In this document: positions 1 to 64,000 of the stretch, piece by piece
How the letters are laid out: each line of letters starts with the position of its first letter
How positions within the stretch are numbered: position 1 is the first letter of the stretch
Assembly (NCBI RefSeq): GCF_018143015.1
Contig: NC_054747.1
Span: 1,673,736-1,737,735, forward strand
From: Lytechinus variegatus
Taxonomy: Eukaryota; Echinodermata; Echinoidea; Temnopleuroida; Toxopneustidae
Length of the DNA: 64,000 bases
Direction: 5' to 3'
Translations under genes and position numbers: made by a program
Notes under the pieces: model-generated
Seen by the model: only the letters and a program-made list of their open reading frames with translations
What the model was told of the DNA's origin: nothing
Database searches by the model: none

Positions 1-718
1 CCAAGAGAGAAATCGTTCTAGTTTTCGGAATTCCGGTATTAGAGACAGATAACCTCAAAAGATGTCCGTATCTCATACCATTAGCCTAGTTTACAGTCTC
101 GGTTGACATGGTTGATTTATCTTAGCGGAGTAACAAGCTTAATACTCGAGACAAGAAAATCAAACTACTCTGCGTATGGCTACTTAAATCATTAGAATGC
201 TGTTATCAGACACAGATACCCTTGATTGACTTCCGCGTCTTTTCAATTAGCCTAGTTTTCAGTTTGCATGGAATTTGTATTGAAAATAACTGCACTGTAA
301 ATCTCGAAGATTTGAAATAAATTCAAAACGGGTGTGAAAAAGGGAACGACCCTATCACCGGATGCTTTTTTTTACCCCAGTCCAACGGATTCCAATTTAT
401 TTATATACATATACGTGAATTGCAAACGTATTCCTGTGGTAGGAATATCTTCAATCTTTATTTGAAATCCAAATGGTTTATTTTGAAAATCAAAATGGTT
501 TACATGTATAAACAAACATTTATGCTTTTAATTGAAATCCTGCTTTAGGTGTGAGTCACGAAGTGACGTCGACTGTCCACTGTTTTAAGCAGCTATGAAT
601 GTATTAAGATCCTGGAGATAGGCACGTAATCAGCGCCGTCTATCTAGAAATATAATATTCAGAGGCACAAAAGAAAACAAGTGATATGGGAATTGACGAC
701 GGTGTAGAGGATACATAT
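1..718. other. Intergenic or intronic stretch, no gene seen
   Basis: AT-rich sequence with stop codons in all frames and no recognisable domain, repeat array or RNA. It lies downstream of the minus-strand FN3-like exon, so it could be that gene's 3' UTR, another intron, or intergenic DNA. Confidence 0.4.
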
Positions 719-1242
719 TCAGTGTATTTCCAATGGCATGTATGTATAGCGTAAGGAAAATGGATGTTGATTCTTACGGTGAATGTAGGGTTCCATGCGG
801 GCATCCTGATAAGCACCCGTGTCAGTTGCGTTGAAGGCTCGGATCAAGACAGTGTACGCATCATCAGAGTTCAAATGAAGTTGTATCTGATCTTGACCAT
901 AAATCGTCCTTTCACCGCCGTCATCACCGCGGTCGTTGTAGTACACGACCTCGAAGCCGTCGACTTCGGGAGTCAGGCTGGGTTTCGGTTCCCTGATTAG
1001 CACCCAGCCGTCGTTCGATGCGGATCGCTCCAGGGTGAAAATAACAGAAGGAACGCGGGACTCTCCCGGCGTGGGTCTGACGGCAATGGTGGTTGTGTTA
1101 GTGGCTGGGGTGGTTGCATTGGTAATATGGGAGGTAGTGTTTGGCATTGTCATATTAGATGTAACATTTGCCATGCTAATAAGAGTGGTGGGTGTTGGAG
1201 GTCTGGTGGTGGTACTTTCTTGCTCTCGATAATTGCTGAGAT
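719..1242 (-). CDS. Thr-rich stalk plus FN3-like exon of a Frizzled-CRD protein
   Basis: This minus-strand exon follows a splice acceptor at 1243-1244 preceded by a pyrimidine tract. It opens with a Thr/Pro/Asn-rich stretch of about 60 residues holding many N-x-T sites, which looks like a glycosylated extracellular stalk. It continues into a segment that reads as a fibronectin type III fold (features: GFEVVYY, then YTVLIRAFN, the usual F and G strands). Joining it to the upstream exon (donor after 1939) is in phase and gives CLN-DLSN. The open frame ends at a TGA at 719-721, so this may be the last exon. A good alternative donor (ACC|GTAAGA) sits at about 778, in which case more exons lie outside the window. 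The product would be secreted or membrane-attached. FN3 assignment is by pattern only. Confidence 0.6.
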
Positions 1243-1305
1243 CTAAAAAAGAGCGAAAAGTACACAAATAAATTAAACAATTATATTCGTCTTCCACCTC
1301 AATGG

Positions 1306-1662
1306 AAGAGCCGTGGTGTAGTGGTTCTGACTCTCCTATTGTAAACAGAGGGTCGTGTGTTCGAATCCCACTGCGGTCTAGCCTTCTATTTGCTGGGCAT
1401 TTATCCACACTTTGCCACTCTTGACCCAAGTTCTAAACGGATAACCGGTAGGTTGCGAAATACATTGCATGTTTGATTTTGCCAGCGCCATAATGTGGCT
1501 GCGACAAATGCAAGGAATGCTCCCCAGGGAGTGGAAATTGTGCACTGTTTGTGCTTGACTGAAATGAATCCAATGACTGGGGTAATAGTATGATGTAACG
1601 CGCTTTGAGCCATTCTGGGAAAAGCGCTTTATAAAACAAAATTATTATTATTATTATTATTA
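1306..1662 (+). repeat. tRNA-derived SINE with (ATT)n tail
   Basis: A tRNA-like head at about 1308-1380 has an A-box-like GGTGTAGTGG and a B-box-like GTTCGAATCC. It is followed by a unique body, a short palindromic AGCGCTTTATAAA module, and an ATT-repeat tail. This is the standard layout of a tRNA-derived SINE. It lies in the intron of the minus-strand Frizzled-CRD gene. Confidence 0.75.
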
Positions 1663-1938
1663 CTATAGAGTATATGCTCAGCGATGTCTTGAGCTTTTCT
1701 GTAAATATGCTTTTTTTTCGTGGGATCATAGACATTTAATAAATCGTAAGGACATTGTAAGATCTCTGCATGGTATTTGCACGGAATTATCACGGGCTTT
1801 GCACGACTAAAACCCCAACTAGTTGTATGGTAAGCGAAAGTAGGGTTGCACTTTGTTTTAGGAAGAGAGAGAGAGGAGGATACAGAGCGAAAAAAAAAAC
1901 AAAGGATGGCTCTATGAACAAAATTGACCTCCACCTAC

Positions 1939-2344
1939 CGTTCAGACATCGCCTCTCCTGTCTTTTGGAAGGGTAGTTCCTGCATTGCAAGACTTCCTCT
2001 GACCGGAATCCCAAACGCTTCAACTGTCCTTTGCACTTCTGGTTGATGATCTTCCTGCAGGCGTCCCTGCATGGGGGCATCCTCTCCCCCGTCTCATGGT
2101 CACATGGTGGATGATAGGCACCGCAGATCAGAGCAAGAAGGTCCCGGGAGCACCCGGTATCAACTAGAGGCATCATGTGATTTACTGCATCCGCGATCCC
2201 GCTCTGAGGGACAAACAAACCAAATATGTCACTCATGGAGATGTTGCGGAAGCCGAGTCTCCTGCATGCATCCACCTCGCTTTGCTGGCAGAGCTCCCTA
2301 TCCTCTGACGGGTAAGGACCCCCTGCAGAGATCAGTAGGAATAC
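1939..2344 (-). CDS. Frizzled-type cysteine-rich domain exon
   Basis: The minus-strand exon encodes about 130 residues with ten cysteines in Frizzled-CRD order: CQQ, CRRLGF, GCSRD, ICGAYHPPC, PPCRDACRK, KC, QC and RRC. The CxxLGF-like start and the YHPPC...CRxxC core are family hallmarks of Wnt-binding CRDs found in Frizzled, sFRP, ROR, MuSK and others. The exon ends at donor CG|GTAGGT (1938/1939), phase 1, matching the next exon. Two acceptors are possible, at 2345-2350 (exon to 2344) or 2323-2328 (exon to 2322). With the first, a short hydrophobic lead (FLLISAG) precedes the CRD. Downstream it splices to a Thr-rich stalk and FN3-like segment rather than a seven-helix domain, so it is not an ordinary Frizzled receptor. 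Ligand unknown. Confidence 0.72.
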
Positions 2345-2374
2345 CTGAAATAAAACTGGATATGTAAGACACAA

Positions 2375-8117
<5,743 letters not shown>

Positions 8118-8121
8118 TTAA

Positions 8122-8876
8122 CCCTATCTAGGCCGGGGTATTTTGGGAGTTCCTATGGCCGGGGGGGGGCCTCCCAGGCCCCACCCTAAGATCTCGGCTG
8201 TCGACCGTGCGATCGCGCCGAAAATTGGCACGCGGGTTGCCTGGGACATAATCTACAAGATTGTATAGTAATTTATTTCATGCGAAATGTTATTAAGTGA
8301 TTATGCTAATTTATGCGTAATTAGTATGTGAATTCATACTTTTTCTCTAACTCCCTAAATAAAGCTCCAAATGTACTAATTTTTGGTATACAAACTCTTT
8401 GTGGTGTTCATAACAATTGTACATGAAAAAAAAATTTGATATCAAATCGTTTTCTTATGTATTATATTGTTTTTTGCAATTTCTTATGTATTTCTTTGTT
8501 TTTTGACCTTTTGTTTTTCACTTTTTTTTCAATGAAATTTGTTGGGGACTCTTCTGTGATCATAAAAAGCATGAAATGAATACATTTAGACTAGTAAAAC
8601 TAAAAATAATCATACATTTATGAATTTTGGTTGAAAACACAATTTGCATTGACTTTGTACACGAAATCACGTTTTTGAGCAATTTTCGGTCTGACATGCA
8701 CTTACATAATGTTGTGTAATTTCGGGACCACATAGCCGGGTGACACAAAATTGGTCTCAAAAGTTGCGCAAGACTTGAAAATAAGAAGTCAGCGAGCGGC
8801 GCGGTCAAAAAATTTCGCACGGCGAAAATATCGCGCGATTTGTTGAGGGGGGGGGGGCCCCCCGGCCTAGATAGGG
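8122..8876. mobile_element. piggyBac-type MITE flanked by TTAA
   Basis: The ends are inverted copies of CCCTATCTAGGCCGGG (8122 onward; reverse complement ending 8876). Each is bordered by TTAA (8118-8121 and 8877-8880). A TTAA target duplication with termini starting CCC is the signature of the piggyBac superfamily. The 755-bp interior has no transposase frame, so this is a non-autonomous element. Confidence 0.75.
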
Positions 8877-8880
8877 TTAA

Positions 8881-10725
8881 GATTAAGAAGAAATCTCAAG
8901 AGAAGAGGGGTACTTGCAAAAGGGAAGTTCTTTCATGCAAATAAAAAAGATTAAAATTAAAATAATCCTCGCACATAACTGTTAACAACCTGATGCAATG
9001 TTGATGAGTCTTAAGTAAACTTCGGAACACTTCTCAAATTCCGAGAAAAACAAATATCATTAATAGAGATTTTTAGGAGCAGTGAACGAGAACGACGTAG
9101 CAGTTGTCTGATCATTCGAGTCAACGTCGTCATCTGCCCTTTTTCACTACAGATGCGAATATATTTCACTCGACTTGTACGTGTACGTACGTCCACGTGT
9201 ACGTCCTCGTGAAACAGCGCGATAACCAGCGGGTCATGACACGCAGCGGCTGCCCGACCCGAAAGATCAGGTGTACCATCGCCTTGCGACCCGGTCGGGT
9301 GCAACTTGTGCACACTTGCCCTTTCACTTGCTTTTATTCTTTTTTTACGCGAGTTAGGATATATATCGACATATATTTTGGATATCAGAAAGCAATTTCA
9401 AATATGATGAACATATTGCATCGTAAAACTTGCATTAAGTTTGTGAAAAGTCACTGAAAACTGTGTTCTAAAAAGGAAAGGTTGATCTTCATGCCGGGCT
9501 TGAACGGTTAAAATGACTTTACTAACGTGTACGTCCAATACGATTTTGGAGAACCGCAAAATGGATGTGGCGGGGTTTTCGATTCTGATAGTGGGCGTGT
9601 GTGAGGATCTGAGGCATATGGAACACCAAAAAATGACGTCATTAGTCGTCTATGTCGACGTGCATTTCTAAAAGCGCTAAATGACCAGGAGAGAACGATG
9701 ACCATTTTCATAAAATGAACTATTATGGTGAATTTGCCCTCCAATGGTAACTACCATCGTAACATGACCCAGAGTCCAATCAAAATCAAGAATTCCATAG
9801 AAGTTGCCTTTTAATGCCAAAGCTACCGTAATGATAACCTTTATGCAACGGGCCCTAGTGTTTATTTTTGAACTAAATTAATACTGTCAATTATTGCAAC
9901 TTACGTGTCCTTAGAAGAAACGTCACGATCAAATCTGGTTACACTTTTGTTAGTTTCCATCTTAAGATTATAACGAACAGCCTGGATATGCTCAATGGGA
10001 TCCAACAAAATTGTCACCATATTTGATCGTGAATTATTTTTTTAAACGGTTAGTAATGTTAATAGTATGATACCGTCTACCTTTTAATATGTCCGTGTTG
10101 AATCCTTTGATCGGGACAGTATAGTATTATTTAGAAATACAGAGTATGAAGCGCTAAATTATCAATTTCATTAATATCATTGTTTTGATTATTATTATTG
10201 TTTTTGTTATTATTATCATTATTATTTTTCATTAATACTGTTATTATTATTATCATCATTATCATCATCATTATCATGTGTTATTATTAAAAAGGCTTTG
10301 TTAATAGATTTATTATTTGAAGAGGGAGCAACTCTTGTGAAATCGTAGATGTTTATGATTTTCTGTAAGTTGCCATATCATATAAATGATCATATTGCAG
10401 CAAAGAGTGTTTTTCAAATTATATGGATACTAGTGGAATGATAATTATTTCAAATAGCCAGCCCGATGAAAAGTGAATAATCTTACTAACATTATTATGT
10501 TTATAAGGATAGGTCACACTTTCAACATGGCAAAATCAAACAAAAAAATGAATTAAAAAAAAAACTCTTAACACTTCATGTTGGCGCTCTTAACTTTGGG
10601 TAATGTGCCAGCATTGAGATTTTGTTTTGTAATTACACATTTACCAAGAATGCTTGTCGCTTTTTCATTCATTTAAATGCATGATAAAATAGCAATAGCT
10701 ATTTAATGCCTTGCTGCGGGGCGTA
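8881..10725. other. Non-coding stretch, no gene seen
   Basis: No supported gene. Includes an ATT/ATC-rich microsatellite at about 10185-10285. Open frames around 9.0-9.7 kb are short, overlap on both strands and show no domain. Confidence 0.45.
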
Positions 10726-10800
10726 GGTGCCGTGGCCGGAGATCGGACCTCGGACTTTCCATGTACAGCCAGGCGCCTTAGACCACTCGGCCACGGCACC
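10726..10800 (-). repeat. tRNA-like sequence (Leu/Ser-type head), tRNA-derived repeat
   Basis: On the minus strand the 75-base unit begins GGTGCCGTGGCC and ends GGCCACGGCACC, a 12-bp acceptor-like inverted repeat. It has a good D-arm (GCCGAGTGGTCTAAGGC), but the T-arm and anticodon stem do not pair properly. I read it as a tRNA pseudogene or SINE head; a working tRNA is unlikely. Confidence 0.55.
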
Positions 10801-11717
10801 TTAATAATATCATCTTTATATTAGAGTGCGCCATCTAGTGCTGCATGAAATCACCATGTTACAATAGGGTAGCACTAGTCAGTGTAACAGGTGTTGACAT
10901 TTTACTATAGTATGACGTCTTCTTTCTGGCCTTTTTCTACCCAGGCTGGAAGCCGAATGGCATTCGGGCCACAATCCTATTGCACTGATGTATGGGGCAC
11001 AGTTACAATAGTAGGCCCACTCGCTCCCGAAGGAAGGGGGGGGGTGATTCGTTTTGTTCTTCTCCAGTTTTATTGTGATGGGACCAAGTAAGGATGTAAC
11101 CAATAGCTGATAAAGCGTTACGATAGTCTATATCAGATATGGTTCTAGAAGATATCAAAACGAACCCATGCCTTCCTAAACGATATTTATATACTCTCGT
11201 CAAATAAAAAAGTTTGCGGTAATGTCCTTTCAAATGGATGAAATACATTCCAAAATACCTGGAAAGATAACACATATAGAATAGTGTACATATTAAACGA
11301 GTGTTCAATATGTTTTAACAATGGAAAAAATATGTGGCATTTGTATTCGGGATGCGTGTGAAATATGAAATACCTTACTGTTCCCCAAATCATGCGAGCG
11401 TCTGAGTCATAATCGTAAACGTGAACTGCTGCATTTCTTCGTGTTTATTTTTACGATGAAAGTCCAATTTGAACAAATGATATTAATGTAGCATAACTTC
11501 TATGAATACTAGTTTCGCTTTGGAGCTCTTTCCATTCAATAAATTCTTTGCAGAATGATCTAAATCTTATTGTCTCTCTCTCGGGATCGGTATTTCTAAG
11601 GGATTGTAGTTAGTCTGAACCGGGAAGTTTTGTATTTAAATCTAATTCAATCTAATCTTCAAGTCGGGAATTAAATATTGGGTTCCTTGAGCTGCTGCAA
11701 TAGAACACACGTAAACA

Positions 11718-14700
11718 ATGAGTTCGTCATTCGCTATCGGTAAGTGTAGTTTACAATTTGTTTTCTAGTGATAATAATCCCTTCATTTGTTCAAATTATA
11801 CTATTGCAAGGTGCATTGGGAGTGTTCATTCGGAATACTCTATCACTGCCTGTTGAGACGTTAATCAAGCCACACGCTATACCAAGCCGAATTTTTGTTC
11901 CATTAATGCGACTAATGGGGAAAACTGAAGCAGTTATTTTTTTTTCCATACAGCTAGTATTTTTACTAAAAATACGAGTAGATTTACCCAGAATGGATAT
12001 GTGCAATATTAAAGAGGAATTCTGACTAATAAATACATAGACTATCGCATCAAAATTTATTTATAGGCTGGCCGTACAGATCCTACTGAACTGTATATTT
12101 TGGGGCAAATAATTGTTAAATAAATAACATTGGAATTATAGAGCTCATGTATCCACCAATTACACCAGCTAAGATAGTCTACAAAATTTGGTGTGCAGAG
12201 CTTTATGAGGAATAACTGAATACCGGTACCCATTTACCTCAGCTGGGTTGAATGCAGCACAATGTAGGTAAATTTCTTGCTGAAAGAAATGACACGCCAT
12301 GGCTGGGAATCGAACCCATGTCCCTCAGAGTAAAAGGCGAGAGTCATAACCACTAGACCACGACGTCCCCAATCACCACGACGCCATATTATTATCTTTG
12401 AATGTTTAATGTTGACAGCTATTCGTCTGACAGTAATGCTCAGCTGTTTGTCTGCCAGCTTATCGGAAACAACATCCGATGTATCCATTACCGTTGGTGG
12501 TACAGCCAGGATACCATGTCCGTTCGATGAGGGCGCTGTACGAAACATCTTCTGGTTCTACCATGATGCATCTGGACCCCGAAGGATTTTAAGTCTTGCT
12601 AAGTATGTTGAAGTAATACATGAACCCTATACAGACAGAGCTGGCTTGGATAAGGACAACTCAACATTGATTCTTCAGGTATCTATGGGGTCAAGTACTT
12701 TATAATGATTTCCGTTGAAACAATTATTTCAAGGATACATGAGGATAATGCACTGTTGACCAAGATACTCCTCCTTTTTAATGAGATGACGATTTTTCGA
12801 AAGTATTCCACATGAAACTAGATTTACACTTATGAAATATAGTCAAACAATTAATGGTATAGGACGTCGTGCCGTGAGTCTGTGCATACTTTTATTTAGG
12901 TGATTGTGACAATAATAGTAGTCACCAGGCGATTATAACTTTACACCTGGCAAACACATTCAATACTTGACATTGCCTCAGAATACACCTTTCCTCATCA
13001 AAGAATATAAAGACATCAAATAGTGTATAGGTATTACAATATGAAAAATGTTGGGGCAGCGGTGTTTATATGATTTTACCAAATTCTTTTGAAATTTCAT
13101 GGTATCAGGAACGATGTAATGTTTCTTTTTTGTGGAATTTCGAAGAGGTTTATGTTTAATCTTTAGTTCATGTGTATATGCGCAAACAAGCTGCCCCCTC
13201 CCCAATTCAAAATCAATACAGACTATAGTTTGTACTATTTTTACTAGTGGGTTTGATTGGTCTAGATTGTAAGACTCTCGCATATATATATTTCTCACCT
13301 TTCAGGAAGTGACCATCGATGATCAAGGAACATATCGTTGCGAGGTTGACAGACCAGGGCAGCCGTCACTATTGAATATCACTACTACATTGAGTGTGTT
13401 TGGTAAGTATAACCATGATTCGAACATACAAACCTCCTACAGCAAGATGCGTTTTGGCATGTAGCAAATTTATATGACAGTATACAGTCATGAGAGTGAT
13501 CCTCATACATTAGAATTGTTATAATAGTCCTAAAGCCGGATATACAGAGAACAACAATAGGGTTCTTGATGTATCATGGACATTCAATTTTTAGTTAAAA
13601 AATGTTTGTAAACATTATGTCAGAATTATGTAACACCTGATTGTCAGCTGATATTTCAAATGAACGAATGTTGTCGGAAGTAGGCTTACATATCGAGTAA
13701 AATATATTTTTGATGGACAGATATGAGACCATGTTGATCTAAAATTAAGCCTTAGCTTTCATGATCAAATTTGGTTTTAGTATCTTTGACATAATGCCGT
13801 TGTTCATTGGTTGTTTCTTTCAATAATTTGTTTATATTATAAAGAAAAGCAAACAAACTGAATGATCGGAGACCTAAGACGACAAGCGACAGGAGTAAGA
13901 TTCACAAAATTATGAAAATCTTGTTACCACGCAGTCTTATCATTGAGATGGCAGCTCGAGCTAAAGCCTGGGTAATAATAGCAGCGCTTTGTATCCTCAG
14001 GCAAAAAGCGCTAAATAAATCCAGCTAATATTCTTATTATTAATAATATCATTATTATTTCCATTGTCCATAACTTGATATTCTGTTGGTATATAAAACA
14101 GCGACCAGACTTCTTCCAGAAATATAGGGTTATTGTTCTATATTCTATCCAATGGGTCCTCTTCTCATTGCTCACTTCTCTTTCTAATTCAAGACCTTCC
14201 GTGGGATAAGAGCTATTCCAAGCAATCTTGCCCTCTGTATCGTTTCAGAAGACACCTCGACTCCTAGAACAGCCAGAAAGCTTATTATTATTATTATCAT
14301 CATCATTAGTATTATCATTGTTATTATAACGTTAGAGATTGCTGGTTCTGTGTCCATTTTTGTTAGTGTAACTATGCTTAAACATGACACATAAGAAACG
14401 CAAAAATGCCTTCTCTCATGTTTTTCTCATTGTTGTAAACATAACTCAGTCTTATCTCCAGGAACCCCTCCGGTGATTCGGCAGTGTCTCCAAGAACAGA
14501 CAGACGGTTCACCCTGCACACTAACTAGTGAGGGACCTACCAACCTTACCTGTCAGTTAGCCAACGTATACCCGTAACCAATGTCTCACTTGGCTGGTAC
14601 CAAGATGGTCGTGGTCCGTTGGGAGCGCCCTTATCGATATCTGGAACCAAAGAGGATGGTAGTATTAACCTACAAACCAATGTCGAAGCGTTCGAGACCG

Positions 14701-17700
14701 GGGAATGGATGTGCAAGGCATCGTATCTCTCTGCAGATGGCGTCGAAGAAACGTCTGCCTCTATTTCACTCACCGTACTAGACAAGAGTGATACAGGTCA
14801 GTCAGTGTATCCGATTTACCATTTTAAACTTCACCATGTTTTTTTTTTTCCATTTAGAAGCCTACGTACATGTACTTCATGCATTTCATAACATTAAGTG
14901 ATACATTCGCAATCGAATTCACATTTATTTCAAGTCTGTTTTGAAGTTATCTCTGTGCATGGTCTATCTAAGTGGGATCAAGTTGTAAATATTCAACATG
15001 TAATTTCAAAATGGCCTTCCAAATAGTAAAACCAATAAAAATCAGTAGAAAAAAGTATCATTTTTTACAGGAAAGCAATATATCTCTAAATAACCTTGTT
15101 CGCCAGCATCAAAATGTAATTTCACTTTCAATGATATAACTTACTTATCATTGTTCCATTCCGTAGGTTCCCTGATTGATCCTGTGAAGATCGTGGTACC
15201 TATAGTCGTAGTGCTGGCTGTGATCGTAGTGATTGTAATCATTGCAATCGTGAGGAGAAGAAGGAATCGAAGACTTGAAGGTACCTTACAACTCGTTGTG
15301 TTCACTTGACTGTATCTTTTCTTTTATTCCACTTTACGGCTTCAAATTTTCACAGTATGAAGAAGAATATTGGACCTCTAGGGAGAACAGAGCCATTATA
15401 TCAATAGCTCTGAATAGAGTGATCCATCCGTATATTTTTATGTGCATGTTTACATATTTATATTTAGTATCATATCTTTTGCAATGTATTTTATTGTGAT
15501 TCTTATACGGTAAATAAAACCAAACCAAACCAATTGTTCTTTTAGATACTTATTTTTATTAATGTGGGGTTTTTTGAGACAAAATACCTATTTTGGCTAT
15601 TTACAGAGAACTTAACCTGGCAACTTATTGGTGGTTTGGGAGTGGTAGGTCACAATTATTCTGAGTAGGGAATTTTCACTCAGCCATAGACAGAGGATTC
15701 AAGAAAAGAGTAAACATATTGTCAATTGCCTGCCAAATGACAAAAAAGGATTTATAAGACTCGGTCGAAAATTGGTCAACCAAACCGCAGTTTCATACTA
15801 GTTTCAGAGCTAAAGGAATGCATTATTTCAATAATCAAGGGCTAGATCGTTCTTTGATTCACAAAATTACGAGAATTTGACATTACATTTATTCTATTCT
15901 CGAATATTGAGTAAGTCAAATAGCAATAAATCAATACTATGGAGTTCGGCCCCACGAAATTAAATAATTCTATCACAACGCACACAATTATACCAGTCCT
16001 TGAAGTGAACTAAAAAAAAGTATAGGCCTGGTACCTTTTATATCAATTTGCCGTTTAGGAGAATCTGTTTTACGTCAGGACGGACCTGAAGAATAGACGC
16101 AGACGTCGTATTTCAGAATTTCACAATCAATCTAACTGTGTCATCATTTAAGTAAAATGATGATGGCGCCAGGGATAACTCATAACAATCCTTAATTTTT
16201 GTTGGAGTGATAAAGTATGAACAAATGTGCGTATTTATCATATGACCCATGGAATTTCATGAAACCGAAACATGTTTTAACTCTCTCTTTTTTTTTAATA
16301 CAGCTAATGGACAGTACGGAGAGATAAAACCAGCTGAAAAGGTAGAGCTTGGTGACAAACTTTACGGTAGGACAATTGGCCTCATTTTTTTTCTTTTTCA
16401 ATAACATCTTGTCGTAAATATACATAGTTTATTCATACTAAAGTGATTCACTTCGGCCAACACGACATTGGAAATGTCGACCTGCCTTAGGAAGAACACA
16501 TTATTTGCTGCCATCTGACTTTGTGGATGTATTAAGTGCTGTATAAAAAGCGGTATATTATACGTATCATTAGTATTCAAATGAACACTTAAACATGTCA
16601 GCTATAATTCTTAGATTGGAAACAATTTTCAGTTTATTTGGTTGTAAGGAAAAGAAATTATAATCAATTATGATCTTAACAATGAACATTTTGCAAAAAT
16701 GAGAACACTATCTTTACGCAGTAGATTTTTTTCTTCAAAATATTGTTAAAGTAGTCGACGAGGGGTGTTAACATACACTATGAAAGGGGGTGTTGAATAC
16801 ATTATGCATTATTCTTTCGAAATGATAAGGAAAACAATAACTCTAAATACTTAGCATAACGAACACTGCAATGTTTTCGGCTTTCTTTTGGCACTGAATC
16901 TGAATTCAGGTAGCATCGATGATGGAATACTGGCCAACATCGCCGAGGAAGTGACGGACGAAAGCGACCTGTCGAAGCTTGGTCGACATCTTGGGATTCG
17001 ACAGTTCAAGTTGAATCAAATACTCAAGGAGAACGAACAGGCCAAAGACGTCTTCCCCGCCACATCCATGCTGTTCACCTGGAAGGAGAAAACACCCCCA
17101 GCCAAGCAAGTCCCCAAGATGGTAAAGGCTCTGGAACAGTCGGATATGGAGAACCTGATAACGGAATACTTTCCAAACGAAGGTGAGAAGTAAAAATAGG
17201 CGACTCCAAGATTTACTGGTTTTAACTTACCTCTTACAGTTTGATACACACATTTTGTTATTTACTCCTATATTTCTTTGGTTCAATTTATATGATTCAG
17301 GTAAAGTCGAAAGAAAATGATTTTTCCTAACTTGAACAGCAATTAGAGATAACGTCACTTTATTTTAGGAGCAAGTCTGGGGACGTCGCATTCAAGGCAA
17401 TGGTATTTTGAGCTCCCATTATGAAAAGGGAATTTAATATTTAGACTCGAAGTGCGAGTGGTTTAGACTAGTAAATATATTTCTTGTTTCTCAAGAGCAC
17501 CAAGAGTCAATGTATAATGTTCGTAAAAAAACTAGCCAAAACGCATATAAACTTTTTACCGCTCAAAACGAAATTTTTAATTGGTCCCAGATTATGATGA
17601 ATTTAACCAGTTCTTCTAGTCTTGGCTGAAAACCTCGGTGATGCGGAACATGCTTGATTATTTCTCTGCCTTCTCCCGTTAATTCATTCCTGTTCCCACC

Positions 17701-18074
17701 CCTAATTCAGATGGGTCAAAAACTATTACCATCGAATCCATGATTGTAAATAATATACATTGTCCACCATTAATTGTCCCCAACCTATCATTAATTGCCC
17801 TTAACTTTCAGCTGGAGTTACAGATAAGAGATTGTTTGAGCTAGCCGACAACATCCTAGATGCAGGGGCCATCGAACAGCTTGGCATCAACTTTGGCTTC
17901 AGGCAGTTCAAGGTTAACCAGTACCTCAACATGAACAAAGACCGTGGTGACCGTTCAGGGACTTTGGCAATGCTCCTGGAATGGAGGAAGAAGACACCTA
18001 GGACAGCCCAGATACGGGATCTAGTAGACGCCCTCAAGAACGCTGGTGCTGATGGTTCATTTAACAACAATTGA
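11718..18074 (+). CDS. Ig-Ig-TM-tandem death domain receptor, 8 exons, frameshifted
   Basis: Type I membrane receptor. Exons: 11718-11739, 12419-12678, 13306-13402, 14462-14796, 15167-15280, 16304-16366, 16910-17182 and 17812-18074, all with GT/AG borders. Exon 1 joined to exon 2 gives a signal peptide (MSSSFAI-AIRLTVMLSC). Exons 2-3 encode a V-type Ig (PCPF, FWFYHD, DDQGTYRCEV). Exon 4 encodes a C-type Ig (LTCQLANVYP, GWYQDG, EWMCKASY). Exon 5 is the membrane helix (IVVPIVVVLAVIVVIVIIAIV) followed by RRRRNRR. Exon 6 is a short linker with a YGEI motif. Exons 7 and 8 each encode one death domain. One base is missing at about 14574, giving a TAA at 14575-14577; allowing for it, the coding length is exactly 476 codons with stop. 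Death domains normally recruit adaptors or kinases by homotypic contact, so signalling from an Ig ligand-binding head is inferred. AATAAA signals lie at 18206 and 18248. Confidence 0.85.
12218..12370 (-). repeat. tRNA-derived SINE in intron 1 of the Ig receptor
   Basis: On the minus strand the head has GTGGTCTAGTGGTTATGAC (A-box region) and GGGTTCGATTCCC (B-box). A body ending near TAAATGGGTACCGG follows. It sits immediately upstream of exon 2. Confidence 0.7.
13960..14060 (+). repeat. SINE 3' tail fragment
   Basis: A GCGCTTT...AAAGCGCTAAATAAAT module runs into ATT repeats, like the 3' end of the SINE at 1306-1662. No clear tRNA head is seen, so it is a truncated copy within intron 3 of the Ig receptor. 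A second ATT/ATC-rich run follows at 14281-14330. Confidence 0.5.
14575..14577 (+). pseudogene. Premature stop from a 1-base deletion in exon 4 of the Ig receptor
   Basis: The frame entering from exon 3 reads ...CQLANVYP and then TAA. Continuing in the +1-shifted frame gives TNVSLGWYQDG and the rest of the Ig domain. The paralogous exon at 41945-42264 reads NVYPVKDAVLTWYQDG without interruption, so one G appears lost after CCC. Either the gene is a recent pseudogene or allele, or the assembly has an error. Confidence 0.8.
16910..17182 (+). CDS. Exon 7 of the Ig receptor: first death domain
   Basis: Encodes 91 residues forming a whole six-helix death domain: start IAEEVTDESDLSKLGRHLGI, the central Trp in LFTWKEKT, and a C-terminal helix ending NLITEYFP. 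Both flanking introns are phase 1, so the domain is a self-contained exon module. It precedes a second, related death domain. Confidence 0.85.
17812..18074 (+). CDS. Exon 8 of the Ig receptor: second death domain and stop
   Basis: Encodes 87 residues with the same helix pattern as the first death domain (FGFRQFKVNQYL versus LGIRQFKLNQIL; LLEWRKKTPRTAQ versus LFTWKEKTPPAKQ). It ends in a TGA soon after the last helix. The resemblance suggests the two arose by exon duplication. Confidence 0.85.
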
Positions 18075-19508
18075 GGTAGTAGTCCTAACTGGACTTTTTT
18101 TAAAAAAAGAGTGATAATGTGAAAGATAACTATAGTAACAATACTAACAATGAAACGATTGGTGCACATATTAAGGAAAATTGCGTACAATCATGTATAC
18201 TGTATAATAAAGATGTTAATGCAAAAACTTATGTGGATTCCAGTCGAAATAAAGTGTTGTGCTATACACTAATTTTCACAATTATATCAGAAATTCAAAA
18301 CACTGGAATTAACATTCACAATCGCCATCCATTTGAGAAGATAAAATCGCTGTATTGCAAACACACCTTTGATGTTATTCTTTCCTATTATTTTTCTATC
18401 AGACCACTGAATGCCCACCTTTATCTGGTGTAAGGCAAGGTTGCCCCTCGGTGACTTCTTTCAACTGCGAAATATCTACCAAGAAAGGACAGCGCATCAT
18501 TTCGTACAGATATTGCAAAGTGGAAGGCTGGGAAGTCTTTGTAAAATATCAAGCGGCTTGATGACATTGTAAATGAGAACTGTGCTTAAACGAGAATTTT
18601 TTTGTTCTGTCAGTGGGGGTTCCTATGCTCCAGTACTGTGTACTATAAATTATATTTGAATTAAACAACCGACATCGACTGTAAACTACGGCATGAATAA
18701 TGAAAATTCAAGAACGAATAGGCGTGTTTCAACCCCCCCCCCTTGAACTATATTTGTGTATTTGTTTTCAAAGAACCGTTTTATTTAGGATCACATTGCT
18801 TTCGAGGTATAATCGAGAAATTACATTATTAAAATTGATGCATACTGTATAAAGAACCATAAACTGGTTGAACCTTGTGTGAGTCAAGATCATCGTGGAT
18901 GTTGATTATTGCTCTTTCAATCTTGTCAATCCAACCAAAAAAGAAAAGAAAAAAACGTTATTAAACGAATAGGTTATTATGGCTTAATATTGAGTACCTA
19001 AAAAAATATTAATCACGTCAAATTATTATGGAGAATTATTACTGAGTAACTAAAGAATTGCCAAATGGCTGAAAATTATATTTTAAATTTGCAAAATCTG
19101 TACAAAACAAATGTGCTTAAAATATTTTACAATCGGAACTAAAAGATTTCCTTGACCTTTTGGTGATCATGATAAATAACAGTATGCAGTAATTTTTTTT
19201 AAGTTTTATTAAGACACATTGTTGTATTTCTAAACATGCATGGTTCCTTTGAACAGTGTCATGCACAGATTGGATGATTTGATATTTAAAAATGAGAGGC
19301 AATCACGCTAAACGTCACATAAAATGAAACTACAAAGTAGTCTCGACATTGCCAACAATGTTGGGAGGATGGTGTGACATTATATGATAACCCTCTGTTT
19401 GCTTGTGGAAAGGAAATTAACTTTACATTCGCAAGACAATACCACTTGGGAACAAGAGAGACTCTTGAGTGACGTTCTAGTCTCTCTTACGTTTCAGTAG
19501 TTCCTTTC
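18075..19508. other. 3' flank of the Ig receptor, no further gene seen
   Basis: AT-rich. The first 180 bases are probably 3' UTR (AATAAA at 18206-18211 and 18248-18253). No other coding region is supported. Confidence 0.45.
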
Positions 19509-20090
19509 AGGTCAAGTCCACCCCAGCTAAATGTTGATTTGAATAAATAGAGAAAAATCAAACTAGCAAAACACTGAAATTTCCATCAAAATCGGATTTA
19601 AAATAAGTTATGCCATTTTAAAGTTTCGCTTATCTTTCACAAAAAAGTGATACCTGTATGCACAACTCAGTGACATGCAAATGAGTCAGGAGATGATGTC
19701 CATCACTCACTTTTTCTTTTTTTTTGTTTGAATTATACAATATTTAATTCTTGACAGATATTACCATAGGGGCCGACTTGACTGAATCATATAGTATTAA
19801 ACAATACTAATATGACATGTTCAGGGAGGGATTGATCGCTGTTTCACTTGACAACGAGAAGAAAATTAGAATATTTTATATTTCATATAATAAAATACAA
19901 AGGAAATAGTGAATGGATGACGTCATCAGTTTCCTCATTTGCATGCCAACCAGGATGTGCATATAACTGTTTTGTGAATTTAAGCAGAACTTTTGAACGT
20001 CATAACTTTCTTATTTTACATCCGATTTTGATGATATTTCAAATTTCAAATCCCCCTCCCTTTTCTAAAGAATCTAGAAGTCCAAAAACA
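19509..20090. repeat. Degraded palindromic MITE (TTAA-family relative)
   Basis: The left end reads GTCAAGTCCACCCCAGC and the interior includes AAAATCGGATTTAAAATAAG. The right side carries the inverted counterpart (CTTATTTTACATCCGATTTTGATG). It is clearly related to the better-preserved copy at 46598-47183 but its right terminus is eroded. Confidence 0.6.
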
Positions 20091-20689
20091 ACAATAGTTC
20101 AATACATCTTTGAATAATTGGGATGGTAATATTATTAACACAATTTCCATTATTGAACAATTTTGAGGTTAATCTTTCTCATTCCCTTCTTCTTCTCCAT
20201 CTCCCCCTCTCTATCCATTTTCATTTTTCCTGATATATTCTTTCTCTTCTCTAGCTCTTTTTCTCTCTATGTGGAATGTTCACTATATCTTTAGTAATGC
20301 AATTATTGCCCTTATGTCATAATTCACATGTTTTTGTTACAATGCTGGATATAAATATAATGTATCACAAATGTTTATTGTCAGTCATAAGTGTTCTCTT
20401 TATTTCAGTAAACACATACCGAAATGTTATATCTGGAGGTAAACATCTATTGCCCTATTATTTTTAAGTGCTTTACAAAAAAACATAATCAAACTTACAT
20501 TTCAATCCTAACAAGAATTAAGTCTACTAAAGTTCCATGTAATAATAGAAATCGATCATATTTACCCACAATTACAATCAATACTTAATAATACTGAATA
20601 AATTAGGACAAGAAGAGGTGTGTTTTGAGGGGAGATTTGAAGGATTCAAGAGAGATTTATTGACGAATATGTAGCAGTGGCGCAACAGA

Positions 20690-20910
20690 CGGGGGGGGGC
20701 ATGGGGGCACAACCTGCCCCCCCCCCCCCCGACGGATTTCACCGGGACCAATAAAGAGAAAGGGAGATGGAAAGAAAGGGAAACGGAAAGGAAAGGATGA
20801 AAAGGGAAAATGGAAAAAATGAAAAATCTATCACATGATTAGAATTTAATTTCAATAGGCAATTTTTTCCCAGCTCGCTTTGATCGCTGGAGACTTTTTA
20901 CAGCTTTTCT
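20690..20910. repeat. Interspersed repeat with poly-G/poly-C and purine-rich body
   Basis: A G-run and C-run pair is followed by AAAGGGAAA-type purine tracts and a stretch resembling the repeats at 22590-22745, 22835-23030 and 59825-60100 (shared phrase AATCTATCACA, then a TCGCTTTGCTCG-like motif). Confidence 0.45.
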
Positions 20911-20914
20911 CACA

Positions 20915-22414
20915 TTGCTATGTTTTTCCCCTTCAAAATACTTGGTTCATTACGCAACTGTGTTCGCTCCCATTCTTTCTTACCTTGTTAACTTAAGTTT
21001 AGAGCAGTCGCATGTCCCGTCCTCTCTGAAATGCGCTCATGTTACACCACTGTTAAAGAAACCCTCTCTTGATCCCGATTCTCTCCAAAATTACCGACCG
21101 GTTTCTAACTTACCCTTCCTCTTCAAAGTCCTTGAAAGGATTGCTTTCTCTAGTCTTGCTGAATACTTTCACGACAATAATATGTTCGACCCATTTCAAT
21201 CTGCCTACAGACCCCACCACAGTGTGGAAATCCTTCTTGTGAGCACCTCAAATCATATCCTCCAAGAGATGGACCGAGGGCGTGTGACTGCTTAACTCTT
21301 ACTCGATCTATCCTTCACTTTCGACACAGTAAACCATACTTATGCTGAATAATTTAAGTTCGTTTGGTGTCAGAGGTGAAGCATTCAAATGGTTTGAATC
21401 CTATCTTTCTTCCCATTCACATATTGTATGTATAAATGGCTGTCAATCAGCTGTTTCACCTCTGACCCATGGCGTACCGCAGGGTTCTGTGGGCGGACCG
21501 ACCCTTTTCTCAATTTACATGATTGGATTGCGGCAAGTGATGCTCCGTCACGGAATTGACTACCGTATTTACGCTGACGACATTCAAATTATTATTTCTT
21601 TTGACTCAACTCAGCAAGCAGCTGATTATGCTATTCATCGTCTTCAATTATGTATGATTGATGTTCACGACTGGATGCAAACCCATTCTTTGAAACTAAA
21701 CTTGGTTAAGTGTGAATTTCTTTTGTTTGGCTCTAAAGTGCAGCTCAACAAAATTGATGTCAATTCCTTTTCATTTTCTGGCCACACAATTCATTTGTCT
21801 CAAACTTGCCGTAATCTTGGAGTAAATTTTGATTCACACATGACGATGTCTTCCCAAATTTCAAATATCTGCAAATCAGTTCGGTATCATCTTCGCAATC
21901 TAGGATTTATCCGGAAATATTTATCTAAGTCCGCGACCGAAAAGATAGTACATGCCTTGATTTCCTCCCGCCTTGATTTTTGTAATGCCCTTTTGTTTAA
22001 TTTACCGCTCGCATTGTCACTTTTTAAAGTAAACGCTCACATATCACCCCCATCTTATGTTCGCTGCACTGGCTCCCTATAAAAAACCGGATTATCTTTA
22101 AGATTTTGTTACTTGCCTTTCATAGTATTCGTGGATCAGCACCACAATACAGTCTTTCATTTACCAATCACTACAGACCAGGCAGATCTTTGCGCTCATC
22201 CACCTCTGGCTTACTTGTCATTCCGAAAGTTTCAAAAACTTGGGGGGAAAGATCATTTCCTTTTGCATGCCCCACTTTGTGGAATAGCCTTCCTGAAGAC
22301 ATAAAAATATGTACCTCTGTAGAAACTTTCAAAAAACTTTGCTATTTAACTCTTAGCTCTTTATGCGCCTTGAGCACTCTACATAGTCATTATTATTGTG
22401 AATGTGTTGTGTAA
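20915..22414 (+). pseudogene. Degraded L2/CR1-like non-LTR retrotransposon (RT to 3' end)
   Basis: Three consecutive open frames (20915-21295, 21342-22082, 22106-22414) read through one reverse transcriptase. The first has [30 protein letters not shown]. The second has GVPQGSVGGPTLFSIYM and the catalytic YADDIQ, then thumb-like sequence. The third is the C-terminal RSLRSSTSGLLV...CPTLWNSLPEDI tail typical of the CR1/L2 group. A stop at 21293-21295, a shift before 21342, and a deletion near 22015-22080 break the frame. No endonuclease is seen upstream, so it is 5' truncated and dead. Confidence 0.85.
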
Positions 22415-22589
22415 AAGCTATATTCTGTATATACATGCGAATGATTAATATAAGCGGCAATCTGCGATGTTGAAATGGCTTTGATATCAAGAAGTTCCGG
22501 GGGCTCCGCCCCGGACCCCAACCGTTAAGCACTCTCGTATATGAGTGTGGAAGGGTTCGGCCATGGCCCCAAAATTTATAAAACCAAGA

Positions 22590-23030
22590 AAAAAAGGGAG
22601 GAAAGAAAAGTAAAGGAAAAGTGTAAGATATGATTTTATTTTCTGAACATAATGTAAAACAAAATAGATTCTCATGAAAAGGTGATTTTTCTTCTCGCTC
22701 GCTTTGCTCACTCGGGACTTGAGTTGAGCAGCTTTTTAGCACATGCACCATACTGTGCCCCCTTTTTTACTCTTTACTCTACTGCCGCAAATAATCTTGT
22801 TCACAGTGGTGTACAAACCACATAACAAAAGGAATGGAAAGAAAAAAAGAGTTATCATTATTCTCTGGATATCATGTCAAAATCTATCACAAATTGGATT
22901 TTGTATTATATATGTCAAATTTTTTGCTCGGTCGCTCGCAACTTTTATTTTTAAAGATACATTCTGCCCGATGCGCTATCTGGCCCTCTCAAAATCGTCG
23001 CCTCATTACACCATTACGCTTGTTCATACC
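22590..23030. repeat. Two tandem copies of an interspersed repeat
   Basis: Segments 22590-22745 and 22835-23030 share a layout (AAGGAAAG..., TTATTTTCTG, AAAATCTATCACA, CTCGC-rich motif, then a CCC-rich end). The same family recurs at 59825-60100. The pair separates two oppositely oriented non-LTR remnants. Confidence 0.5.
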
Positions 23031-23079
23031 ATGATATGACCGGGAAATGTTAGGCACTTGCCCCCCCCCCCCCCCCTGG

Positions 23080-23570
23080 CCACAGACCCCTTTTACGCCG
23101 CTGATATGTAGAGGGAGATTATTCCAGACAATTGGAGCATTAACTTCAAAAGCACGTCGACCATACCGAGTACATGTACGAGGAGAAGGAGAAAGGGACA
23201 AGCGTGTAGAAGAAGAAGATCGGAGATTATGAGATGTTGAAGCTTTATAAGAGATTTGATTTTGGAGATAAAAGGGGGGCAAGGTCATTTCTTATTTTCT
23301 AAACAAAAAGAAGAATTTTGAATTGTATTCGTTTTTCAATGGGTAGCCAATGGATGAAATTGAGAATAGGAAAGATATGTTCCCGCACTTATGTCCTAAA
23401 GCCAAGCGTGCAGCACTGTTTTGGATACGCTGGCATGGCTGAAGAGGAAGTAAATGCGTTGTTGACAAACCGGGGAAAAAAGGCCGTTGCAATAATCTAA
23501 GTAGGACATTTATAATTGTGACATCATTTGACATTATGACAGAGGGAATTACCAAAAGTAAATTATTCAA
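23080..23570 (-). pseudogene. L2/CR1-like non-LTR retrotransposon 3' fragment
   Basis: On the minus strand, 23500-23300 encodes CQRIQNSAARLALGHKCGN and 23280-23080 encodes LRSSSSTRLSLSP...YGRRAFEVNAPIVWNNLPLHI. These are the conserved post-RT blocks of CR1/L2 elements (QNSAARL; WNxLP). The two blocks are in different frames. It is head-to-head with the fragment at 20915-22414. Confidence 0.75.
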
Positions 23571-23808
23571 ATATTTACACTATATGTAAGAGAATACATT
23601 AGCGTGTTCTTGTTATTATTTAAATAGTTTCTTAAGCATGAAATAGGCTAAACGATCATTGGCTTTAGCTTTGCAATATCTTATTACCAAATCCGAAGGC
23701 AAAGTGCTCGTCCCGTTTATTTTTACATTTGAATTACAAAAAAAATCCAGATAGAGGCACTGTAGACGCGAAACGATTCCAAACTTAGTTACACGTGCTA
23801 CGGTTTAA

Positions 23809-24307
23809 AGGGGAAGTTCACCCTGACAAAAAGTTTATTGTAAAAATAGCAGAAAAATAAGAAAAAATATTGCCGAAGGTTTGAGAAGAATTCATCAAAT
23901 AATTAAAAAGTTATTAGAATTTCAATTATTTGATTTGTGACGTCATATGCGAGCAGCATCCCTACATAGCGAATGGTAAAAAAAATCAATGAAATTTCAT
24001 TTTCTCAGGAAATTGAAAATAGTTTTCGCTGTACCTTTTGTATATCAATAGACAAATCATTTCACATCCGACCGTGAATAGAAAACAAAATTAAGTCATA
24101 AGGAACCGTAAAAAATATGAAATTCATGCATTTTATATTTACATAACACATGGGGCAGCTGCTCGTTTATGACGTCACAAATCCAAAACTTTGAACTCTA
24201 ATAACTTTCTTACTCTTTAACGGAATTTCCTCAAACCTTCACCAATATTTTTGACTATTTTTTCTGCTATTTTTACAACAAAGTTTTCTTCAGGGTGAAC
24301 TTCCCCT
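23809..24307. mobile_element. Palindromic MITE flanked by TTAA
   Basis: Inverted ends AGGGGAAGTTCACCCTGA are bordered by TTAA at 23805-23808 and 24308-24311. The two halves are imperfect reverse complements over most of the 499-bp element. No coding capacity. Relatives in this window: 46598-47183, 55132-55715, 55731-56183, 37226-37813, 19509-20090 and part of 47640-47835. Confidence 0.75.
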
Positions 24308-24311
24308 TTAA

Positions 24312-25120
24312 TAAACCAGGCCTGTTCACTTGTATTTGGTTTGCATCTTTTAATATAATGGTACATTAATCACCCCCACTATGAGACTTCACTGTGCCAT
24401 CTGCAGCCATATTGCTCTGCCCCTAGCATTTAAGAAGAAATACGAGGATCAGAAACTTTTTTTTTTGGGGGGGGGGGCTGCGAAAACGGAAAATATGGAC
24501 ATTTCTCACGCGTGTAACACGTGATTTAAGAATAGAGGAAAAACACTTCCAAGCGCTATTCAAGACAAAGAGCAGCAAAGAGATTTATTCTCGAAATTTT
24601 GTGATTCAAAACAACTGTTTCCAGAATCTGGACAAATGACAAATTTCCTATGTTTCGTCAATTCCGAGACGTAGGCCGAAACTATTGTTCTAGTTCACAT
24701 TTTTTTCGGGACAGATCTCCCAGCTGTAATCACAAATTCATGGGCATTTTCCGCTCTATTGCCATGATTGCTAGAGGAGCATGAGAGAGAGAGAGGGGGG
24801 GGGGGTAAGGGTTGTGGAGATGTTTTTCCAGATCACCGAATATGCTTTAGAAAAGCGTACATTGTAATCAAATTGGGAGATTTTTGTATTCTTCCCCATT
24901 TCTGTCTTCGATAAAGAAATTTGCACGCTCGATCTGTCCTTTATCTTTCATTTGCACTTGGTTGTAGGCGAATTTATGCCAGATATACTTGTTTTTCCCC
25001 ACACAGGTTTTGTTTTGCGTGTGTGTGTGTTTAGGGAACAATGCCATGCTCCAGTATAATGTATTATTTCTATTTGTACCAGCCATTCAATTTTTCACAG
25101 GGGCACTTTTGAATGCAATA
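24312..25120. other. Non-coding stretch
   Basis: No supported gene. Includes T(n)G(n) at 24459-24477 and (GA)n-G(n) at 24784-24806. Confidence 0.4.
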
Positions 25121-25124
25121 TCGG

Positions 25125-25605
25125 CGATGCAGAACCTTGAAACATCATTGTAAGGATGAATCATCATTGTAATGATGATTGCTATTGTGAATCATGACCT
25201 TTGATTAGCGTTCGTGATTCTAGTCATGTTATGGTTTGGTTTCACTCGAGCTAAAAAAAAATCGTCATACTCATTAGCCTTATTTTTCACTGGAATAAAA
25301 TTTCAAATTACCCTGTTTTCGTGTGAAACGGCGGAAGGGCATGTTTTAAGTGCCAGTTTGAGTGTAAATAGTACCAATTTGCTACGGATCAGCGACAAAT
25401 CATCATTTCATATATTACCAGAGTGTATTTTTAACTAACATCTCCATGAAACAGTCTATCGTTTCACACGGTAAAAAAATGACGAATATTTAGCACGCGT
25501 GAAACCAAACCAGAACATGATTAGAATCAGGAACGCTAATCACAGTCATGATTACAATAGCGATCATCATTTCAATGATGATTCAAGATTCTCGTGTGAA
25601 AAGGC
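25125..25605. repeat. Palindromic MITE of about 470 bp
   Basis: The left half (GAAACATCATTG..., ATGATGATTGCTATTGTGA, ATGACCTTTGATTAGCG, TTTGGTTTCAC) is mirrored on the right (GTGAAACCAAACCAG, CGCTAATCACAGTCATG, CAATAGCGATCATCAT). The junction of the halves lies near 25370. No coding capacity; superfamily not evident. Confidence 0.6.
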
Positions 25606-26783
25606 CCTAAAAATATAGAAATAAAACCATGCGCTAATAAAGATACGTGCACAAATCAGTACCAATCTGAATAATGATGTTTAAAAAAATTATTTCAGTC
25701 AGGACATGTTGAAAGTCACACGGGAAAAAATACAAATTGTTATACATTAATGTCCCTTCTGAAATCTGAAGTATCTATTTCTTGAATGCATGGATATTAA
25801 GTGTTGGTAGCTGAGCTCAAATTATGATACTTATAACGTGTACATTAAATTATTGGCCGAGTAGAATGACTGTATAGCCATGCATGTATAGGATAAAATG
25901 TGCCTTGTTATTTTTTTCTCGTCTTAAGAGAGATAACGCTCTGTATTGAACCTATTTTCCTCACTGTGATGCTTTGGGAATTTAGAAAAACATATACCAC
26001 TTTCAGATTCATTTATTTCACACCTCTTTAGAATACACAAAAATACATAAACGCAAATAAAATCCTTATAGAGCAGAACAAATATTGACAAGTATAGATT
26101 ATATAAGTAGTCATAAACAGATAGTAAAACACTAAAACAAAAATGATTTCAGCTGAACGGCGGATGTGGGGCCGTGTGGGGAAAGACAGAAAGCCATTGG
26201 CCTATCGACGTCTATCCCCCTGATTACTGTACAACAGGAAAAGGCTTACACAGTTTACAAAAAAAAAGAGAAAACAAGCAAACAAACATATTGCAAGAAA
26301 GGGAAAAACAAAGGAATTAAAATCCGAATTAGCGATCGGGGGGGGGGGGGGGGGGCAGGCAAAGGAGGGGACACCCAAGTGTCAATTATTTAATATAGTA
26401 TTGTAATAGGTCATTGTGGCGTATATACACATAAATGTACTGATACAGATGTATAAATACATAAACCCAACTAATATAGCATTTAGAATTTCATTTAATT
26501 ATTTTATATTTTATGAATAATATGATTCTTAAAGAAATAAGAAAAAATTATCTTTTGCACCAACATGCTGCATGACATAAGATGACATTTGATTGTTTAT
26601 TTTTTATTAGGTAGCTGTGAATCTCAGTAGGCCAATCATGGGTATGCCTACCTGACCGAAATGCTAATACCACCCAATTTGGTATGGCCTTCTAACGCAT
26701 ATATACAATTCTACGAAAGCCTCTCTTATAATCATCACTATGTAATAAGAATGGAGTTTGTCATGTGTATGCAGAAAAAGGGG
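25606..26783. other. Non-coding stretch with long G run
   Basis: No supported gene. A G run of about 17 bases lies at 26339-26355. Confidence 0.4.
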
Positions 26784-28590
26784 CAGGGCTCGACACTAGC
26801 GGCGGTCCGACGGTCCCAGACCGGTAAAAATCGCTGTCGGGCCGGTAGATTTTCAGAAATAGGAAGATTTACTGGTCCGACATGACCAGTAAAAAATATC
26901 ATTGTCGGGTCAATAACTGTTCCAGAAATGGTCAAATTCACTGCAAACCATTCCCCCCCCCCCCCCGATAAATTCTGTCATTCACACACAGAATACACAC
27001 AGAATGAATCGCACGTAATTGCTACTAGAGCAGATACAGTGTACATACATGTATGTAGCTAGCCAGCCACACAACTCACGTGGTAAATTCTTTACTGGCT
27101 TCGCGAATGAAGCTTGGCTAAACTCTGGCAGAAATCTCTCACAGAATTGTCAAAATTCGCGGTTCATACTCATGAAAGGCTCTTATAATGTCCATATTTC
27201 CTAAAAATTGGAGTAACTCTGTCATTTGTAAGCAGTAAAAGGATAAATTTTCACTTCTGTTTGGTTCAAACACATCGGGTTTCGGGTGATATCGTCTGAA
27301 TACAAGTTAGCCCCACATATGCATTTATGTATGTGTTGATACACTTGGTTTCTGACTTTTTTCGTAGCTATTTTAAATGAGCCAAAAAGAAATTGATAAA
27401 TTATTTATGATAATAGTTTTAGCTTTCTTCCTCTGTTTTCTTCCTATCTTTGTTTTCTTCCTATCTTTCTTTCCTTCTTTCTTTTCAATTTTTCTTTGTT
27501 TCTTCCCTAATTTTTTTGTTATCTTTTTTTATTTTCCTTTTTTTTAATTCGTTCATTCATTCTTTCTATCCTTTTAAAAATATTTTTCTCTATTTCTTTT
27601 TTTTCTCTCTCTCTCTTTCTTTTTTTTCTCTCTCTTTCTTTCTTTCTTTATTTATTTCTTTCTTCCTTCCTTCCTTCCTTCTTCCTTTCCTTCCCTTCCC
27701 TCCTTCCTTCCCTGCTTCCTTCCTTCTTTCTTTATTCCTTCTTCCTTTCTTTTTCTTCCTTCCTTCCTTTCTTTCTTTTTTAAATTTTTCTTTCTTTAAT
27801 TCTTGAGTCCATCCATCCTATATTCATCTCTTCTCTTCTTCCTTTCTTTCCTTCCTTTTACCCTTTTCTTTCCTTCATTCTTCGTTACTTTCTTTGTATC
27901 TTTCTTCCTTCCACCCATCATTTATTTACCCTTTCTTCTTTTCTTTGTCTCTCAGTCTTTCTTTTACCTTTTCTTTTTTTATATTGTTTGCGTCTTTCCT
28001 TCCTTCCCTTCCTTCCTTTATCTATTTCTTTCCTTCTATCTATCATTTTACCTTTCCTTTATTTCTTCCTTCTTTCAATCCTCCCTTCCTCTCTTTCTTT
28101 TGTCCTTCTTTCCATCTCTCCTTTAACCCTTTCTTTTTTATTTGCTTATTTCTTTCCTTTACTTCTTTCTGGATTTGTTCTTTCTTTCTGTATTGCTTGC
28201 TTCATTTATTTTTTCTTTTTTCTTTCTTTTTTATTTCTTTATTATTTTCGTTTCTTCTTTATTCCTTCATTCCTTTCCTTCTTTAGTTCTTTCTCTCTTT
28301 ACCTTTTTTTTACTTCCTTCATTCCTTCCTTTTTTATTCTTTCTTTTCTTCCCTTTCCTTCCTTTCTTTCTTTCCTTCTTCGTTTCTGTCTCGCTTTCTT
28401 TTTGTCCTTCATTCCTTCATTTCATGGGGGGGGGTAACGAAAGGCTAGACAAATAAACTTGCGCCTTTTTAATGTTTTCTTTATTTTTTGGGACCAGTAG
28501 ATTTTAGGTTCGGACCAGTAAAAATTTGAAAAACTGGGTATCTACTGGTCCAACCTATTCATGTCGGAAATGGATTAGTGTGGAGCCCTG
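26784..28590. mobile_element. hAT-like inverted-repeat element with polypyrimidine core
   Basis: The ends are inverted: CAGGGCTCGACACTA at 26784 and TAGTGTGGAGCCCTG ending at 28590. Both sides then carry ACTGGTCC-type subterminal repeats (left 26815-26900, right about 28490-28550). CAGGG termini are common in hAT elements. No transposase frame exists. A matching 8-bp target duplication is not evident, so the superfamily call is tentative. Confidence 0.55.
27421..28431 (+). repeat. About 1-kb TTTC/TTCC polypyrimidine tract
   Basis: Almost pure T and C on the plus strand, made of drifting TTTC/TTCC tetranucleotides. All three forward frames stay open for long distances simply because stop codons need A or G. 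The Phe/Leu/Ser-rich translations are not proteins. Confidence 0.95.
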
Positions 28591-29396
28591 GGCAAAGTCT
28601 AAAAATCATGTTTGAGAACAACAGTCTTTGTGCCTATTAATGCAAACAATGATGACCCTTCTGCCCTCTGTGATATGAATCATAATAAGTAGCGCGTCGT
28701 CATTCGTGTTATTGACGGTTGCTAATCAAGTACACATATGTTATGTGAAAACCGATTTGGGGATTTCCAATCGTTTGTAGGCTCTTTCAAAATTGATAAT
28801 TTCTTACTTACAGTTCCTTCAATAGAGTAAAAGTTGACTTGAAACACATAGGGCCAAATATATGATATGAGCTTTTATCAATAGACCAGGTCTAATCTTT
28901 GCCATATAGAATTGCGTTTAAAGACTCATTGATGGTTTACACAGAATCAATACATATTTACGAATATGTGTCTAAATCAAATCATGTTTGTTTGTTGCTA
29001 CTCGGCGTACTTTGGAAGAAGAGCATAATTATTACTTCACTTGGCATACGCAGTTCTGAACCGACCACAACGGAGAACCGGGATATACCTCACTCTTCAG
29101 CGATTCAACCAGGAAATCATGACTAGTATCACAAGTAAGTACAGTTCAGAAGGATATTGCATTCGTACTTGGTTATACGCCATTGAAACTTTTGTTGTAT
29201 ATTATTGATAAATTCATACGGCTCTGTGTACATGGTTTATGTGTTAATATCAAGAGGTGTTCTTTGCATGTGCGCTCGTTTCGTGGTTGGTTGGTTCTGT
29301 GAACTGTGTCATGGGTGTCGGTTTGTGTTCATGGTTGTGGGAATGATCATGGCCGTAAGTATTTTCTTTTTTTTTTTTTGGGGGGGGGGGGTGGGC
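28591..29396. other. Non-coding stretch before the foldback element
   Basis: No supported gene. A possible 81-base exon with decent splice sites (29054-29134) has no recognisable product. A T12-G13 run ends just before the foldback element begins. Confidence 0.35.
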
Positions 29397-29400
29397 TGTT

Positions 29401-29632
29401 ACACCCGTAAATGTAATAATCGCCCAAAAATGTAATAACGCCCACAAATGTAATAACACTTTACCCACAAATGTAATAACGCCCACAAATGTATAACACT
29501 TTACTCACAAATGTCATAATTTCGCCCACAAATGTAATAATGCACTTTACCCACAAATGTAATAATTTTTGATTGCCAACAAATGTAATAATGACTTTAC
29601 CCACAAATGTAATATATTCGAAGGGATTTTTG
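29401..29632 (+). repeat. Left outer array of CCCACAAATGTAATAA units
   Basis: About ten units separated alternately by short (CG) and longer (CACTTTAC) spacers. The same alternation appears inverted at the right end. Confidence 0.9.
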
Positions 29633-29699
29633 ACGAATCCGTTATAAACTAAAATCCTATAAGAATGCATTCATATAGCACAAAAGCGCAATATCTTTC

Positions 29700-31012
29700 T
29701 TGGGGATAAGTCCAATTTTTTTTTCCAGACCCGATTAATTAAAAAAATATTATTTAAGTCCAAAGTCTATTTTCCAGACCCAGTTAATTAAAAAAATGTC
29801 ATATAAGTCCAAAGTCTTTTTTTCCAGACCCAGTTAATTAAAAAAGTATTATATAAGTCCAAAGTCTTTTTTCCTGACCCGGTTAATTAAAAAATAATGA
29901 TATTAGTCCAAAGTCTTTTTTCCAGACCCAGTTAATTAAAAAAATGTTATATAAGTCCAAAGTCTTTTTTTCCAGACCCAGTTAATTAAAAAAATATTAT
30001 ATAAGTCCAAAGTCTTTTTCCAGACCCGGTTAATTGAAAAATTATACCAGTTCAGTTTCCATTATTCATATACAGAAATTTACATGCTTGACATGATTAT
30101 AACATAATTATCTTCGGTTGAAACATATGGTTCTTGAGACAAAATTTATACGCAATAAAAATTTAAATCAGTGAAAAATGGAGGGACCTAAATTGAAAGC
30201 AAAGTTTGTGAGTTATAGGCCCCAATGGAAAAAAGGAGATAAGATAAAAAGCTATATAGTTATTAAAATTAAAAGGTAAGAGAAAAACAAAAGTTTATGA
30301 ACCAATTGGTTTATGAAATAATATCAGTCCAAAGTCTTTTTTTCCTGACCCAGTTAATTGAAAAATAATGATATTAGTCCAAAGTCTTTTTTCCAGACCC
30401 AGTTAATCAAAAAAATGTTATATAAGTCCAAAGTCTTTTTTTCCAGACCCAGTTAATTAAAAAAATATTATATAAGTCCAGTCTTTTTTTCCAGCCCCGG
30501 TTGATTAAAAAATTATGATATCAGTCCAAAGTCTATTTTCCAGACCCAGTTAATTAAAAAAAAGTTATATAAGTCCAAAGTCTTTTTTCCAGACCCAGTT
30601 AATTAAAAAAATATTTTATAAGTCCAAAGTCTTTTTCCAGACCCGGTTAATTGAAAAATTATATCAGTTCAGTTTCCATTATTCATATACAGAATTTTAC
30701 ATGCTTGACATGATTATAACATAATCATCTTCGGTTGAAACATATGGTTCTTGAGACAAAATTTATACGCAATAAAAATTTAAATCAGTGAAAAATGGAG
30801 GGACCTAAGTTGAAAGCAAAGTTTGTGAGTTATAGGCCCCAATGGAAAAAAGGAGATAAGATAAAAAGCTATATAGTTATTAAAATTAAAAGGTAAGAGA
30901 AAAACAAAAGTTTATGAACCAATTGGTTTATGAAATAATATCAGTCCAAAGTCTTTTTTTTCCAGACCCAGTTAATTAAAAAAAAATTATATAAGTCCAA
31001 AGTCTTTTTTCC
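29700..31012 (+). repeat. Left inner minisatellite, about 48-bp unit, with higher-order repeat
   Basis: Units contain CCAGACCCAGTTAATTAAAA followed by ATTATATAAGTCCAAAGTC. Blocks of units alternate with a 275-bp unique segment that occurs twice (starting near 30051 and 30668). This gives a higher-order period of about 617 bp. The array continues after the Penelope insertion at 34877. Confidence 0.9.
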
Positions 31013-31020
31013 AGACCCAG
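31013..31020 (+). other. Target site duplication, left copy (AGACCCAG)
   Basis: The same eight bases occur at 34877-34884, directly after the other end of the Penelope-like element. Removing the element and one copy restores a normal unit of the surrounding minisatellite. Confidence 0.75.
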
Positions 31021-31717
31021 GAACTCCGCCGACACACACACCACCGCCGCCGACACCTCGCTACAACCTCCGCCGACAACCTCCGCCGACGACCCAACAC
31101 CTCATCCGTACACCAGGCCACCCACTCACTCCCGCCGAAGCTCACCCGACGAGTCCGCCGACCAACACGCACAGAACGCCACCATTGATGTACACACCGC
31201 CGACTCACACACACGCCGCCGTAACTCACGCCGCCCTCTACTCACCACGTCCGCATACGACGCCCACTCGTTTCCCGCCAAAAACCGCCGACCCACACAC
31301 AGAGCGCCACCTACGACGTCAACCCGCCGTGACCGCCGGCCCAGAGCTTTCCCCCACGTCCGCACGAACGCCATAAGTACCGCCGCACGCCGAGCGAACA
31401 CTCACTCCTGAAGACGGACAGTCAACCTGTCCGAAACGTCGAGTCTCTCTACTACTCATCATCTCTACTCGCCGACGCAAGCCAGCATCTCCTCATCAGC
31501 TCTACTACTCAAGCTGTTCTCACTCAACATTCCTTCTGGTTTACAGTCCTTTTCAGGACTATTCTCAAGAAAGAATACTCTATTCTCAAATCTCCACTTT
31601 CTCGCCTATCCACTTCCTCCTCTTCCTCTATCCACTGCTGCTATAACACTCCACATGGTGTACCGTAAACCACATCAGCAATTGTACATGCCACCATGCA
31701 AACCTTCAAACAACATC
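31021..31717 (+). repeat. 5' pseudo-LTR of the Penelope-like element
   Basis: 697-bp C-rich direct repeat, matched at 34193-34876. By eye the only clear difference is an extra 13-base unit (CCTCCGCCGACAA) near 31070-31083. It ends 22 bases after the start codon of the element's ORF. Confidence 0.85.
31404..31444 (+). ncRNA. Hammerhead-ribozyme-like motif in the 5' pLTR
   Basis: Order of parts: ACTC, CTGAAGA (core CUGANGA), a hairpin with stem GGACAG/CTGTCC, GAAAC (core GAAA), GTC (cleavage triplet), GAGT pairing with the initial ACTC. Helix I is open, helix II is six pairs, helix III would be only AC/GU. ACGU is self-complementary, which could allow a dimeric form. Penelope-like elements are known to carry hammerhead motifs in their pLTRs. 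One odd point: the base after CUGANGA (C31415) has no ordinary partner if GAAA is kept intact. Confidence 0.55.
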
Positions 31718-34347
31718 TGACTCAGCTCTACGGGGAGCCTACTCAACGCACCGCCAGGCAACTTCAGCGCGACGTAGTCAAATCAGCCAAGCTTACCAAC
31801 CACCTCACCTTCCTCAAACGCTGCCGCGACTCCGACATCATACCGCCAGGACTCCAACTCAAATCTTCCGTCGACACCCCGAAAGCTAAACGCATCCTGC
31901 ACCAAGCCAGCTTAGACCTCACTCGCGAACGCATCGCACGCACCCGACACCAACTCCACGATCTCAACTCAAGCATCACTTCTACTCAAACTCAACTTAG
32001 CCGACGACTCAAACCAGACGATCTAGATAAAGTTCAGGCATTCAACGACTACACATCTCGCAAAACCTTCCAGTCCACCAAGCTAAAACAAATCAACAAG
32101 TTCGACCGACTCTACTCCCGCAAGCCTACGCAAGCCAACCAACAACCTTCGACCGAAGCAACCAAGGATACCGTAATCAACCTTAGCCGACACCAACTTA
32201 CCCAAGCCGAACACAAAGTACTCTCCCTCGGACTCAACTTCGCCGTAGCTCCTAAGAAGATCCCTTTCTCCGACATCGTACAGCAAGTCGAACCCAAGCT
32301 CCGCTTTCTCTCCAAAGAGGCTGCCAACGCAATTAGACTCAAGGTAACCAATGCCCTCTCCGACGCCAAGCCACCTAAACAGAACCTGTCCAAAGAAGAA
32401 CGCTCTGCTATCCAGGACCTCCGACGTAACCAAGCCATTCACATCCTTCAGGCTGACAAGGGCAACGCCACCGTTATCATGGACCAAGACGCATACGATG
32501 ACAAGATCGAAGAGATTCTCCAAGACAAGGACACCTACTCCAAACTCAACAGAGACCCAACTCAGGCCAACGAAAGGAAAATCAACCAACAACTGCTGAC
32601 CCTACACCGATCCGATGCACTACCCAAGGCACTCTACTTCCAACTCAGATCGTCTTCAGCCAAGTCACCTATCTTATTCGGACAACCCAAGATACACAAG
32701 CCTAACACTCCTCTCCGCCCTATCATCTCCACTCGTGGGTCACCCTGCTACAACACAGCACGCCATCTGGCCAACATCCTCCAACCACTCGTAGGCCTGA
32801 CCCAGCACCATGTCACCAACTCCAAGCACTTCATAGACGTCATCTCCAAAACCAAGATCCGGCCCTCCGACACACTCGTCAGCTTTGATGTCGTCTCCCT
32901 CTTCACCAGCGTACCTGTAGACCAAGCATGTGACATCATCAAGCAACGCCTGATCACCGACTCAGACCTAGCATCCAGAACCAATCTCACACCAGACCAG
33001 ATCCATGACCTCCTCCTCACCTGTCTCAACTCCAACTCCTTCAAATGGCGCAACAACTACTACAAACAACTACAAGGAGCAGCCATGGGTTCACCTCTCT
33101 CACCAATCATCGCTAACATATTCATGGAACACTTTGAGCACCAAGCACTCAAGACTGCGGACAAGCCTCCTTCACTCTGGCTCCGCTACGTCGACGACAC
33201 CTTTGTCATCTGGCCGCACAGCACACCCGACCTTCACCAGTTTCTCAACCACCTCAACAACCAGCACCCTAGCATCAAGTTCACCATGGAGACCCAACAC
33301 GACAACTCAATTCCATTTCTAGACGTTCTCATCACCAAGACACCGTCTGGATTCCCATCTCACCAGGTGTACCGAAAACCTACCCACACAGACCGCTACC
33401 TCAACTTCCGCTCACACCACCACCCGTCCATCCACCAATCAGTCGCCGACACTCTCGTCAGACGAGCCCACCAACTCAGCGACAAGGCACACTTACATCA
33501 AGAACTCAAGCACGTGACCAATGCACTCACCTCCATCAACCACTACCCCAGAAGAAGGATCAAGACTCAACCACCCAGCCACCAACCCAGCACCGACAGC
33601 ACCGAAAACCCATCCGAAACCAAGCCCGTCGCCACCATAGTACTACCCTACATCGGCAAGACTTCACACCGACTACAACGCATCCTTCACTCTGCCAACA
33701 TCCTCGTCAGACACCAATCCTCTCGAAAACTACACTCCATCCTTCACTCTCATAAGGACAAGCACCCATCCAACAAACAACCAGGCGTCTACAAGATCCC
33801 CTGCGACTGCGGTAAAGTCTACATTGGGGAAACCGGCCGAGACTTCGACACCAGACTCAAAGAACACAAGACCCACCACCGACGCAGCGACTGGGACCGA
33901 TCCGCCATCGTCAAGCACGCACAACAAGAGAATCACCGCATAGAATGGGAAAGGAGCCACCTAATCACCAACATCCGGCACTGGAATACCAGAAGGGTCA
34001 GGGAAGCCATTGAGATACATCAACACAACACTGTGCCTCAAGACCCTGGCCTCCACATCAACAGCATCTGGCACCCAATCCTACGCCACCATCAAACTTC
34101 TAACCAATCCACAAACAACCAGCCGTCCACCGTCACTCCACCGAGCCCTCCTACCCAACACAGCAGTCTGATTGCATCACCAACTCAACCAGGAACTCCG
34201 CCGACACACACACCACCGCCGCCGACACCTCGCTACAACCTCCGCCGACGACCCAACACCTCATCCGTACACCAGGCCACCCACTCACTCCCGCCGAAGC
34301 TCACCCGACGAGTCCGCCGACCAACACGCACAGAACGCCACCATTGA
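31696..34347 (+). CDS. Penelope-like element RT with GIY-YIG endonuclease, intact
   Basis: An 883-codon ORF for the retroelement polyprotein, which would copy the element RNA at a nicked target. Visible in order: a basic helical N-terminus; RT motif A with FDVVSLF at about residues 397-403; motif B GAAMGSPLSP at 461-470; catalytic YVDD at 498-501; NSIPFLDVLI and the PTHTDRYLNF block; then a GIY-YIG nuclease starting GVYKIPCDCGKVYIGETGR at about 697, with downstream EH and REAIEIHQ. The last 51 codons and stop lie in the 3' pLTR, and the first seven codons lie in the 5' pLTR (context GCCACCATGC). No frameshift or stop interrupts it. The C-rich codons differ sharply from the AT-rich surroundings. 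Confidence 0.93.
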   Translation: MQTFKQHLTQLYGEPTQRTARQLQRDVVKSAKLTNHLTFLKRCRDSDIIPPGLQLKSSVDTPKAKRILHQASLDLTRERIARTRHQLHDLNSSITSTQTQLSRRLKPDDLDKVQAFNDYTSRKTFQSTKLKQINKFDRLYSRKPTQANQQPSTEATKDTVINLSRHQLTQAEHKVLSLGLNFAVAPKKIPFSDIVQQVEPKLRFLSKEAANAIRLKVTNALSDAKPPKQNLSKEERSAIQDLRRNQAIHILQADKGNATVIMDQDAYDDKIEEILQDKDTYSKLNRDPTQANERKINQQLLTLHRSDALPKALYFQLRSSSAKSPILFGQPKIHKPNTPLRPIISTRGSPCYNTARHLANILQPLVGLTQHHVTNSKHFIDVISKTKIRPSDTLVSFDVVSLFTSVPVDQACDIIKQRLITDSDLASRTNLTPDQIHDLLLTCLNSNSFKWRNNYYKQLQGAAMGSPLSPIIANIFMEHFEHQALKTADKPPSLWLRYVDDTFVIWPHSTPDLHQFLNHLNNQHPSIKFTMETQHDNSIPFLDVLITKTPSGFPSHQVYRKPTHTDRYLNFRSHHHPSIHQSVADTLVRRAHQLSDKAHLHQELKHVTNALTSINHYPRRRIKTQPPSHQPSTDSTENPSETKPVATIVLPYIGKTSHRLQRILHSANILVRHQSSRKLHSILHSHKDKHPSNKQPGVYKIPCDCGKVYIGETGRDFDTRLKEHKTHHRRSDWDRSAIVKHAQQENHRIEWERSHLITNIRHWNTRRVREAIEIHQHNTVPQDPGLHINSIWHPILRHHQTSNQSTNNQPSTVTPPSPPTQHSSLIASPTQPGTPPTHTPPPPTPRYNLRRRPNTSSVHQATHSLPPKLTRRVRRPTRTERHH

Positions 34348-34876
34348 TGTACACACCGCCGACTCACACACACGCCGCCGTAACTCACGCCGCCCTCTAC
34401 TCACCACGTCCGCATACGACGCCCACTCGTTTCCCGCCAAAAACCGCCGACCCACACACAGAGCGCCACCTACGACGTCAACCCGCCGTGACCGCCGGCC
34501 CAGAGCTTTCCCCCACGTCCGCACGAACGCCATAAGTACCGCCGCACGCCGAGCGAACACTCACTCCTGAAGACGGACAGTCAACCTGTCCGAAACGTCG
34601 AGTCTCTCTACTACTCATCATCTCTACTCGCCGACGCAAGCCAGCATCTCCTCATCAGCTCTACTACTCAAGCTGTTCTCACTCAACATTCCTTCTGGTT
34701 TACAGTCCTTTTCAGGACTATTCTCAAGAAAGAATACTCTATTCTCAAATCTCCACTTTCTCGCCTATCCACTTCCTCCTCTTCCTCTATCCACTGCTGC
34801 TATAACACTCCACATGGTGTACCGTAAACCACATCAGCAATTGTACATGCCACCATGCAAACCTTCAAACAACATC
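34193..34876 (+). repeat. 3' pseudo-LTR of the Penelope-like element
   Basis: 684-bp direct repeat of 31021-31717. Codes for the C-terminus of the RT ORF up to 34347, then repeats the hammerhead-like motif and ends with the start-codon region. A target duplication follows immediately. Confidence 0.85.
34563..34603 (+). ncRNA. Hammerhead-ribozyme-like motif in the 3' pLTR
   Basis: Identical to 31404-31444 (offset 3159). Two copies one element-length apart would let a transcript be cut at both pLTRs. Confidence 0.55.
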
Positions 34877-35600
34877 AGACCCAGTTAATTGAAAAAATAT
34901 TATATAAGTCCAAAGTCTTTTTCCAGACCCGGTTAATCAAAAAATTATGATATCCGTCCAAATTCTTTTCTCCAGACCCAGTTCTTTAGAAAAATGTTGT
35001 ATAAGTCTAAAGTCTTTTTTTCCAGACCCGATAGATTAAAAAATTATGATATCAGTCCAAAGTCTATTTTCCAGACCCAATTAATTAAAAAAATGTAATA
35101 TAAGTCCAGTCTTTTTTCCAGACCCGGTTAATTAAAAAATTATGATATCCGTCCAAAGTTTTTTTTTTCCAGACCCAGTTAATTAAAAAAAAATTATATA
35201 AGTCCAAAGTCTTTTTTTCCAGACCCAGTTAATTGAAAAAATATTACATAAGTCCAAAGTCTTTTTCCAGACCCGGTTAATTAAAAAATTATGATATCCG
35301 TCCAAATTCTTTTCTCCAGACCCAGTTGTTTAAAAAAATGTTGTATAAGTCTAGTCTTTTTTTCCAGACCCGGTAGATTAAAAAATTATGATATCAGTCC
35401 AAAGTCTATTTTCCAGACCCAGTTAATTCAAAAATTATGATATCAGTCCAAAGTCTTTTTTCCAGACCCAGTTAATTAAAAAATGTTTTAAAAAAAGTCC
35501 AGTCTTTTTTCCAGACCCGGTTAATTAAAAAATTATGAAATAAGTCCAAAGTCTTGTTTCCAGACCTGTTTATTTAAAAAAATATAATATAGGTCCAAAC
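34877..35600 (+). repeat. Left inner minisatellite, continuation after the insertion
   Basis: Same unit of about 48 bp as 29700-31012 (CCAGACCCGGTTAATTAAAA..., TATCCGTCCAAA). The first eight bases are the right copy of the target duplication. Confidence 0.85.
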
Positions 35601-37225
35601 TAACATACGATATTGATATTCTAGTGGAATAAAAGTGAGAATCGAGCATAGTCTTTTCTCCGGACCCAGTTATTTAAAACTGATGGAATCAGGCAAAAAG
35701 TAACCCAACCCTCTTATTAATGTTTAATAACATGGAAATATAGCATAGTCTTTCATCCAGAACAAGATCTTTCAAATGACACATGATCAATAATGATAAT
35801 AAATTAGTAATAATAAAAAAAGAAAAGCAAACAAAGACCCACGATCCTATTTATGTCGAATAACATGGAAATATAGTGTGGTCTTTCCTCCAGACCTAGT
35901 TATAAAAATCATAAAAAACACAACAACCAACAACAAAACAAAGACCCTGTAATCTTATCAACATTGAATAGCATGGAAATATCGTGTAGTCTTTCTCCAG
36001 ACCCAACTATTTCAAAATAACAAAAATTAATTTAAGAAAGAACAACAGAATCTAAAACCCAACTATCCTTCAAACTAATAACCTTCAATAAATAAAAGTT
36101 TAGAGAGTTTTCTTTATTCCAGACCTTGTCATTTTCAAATATAAGATAAATGAAATCTTCACAACTAAGACTCAATCTTATTCTCGTGCCTGTTCAATAT
36201 GAATAAGATGATTGTGGGAGTATTTCATCAACATTTATGTCCGACCTTGATGTTGATTGGCTAAGATGCAGTGCTTCCATGGTTAGTGTTGGATAAAATG
36301 GGACTTGTCGGATTAAACGTCAGACAAATCCTTTCATGAAATGCTCCCCGGGCTCTACGTTTCGATGCTTTTTATTCATTATAAATTTCTTTGCCTAGAA
36401 GAAAAGTGAATGTTTAAAGACATTATATATTACAGGATCTTAGGCTGGAAGAGGGTTTTCATTTTTTTTTTAATTAGCTGGTCTGGTCAAATTAAGTATG
36501 CGTTATCACAAGGGCTTTATAGTTTGGAAGATGTTGGGGTCTAAGTTTTAAGATTAATGTTTCGCTTAATTTGTATTTTTAAGAGAACTGGGTGAGGGGT
36601 AAAGACATTACTCTAAGCCCAAGCATTTATACTGGGTTTAATTTTGAAGATTAGTCTTAGCTGTGATTTTTTTTTCAATATTTTTTTATCTTTTAAATAA
36701 CTGGGTCTTGAAGAAAGACTAAGCGTAATACTCGTCTTATTCCACAAGAATAAAAATAGGACAAAGTCTTAGGTTTTTAAGAATGCTTAAATCATTTTAA
36801 ATGACTGGGTCTGGAATAAAGACAACGCTCTAAACATGTGCTTTTCTACATGCATGGTCTTAATTTGGAGGATTGTTGGTTCTTAGATTCGTTGTTGGGG
36901 GTTGGGTTTTATTGATTTTTTATTCTTGAAATAATTGTTTCTGGAGGAAAGTCGATCTTCGACAATTGGTCTTCGTGTTATTCCACAGTAATCAGATTAA
37001 TGGGTCTTCGTTTTAGAATATTTGTAAACTCTATTTCATTTTTTTTTCAAATAATAACCAAGTCTGGAGGAAGGATGTTTGCTTTACCCATGCATTATTG
37101 CAATGTTTTGTTGGGGTCTTAGTATTATTAAAAAAACTGGGTGTGGGGTAAAGACATATTTCTTTACTGGGTGTAACTTTGGAAGATTGGTCTTAGATTT
37201 GAAGTTTTGTAAATTCATTTTTTAA
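35601..37225. repeat. Diverged inner arms and centre of the foldback
   Basis: Spaced copies of TCTTTCCTCCAGACCC-type motifs run on the plus strand to about 36.15 kb. From about 36.58 kb on, the inverse (AACTGGGTCTGGAATAAAGAC) appears, so the turn-round lies between. No gene is seen. Confidence 0.6.
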
Positions 37226-37813
37226 AGAGGAATCCAACCCAAACAAAAACTTGCTTTTATAAGGAAAGAAAAATCAGATAGGTGAAAGTTTGAACAATAT
37301 TGGACAAACAACAAGAAAGTTATGAATTTTTAAAAGTTGTAAATATTGGTAATCACTATACCCATGGAGACTTCAAATTGGCGGCATATGGGATGTCACA
37401 GTGATGTCAGGCAAGGATTACTCTTCCATGTACTCCAATACATATTATGGCTAAAATGTCATTTTTCCAAAAGTTTTATTTCAAATTATATTTTTCTTTC
37501 ATGAGGATATAAAACAATATACTACCTGGGTTATATTTAGATTACTGCCCCAGGGGAATGAGTACTTAGGAGTAACCCACAAATCCCTGATAATAAAGTG
37601 CATGGCCTATGGGAAAGTTGTCCTTTCCCCTTGTCATAATTTACTTACCCAGTTGCCAATTTGAAATCTACATAGTATTTAATAGTGTCTCAATATTAAA
37701 GAAGCTATAACTTTCTTATTGCTTGTCCGATTTCTTTCAGACTTTCACCATTCTGTTTAATTTATTTTTCTCCTTCCCAACACAACATTTTATGGCCAAG
37801 GCTGGATTCCCCT
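37226..37813. mobile_element. Palindromic MITE nested in the foldback, TTAA flanks
   Basis: Ends AGAGGAATCCAACCC and GGCTGGATTCCCCT are bordered by TTAA (37222-37225 and 37814-37817). It interrupts right-arm foldback repeats and so is younger than them. Confidence 0.65.
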
Positions 37814-38489
37814 TTAAATAGCCGGGTCTGGAGAAAAGAGTACGTTTTAAAACTCGCGTTATTCCACAAGAATAAGAATATGATAGGGTCTTATATTAGA
37901 ATATCTTTTTTGTGTATTTGTTTTAATGATTAGGTCTGGACTAAAGACAACGCTCTAAACTTCTATTTAAAACATTTCCTAGGTTGAATGGTTGTTTGGT
38001 CTTAGATTTTGATTTTTTTATTATTACTATTAGCGTAATTTTGAAAAATAAAACTGGGTCGGGCTGAAAGACTACGCTACATGTATAGATCCATGTTATC
38101 CAGCATTAATAAGATTATGGGGTCTTTATACTGTTTTGAAAATGTACATGTAATTCATAATTTTGAATAACTGGGTTTGGAGGAAAGACTATGCTATATT
38201 TTCATGGAATTCAACATTACCAAGAGTGGAGGATCTTTTTTTCAATCATTTCTTATTTTGAAATAATCTGGTCTGGATGAATGTCTATAACATCAATAGA
38301 TTGTGTGGTCTTTTTTGAAAGATTTGATGAATGTTTTAAATGACCCGGAGAAAGGTCTTTGCGCTATATGAATGCATTAAAATAGGTTTAATTTGTAGTT
38401 ATAAGTAACCGGGTCGAGAGAAAAGACTTTGCATTTTTGTGCTACATGAACGCTTACTATAGGGTTTAGTTTTTAGTTTTAAGTAACCA

Positions 38490-39900
38490 GGTCAAGATTA
38501 CGCTTGATTCTCAATTTACTCTTAGCGCATGTATTCACAATTATACACCAAATAAGTTTAAACAACTACAGACATTAATTCCACCAGTCTTCATTAACTG
38601 TGCTTGGAGAAAAGACTAATCTCGATTCTCATTTTTATTCCACTGGAATATCATTATTGTATCTTAGTTTGGACTTATATTATAATTTTTGAAATACCAG
38701 GGTCTAAAAGAAGACAAGATTTTGGACATATCGTATAATTTGTTTAACAACTGGTCTGGAAAAAAGACATTGGACTTATATTTCAATTTTTGAATTAACC
38801 GGGTCTGGAAAAAAGACTACGCTTGATTCTCAATTTACTCTTAGCGCATGTATTCACAATAATACACCAAATAAGTTAAAATAACTACAGACATTAATTT
38901 CACCAGTCTTCATGAACCGGATCTGGAGAAAAGAATAAGCTCGATTTTCATTTTTATTCCACTGGAATATCATTATCGTATCTTAGTTTGGACTTATATT
39001 GTAATTTTTGAAATACCAGGGTCTAAAAAAAGACAAGATTTTGGACATATCGTATAATTTGTTTAACAACTGGTCTGGAACAAAGACTTTGCACTTTTGT
39101 GCTATATGAATGCATTACTATAGGGTTTCAGTTATTAGTTTTAAGAAACCAGGTCTGGAAAAAAGACTACGCTTGATTCTCGATTTACTCTTATCGCATA
39201 TATTCACAATATAAGCCATATAAGTTGAAACAACAAAGACATTAGTTCTACCGGTCTTAATTAACTGGGTCTGGAGAAAAGACTACGCTCGATTCTGATG
39301 ATTGGTGATTGGTGATTCTCATTTTTATTCCACTGGAATATCATTATCGTATCTTAGTTTGGACTTATATTTCAATTTTTTAATTAACCGGGTCTGGAAA
39401 AAAGACTTTGGACATATCGTATAATTTGTTTAACAACTGGGTCTGGAAAAAAGACTTTGGTCTTAGATTTCAATTTTTGAATTAACCGGGTTTGGAAAAA
39501 AGACTACGCTTGATTGTCAATTTACTATTAGCGCATGTATTCACAAAAATACACCAAATAAGTTGAAACAACTACAGACATTAATTCCACCAGCCTTCAT
39601 TAACTGGGTCTGAAGAAAAGATTAAGATCGATTCTCATTTTTATTCCACTGGAATGTCATTATCGCATCTTAGTTTGGAATTTTATTATAATTTTTGACA
39701 TAACTGGGTCTGGAAAAAGACTTTGGAATTATATCATAATTTTTTAAACAACCGGGTCTGGAAAAAAGACTTTGGACTTACATAATGATTTTTTAAACAA
39801 CCGGGTCTGGAAAAAAATACTTTGGACTTATATAATAATTATTTAAACAACCTGGTCTGGAAAAAGACTATGGACTTATCTCCAACAAAGACTGCACTTT
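38490..39900 (-). repeat. Right inner arm with four-copy tandem of about 318-351 bp
   Basis: GCTTGATTCTCAATTTACT-type starts recur near 38502, 38821, 39171 and 39508. Each unit contains the inverse of the left-arm motifs (AACTGGGTCTGGAAAAAAGAC, TTTGGACTTATAT). The arm is organised differently from the left one, so the two have evolved separately. Confidence 0.8.
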
Positions 39901-39959
39901 GTGCTATATGAACGCATTACTATAGGATTTTAGTTTAGAACGGAATCGCCCAAAATCCC

Positions 39960-40160
39960 TTCAAATTTATTACATTTGTGGGTAAAGTCATTATCACATT
40001 TGTGGACGATCAAAAATTATTACATTTGTGGGTAAAGTGCATTATCACATTTGTGGGTGAAATTATTATATTTGTGGGTAAAGTGTTATTACATTTGTGG
40101 GCGTTATTACATTTGTGACTAAAGTGTTATTACATTTGTGGGCGTTATTACATTTGTGGG
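39960..40160 (-). repeat. Right outer array (inverted CCCACAAATGTAATAA units)
   Basis: About nine TTATTACATTTGTGGG units, the mirror image of 29401-29632, with the same alternating spacers. Confidence 0.9.
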
Positions 40161-41053
40161 TGCAACAGGGGTTGTGTAAATTTTTTCGATGAAACTCACA
40201 AGTGAAGCAACGGACCTTGCCATTGGGGCGCTTTGGAATTTTCTAAAGTGAATTTGAAGGATTTTGTGCACACTTGTTAATTTTGTGAATATTTTCTCTA
40301 AAAGTGTTATTCTTTTTTAAGGGGGGGGTTATCCCTCTGCCCCCCCCCCCCGACGGCTGCGTACGGCAATGGGTTGACTGACCCAACATTTGTTCTCTGT
40401 GAAGGCCTTTTTTTTAGTTTGAGGGGGGGGGGGTGTTTTTTAATAATGAGTCTATTTTTTTCGAGGGCCAGACATGACATAACAGGCCAACTTTATATTT
40501 AAAAGAAACTATTTATAAAAAGAGAGATCGCAAAAATGTTGATCGTTTAGTGCAACAATCTAATTTTGTTACAGATTTGGACATACATGTAATATATAAA
40601 GATATGAATATATATCGAATTCCCCGTTTTCCATGGTCCTCATGCCCTACATCTGCAATCACGAATGAAATGAAAAACATGTTATCCTTACGTCAGGTGT
40701 TATCGTGGAACCTATTAAACGGAATTCATAAGTTTTGCATAAACTTCTGGGCATGATGGATTACCCATTCTGACTAAACTCTTTTAGGGAATCATTCATA
40801 TTTTTTTCCAATCTTTAAATTATAGTTTCCATAATGAATGATGTCATTATTCTAGACCTTTTGCATTGTCCTCATTGCGACGCCATCTTAGAGGCTGATG
40901 CGATTGCCTTGAATGCCTTGGTCAGTTGGTGATCTGCAGCTGGCGTATCTCTGACAACTATGTTTACGTGCATTCCTATATCCTCTGAGGGAGGGCGCTA
41001 TGATATTGTAAAATCATATGCATAAGGTCTATTGTTTTTCTTACAATTTCCAG

Positions 41054-42264
41054 CGATTGTCATAGTATTATCGGCCTGTGCATCAATGACCGTCGCTGAA
41101 ACCACCCAAGAACTGTCTGCAACAGTCGGAGACGAGGTTAATATAACATGTCTCTTCGGGGAGGGGACGTTACGAAATATATATTGGTACTTTAACATTA
41201 CTCAAAGGATCCTCACCCTTGCCAAGGGTGTCCTGAACGTCGAACCACCATATATAGGTCGTGCAACTTTGCAGAATGACAATAACACACTGTCTCTCAA
41301 AGACATAATCATTGCTGATGAAGGGACCTATCGATGCGATGTGGACCGACAAGGACAGCCGGCGGTTCTTCACATCTATTCTGATCTGAATATTTACAGT
41401 AAGATTCGTTGTTTTATTTTACTTTCAAATATCTCCAAGGTGCATCATCCATACAGCAACACATGAATAAGTGCACATCTTCCTTTTCACGGGATGTAAA
41501 CACATACGAGTTCATCCAAAGATCTACCTCAATGAGACACTAAATTAAACAGGTTTACATTTTTTTAAATCATACTTGAAATGGCCCTTCATGACAGTTG
41601 ACAATAAAATGTAATTTAGGGATAATCCGAATGTGGATTGTCATTGAATAAAGGGAACATTTTCAAATAATATCAATTTGATGAATTAAGCCTTCGTTCT
41701 GTACAGTATATGCGTTAAGACAATTGCAATGATTATAATAGTGATATCTTTTTTTTTTAAATAGGAATGGTAGTTGACTTATGGACCTAATGGTTGCCAT
41801 TGCAACAATGATGCTGGAGCTAGAGGTGCAATCGGTTGTTCATCCATAGAATTCTATTAATATTTGTCGTAGTACTATCGTCATTGGTTGTATCAATGAG
41901 TAATTACCATTTGATCAAGTGCCACTCTATTATGTTTAATTTAGGTCTCCGCCGTGGTATCCTTCCAGTTGTTTCTCCCTGCGCCATGGTTGGTGAGGCC
42001 ACGCACTGTACAGCTCAAGCCAATGACACATTCACCATAACCTGCACACTCTTCAATGTGTATCCTGTAAAGGATGCAGTCCTTACCTGGTACCAAGATG
42101 GCAAATCAGTGTCATCCTCTTATGGCGAAACCTTGAACAATGACGTAATCGCCAATCTGAGTCTGCGCATTGAGGTCACCCAATCAAGGAACTTATCCTG
42201 CAACGCCACATTTGTGTCGGCTGATGGAAGGCAGCACACTGCAGTGTCAGTTGATGCGTGGATC
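41054..42264 (+). CDS. Second Ig receptor: V-type and C-type Ig exons, cut by gap
   Basis: Paralogue of the receptor at 11.7-18.1 kb. Exon 41054-41398 (donor ACA|GTAAGA) encodes the end of a signal peptide (IVIVLSACASMTVAE) and a whole V-type Ig: VNITCLFGEG, LRNIYWYF, RILTLAKG, DEGTYRCDVD. Exon 41945-42264 (after TTTAG) encodes a C-type Ig: CTLFNVYP, LTWYQDGKS, NLSCNATFVSADG; it is open into the N gap. Junctions are phase 1 as in the paralogue. Unlike the first gene, the V domain is a single exon here. The first coding exon is not identified upstream. Membrane and death-domain exons are not visible after the gap, so they are either inside it, lost, or replaced. Family members probably differ in ligand, because the V domains are well diverged. 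Confidence 0.8.
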
Positions 42265-42764
42265 NNNNNNNNNNNNNNNNNNNNNNNNNNNNNNNNNNNN
42301 NNNNNNNNNNNNNNNNNNNNNNNNNNNNNNNNNNNNNNNNNNNNNNNNNNNNNNNNNNNNNNNNNNNNNNNNNNNNNNNNNNNNNNNNNNNNNNNNNNNN
42401 NNNNNNNNNNNNNNNNNNNNNNNNNNNNNNNNNNNNNNNNNNNNNNNNNNNNNNNNNNNNNNNNNNNNNNNNNNNNNNNNNNNNNNNNNNNNNNNNNNNN
42501 NNNNNNNNNNNNNNNNNNNNNNNNNNNNNNNNNNNNNNNNNNNNNNNNNNNNNNNNNNNNNNNNNNNNNNNNNNNNNNNNNNNNNNNNNNNNNNNNNNNN
42601 NNNNNNNNNNNNNNNNNNNNNNNNNNNNNNNNNNNNNNNNNNNNNNNNNNNNNNNNNNNNNNNNNNNNNNNNNNNNNNNNNNNNNNNNNNNNNNNNNNNN
42701 NNNNNNNNNNNNNNNNNNNNNNNNNNNNNNNNNNNNNNNNNNNNNNNNNNNNNNNNNNNNNNNN
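42265..42764. other. Assembly gap (500 N)
   Basis: Exactly 500 N bases, a conventional placeholder, so the true gap length is unknown. It interrupts the second Ig receptor. Confidence 0.99.
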
Positions 42765-42839
42765 AAGCCTAATGAGTGAGTGATATTTGTTGACATTTGA
42801 GGCCTCAAAACTGGATACTTTTAAGCACGTTCATATTCT

Positions 42840-44340
42840 TGAATAGGATGTATGAGTTGATATATTTTTAACTATTAATGCGAGCGCAAATCGCGAGACG
42901 ATTCTTTTTGACAAACTGGTATAAAAGGGGGATTTTAAGTAGTCTGTTACAGAAATAATATATAAAGAATATTATGGAGTAAACAAAGACAATATGTAGG
43001 CCTACTTGGCAAATCAAATAATGCGAGCGCACAGCGCAAAAGCTGCAAATGATATTCACACCATAAAACGGACATTGTACAGATCACTTAAAAAATCAAT
43101 TTGTAAATCAAACAAAATAATAAAAGCTCGATGTCCGAGATGAAATATGTTTCGTATCAAAACTTGATATTTTAAGCTGTATACATATCAGCCTATCGAG
43201 CAAGATATATATCTCAACGAACAGGCTATGCGAGCACGAAGCGCGAGCGAAATTTAATAAATTGACATGAAATGTATAATTTAAAATCATTTTCCAAGGC
43301 TTCTCCTGACCTTATTTTGTCTCCCTCCCATTTTTCCTTTTCTTTTTTATCCATTGTTTTCCCTTCTTTTGTTTTCTTTCTTTTCCTCTTTTTTTTCTTT
43401 TTATTTGCTCCACCAATAGGATCCACCTGTGCATTACAGCCGACTAATCTGTTTTTGTTCTGTAAATTATTACCAAAGTGTGCATATTGTTAAAGGGAGC
43501 AGGTACATCCCGCAAAAAACTGCACATTTGTAATAAAACTATCTTGTCAGGGCCCAGTGTGCCAAGATATTTTTGATATATTTTTTTATATATTTTTTGA
43601 CATGCACCTACAGTACATGTATGCCTGACAGTCAGGCATACATGTACTGTAGGTGCACTATCGGCATATTTTTATAACAAATTTGTTTTACCAACATGTG
43701 CCGTAACAAGGCCCAATAATGCATAGATTTAGGCAAAAATTCCACGATCAACGTTTTATTCTTCTCTTTTTTTCTTGGGGGGGACAAGTAGCTTGTTATA
43801 GAATTAATACAGAGATATACAAAATGTGCGCGCGCAGCGCTAGCTGATAGGCTCATGTTTTGGCAATCACATTTGACAAGGGATATTTGCAAATCAAATA
43901 ATGTAACCGAGCAGCGTGAGCTGAAAATGTTTATATTTAGATAATTAAACGAACAGTTTACAGAGCACTTACAGATTAATTTATAGATAAAGAGAACTAA
44001 TGATATTGATTGATGTCCGAGCTGAAATACGCTTTGTATGTTGACTTCAAAACTTGATATGTTAAGCTCCATATCGGCCTATGGAGCAATAAATGAATCT
44101 CATCTCACAGGCAATGTGAGCGCGAAGCGCGTGAGAGCATTTTATATAGTAAAATGAAAGTTTTCTTTGCAAATTTTCCCCTCACCTTATTCTATTTACT
44201 GGTCTTCCTCCTCTAGTTTTCCTCTTCTTTTCACCCTTCTTTTTCCCCTGCTTTTTATTTTTATCTTTCTTTCTCCTCTTTTTTTGCTCCGCCATTTTTG
44301 TCAGGGGGCAGCGGGTACGTGCCCCCTGTAGCTACGCCCC
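42840..44340. repeat. Two diverged copies of a repeat with GCGAGCGCGAAGCGC motifs
   Basis: Segments of about 42960-43440 and 43800-44340 share order and phrases (GATGTCCGAG, AAAACTTGATATTTTAAGCT, ATATC(A/G)GCCTAT, then a pyrimidine-rich end and GCTCC(A/G)CC). Short GC-rich motifs of the GAGCGCGAAGCGCG type recur at 42880, 43024, 43230, 43828 and 44118. No coding region. Confidence 0.6.
43603..43657. repeat. Perfect 27-bp-arm palindrome
   Basis: TGCACCTACAGTACATGTAT... is followed after one spacer base (43630) by its exact reverse complement. It can form a cruciform or a tight hairpin RNA. Confidence 0.9.
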
Positions 44341-44819
44341 TGTGAATCATCAGCCAAACCTAGGGGATTTTAATGAACACATGGATAACCCCAATGATAA
44401 TATTGAAAAGTCATTATTTTCAGATTTGAATATTAAAAAAATGTTCATTTCGCGCTTCACGCTCACATCAGTAATTATGGTTGAGTCAGATACTATCCTG
44501 TTTATTGCTATAAGGTGAAAAGAAGATTACATTTTTGGTCGGAAAATAAAAAGAATCAGGATACACTTTGCGCTCACTTTAATCAAAATTTAGTGAGATA
44601 GCTATCCTGTCCTTGATTTTGAAATATGCTAATAATACCATTTTTTAGGCCGGAAATGACATATCTTCAGCACACACTTTGCGTTCGAATCTAATATTGT
44701 TAAGTAAAATTTCTATCCTGTTCATGATTTGAAAAAGTGTTACGATTGTCAAGTTTTTATTTTGGAAATACAAACTTTCAGCTCGCTCTTTAAAATCCTA
44801 TCCTGTTCGTTTTTTAGGT

Positions 44820-45010
44820 GCCAGGGAAAATGGCAGACTCTGCCATTTTCCATTACTACCTCTGAGGTAGTAATGGCAGAAGTAATAATGGCAGAAGTAA
44901 AAGTGGCAGAGGTAAAAACGGCAGAGGTAAAAAGAGCAGAGGCATAAATAACAAAAGGTAAAAATGGAAGATATGATAATGGCAGGGGTTAGAGTGGCCG
45001 AGGTACACTA
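44820..45010 (+). repeat. Short array of GGTAAAAATGGCAGA-like 15-bp units
   Basis: Diverged units (GTAATAATGGCAGAA, GTAAAAGTGGCAGAG, GTAAAAACGGCAGAG) of the same 15-bp family as 53971-55013. It is preceded by a small inverted repeat (ATGGCAGA/TCTGCCAT) and looks like a remnant foldback end. Confidence 0.7.
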
Positions 45011-46079
45011 TTGGAAAAAAAACAGTAGATTCTACAGAAGAAAAAAAAACAGGTTTTACAGAAAAAAAAACAAATAATCTTTGTAAATTATAATAACAGG
45101 AGGATTTTCCACAATTTTTCTACAATAGATGTTTTAAAAAGGGGAAAATAGTTTCACTACAATAAACTTGTAAGGGTACACGCACAAAAAGCAATTTTCT
45201 GTAATTTTACACAAATGCATGTAAGATTACACAGTGCTGTAAGATTGCAGGTGTTCTCCAGACTCTGTTGCTGAATCCACGAAATGGCACAACGTCCCAA
45301 AATCAGGTGAAATGGTAATTTTGGGTTTCTTTCAATTTTAGTATTCTCTAGCTATGGTTTATCACTTCACCGAAATTTAGAACCCAATTCTCTCTAATTA
45401 ATGAGATATTTAAAGTGAAAATGCGACACAAGCCTTAAAAACTTTTGAAGTGGCACACAGGTGCGCGCCGTTGTACGCACAAAACGACACTTGTGTTTGA
45501 ATCACTGCTACGTCAATAAAAATTTGATGTTCATTCGGTAGATTTTTAATATGGAAGGCACCAGTAGATTTGATTTGTGCATTCTTCATTTTGTTAAACT
45601 TCACAATCATATAGCAACGGGTATATAATTGAAAATGTAAAACTCTTTATTCGCGTTTATCTCGAAAAGTGATGACGCGCATCAACTGTCGCGTGTGCCA
45701 CTTCGTTGATTCGGTGACGATATATTGATAACGAGTAGGTCAAGCCTTGCTGTTTGTTGTTGTTTTTATTTCCGTAATATTAAAAATATCATACAATTTT
45801 ACAAATAAAAATGTACAGTATATATAAGCAGGATAAAATTACGGCTGGTATAGCCCATATTCAGCTGCAACTATAATTGTTGCTGCTGGTCTTCCATGGG
45901 GCCCTGTGTTTCTGTTTCTGTTCATGGTAACTCCCTTATATAGGAACTCGGCAGGACAGCATTTTTTTTTGCTGGTAAACGCCAACCTGGTATTTTTTTC
46001 TCTTTAAACATCTTTCGAGGGACTTAATTTACATCTCTATAATACAATTTACAAATCACAAAGTATATACATTAATCAA
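45011..46079. other. Non-coding stretch
   Basis: No supported gene or clear element. Confidence 0.35.
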
Positions 46080-46560
46080 ATTAATCAATCAATAAATGAG
46101 TTCCAGCAATTTGTCAATTTCTTTTGTATTCTTATTTTTGGTAACATGTTTTGAACTTAAATACCATCTCATTATCATTTTCAAATTCTTCCATAATCTA
46201 TTTACATTAACAAAGTAATAACCTTTTTTTCATACTCGTTTCAATATAATTTCTGTAAATGGTGTATTGAGTAAACTTCAAAACGATATCAATTAAACAG
46301 TATTTCGGTTCCTGTATATTCCAACATAAAATCACTATATTTTCATTAACACATACCTGTACTTTAGAAACAGAAAGAATTGTATCTTCTACCATTTTCC
46401 ATAGAGGTTTTATATTCTCACATTTTATCAACATATGCATAATTGGTCCCTGAAGTAAACAAAGATTACATTTATCATCATTTTTAAAACTTCATTTAAA
46501 TAAATTTGATTGGGACGGAAGTATGTCAAGCTGGTATAACCAATCACCTAGGAAACATTT
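46080..46560 (-). pseudogene. Tx1/L1-like non-LTR retrotransposon 3' fragment
   Basis: On the minus strand the frame near 46500-46207 reads CNLCLLQGPIMHMLIKCENI, KPLWKMVEDTI. This is the C-terminal CxxC...HxxxxC zinc-knuckle-like region followed by the lW block found after RT in Tx1/L1-type elements. Upstream frames are broken. Related to 60636-61133. Confidence 0.6.
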
Positions 46561-46597
46561 TGCGTCTTGGTTTATCTGTCATAGTGGCTGACTTTAA

Positions 46598-47183
46598 AGG
46601 ACGAGTCCACCCCAACAAAAACTTGATTTAAATAACAAGAGAAAAATTAAACAAGCATAACACTAAAAATGTCATCAAAATCGGATGTAAAATAAGAAAG
46701 TTATGGCATTTTAAAGTTTCGCTTATTTTCAACAAAATAGTTATATGAATGAGCCAGTTATATCCAAATGAGAGAGTTGATGACATCACTATTTCTTTTG
46801 TATTTTATTATATGAAATATTTTTATTTTCTCCGCATTGTCATGTGAAATGAAGTTTCATTCCTCCCTGAACACATGGAATTCCATTGTTTTAACATTTG
46901 GTGCTTCAGGCAAGGAGGTCCTAATCGTCAAATTCGCAAAAGTTGAAATATTGTATAATTCAAACAATAAAAAACAAAAGAAATAGTGAATGAGTGACAC
47001 ATCGACTTTCTCATATGGATGTAACTGGCTCGTTCATATAACTATTTTGTTGAAAATAAGCGAAACTTTGAAATGTCATAACTTTCTTATTTACATCCGA
47101 TTTTGATGAAATTTTCAGCATTGTGCTTGTCTGATTTGTCTCTATTGATTCAAATCAACATTTTTCTGAGGTGGACTTGACCT
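46598..47183. mobile_element. Palindromic MITE flanked by TTAA
   Basis: Ends AGGACGAGTCCACCCC and GGTGGACTTGACCT with TTAA on both sides (46594-46597 and 47184-47187). Interior halves are near mirror images (AAAATCGGATGTAAAATAAG versus CTTATTTACATCCGATTTTG). Confidence 0.75.
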
Positions 47184-47236
47184 TTAAAGACATCAGATAT
47201 TACTCTTGGGCCTTTTATCAAAGTGGAGACAGACAA

Positions 47237-47300
47237 TGGCAGAGTGGGGATTCGAACTCACAACCTTGCGATTACGCTCTAACCACTGGACCACCACACC
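47237..47300 (-). repeat. tRNA-like SINE head
   Basis: On the minus strand GGTGTGGTGGTCCAGTGG is followed by GAGTTCGAATCCCC, giving A- and B-box-like elements. It points away from the next tRNA-like unit. Confidence 0.55.
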
Positions 47301-47324
47301 GGTATCGTAATCACAAAACCATAC

Positions 47325-47398
47325 CGGAGCGTGGCCGAGTGGTCGAAGGCGCCTGGGTATACATAAAATGTCCGGGGTTCGATCCCGGCCGCGGCACC
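47325..47398 (+). repeat. tRNA-like sequence (Leu/Ser-type) with perfect T-arm
   Basis: Contains GTGGCCGAGTGGTCGAAGGC (D-arm region) and a perfect 17-base T-arm CCGGGGTTCGATCCCGG. The acceptor ends do not pair well and no anticodon stem forms. Same family as 10726-10800. Most likely a tRNA-derived repeat. Confidence 0.55.
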
Positions 47399-47639
47399 TA
47401 TGCCCGTGAGCATGCATTTGATCGACATTGCTCTTTTATCCTGTATTCAAACAAATGGAAATGCTATATGCGTTCTTGGTAACTAGGTGTGCACTTGTTA
47501 ATAAAAATAATCCAATCGACAATTACATGTGATGGAAAACAAATTCTGAAATTATTATATATATAATACAATACATACATAGATTCGAGTCAACAAATCC
47601 ACCGCACCTTTTAGAGAATTTTTTCTAGTAATCATGAAC

Positions 47640-47835
47640 CATTAAAAATGTCCATTTCATGTTACATAATATATGGGGCACCTGTTCGGAAATGACGTCA
47701 CAAATAAAAAAAGGTAAAGTTTAATAATTTTCTTAGTTTTCAATGGGTCTTCCTTACACCTTCATCGATATATCTTTCAAAATAATTTTTTTTACAACAA
47801 ACTTTTCGTCTGGGTCAATTCACCTCAAGCTAAAT
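47640..47835. repeat. Half-copy of the TTAA MITE family
   Basis: Resembles the right half of the 23809-24307 element (CATGAACCATTAAAAATG, ATGACGTCACAAAT, TTTTTTACAACAAACTTTTCGTCTGGGT). Confidence 0.55.
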
Positions 47836-48239
47836 AGGTGAGTAAATGATAAGTAATTTCACTGGATAACATATTAAGTGGATATTTACATGAAATAATA
47901 CAAACAGAGATTCAAATATGAACAAACAAGTTCATTAACAATACATAAAATGAGCATGTTCAATTTACCTTAAACCTGACTTTTACTTAACTAAATACGG
48001 TTCAGAAAAATACAATACTGCAAAATGTCCCAATTCACCAACAAGTGAAATACTATAAAAATCCAATATTCATTTAACATTAGAATACTGATGTTAATCA
48101 CGAAAATTTTTATTATTAATTTTTGTTTAATCATTATCACCATGCTTGACAAAAATAAATTGACATAAAATAATACATATAAGGAACTAAGCATATAATA
48201 TGCTTGAATCGCAAAGTCCCTCAAATATCATCGTGTTTA

Positions 48240-48430
48240 AGTATTTCGCTTAAAACAAGCATCGGAACCAGGGGGGGGGGGGGGCAAAGCCGCCCCTTGG
48301 TCTCTCCTTTTGAGAGGCACAATTAAAATTTGTAATGCAAAAATGTGCCCCCCCTTTTCAAATTGAAGACCTTTTGCTTGTCAAATTTTTCCTTGGGAAA
48401 ATGTGACCCCCTTTGGAAAATCCCGGATCT
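48240..48430. repeat. Low-complexity G/C-rich interspersed repeat
   Basis: A G run of 14 is followed by CAAAGCCGCCCC and several CCCC-bounded short segments. No gene. Confidence 0.35.
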
Positions 48431-48599
48431 TCCACTGATAAACGTTACGTCCTACAAATTAATATTGATTGATGGGCTAAAGAACTTCTCGGAGTGAATA
48501 AATGAATATCTAGTTGGATAGCTATGAATGTCTCCATTCAAAGTAAAATCATCAAAAAATATAAAGGTAATTCTTTTTTTTAATTTAAGCGACATAATA

Positions 48600-48800
48600 C
48601 ATTCTCTAATTTGCTATTTCATTCATATGGATATAAGTAATTTTCAATTCTTTAAGTCTATAAAATAAACGAATAGTATTCTCAAAATATCCAGATCCAC
48701 TGCAAATCCGTACGGCTCTCTTTTGAATTTTAAAATCAAGTTTGTATTTACTTGATTGTATGCCAATTGTATGGAGGCTTAATTGCGCCATCCATATGTT
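48600..48800 (-). pseudogene. Non-LTR retrotransposon post-RT fragment
   Basis: The minus strand encodes LSLHTIGIQSSKYKLDFKIQKRAVRICSGSGYF then LFYRLKELKITYIH. This matches the block after RT (QKRAVRI...LF..L..LKI) of CR1/Jockey-like elements. Short and isolated. Confidence 0.6.
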
Positions 48801-48839
48801 CAGATAATCATCTTGTTACATATACATCCTTCAGAAAAA

Positions 48840-49900
48840 AATGAACAGAAGATCTAGCCATGTCTATCAAATGACGTGTATTCATCCTGGATTATGATCA
48901 GATGACACGACGAAGACAAAGATATTTTCATCATCTCATCATCTTTTTAAGGATGATAGGTATGACAAGATGATTATATTTGAAAATCTGGGTGGCATCT
49001 ATAGGCTTCTACAATATTGCAATATGAAATGCTAGAGTGAATGATTTGTGAATTAGAAGCTTTAATACGAAGTGGTATTATCGAGACTATGGGATTCAAT
49101 ACCATCTGACACAAAAGATCTTTGCCTTATTGGAACTTCCATGTATGTACCCTATCCTCAAAGCTATCCGGAATTAAACCTTTAGTCTCCCTCCTCTTGA
49201 GAATGCATCCATATTTTCCTTCGTTTAATTTGATATACCATAAATTCCGGATGCTTCATTTTAGTAATAATGATAATAATTGTAGTATTTGTTCTGGTAT
49301 AGCTACGACATATATATATATGAAGTGAATTTGTTTTCAAAATGGACGATACAGTCATGACAAATTTACCCTTATGATTAATTTGTAGAACCCCTCCTCC
49401 ATTCCCACTTAACTTTATGTCTTTTTTTTACATTGTAATAACAGATTAAAATATAGCTATAATTAGGTCGTTTATTTTGGGAAACACCTCTTACGTATTG
49501 AATCTAATTTCTTTCACACGTTTTCACATGCTCCCCCTTGCCCCCATTGCTTTAATGTTTGTGTTTTTTTTAATCAAAATGTGTTTTGATGAAATTTGAT
49601 TCTACGTATTCTAATTCATTTTTAATGTTCATAATTATGTTTATAAACTATCAACCGGTGAAGGGGAAACTTAAATAGGAACTAGTGTCCTTATGTCTAT
49701 CCCTGACCAACGGTCAATGGGTCTTGCAATTTTCGTGTATTTGTAATTTCTTGTACTCCTTTTGCCAGAAATAAAATAAAAAAAAATAAATACCAAAAAA
49801 TTGACAAAGGTTGCGTACATTCTCGTGCATGTACATGTACGTGACCTTGACGTATGTACTCATTGTGTAAAAATTCATTCACCCGGCTTGATGTGCGATA
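48840..49900. other. Non-coding stretch
   Basis: No supported gene. It lies just downstream of the last IFI44-like exon and may contain its 3' UTR (AATAAA-like AAATAAAATAAAA near 49770, minus-strand context uncertain). Confidence 0.35.
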
Positions 49901-49903
49901 TCT

Positions 49904-50172
49904 CTACATTATCTCACATTTCCCTCTGGGCAGTGGCTCCTTCTCTTTTCGAAAGTGGAACGTGATGTTATCATCGGCTCTCTTGATACAGGCTTCCAGG
50001 ATCTTGAGAAGAGCAATGTGTTTCTTAGAATCCATCTCGTGGTTCGAAGCTGTGTAGTTCTCAATGAAGAATAGACTGTTCTTCTCCATACCAGCTCTGG
50101 TGATGTCGCCAACGATCTCTTCCTGGTTCAAGATGCTGTTAGCGAAGGTCACAACCATGATCGGATACGAGC
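49904..50172 (-). CDS. IFI44-like GTPase, last exon
   Basis: The minus-strand exon begins after TGCAG (50173-50177) and ends at TAA (49904-49906). It encodes SYPIMVVTFANSIL, then IENYTASNHEMDSKKHIALLKILEACIKRADDNITF. This matches the C-terminal part of the IFI44/IFI44L family: the strand before the base-recognition loop, then NYT/NYS...K...LL..L...ADD. Splicing from exon 51478-51548 is exactly in phase (EFG-SYPIM). The usual NKxD-like triad is not obvious, as in much of the family. IFI44 proteins are interferon-induced in vertebrates; echinoderms lack classical interferons, so the role here is open. Confidence 0.72.
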
Positions 50173-50174
50173 CT

Positions 50175-50340
50175 GCATGATGATGATGGTGATGACGATG
50201 ATGGTGGTGATGAAGATGGTAAAAAGTGGTGATGATGATGATAACGATGAAGATCGTGATGAGGATTATGAAAGTGATATTGAATACGGTGGTGATAATG
50301 ACGAAAATGGTGAGGGTGATGATTGTAAAAAAGATAATGG
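50175..50340. repeat. (GATGAT)n-like microsatellite
   Basis: Degenerate GAT/GGT triplet run at the start of the last IFI44-like intron. It yields His-rich open frames on the minus strand that are not genes. Confidence 0.85.
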
Positions 50341-50489
50341 TGATATGTAAATAAAAATATATTTAGCATGTTTAGTAGCAGTACACTCCAAATTCCAAGA
50401 ATTTAAACAAATCCAGATTGGATACTGACCAGCCGAAAGCTGTATTAATTTCAAATCTTATATAACACCTGCTTTTGCAAACTTTGCTC

Positions 50490-51345
50490 ATTCACCTAAA
50501 GACGACAAGAACACACTTGTCGAAACGTCGAGTTTGGGTGGTTCTTTTCAGGACCAATATTTGCCCGAGAAAGATACATGGTGTATCGTGAAACCTACAG
50601 CACTATGTCATTGAACCAATACCTTCAAAACATCCAAAACCCAAACAATGGTCAGGAGAAAAAGACTACAAGATTTTTCAAGTTACCTCATATTGGTAAA
50701 GCATCAAAGGAACTTGAAAAGAGAATCAACATTATGGTTAAACAATATTGCCAAGATCTTCATATTACTCTTTCTTTCTCATCTTTCAAGCTCAGTTCTT
50801 TACTTTCTGTTAAAGACTCCATTCCCCAGGCAGGCCAGGAGCTTCGTGCTCGTGTCATATATCAATTTACATAAATTGGTCAAACCAAGCGTCATTAGAA
50901 GACACGAGTACAGGAGCAGCTGGGAATGTACAAGAACTCCCATATCTGGAAACACATGCAATCATCACCCCAAAGCTTGTTAGAATGCAATACCCACTGT
51001 TTCAAAATTCTCGATACTGCTCAAACAGATTTTCAACTAAAAATAAAAGAAAGGTTTTTCATCAAATGGAAACAACCTCAACTAAACCAACAGGTGTACA
51101 ATTACCAAATAATGCTATCCATTTAATTTAACCCACCCCTATCTGATAAATCCATAGACTTTGTAAAAATGTTTTACTTCATTCCATTTAGCTATTGAAT
51201 TCACACCTTGTAATCCTGTGTAACTACATTCTTGAAATTTTTATTTGACATCCTAACTGTATAAATACCAATGACTATTAATAATTTTCAGGCTGAGGAT
51301 GAGGTGCGACACCTCGAAACATATTCCGTTTATTAAAATGTTATG
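50490..51345 (+). pseudogene. Second Penelope-like element remnant
   Basis: Starts with a pLTR-like segment AAAGACGACAAG...CTTGTCGAAACGTCGAG, similar in plan to the hammerhead-like motif of the intact element. Then 50578-50873 encodes FFKLPHIGKASKELEKRI and FSSFKLSSLLSVKDSIP...RARVIYQFT, the region between RT and nuclease. The nuclease core is deleted. 50926-51126 resumes with LECNTHCFKILDTAQTDFQLKIKERFFIKW, its C-terminus. At 51293 a GCTGAGGATGAGGTG...CACCTCGAAAC motif closes it. It is AT-rich and unlike the intact copy, so a different family. It lies in the IFI44-like gene's last intron, antisense. Confidence 0.75.
51292..51330 (+). ncRNA. Hammerhead-like motif in the 3' part of the Penelope remnant
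   Basis: CTGAGGA (fits CUGANGA), hairpin GAGGTG/CACCTC, then GAAAC. The cleavage triplet GUC is replaced by CAT, so it would be inactive or eroded. Confidence 0.35.
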
Positions 51346-51477
51346 TTATATTCTTTATTTTTGTCTTCAATTTAGTATCATGTCGTTCTTTTGGAAATAC
51401 AGCACTATATTTTACGTGTTAAAAGTAAAAAAAAAATGCAATGGTAATAACTTTTTTTTAACGATAAGACAACTTAC

Positions 51478-51548
51478 CGAACTCTTGCCTGATTTCTGTT
51501 ACAAGTGACGATATGAATTCACGACAATGCTGTATTCCAGTAGCAGAG
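51478..51548 (-). CDS. IFI44-like GTPase, penultimate exon
   Basis: 71-base minus-strand exon between TTTCCTAG (51549-51552) and donor CG|GTAAGT (51477). The only open frame reads SATGIQHCREFISSLVTEIRQEF. This fits the family's amphipathic helix after the G3 region and before the next strand. It joins the last exon in phase. It does not join exon 53028-53106 in phase, so at least one exon between them is unidentified. Confidence 0.6.
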
Positions 51549-51860
51549 CTAGGAAATAAAATACAAATAAAATGATAACGATGACGGTGAAAGTGATAAT
51601 TTGTGTGGCGACGCAGCGGACTCGATGCGATTTGCAATATTCAATTAATACGAGGTGCCTGCCCCAAGCGTTTGTGCATAGAGAACACATTTGCACCACG
51701 ACGCTGGACGAACCCTAAAACACAGCAAATGCATTGAAAACGTCCGTCAAATCACAATGAACAGCTGGGAGGCCTTTGTCGAAAATTGGTGAATAGGAGT
51801 AGCAGCTTTCTCCTACGCTTTGGAGCTGAAAAAAATGCAAATATGACGTTTGTCCATTAC

Positions 51861-52032
51861 ACTCTAAAAATGAAGTGCTAATTTAGCTCTTAAACAGCGT
51901 GTGTAGTGAGTGCACTTCGGAGTGCTGATTTGTCTAGTTCAAATTTGAACTAAGACAAATCAGCACTCCGAAGTGCAGTCACTAAATACACGCTCTTTAA
52001 GAGCTAAATTAGCACTTCATTTTTTAGAGTGT
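51861..52032. mobile_element. Palindromic MITE, about 170 bp, TA flanks
   Basis: TACACTCTAAAAATGAAG... mirrors ...CTTCATTTTTTAGAGTGTA almost perfectly, turning near 51950 (AGTTCAAATTTGAACT). Sister of 58225-58385. Confidence 0.75.
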
Positions 52033-52599
52033 ATATAGTCCAGGAAGAAACTGATGCCTCGATTCACCAACCATCGACAAAGACTTCAATGTCATGAAAG
52101 GCACTTGACAATACATTCTCGATGTTCTTGGAAGCGGTCTGCCTCGCGGTTGCGAAAACAACCGAATAAGGTGAGTAACCTAGATCCCTACATCGTTCCG
52201 AACATCTCAAATAGGGCCTGTAAAACTGTGCATTCTATTTTTTTATGAAACGAGAGAATGCATTTCTAGATGATAGTTCGCTTAAATTACTTCATATCTT
52301 CTAGGATTGTCGCGTTAATTTTTTTTGATATGATTTATCTAGGCCCCATCATTCAGACTATATTGGAGAAAATGAACCCACAAACATTGCAAGTCTATAC
52401 AATATTAAATAGGGGTACGTCAGGCTGAAAAATATAAATATAAACACAATAATAACAAATCAACTGCATTAAAAGAAAATTCCAAAACCCTTTGGAAAAG
52501 CAGTCCATGTATTTCGGTATGACCGATTAAAGTGCCAATGACGTCATTTTTCCCCCTCTCTCTATTTAACACACACCCCACAGACACCCTAACACGCCC

Positions 52600-52860
52600 C
52601 TCTCACACATAAAGGTCTCCATCATAGGCGGATATCTCTCCCCAAAGATAGGGGGACAAGGGGCTGAAAATTTTGACAGGCAAAACAAAAAATAAATCAC
52701 ACAAAAAGTAGCGTCACCTTGTCCAAAATGCACGTTTTATTTCGATTTTGAATGATATAATTCTTTCCACCAAAAATAGTAAGGGGACATTTGATATTGT
52801 GTCCCCCCTTAATATTTTGACTAGGGGGGACGCGTCCCCCCTGGGATTTTCGCCCATGGT
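52600..52860. repeat. Interspersed low-complexity repeat with GGGG/CCCC segments
   Basis: Contains ATAGGCGGATATCTCTCCCC, AGGGGGACAAGGGG, and later TAGGGGGGACGCGTCCCCCC. Repeat-like and non-coding. It is followed by a CA-rich stretch to about 52980. Confidence 0.4.
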
Positions 52861-53027
52861 CCCCACCCATACACATCCATTCACCCTCACGCAAGCACTC
52901 ACACAAATACACCCCAAAATCAGACGAGCGGACACATCTACACACGTGCATACCCACACAGATATGCACATAACAAACATGACAAATAAAAGACAGAATG
53001 AACGGATAGATGTGCATAATTACATAC

Positions 53028-53106
53028 TTGTATTTAAGGATGAAGATGGGACAGTCGATCCTTTCTCCAGCTGTCCAAGAACGAGTGTCGATTCCTCGGT
53101 TTCCAG
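53028..53106 (-). CDS. IFI44-like GTPase, middle exon
   Basis: 79-base minus-strand exon between CCAAACAG (acceptor) and ACAA|GTATGTAA (donor). Frame 0 reads LETEESTLVLGQLEKGSTVPSSSLNT, which lines up with the family segment after the G3 motif (consensus pattern: iL.G.i). Its start phase agrees with exon 57905-58041. Short, so supported mainly by position, splice sites and phase. Confidence 0.5.
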
Positions 53107-53970
53107 CTGTTTGGAAGAAAATGTTAAAGATGAAACGGTTGAATAACAGTGATTACTCTGTTCGAAATACAATGTACTTCAAAAACTGATAAACAAGCTC
53201 ACAATAACATGTTGCCAGGTTCATTTTCTTCATATTTGAAGAAATTGAAAAAGATATATTTTTGGAAAGGTTATTGTATATTAAGGAATTAGAATAACAA
53301 TGTGTTACCTCTAAGGACGCCCTCTTAGATATTACAAAATAGCCGTCAAGTACAGGGTTATGTCCTGGATTCTAAAATTACTTATGACCATTGAATGCAA
53401 TTTTTATAGAATAAGGACTTATACTTGCTAAATTATCTGAAAATTTTAATCCAAGCCTTGGTAAAGTATTGAAACCACACTATGACAAAAGTTCATTGAC
53501 CCTATATGACCTTGAACATGTGACATGAAACTCATGCAAGAAAATCCGTGATACGTCATAATCACTTTTTCAGTTAAGTTGACTTTGTCAAAAACTTTAA
53601 TCCTCAAATTGATATCCCAATATGGTCAAAGCTCATTGACCCTTACTGACCATTGACCAAGACCATGATATCCGAAACACATGCCAAATATGTCATTCAT
53701 AAGGCATATGCGACACCCTGGTTTAACATGTCCCTTACTGAAAGATAAAATTTAGTTGCATTATTTGGAACATGTGCTTGATTCTTGCAATTAGTAGAAA
53801 GATATACAAAAAATAATGTCATTGAAATGATTTTGTTTCTGAAAAGTTGCTTATTTGATACCATTAGTTTTTCCTGATCTCAGAAATAGTGGTTTAGTGC
53901 AAAATGTAACATTCAAGGTTACTTAGAAGCAGATATATTACCTGATTTCGTTGGCAATTTTGTAGGCTCG
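53107..53970. other. Intron of the IFI44-like gene, no feature seen
   Basis: AT-rich, no element or coding frame recognised. It includes CATTGACCxTxxTGACC-type short repeats around 53490-53660 (TTCATTGACCCTATATGACC, TCATTGACCCTTACTGACC). Confidence 0.4.
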
Positions 53971-55013
53971 GCGTAAAAATGGCAGAGGTAAAAATGGCAA
54001 AGATTAAAATGGCAGAGGTAAAAATGGCTAAGGTAAAAATGCAGAGGTAAAAATGGCAGAGGTAAAAATGGCAGAGGTAAAAATGGCAGAGGTAAAAATG
54101 GCAAAGGTAAAAATGGCAGAGGTAAAAATGGCAGAGGTAAAAATGGCAGAGGTAAAAATGGCAAAGGTAAAAATGGCAGAGGTAGAAATGGCAAAGGTAA
54201 AAATGGCAGAGGTAGAAATGGCAGAGGTAAAAATGGCAGAGGTAAAAATGGCAGAGGTAAAAATGGCAGAGGTAAAAATGGCAAAGGTAAAAATGGCAGA
54301 GGTAAAAATGGCAGAGGTAAAAATGGCAGAGGTAGAAATGGCAAAGGTAGAAATGGCAGAGGTAGAAATGGCAAAGGTAGAAATGGCAGAGGTAGAAATG
54401 GCAGATGTAAAAATGGCAGAGGTAAAAATGGCAGAGGTAGAAATGGCAGAGGTAAAAATGGCAGAGGTAAAAATGGCAGAGGTAAAAATGGCAGAGGTAA
54501 AAATGGCAGAGGTAAAAATGGCAGAGGTAAAAATGGCAGAGGTAGAAATGGCAGAGGTAAAAATGGCAGAGGTAAAAATGGCAGAGGTAAAAATGGCAGA
54601 GGTAAAAATGGCAGAGGTAGAAATGGCAGAGGTAAAAATGGCAGAGGTAAAAATGGCAAAGGTAAAAATGGCAGAGGTAAAAATGGCAGAGGTAGAAATG
54701 GCAGAGGTAGAAATGGCAGAGGTAAAAATGGCAGAGGTAAAAATGGCAGAGGTAAAAATGGCAAAGGTAAAAATGGCAGACGTAAAAATGGCAGAGGTAA
54801 AAATGGCAGAGGTAGAAATGGCAAAGGTAAAAATGGCAGAGGTAAAAATGGCAGAGGTAAAAATGGCAGAGGTAAAAATGGCAGAGGTAAAAATGGCAGA
54901 GGTAAAAATGGCAGAGGTAAAAATGGCAGAGGTAAAAATGGCAGAGGTAAAAATGGCAGAGGTAAAAATGGCAAAGGTAAAAATGGCAGAGGTAAAAATG
55001 GCAGAGGTAAAAA
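53971..55013 (+). repeat. 15-bp minisatellite (GGTAAAAATGGCAGA), about 69 units
   Basis: Nearly uniform array with A/G variation at two positions (AAAATGG versus GAAATGG; GCAGAG versus GCAAAG). Because 15 is divisible by three and the unit has no stop, several frames on both strands stay open for more than 300 codons. The MAEVK and FYLCH repeat translations are not genes. Confidence 0.97.
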
Positions 55014-55131
55014 GGATAACACTTGAGTTGGTCTTTTTTTTCTGGACTTACATACACGACCTTCTCATGTCAAATCGCTCTTCTAATATTCAAATTTGAA
55101 GAACACTTTGGATCCCAAATATTGTACTTAA

Positions 55132-55715
55132 AGGAGAATGAAACCATTGAAACTAGATAGCTTGTGTGAAAACAAAAAAATCAAAGAAACAGACCAACGA
55201 AAGTTTGAGAAAAATCGGACAAATAATGAGAAAGTTATGAGCATTTGAATATTGCGATCACTAATGCTATGGAGATAGCAAATTTGCAATGCGACAAAGA
55301 TGTGTGATGTCACTTGTGAACAACTTTCCCCATTACTTTAGTATACATTTCACATGAATTGCCTCTTTTATCACATCCATCCATAAATTATACTGTTCTT
55401 TCTACATGAGGGCATGTAATACATATTTTTTTAAGAATACATCATGGATAAAGAGTTTGTATCATTATAAGAAAAAGCAAAAAGAGACATTTTTAGGGTA
55501 TTTTATAGTCCACCACAGGAAAAGTTGTTCATCAGTGACATCACACATCCTTGTCGCACTGCCAATGTGAGGATCTCCATAGCATTAGTGATTGCAATAT
55601 TCAAATGCTCATAATTTTCACTATTTGTCCGCTTTTTCTCAAACTTTCTTTATTCTTATTCTTTGATTTTTCTGTTTTTTCACAAGCCTATTTGTTCCAA
55701 AGGTTTCATTCCCCT
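55132..55715. mobile_element. Palindromic MITE flanked by TTAA
   Basis: Ends AGGAGAATGAAACC and GGTTTCATTCCCCT, TTAA at 55128-55131 and 55716-55719 by one-base-flexible reading. Halves mirror each other (GTTTGAGAAAAATCGGACAAAT versus TGTCCGCTTTTTCTCAAAC). Confidence 0.7.
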
Positions 55716-55730
55716 TTAATCCATTACAGG

Positions 55731-56183
55731 GGAAATTCACACTGACATACAGTTTATTAAAATGATATTGGTGAGGGTTTTAGGGAATCCATCAATGATT
55801 TAAAAAGCTACTAAATTATAGATGTTAATGGGGACGTCATCTGCGAGCAGTTTTCCCCATATATGGTGTAATAAAAAATATCAATGAAATGTCATTTTCT
55901 AAAAAAAAATTAAAATGGTTTTAATTGTACCTTAAGTATATTAACATACAAATAATTTGCATCCGCTCCTGAAAGATTTTTTTTAGCAACCATGAACCAC
56001 TGATTAAGAAATTGAAAAGTAGACATTTTGGTGCATAAAATACGGGGTAGTTACTGGTATATGACGTCACAGATCAAAAACTCAAGCTTCTAATAGCCTA
56101 ACTTTCTTAATCTTTGATGGGTTTTCTGCAAACCTTCACCAAAATATTTTTTCTGCTATTTTTACAGGGTGAATTTCCCCTTT
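55731..56183. mobile_element. Palindromic MITE adjacent to the previous one
   Basis: Ends AGGGGAAATTCAC and GTGAATTTCCCCT; right flank TTAA, left flank TTAC. Close relative of 23809-24307 (shared ATGACGTCAC and AACCTTCACCAA). Confidence 0.65.
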
Positions 56184-56810
56184 AAAACAGGTCGATAGAA
56201 TGGTACCTAAGAAATACCTAGAAATTTAAATCCCTGATTCGCTACACATTTCAAAATTCATGCGGTACCCGTTACCATAGAAACTAGTTAAGGAACCTGA
56301 CATCCACTTGGACTAGCTGCATGAGCACTAGTTGTTATTATTACATAATTTACATTAAACTAAAATACGTATCACATCAATATTTATTCGGATCGGTTAT
56401 GATGTTGAAATATGTAAAATTACTTTTATTACAGAACGTTTTGTTATTTTTCTGTTATCAAAGTAATGTAAGTGGTTCAAAGAAAAATCTCGAACTCGTC
56501 TATTTCAGTATGTTAATGATAGCGCACATTGGTGTTTACATTTCAATTCGTTTGGTATGTGTGATTAAGTGCTGTTCCACTATACGAACTGGCCAAAATA
56601 AATCCTTTCACTCACTATGGAAATTATTTTGGCATGAAAATGTTTAATAATATCAACGATATAAAGTATAGACCAAAAGTGTGAAAAAATCCAAAAAAAT
56701 CTCATCAGTTCATAATACTTATTTTGTCGATAGGAGTCCATTCAAGGTCAAAAATCATGACTGATATTAACTGGAAAGGCTCTATTTTTGCCCTTGTTGA
56801 TCTAGCATGT

Positions 56811-56947
56811 CATGATCTTTACCTCTGTCATGATCTTTACCTCTGCCATTTTTACCTCTGCCATTTTTACCTCTGCCATTTTTACCTATGCCATTTCTAC
56901 CTCTGCCATTTTTACCTCTGCCATTTTTACCTCTGCCATTTTTACGC
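56811..56947 (-). repeat. Inverted 15-bp-unit array (right arm)
   Basis: About nine TTTACCTCTGCCATT units, opposite in orientation to 53971-55013; the first two are diverged (CATGATC). Confidence 0.9.
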
Positions 56948-57904
56948 GGCACCATTTTGTAAAATCCAAGATGGAGGCCTTATAGGCCTCAGTGCAAATG
57001 CAAACATTGTTATGCTGATTCTTCATACAATAACCTTTCAAAAATGGATAATTTTCAATGTCTTCCCCAAACCTGGCGAAATTACGTAGCGATCTGTCTC
57101 TGAGACATGGTGATATGCAGATCTTTTTTTTTTGCTCGGCAGACACGATGCACAAACCTTTTCGACAAAACTCAATGACCGAGCTTGTCGTTGGGGCGCT
57201 TTTCCATTTTGTAAAGTAAAAATTGAAGGGTTTTGTAAAGAATTTTCAGTGATTTTTTTTCCTAAATTATTTTCTGGCCGTGGGGCACTTATTCAACTGA
57301 TTTTCGGTTTAAAAAATGAATAAAATTCTTTAATTATATTTTATAGATTGTTGGTCTTATTCATATTATCGTTGTATCTATATTATTTTGAGTGTTACAT
57401 GTACCTTCCGATAGTGTCTGTAAAATTCATATAATTGGTTGAAAAATCTTTAAAATTTAAAGTATGCCTCCTTATTTCAATCATTAAAAAAAAAATAACA
57501 TAACTGGGTGCAAGAAGCGTTTGGCGATTTTCGCAAGTCATTAAAAATCCTTATATATATATATATATACTTACCAACTCATCAATGCGCTTGACAGCTG
57601 CTTTGCTTAAGTCAGGGTAATTAATGCTTCAGAACTTTAGAGCAATTTGAACTTAAGTGATATACAAAGTATTGTTATTATTATTATAACTGTTCTTTTC
57701 CAAGACTATACCAAAAACATGAGCACATACAACTTGAAAGAGAGGGAGAGGGGAACATCACACGCAAAAGTATGGCAGGCATTTTCGATTATCAGGGATG
57801 GGGGATCAATATCCCAGTGGGGGTTAATACTGTCGATTGTAAGCAGAAAAAATGGGGGGGAAAAGGCAAAATACTCAACTGATTTCATACATTACATCCC
57901 AAAC
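56948..57904. other. Intron of the IFI44-like gene, no element identified
   Basis: No further coding exon recognised. Contains a short TA run near 57553. Confidence 0.4.
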
Positions 57905-58041
57905 TTTGTGATAACCCATATCCGATAGTCCACGTGTATCGAAAGTTGTAACCTGATCGGTAAGTATAGCAGGGTCTCGGAATATAGTCTCCCCTCCTTG
58001 CCCTAACGTATTGCTCTCGATGTAGATCTGCTCCCATACAC
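57905..58041 (-). CDS. IFI44-like GTPase, G3 exon
   Basis: Minus-strand exon after acceptor TTACAAAG (58042-58049). Reads VWEQIYIESNTLGQGGETIFRDPAILTDQVTTFDTRGLSDMGYHK. FDTRGL is the G3 (DxxG) motif, corresponding to the DTMGL segment of IFI44. The join from exon 59238-59432 is in phase and makes FAYKG-VWEQ. The donor is chosen as AAA|GTTTGG (57904) because it gives the phase of the next exon; GAT|GTAATG slightly further on is an alternative. Confidence 0.7.
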
Positions 58042-58224
58042 CTTTGTAATTAAGTGGAAATGAAAAATGAAAAAATGAAAACTGGTCCCCAAGTAATACA
58101 GAAATCTTCTCTTTTGGGTGAAAATAGGCGTAATTCATTCCGTAAATGGATGTGTGACAGATGTAAGTAATAAGTAATGTACTGCGGATTTTGCATAAAA
58201 CGAATTTATTGCAATCAAACGAAC

Positions 58225-58385
58225 ACTGTAAAAAATGATGTGCTAATAGCACTTACAGTGCTTGTATATTGACTGCACTACAAGTGCTGATTTTCTAGTT
58301 CAAATTGAAACTAGAAAATCAGCACTCGTAGTGCAGTCAATATAAAAGCACTGTAACTGTTAAATTAGCACTTCATTTTTTACAG
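58225..58385. mobile_element. Palindromic MITE, about 160 bp
   Basis: CACTGTAAAAAATGATGTGC... mirrors ...GCACTTCATTTTTTACAG; centre AGTTCAAATTGAAACT near 58300. Same family as 51861-52032. Confidence 0.75.
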
Positions 58386-58568
58386 CGAAGAAAGAACTGA
58401 CTTCATGTTGCTTCGCTTAAAGAAATACAACAGAATGTGCAAACGCACCGTGTTGAACTAGTATACAATATATCATAAATGAGCAAGCATACCCTAATGG
58501 AATAAACAGTGTCGCCTAGTGTGTGCCACAATTTGTTCACAGAAAACAATGCAAAATCACTTTCACAC

Positions 58569-58747
58569 TAATACCTTGGTCACATTTGCTCTACGGCGGT
58601 CTAACGGCGAGTCGAAAACAGCCGTTTAATTAATTTTAATTAAAACTACCTATATGTACATGTACTGTAGTTGGTACAAAAAATGTTGAAACGGCTGTTT
58701 TCGACTCGTCGTACGGCCGCCGTAGAGCAAATGTGACCATGGTATTA
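58569..58747. mobile_element. Palindromic MITE, about 180 bp
   Basis: TAATACCTTGGTCACATTTG... mirrors ...CAAATGTGACCATGGTATTA, with inner arms CTCTACGGCGG/CCGCCGTAGAG and CGAAAACAGCCGTTT/AAACGGCTGTTTTCG. A distinct family from the others here. Confidence 0.75.
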
Positions 58748-59237
58748 GACTTAAATTTAAGCATATATTAACAGTGTGAATCAATACGTTCATATAGTCG
58801 ACCATGTGAACACGCTGTGTACAGTCACACTATCGAGGTATCCACAGTGTGAACATATCTTCACAGTGTTTAATTTGTACGTTTTAAAAGTTTGAGTAAT
58901 ATTTTCACTGTGTGACGACACTGTGATCACACTGTATGGCACTTTTTCTTTTGGCAGGTTGATGCCACAATGAATGGATGAAATTAACATGAAATGATAT
59001 TTCTGCTGAAATGGAAACACAGGATCATAATTATAAGAGCTAAATTTGCAACATAACTCTGGATTTCGCCAATCATCACCCCCTTTTAGATTGTTTTTGG
59101 AGCCTGATATTGCAATCATAAAACGAATAAAATTTGCCCATAACTACCACATAATTAACCATAATTGATTTAAAAAGCAGAAAATTTTACATCAAGCTAA
59201 CGTGATGAAATGTAAAATGCTTGTACTGAAAACAAAC
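58748..59237. other. Intron of the IFI44-like gene
   Basis: No element with clear ends. It has several ACAGTGTGAA-like short repeats (58772-58935). Confidence 0.4.
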
Positions 59238-59432
59238 CTTTGTAGGCAAAGCGAAGAGAGTTGAGAAAGGCACTCTTGCCTGAGTCTTGCACTCCGAAGA
59301 CACCTAGTTTAACCTTGGATGGTTTTTCGAAGCTAGACCCTGCATCTCTGATCGTCCAATTACCAGGTCGGTAATTTTGGATCCTTTCACGGAGTCGTCG
59401 AATTTCAGCTGGCAAGCGTAAAACATGAATTT
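59238..59432 (-). CDS. IFI44-like GTPase, P-loop exon
   Basis: Minus-strand 195-base exon between TTGTTAG and donor AAAG|GTTTGT. It encodes IHVLRLPAEIRRLRERIQNY, then KPSKVKLGVFGVQDSGKSAFLNSLRFAYK. GVQDSGKS is the Walker A (GxxxxGKS) motif; the lead-in RxRLxxY helix and SAFLNS are typical of IFI44-type GTPases. Four further minus-strand exons follow down to 49.9 kb. The first exons (often a TLD-like N-terminus in this family) must lie beyond 59.4 kb and were not recognised. Confidence 0.75.
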
Positions 59433-59824
59433 CTAACAAGAATGTAAAAAAAAAATCGAACAGTTGTCACTGATATTATTGCATTGTATTGCCTAGAAGT
59501 TGAACATAGTTATTATAATTATTATTTAAAAAACATTTGATTGTACTACATGTATATTCGAGCCCGTAAAACCCAACAAAAAACAGATTATTCACAGTGT
59601 ATACAAGGTTGTATGCAATTTATACAGTTGTGCCTATTCCCCTCGCTCTGCTCTCTACTATACGGGGTGGCATAGCGAAAACGTTTGGTGCAAGATGAAT
59701 TTTTGAATCGGTCAAAGTCAAATGTAGGCCAAAATTCAAGAGGGAGTTTCATAATATTATTCTCAACCGATCAAAATGTACTACGGTGGCCAATATTGGG
59801 CCCCATGCTATCTCTTAACAAAAT

Positions 59825-60100
59825 GGCGTGCAGATAGGGGGGGGGGGGGTCTCTTGGCCTCCCCCCGCAAAAACAGAAGAAAATTCACGAACAAGGAAAA
59901 AAGGAAGACAAAGTAAAGAGAGAAGGGTGAAATAAAATATTATTTTCTGAATTTTATGTCAAAATCTATCACAAAATTTGGATTTTGTAATAAAATGTCG
60001 ACACTTTTGCTGGCTTGTTTCATTCGCAACTTTTTGAAATCGATTTTTGTGCGATACGCCATATCTAGCCCGCTCGAAATTACTGATTACGCCACTGCCC
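59825..60100. repeat. Interspersed repeat (family of 22835-23030)
   Basis: G run, CCTCCCCCC, purine-rich body, TTATTTTCTGAATTTTATGTC, AAAATCTATCACAAAATTTGG, then GTGCGATACGCCATATC and ACGCCACTGCCC end. Confidence 0.55.
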
Positions 60101-60149
60101 TGATATCTTGATAGTTTTATAATGCACGGAAATTCCCAGTGCCATTCAT

Positions 60150-60212
60150 AGAGCTCGGAGTAGTCTAATGGTTCTGACTTTCCGAGGGTCATGGATTCGA
60201 ATCACAGTCATG
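60150..60212 (+). repeat. tRNA-like SINE head
   Basis: GAGTAGTCTAATGGTTCTGAC and GGATTCGAATCAC resemble tRNA A and B boxes. No long SINE body is evident. Confidence 0.45.
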
Positions 60213-60635
60213 TCATTATCCTTGATATAAATATATTGTCATTGTGATATAATTTGTATTCCCCCTTTTATTTTTTTTTTTCAATTTGTTTCCCCTCCAC
60301 AGGGATTTTATTATTATTCAAACATAACAAGATATCCTTTCAATGACAAATCAAATTAATAACAACGAAATACAGTACAAACAGTAATTGCAACAAATAT
60401 ATAAATTGAACTGTCAGGTTCACATAATAGTAAACAATTTAAGAAACAAGCGAGGAGTAAATGAACAATAATATTCATATGTATAATTGTACATGGAAAG
60501 GGAACTGAACAGATCACCTCATGTAAACATGGCACGTAATTGAAACCATTTCTTTGTAAACTTTACCATTTTACAATTTGACTCTGCGATATATTTTTCA
60601 TTCTTGAAATAGTTCTGAAGTGCAAATTTGATATT

Positions 60636-61133
60636 TTAAAAAACAGGTAATTGATGTTTTACTCTGGAAGTGTAAATCATTTGCCGTATCACTATCAATA
60701 AACAATTTAATGCATGATTACTTGAACCTCTTAAGCCAAATAATTTTTCTTTATTAGAGAAAAATATTCTATTTCCAGTTTTAAGAAATATCCATTGTTC
60801 AAACTTGTCCCATATATGTTTAATACATGTACATTCACAAAGTAGATGAGTGACTGTTTCACGGTGTACATTACAAAAAGTACATTCTTTTTGTTGAGCT
60901 AAATTAATTTTAAACAATATTTCATTTGTATATAAAATGCGTTGCATTATTTTGAACTGAAACCAACGTAAATTCACATCGGTAGTACAACTGAATCCAA
61001 TAGAGCAATACGACTGCCATTGCTTGTCATTCATATCGAATATACACTTCCACTTAAGAAAGCTTTTACATTCCACTTTTCTTTTCTTTTTAAGAATCGT
61101 ATAGATGTGTGAACAACCTTTATCATATTTCAT
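60636..61133 (-). pseudogene. Tx1/L1-like non-LTR retrotransposon C-terminus
   Basis: A 165-codon minus-strand frame reads LRWFQFKIMQRILYTNEILFKI, CTFCNVHRETVTHLLCECTCI, IWDKFEQWIF. This is the conserved tail (hRILxTN...CxFC...ETxxHLxxxC...W) after RT in Tx1/L1-type elements. RT itself is absent upstream, so it is a 5'-truncated fragment. The AT-rich DNA to 60.24 kb may be its 3' UTR. Confidence 0.7.
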
Positions 61134-61463
61134 AACAAGTGCTATTGTATCAGGGATAATAGGTTCTTGGAACTTGCTAAAGTGTGTGCCATTGCTAAAA
61201 CCGTCTCTTATAGCATCACATAATCCACGGTAAAAAAGAAAATTTATTTGAACATTGTATGTTCAATGTTTATGTTCAATGTTTATATCTGGTATTAAGT
61301 ATTTATTACATCATGTATTTTATAATATCATATATATTAAGTTTCCAGATTTTTGTTAAAGGTGGCAGTGCTAATAAAACTTTCCCTTTCTTGTTGCCTC
61401 ATTATTTATTTATAAATCATATACACTCTTTTTTTATTCAACTGTTTCCGAGATTTTATCATT

Positions 61464-61892
61464 ATATTGTGAGAAGAAATACTACACGATATACCAGATA
61501 TTGCCATATTCTCAACTTTTAATTTCCGTTCGGGAATTGTTACCCAAATATTTCACATACTTGTGTATCACAGTAATATCAAACATTAATTAATACACCA
61601 ATACTTCACAAACATGTGTATCGCAGTAATATCAATAAATGTCAATGCCTGCAGAGGAAGGAGAGAGTAAGGCTAAGAATTAACCACATAGGGGGAACCG
61701 GGTCACGAGTCACGTGACCAGCTGGGAGGATGGTGGCTCCACCCAGTGTCCCAGTTGCCTGGGACGGGGATCCCCCTACGAAATATCCGATAATCTTGGC
61801 CTTTCCCCGCCATTGGCTCACAGAGCTCTTGGTCATTCCATCCCCTGCATGCTTCGAGAAATGATAATGAAATTGCCAAGTACTAAAAAACA
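61464..61892 (+). repeat. 429-bp direct repeat, left copy
   Basis: Matches 63555-63983 at a constant offset of 2091 bp with no difference seen by eye. An 83-85-codon minus-strand frame inside both copies has no known match. Confidence 0.9.
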
Positions 61893-61904
61893 ACCAAGAT
61901 GCAT

Positions 61905-62995
61905 GTCGTTTACAGGTTACAACGTCCTGTTAATAACAACCCCAACCATCCAGCCAAATATTTAACAACCCCAACCAGCCATCCATTTCTTTACAAAACC
62001 ATATATCAGCCTATGAAGATACATAAATGAATCTTACTAAGCAACAAGACATGCAAACATTTTTAGCCACTCCGTGGACAACTGAAAGTCCAAACTTCCT
62101 CTAGAGTATAACCACGAGGCAATAACTTTTTACCAACCATCTGTTGGCCTAAAGTCTTGTTGATAACAACCCCAACCATCCAGCCAATATTTAACAACCC
62201 CAACCAGCCAACCAAAATATGTGTATACAACCAAGGAGTTACTCCTAGGTACAACCCCAACCAGCCATCCATTTCTTTACAAAACCATAAAATCAGCCTA
62301 TGAAGATACATAAATGAATCTTACTAATCAACAAGACATGCAAACTCATTTAGCCACCCCATTGACAACTGAAAGTCCAAACTTCCTCTCGAGTATAACC
62401 ATGAGGTAATAGCTTTGTACCAACCATCTGTTGGCCAATAGTCTTGTTAATAACAGCCCCAGCCATCCAGCCAAATACTTAACAACCCCAACCAGCCAAC
62501 CAAAATAATATGTGTACAACCCCAACCAGCCATCCAATTCTATACCAAACCATAACATCAGCCTATGAAGATACATAAATGAATCTTACTAAGCAACAAG
62601 ACATGCAAACTAATTTAGCCACCCCATGGACAACTGAAAGTCCAAACTTCATCTAAAGTATAACCACGAGGTAATAGCTTTGTACCAACCACCTGTTGGC
62701 CTAAAGTCTTGTTGATAACAACCCCAACCATCCAGCCAAATATTTAACAACCCCAACCAGCCAACCAAAATATGTATACAACCAAGGAGTTACTCCTTGG
62801 TACAACCCCAACCAGCCATCCACTTCTTTACAAAACCATAAAATCAGCCTATGAAGATACATAAATGAATCTTACTAAGCAACAAGACATGCAAACTCAT
62901 TTAGCCACCCCATTGACAACTGAAAGTCCAAACTTCCTCTAGAGTATAACCATGAGGTAATAGCTTTGTACCAACCATCTGTTGGCCAATAGTCA
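61905..62995. repeat. Tandem repeat, unit about 265-287 bp, roughly four copies
   Basis: GCCTATGAAGATACATAAAT recurs at about 62009, 62296, 62561 and 62847. Units contain CAACCCCAACCAGCCATCC, GACAACTGAAAGTCCAAAC and CCAACCATCTGTTGG. Confidence 0.9.
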
Positions 62996-63554
62996 CGGTT
63001 TTCAACCAATTACATGTGTTATGTGTCATAGTAATCATGTTTTACCATTCCCGCACAGTGAATGCTAATTATTCATTCATGCTACCCATTTGTGCCCCAT
63101 CTCGCATGTTATACTGATAAGATATATATATATTTTTTTTTTTTTCTCTCTCTCTTTTTCTTTTTTCAACCCTTGGGCTAAAAGAAAATCCGCTGATTAA
63201 ATATATCGACGGAATCCGTAAATGCACCTTAAGGAACATCAATACAGAGGAATGAGGGGTGGGAGGTGGGAAAATGTCTTTCCCGGACGGAAATTAGAAA
63301 GTGAATGACTCGATTTCATCCGCGCTGATCGCGCATTCAGAGCATTGGCGCATTTCGGATGTGTAAAATTACCGCGCACGCTTTAATGTGATACAATCCT
63401 TCCGGGTGCGCGTTTTGACCGACTTCCCCCAACAGAAGTACACGTGAACTTGACCTCCTTCTGAAGGGCAGTGAACTGGTTCATAGTCAATATTTGTTTA
63501 CATACTAAAACTTGTATTCTCTCCCAATAGAATTTATTCGATAATCGAATAAAC
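62996..63554. other. Non-coding spacer between array and right direct repeat
   Basis: No gene seen. Includes TA and T/TC runs at 63118-63168. Confidence 0.4.
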
Positions 63555-63983
63555 ATATTGTGAGAAGAAATACTACACGATATACCAGATATTGCCATAT
63601 TCTCAACTTTTAATTTCCGTTCGGGAATTGTTACCCAAATATTTCACATACTTGTGTATCACAGTAATATCAAACATTAATTAATACACCAATACTTCAC
63701 AAACATGTGTATCGCAGTAATATCAATAAATGTCAATGCCTGCAGAGGAAGGAGAGAGTAAGGCTAAGAATTAACCACATAGGGGGAACCGGGTCACGAG
63801 TCACGTGACCAGCTGGGAGGATGGTGGCTCCACCCAGTGTCCCAGTTGCCTGGGACGGGGATCCCCCTACGAAATATCCGATAATCTTGGCCTTTCCCCG
63901 CCATTGGCTCACAGAGCTCTTGGTCATTCCATCCCCTGCATGCTTCGAGAAATGATAATGAAATTGCCAAGTACTAAAAAACA
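63555..63983 (+). repeat. 429-bp direct repeat, right copy
   Basis: Copy of 61464-61892. The pair encloses 1.66 kb with a tandem array. The repeat could begin TG and end CA like an LTR, but no target duplication, primer site or polypurine tract is evident. Confidence 0.9.
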
Positions 63984-64000
63984 CCCCCAAAACAAATGCC

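Follow-up and report, generated by a model that had tools for sequence, protein, structure and literature searches.

Most known surface receptors with death-domain signaling are of the TNFR or the UNC5 type. The UNC5 netrin receptors carry Ig domains and TSP1 repeats outside the cell and, inside, ZU5 and UPA modules ahead of a death domain. TNFR-type receptors (Fas, TNFR1, and p75NTR) are single-pass proteins with a cytoplasmic death domain, and IL-1R and the Toll-like receptors have a cytoplasmic TIR domain. A V-type Ig domain followed by a C-type one on a single-pass protein is the layout of the B7, butyrophilin, and JAM families (CD276, CD86, BTN, and JAM), for which we know of no death-domain tail.

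Among echinoderm proteins, sea cucumber AjNLRC4 is described in the excerpted text of PMC8699970 as a membrane receptor whose outward Ig domain binds microbes and is joined to a signaling module. Excerpts of PMC2246300 count 87 death domains in Strongylocentrotus purpuratus versus 31 in human. CD80 and CD86, of the B7 family, bind partners of the CD28 family. For sea urchin, the authors of PMC11599192 report no convincing homologue of CD28, CTLA4, or ICOS.

Here, we describe an eight-exon gene (11718 to 18074, plus strand) in a 64-kb window of Lytechinus variegatus DNA, the window being the whole stretch analyzed. The gene joins V-type and C-type Ig domains, a membrane helix, a linker, and two death domains. 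This arrangement is far above chance, given the GT-AG exons, the Pfam matches, and the same domain order in an independent L. pictus protein with an unbroken frame, the uncharacterized 477-aa product of LOC129266547 (P0001). An earlier note, made from the window's letters, had assigned to one gene a V-C Ig head, a single membrane helix, and a pair of death domains. We found the same set in P0001 and in a long-linker paralogue, P0006.

With Ig domains outside and death domains inside, the gene resembles UNC5, but it has two death domains rather than one, and models of ZU5, UPA, TIR, TSP1, and the TNFR cysteine-rich repeat found no match at E 0.1 in P0001 or P0006. Its modules are therefore neither UNC5-like nor IL-1R-like, and the distinction that the earlier note drew from both groups holds. 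The gene shares a single pass and a cytoplasmic death domain with the TNFR type and differs from it in having an Ig head, a second death domain, and no TNFR-repeat match. It also shares the V-C single-pass layout of the B7, butyrophilin, and JAM proteins, with which common descent is supported at the level of the Ig superfamily and not below. AjNLRC4 is likewise an echinoderm membrane receptor with Ig outside and a signaling module but, in the excerpts of its description, has NACHT instead of death domains and two membrane segments. Against NCBIfam models, neither P0001 nor P0006 could be placed in a meaningful family, all matches falling far below their own cutoffs. The suggestion that the architecture is nonstandard agrees with the literature as far as it was covered: no Ig-TM-death-death receptor was found among the matches listed or in the excerpted texts of PMC2575513, PMC2772990, PMC11999971, PMC2246300, PMC8195603, and PMC8699970.

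Gene structure and the frame break in exon 4

The features of the locus are collected in the table. All seven introns begin with GT and end with AG. Judged from the open frame of each exon, six introns are in phase 1, including every one that borders the membrane, linker, and death-domain exons, and the intron that splits the V domain is in phase 0. The eight exons and their splice sites in the earlier model stand, with one correction at the start of exon 4 and one feature that the model did not mention, a frame break within that exon. With an acceptor at 14462, the join between exons 3 and 4 lacks four residues, VLSP, that are present in P0001 and in the L. pictus protein P0003; an acceptor 12 bases upstream, at 14450, restores them from the window. 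Proteins P0004 to P0006 likewise have residues at this join. By this comparison, exon 4 most likely starts at 14450.

Features of the gene and of a second family member in the 64-kb window
Feature	Position	Strand	Content
Exon 1	11718..11739	+	Start codon and first signal-peptide residues, MSSSFAI; L. pictus P0001 is the same in the first seven
Exon 2	12419..12678	+	Remaining signal peptide and larger first part of V-set Ig; 81.6% identity to P0001 over 87 aa
Exon 3	13306..13402	+	End of V-set Ig (DQGTYRCEV); 75% identity to P0001 over 36 aa
Exon 4	14450..14796	+	Predicted C-type Ig domain; the L. pictus proteins favor the acceptor at 14450 over 14462
Frame break, exon 4	14571..14577	+	Upstream frame stops at TAA, 14575-14577; downstream frame shifted by one base
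Exon 5	15167..15280	+	Membrane helix, then basic stop-transfer residues
Exon 6	16304..16366	+	Juxtamembrane linker
Exon 7	16910..17182	+	Death domain 1; Pfam Death
Exon 8	17812..18074	+	Death domain 2 and stop codon; Pfam Death
Second member, V-set Ig	41053..41399	+	V domain without intron split
Second member, C-type Ig	41944..42264	+	Ends at 500-N assembly gap (42265-42764)

A 311-aa query that starts after the break and reaches exon 8 matched P0001 at 89% identity (E 2.2e-174), and on this similarity P0001 is the L. pictus orthologue of the window gene. Identity to P0001 was highest in exons 7 (95.6%) and 8 (92.0%). It was 81.7% over exons 1 to 3, 86.8% in exon 5, and 81.0% in exon 6; within exon 4, it was 89.2% over the short first part and 82.2% over the later part. 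Lower conservation in the head than in the tail is expected of a receptor whose head changes while its signaling tail is constrained.

The 5' part of exon 4 is in frame with exon 3 and runs into the TAA, while the 3' part lies in the other frame and stays open through exons 5 to 8. Since the frame is broken there, the L. variegatus assembly as read cannot make the full receptor. We rejected an intron inside exon 4 as the source of the TAA because P0001 and P0003 read through the position and retain every residue there. The break may be an assembly error, an allele, or the mark of a young pseudogene. If it is real and fixed, the L. variegatus gene is a young pseudogene or now yields only a headless membrane-linker-death-death protein, which we consider possible but doubtful. 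The break is present in the assembled sequence, and the public L. variegatus model (P0002, 266 aa) begins downstream of it, headless and with no full Ig domain. Against this, no further disabling change was seen: the splice sites are intact, the other seven exons are open, and both exons 1 to 3 and the death domains (92 to 96%) keep their identity to P0001. The same window also contains the 500-N gap, so the assembly here is below finished quality.

Domains and proposed function of the predicted receptor

The V-set Ig domain scored 36.7 bits (Pfam cutoff, 26) in the window's own translation. No C-type model scored above its Pfam cutoff over the second Ig domain in either P0001 or P0003. The C1-set model (cutoff, 21) gave 14.3 bits in P0003 and was not listed for P0001, and it reached 21.7 bits in the S. 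purpuratus protein P0005 and 21.0 bits in the copy at 41 kb; three of five heads matched it at E 0.1. We assign the second domain to the C type by homology and by the strands that the AlphaFold2 model of P0001 places in both Ig regions. With the C-type part resting on these two lines, the gene has a B7-type layout, a V-C head on a single membrane helix, and this antibody-like head is of a sort known from immune co-stimulatory proteins. Profiles over both Ig domains matched the solved structures of CD276/B7-H3, CD86, JAM, and SYG-2, as well as T-cell receptor and antibody chains. In fold searches with the P0001 and P0006 models, the best 50 matches of each were all Ig proteins or antibody complexes, so these searches are silent on the death domains; the P0006 matches included CD2, JAML, and CD48. 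Proteins of the B7, butyrophilin, and JAM group thus appeared in the fold searches as well as in the profile searches.

In the window translation, both tail exons exceed the Pfam Death cutoff of 22.6 bits (PF00531), exon 7 with 33.7 bits and exon 8 with 26.7. Solved death domains are six-helix bundles. The P0001 model, which is of low overall confidence (pLDDT 63.8, pTM 0.30), has six helices in death domain 1 (ten-residue pLDDT means of 67 to 85) and five in death domain 2 (74 to 90). The nearest solved match of the tail was the PIDD death domain, with nonsignificant E values of 0.017 (profile) and of 0.12 and 0.032 (single sequence). Although PIDD was the best match among solved structures, we therefore did not take death domain 1 to be related to it. 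Other profile matches of the tail were death domains (RIPK1 and TNFR1) mixed with unrelated proteins.

Our preferred reading, which we hold with modest confidence, is that the gene encodes a single-pass type I receptor of the Ig superfamily. Behind a signal peptide, it would have an extracellular pair of V-set and C-type Ig domains, then a membrane helix, and on the cytoplasmic side a short linker with the two death domains. Such a receptor would sit at the cell surface, where a ligand on a microbe or on another cell, possibly another Ig protein, would cluster it. The paired death domains could then meet and seed a death-domain assembly, and that assembly might recruit adaptors toward a caspase or NF-kB output. 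This output is modeled by analogy on TNFR1, Fas, and the PIDD-RAIDD complex.

An adhesion or self-recognition role has a smaller but real share of our belief. Here, the head would bind a similar Ig protein on another cell, and rather than kill, the death domains would act as a scaffold, for example in Rho or NF-kB control. The profile matches to JAM, CD86, CD276, and SYG-2 and the P0006 matches to CD2, JAML, and CD48 fit such a role, as does the p75NTR death domain, which binds RhoGDI and the RIP2 CARD according to excerpts of PMC4739766. However, antibodies and T-cell receptors are also among the Ig matches, which thus say little about the ligand, and nothing specific points to adhesion.

The membrane segment had a hydropathy over 19 residues of 3.72 in P0002, whose sequence here is that of the window, and of 3.59 in P0001, and the P0001 model has a helix at 247 to 278. 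The ITAM pattern, YxxL/I-x6-12-YxxL/I, occurs in receptor tails and is used by SH2 kinases. Exon 6 and the first codons of exon 7 encode YGEI, 12 residues, and YGSI, an ITAM-like spacing that we treat as a lead only. It is quite improbable that YGEI-x12-YGSI makes this an ITAM-bearing receptor whose linker would recruit a Syk-type kinase and whose death domains would provide a second output. The motif occurs in the tails of both the L. variegatus gene and P0001. When the whole tail was shuffled, 196 of 20,000 sequences contained such a motif, against 91 of 20,000 for the juxtamembrane 33-mer. But the motif had been noticed before the shuffle test was made, the two Lytechinus tails are too similar to count as independent, death domain 1 has the second tyrosine at its edge, and the tails of P0006 and P0005 lack the motif.

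Relatives and the origin of the tail

The window gene is one of a small family in sea urchins, which also includes a second L. pictus gene. An L. variegatus paralogue, LOC121419506 (P0006), is an uncharacterized 701-aa protein of the order Ig-Ig-TM-long linker-death-death. The Ig head is about 38% identical, and the long linker holds eight copies of a 20-residue acidic repeat. Pfam listed one Death stretch in P0006 (634 to 695) and missed the first death-type domain. The L. pictus protein P0003 is without the membrane and linker exons, so that its model joins the Ig head directly to the death domains, and it has no other strongly hydrophobic stretch past the signal peptide (best, 1.29). In S. 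purpuratus, the "CD86-like" P0004 and "CD80-like" P0005 have the V-C head at 55% and 43% identity, and Pfam found no death domain in either predicted protein. P0004 has no membrane-like stretch past the signal peptide (best, 0.81); P0005 has one such stretch and a short tail.

The 41-kb copy stops at the assembly gap, which may hide death-domain exons. Elsewhere in the window, tblastn with both death domains and P0006 gave no convincing match to death-domain exons beyond this copy, the leftovers being at E 6 or worse. The earlier note had suggested looking for the architecture across echinoderms and hemichordates. Our protein searches did not find such a spread: queries from the exon 4 to 8 half and from the death domains matched Lytechinus proteins only, by a method limited to proteins of similar length that have five-residue words in common.

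Since the family's Ig head is found both with and without death domains behind it, the tail was probably acquired by exon shuffling, by way of phase-1 introns. The least probable account is that a neighboring Ig gene and a death-domain gene were falsely fused by the earlier note and the gene predictors. The proteins joining head to tail are all known here as database models, and the S. purpuratus relatives have the head alone. Yet a stop-free frame with matching phase-1 junctions runs from the C-type Ig domain through the membrane exon and exon 6 to the death domains, and this join recurs in P0001 and P0002 and, diverged, in P0006.

The best reading of the gene is that of a lineage-restricted B7-like receptor with a death-domain tail gained through exon shuffling. 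With two death domains per chain, dimerization alone would gather four. We tentatively raise a further idea, to which we give less weight than to the type I receptor: Lytechinus may have a death-receptor class of its own, independent of TNFR and UNC5, in which a B7/CD86-like V-C head is fused to tandem death domains, a dimer of four nucleates the assembly, an ITAM-type second output is perhaps added, and the locus is duplicated and fast changing.

Taken together, these data suggest an undescribed receptor that, on meeting a microbe or another cell, could trigger inflammation or cell death. If true, a B7-like Ig head wired straight to a pair of death domains would represent a further route to such signaling, built independently in animals that are rich in death domains according to the excerpts of PMC2246300. 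Since close relatives occur with or without the tail, the family offers an opportunity to study how a recognition head acquires a new output by exon shuffling, with those relatives that have only the head as natural controls.

Gene structure, orthologue and frame break

GT-AG introns connect all eight exons of the first gene in the window sequence. With the frame open in each exon taken, the intron within the V domain is phase 0 and the other six are phase 1, which bears out the eight-exon model of the earlier note. Upstream of a one-base frame shift in exon 4 (the break), the product consists of a signal peptide followed by a V-set domain (Pfam, 36.7 bits; cut-off, 26). The Pfam Death model scored 33.7 bits for exon 7 and 26.7 bits for exon 8, both above its cut-off of 22.6, in line with the tandem death domains proposed for the tail; the two are 34% identical over 77 residues.

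Using the 311 amino acids from after the break to exon 8 as a query against 2640 candidates, we recovered three proteins with an E-value no worse than 10, all from Lytechinus, which places the window in L. variegatus, a sea urchin of the family Toxopneustidae. P0001, the L. pictus orthologue (LOC129266547, 477 aa), was 89% identical across the whole query and has the domain order of the first gene. P0002, the public L. variegatus model of this gene (LOC121420746, 266 aa), was 100% identical on 86% of the query, and P0003, from a second L. pictus gene (LOC129266548, 420 aa), was 94% identical on 57%. Where exons 3 and 4 meet, both L. pictus proteins carry VLSP, and the window yields VLSP with an acceptor at 14450. 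In P0003, the end of the C-type Ig domain joins death domain 1 directly, exactly as with exons 5 and 6 skipped, and hydropathy revealed no other membrane-like stretch in this protein. P0003 is either a genuine skipped form or a faulty model.

Identity of the first gene to P0001 by segment
Segment	Length compared	Identity
Exons 1-3	126 aa	81.7%
Exon 4 upstream of break	37 aa	89.2%
Exon 4 downstream of break	73 aligned columns	82.2%
Exon 5 (membrane helix)	38 aa	86.8%
Exon 6 (linker)	21 aa	81.0%
Death domain 1 (exon 7)	91 aa	95.6%
Death domain 2 (exon 8)	87 aa	92.0%

The incoming exon 4 frame stops at a TAA codon (14575-14577), and the outgoing frame, shifted by one base, is open through exon 8. 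P0001 and P0003 cross this position with no residue missing; P0002 starts downstream of it, without the Ig head. Because the first gene's exons and splice sites showed no further defect, the break is either a recent change or an assembly error. A 500-N assembly gap lies about 28 kb beyond it.

Ig heads with and without the death-domain tail

The Ig head of P0001 retrieved six proteins (P0001 to P0006) from 840 candidates at E 1 or better, and its death domains retrieved P0001 to P0003 alone from 551 candidates at E 10 or better, in searches that detect only relatives of similar length sharing short exact words. The S. purpuratus relatives P0004 (CD86-like) and P0005 (CD80-like), which have the Ig head without death domains, were 55% and 43% identical to the P0001 head, and the L. 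variegatus paralogue P0006 (LOC121419506, 701 aa) was 38% identical. P0006 runs from a V-C Ig head through a membrane helix and an acidic 20-residue repeat present eight times to a first death-type domain, which shares 36.8% identity over 57 aa with death domain 2, and a second death domain. Pfam found only the second of these in P0006 (27.0 bits; cut-off, 22.6), and Death was matched in four of the five death domains of the compared set. The Lytechinus family proteins are annotated as uncharacterized in databases. P0002 and P0006 are on contigs of equal length, and so are P0004 and P0005, which suggests that each pair shares a chromosome, in L. variegatus and S. purpuratus, respectively.

For a second V-C Ig family member near 41 kb, identity to P0006 was 82% in the V domain and 85% in the C domain, compared to 43% and 29% for P0001. 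Its V domain is a single exon, whereas that of the first gene is split by an intron, and an assembly gap cuts the gene off directly after the C-type domain.

The AlphaFold2 model of P0001, for which the alignment comprised six proteins, reached a mean pLDDT of 63.8 and a pTM of 0.30; it has strands at 37-110 and 149-235, a helix at 247-278, and blocks of six (304-386) and five (395-467) helices whose ten-residue pLDDT means together span 67-90. In the P0006 model (mean pLDDT, 51.1), residues 481-561 form five helices with ten-residue means of 46-85, and the last domain is of low confidence. Fold searches with both models bear on the Ig domains, not the death domains; the matches listed included Ig proteins such as B7-H3, PD-L1 and BTN chains for P0001, and CD2, JAML, CD48 and B7-1 for P0006. 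Over both of its domains, the Ig-head sequence profile matches CD276, CD86, JAM, T-cell receptors and antibody light chains. For the tail profile, the top solved match was PIDD (E 0.017, not significant), followed by the RIPK1 and TNFR1 death domains interspersed with unrelated proteins.

Other features of the window

The frizzled-type domain and the threonine-rich stretch downstream of it perhaps belong to one secreted or membrane protein. The reverse transcriptase and GIY-YIG frame has what we take to be the make-up of a Penelope-like element; the identical stretches around it look as repeated ends would, and 48-49 base arrays flank it on either side. Long open frames across the larger 15-base array, in several frames, are by-products of the array and not genes. 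The tRNA-leucine-like stretches, seen by eye, are perhaps SINE remnants; neither ARAGORN nor Rfam at the gathering threshold found a tRNA there.

Coordinates of further features in the window
Feature	Position	Strand	Details
Frizzled-type cysteine-rich domain	1793-2377	minus	Pfam Fz 63.3 bits; cut-off 32.1
Threonine-rich mucin-like stretch	722-1432	minus	20.9 bits, below cut-off 34.7
tRNA-leucine-like stretches	about 10720-10800; 47330-47400		
Split reverse transcriptase	20843-22079		two frames; first piece 23.5 bits (below cut-off 29.6), second 62.2
48-49 base arrays	29706-30662; 34876-35599; 39358-39879		unit with 'CCAGACCCAGTTAATTAAAAAA'; third inverted
Flanking frames	30939-31373; 34104-34532		identical 99 residues
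Flanking frames	31333-31665; 34492-34824		identical 111 residues
Reverse transcriptase + GIY-YIG	31669-34344		892-residue open frame
Second V-C Ig member	41053-42264	as first gene	
Assembly gap	42265-42764		500 N
15-base array	53973-55013		about 70 copies, GTAAAAATGGCAGAG
Shorter 15-base array	56818-56945	opposite to larger array	
zf-RVT frame (zinc-binding, reverse transcriptases)	60639-61262	minus	27.6 bits; cut-off 27.5

Comparison with known receptors and proposed function

No module of the UNC5, TNFR or IL-1R families matched P0001 or P0006 at E 0.1, in agreement with the earlier view that the receptor is neither UNC5- nor IL-1R-like. An Ig superfamily receptor with death-domain output is a known kind; we did not find this combination described elsewhere, and among the matches listed, the portions of open-licence literature available described no such receptor.

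The linker has an ITAM-like spacing, a motif that occurred in 196 of 20,000 shuffled tails and was not found in the P0006 tail; we treat this putative signal as a lead only. Microbe binding via an Ig domain is known for one echinoderm Ig receptor (PMC8699970).

Taken together, these analyses establish the architecture, the orthologue and the family of the receptor. From them we infer that the predicted protein would sit in the plasma membrane, bind something, cluster and signal. Given the 87 death domains and 42 caspases of S. purpuratus (PMC2246300), partners probably exist. It is well established, and stated in PMC8195603, that death domains act through assembly with other death domains. By our reasoning, having two of them on each chain should make that assembly easier to trigger.
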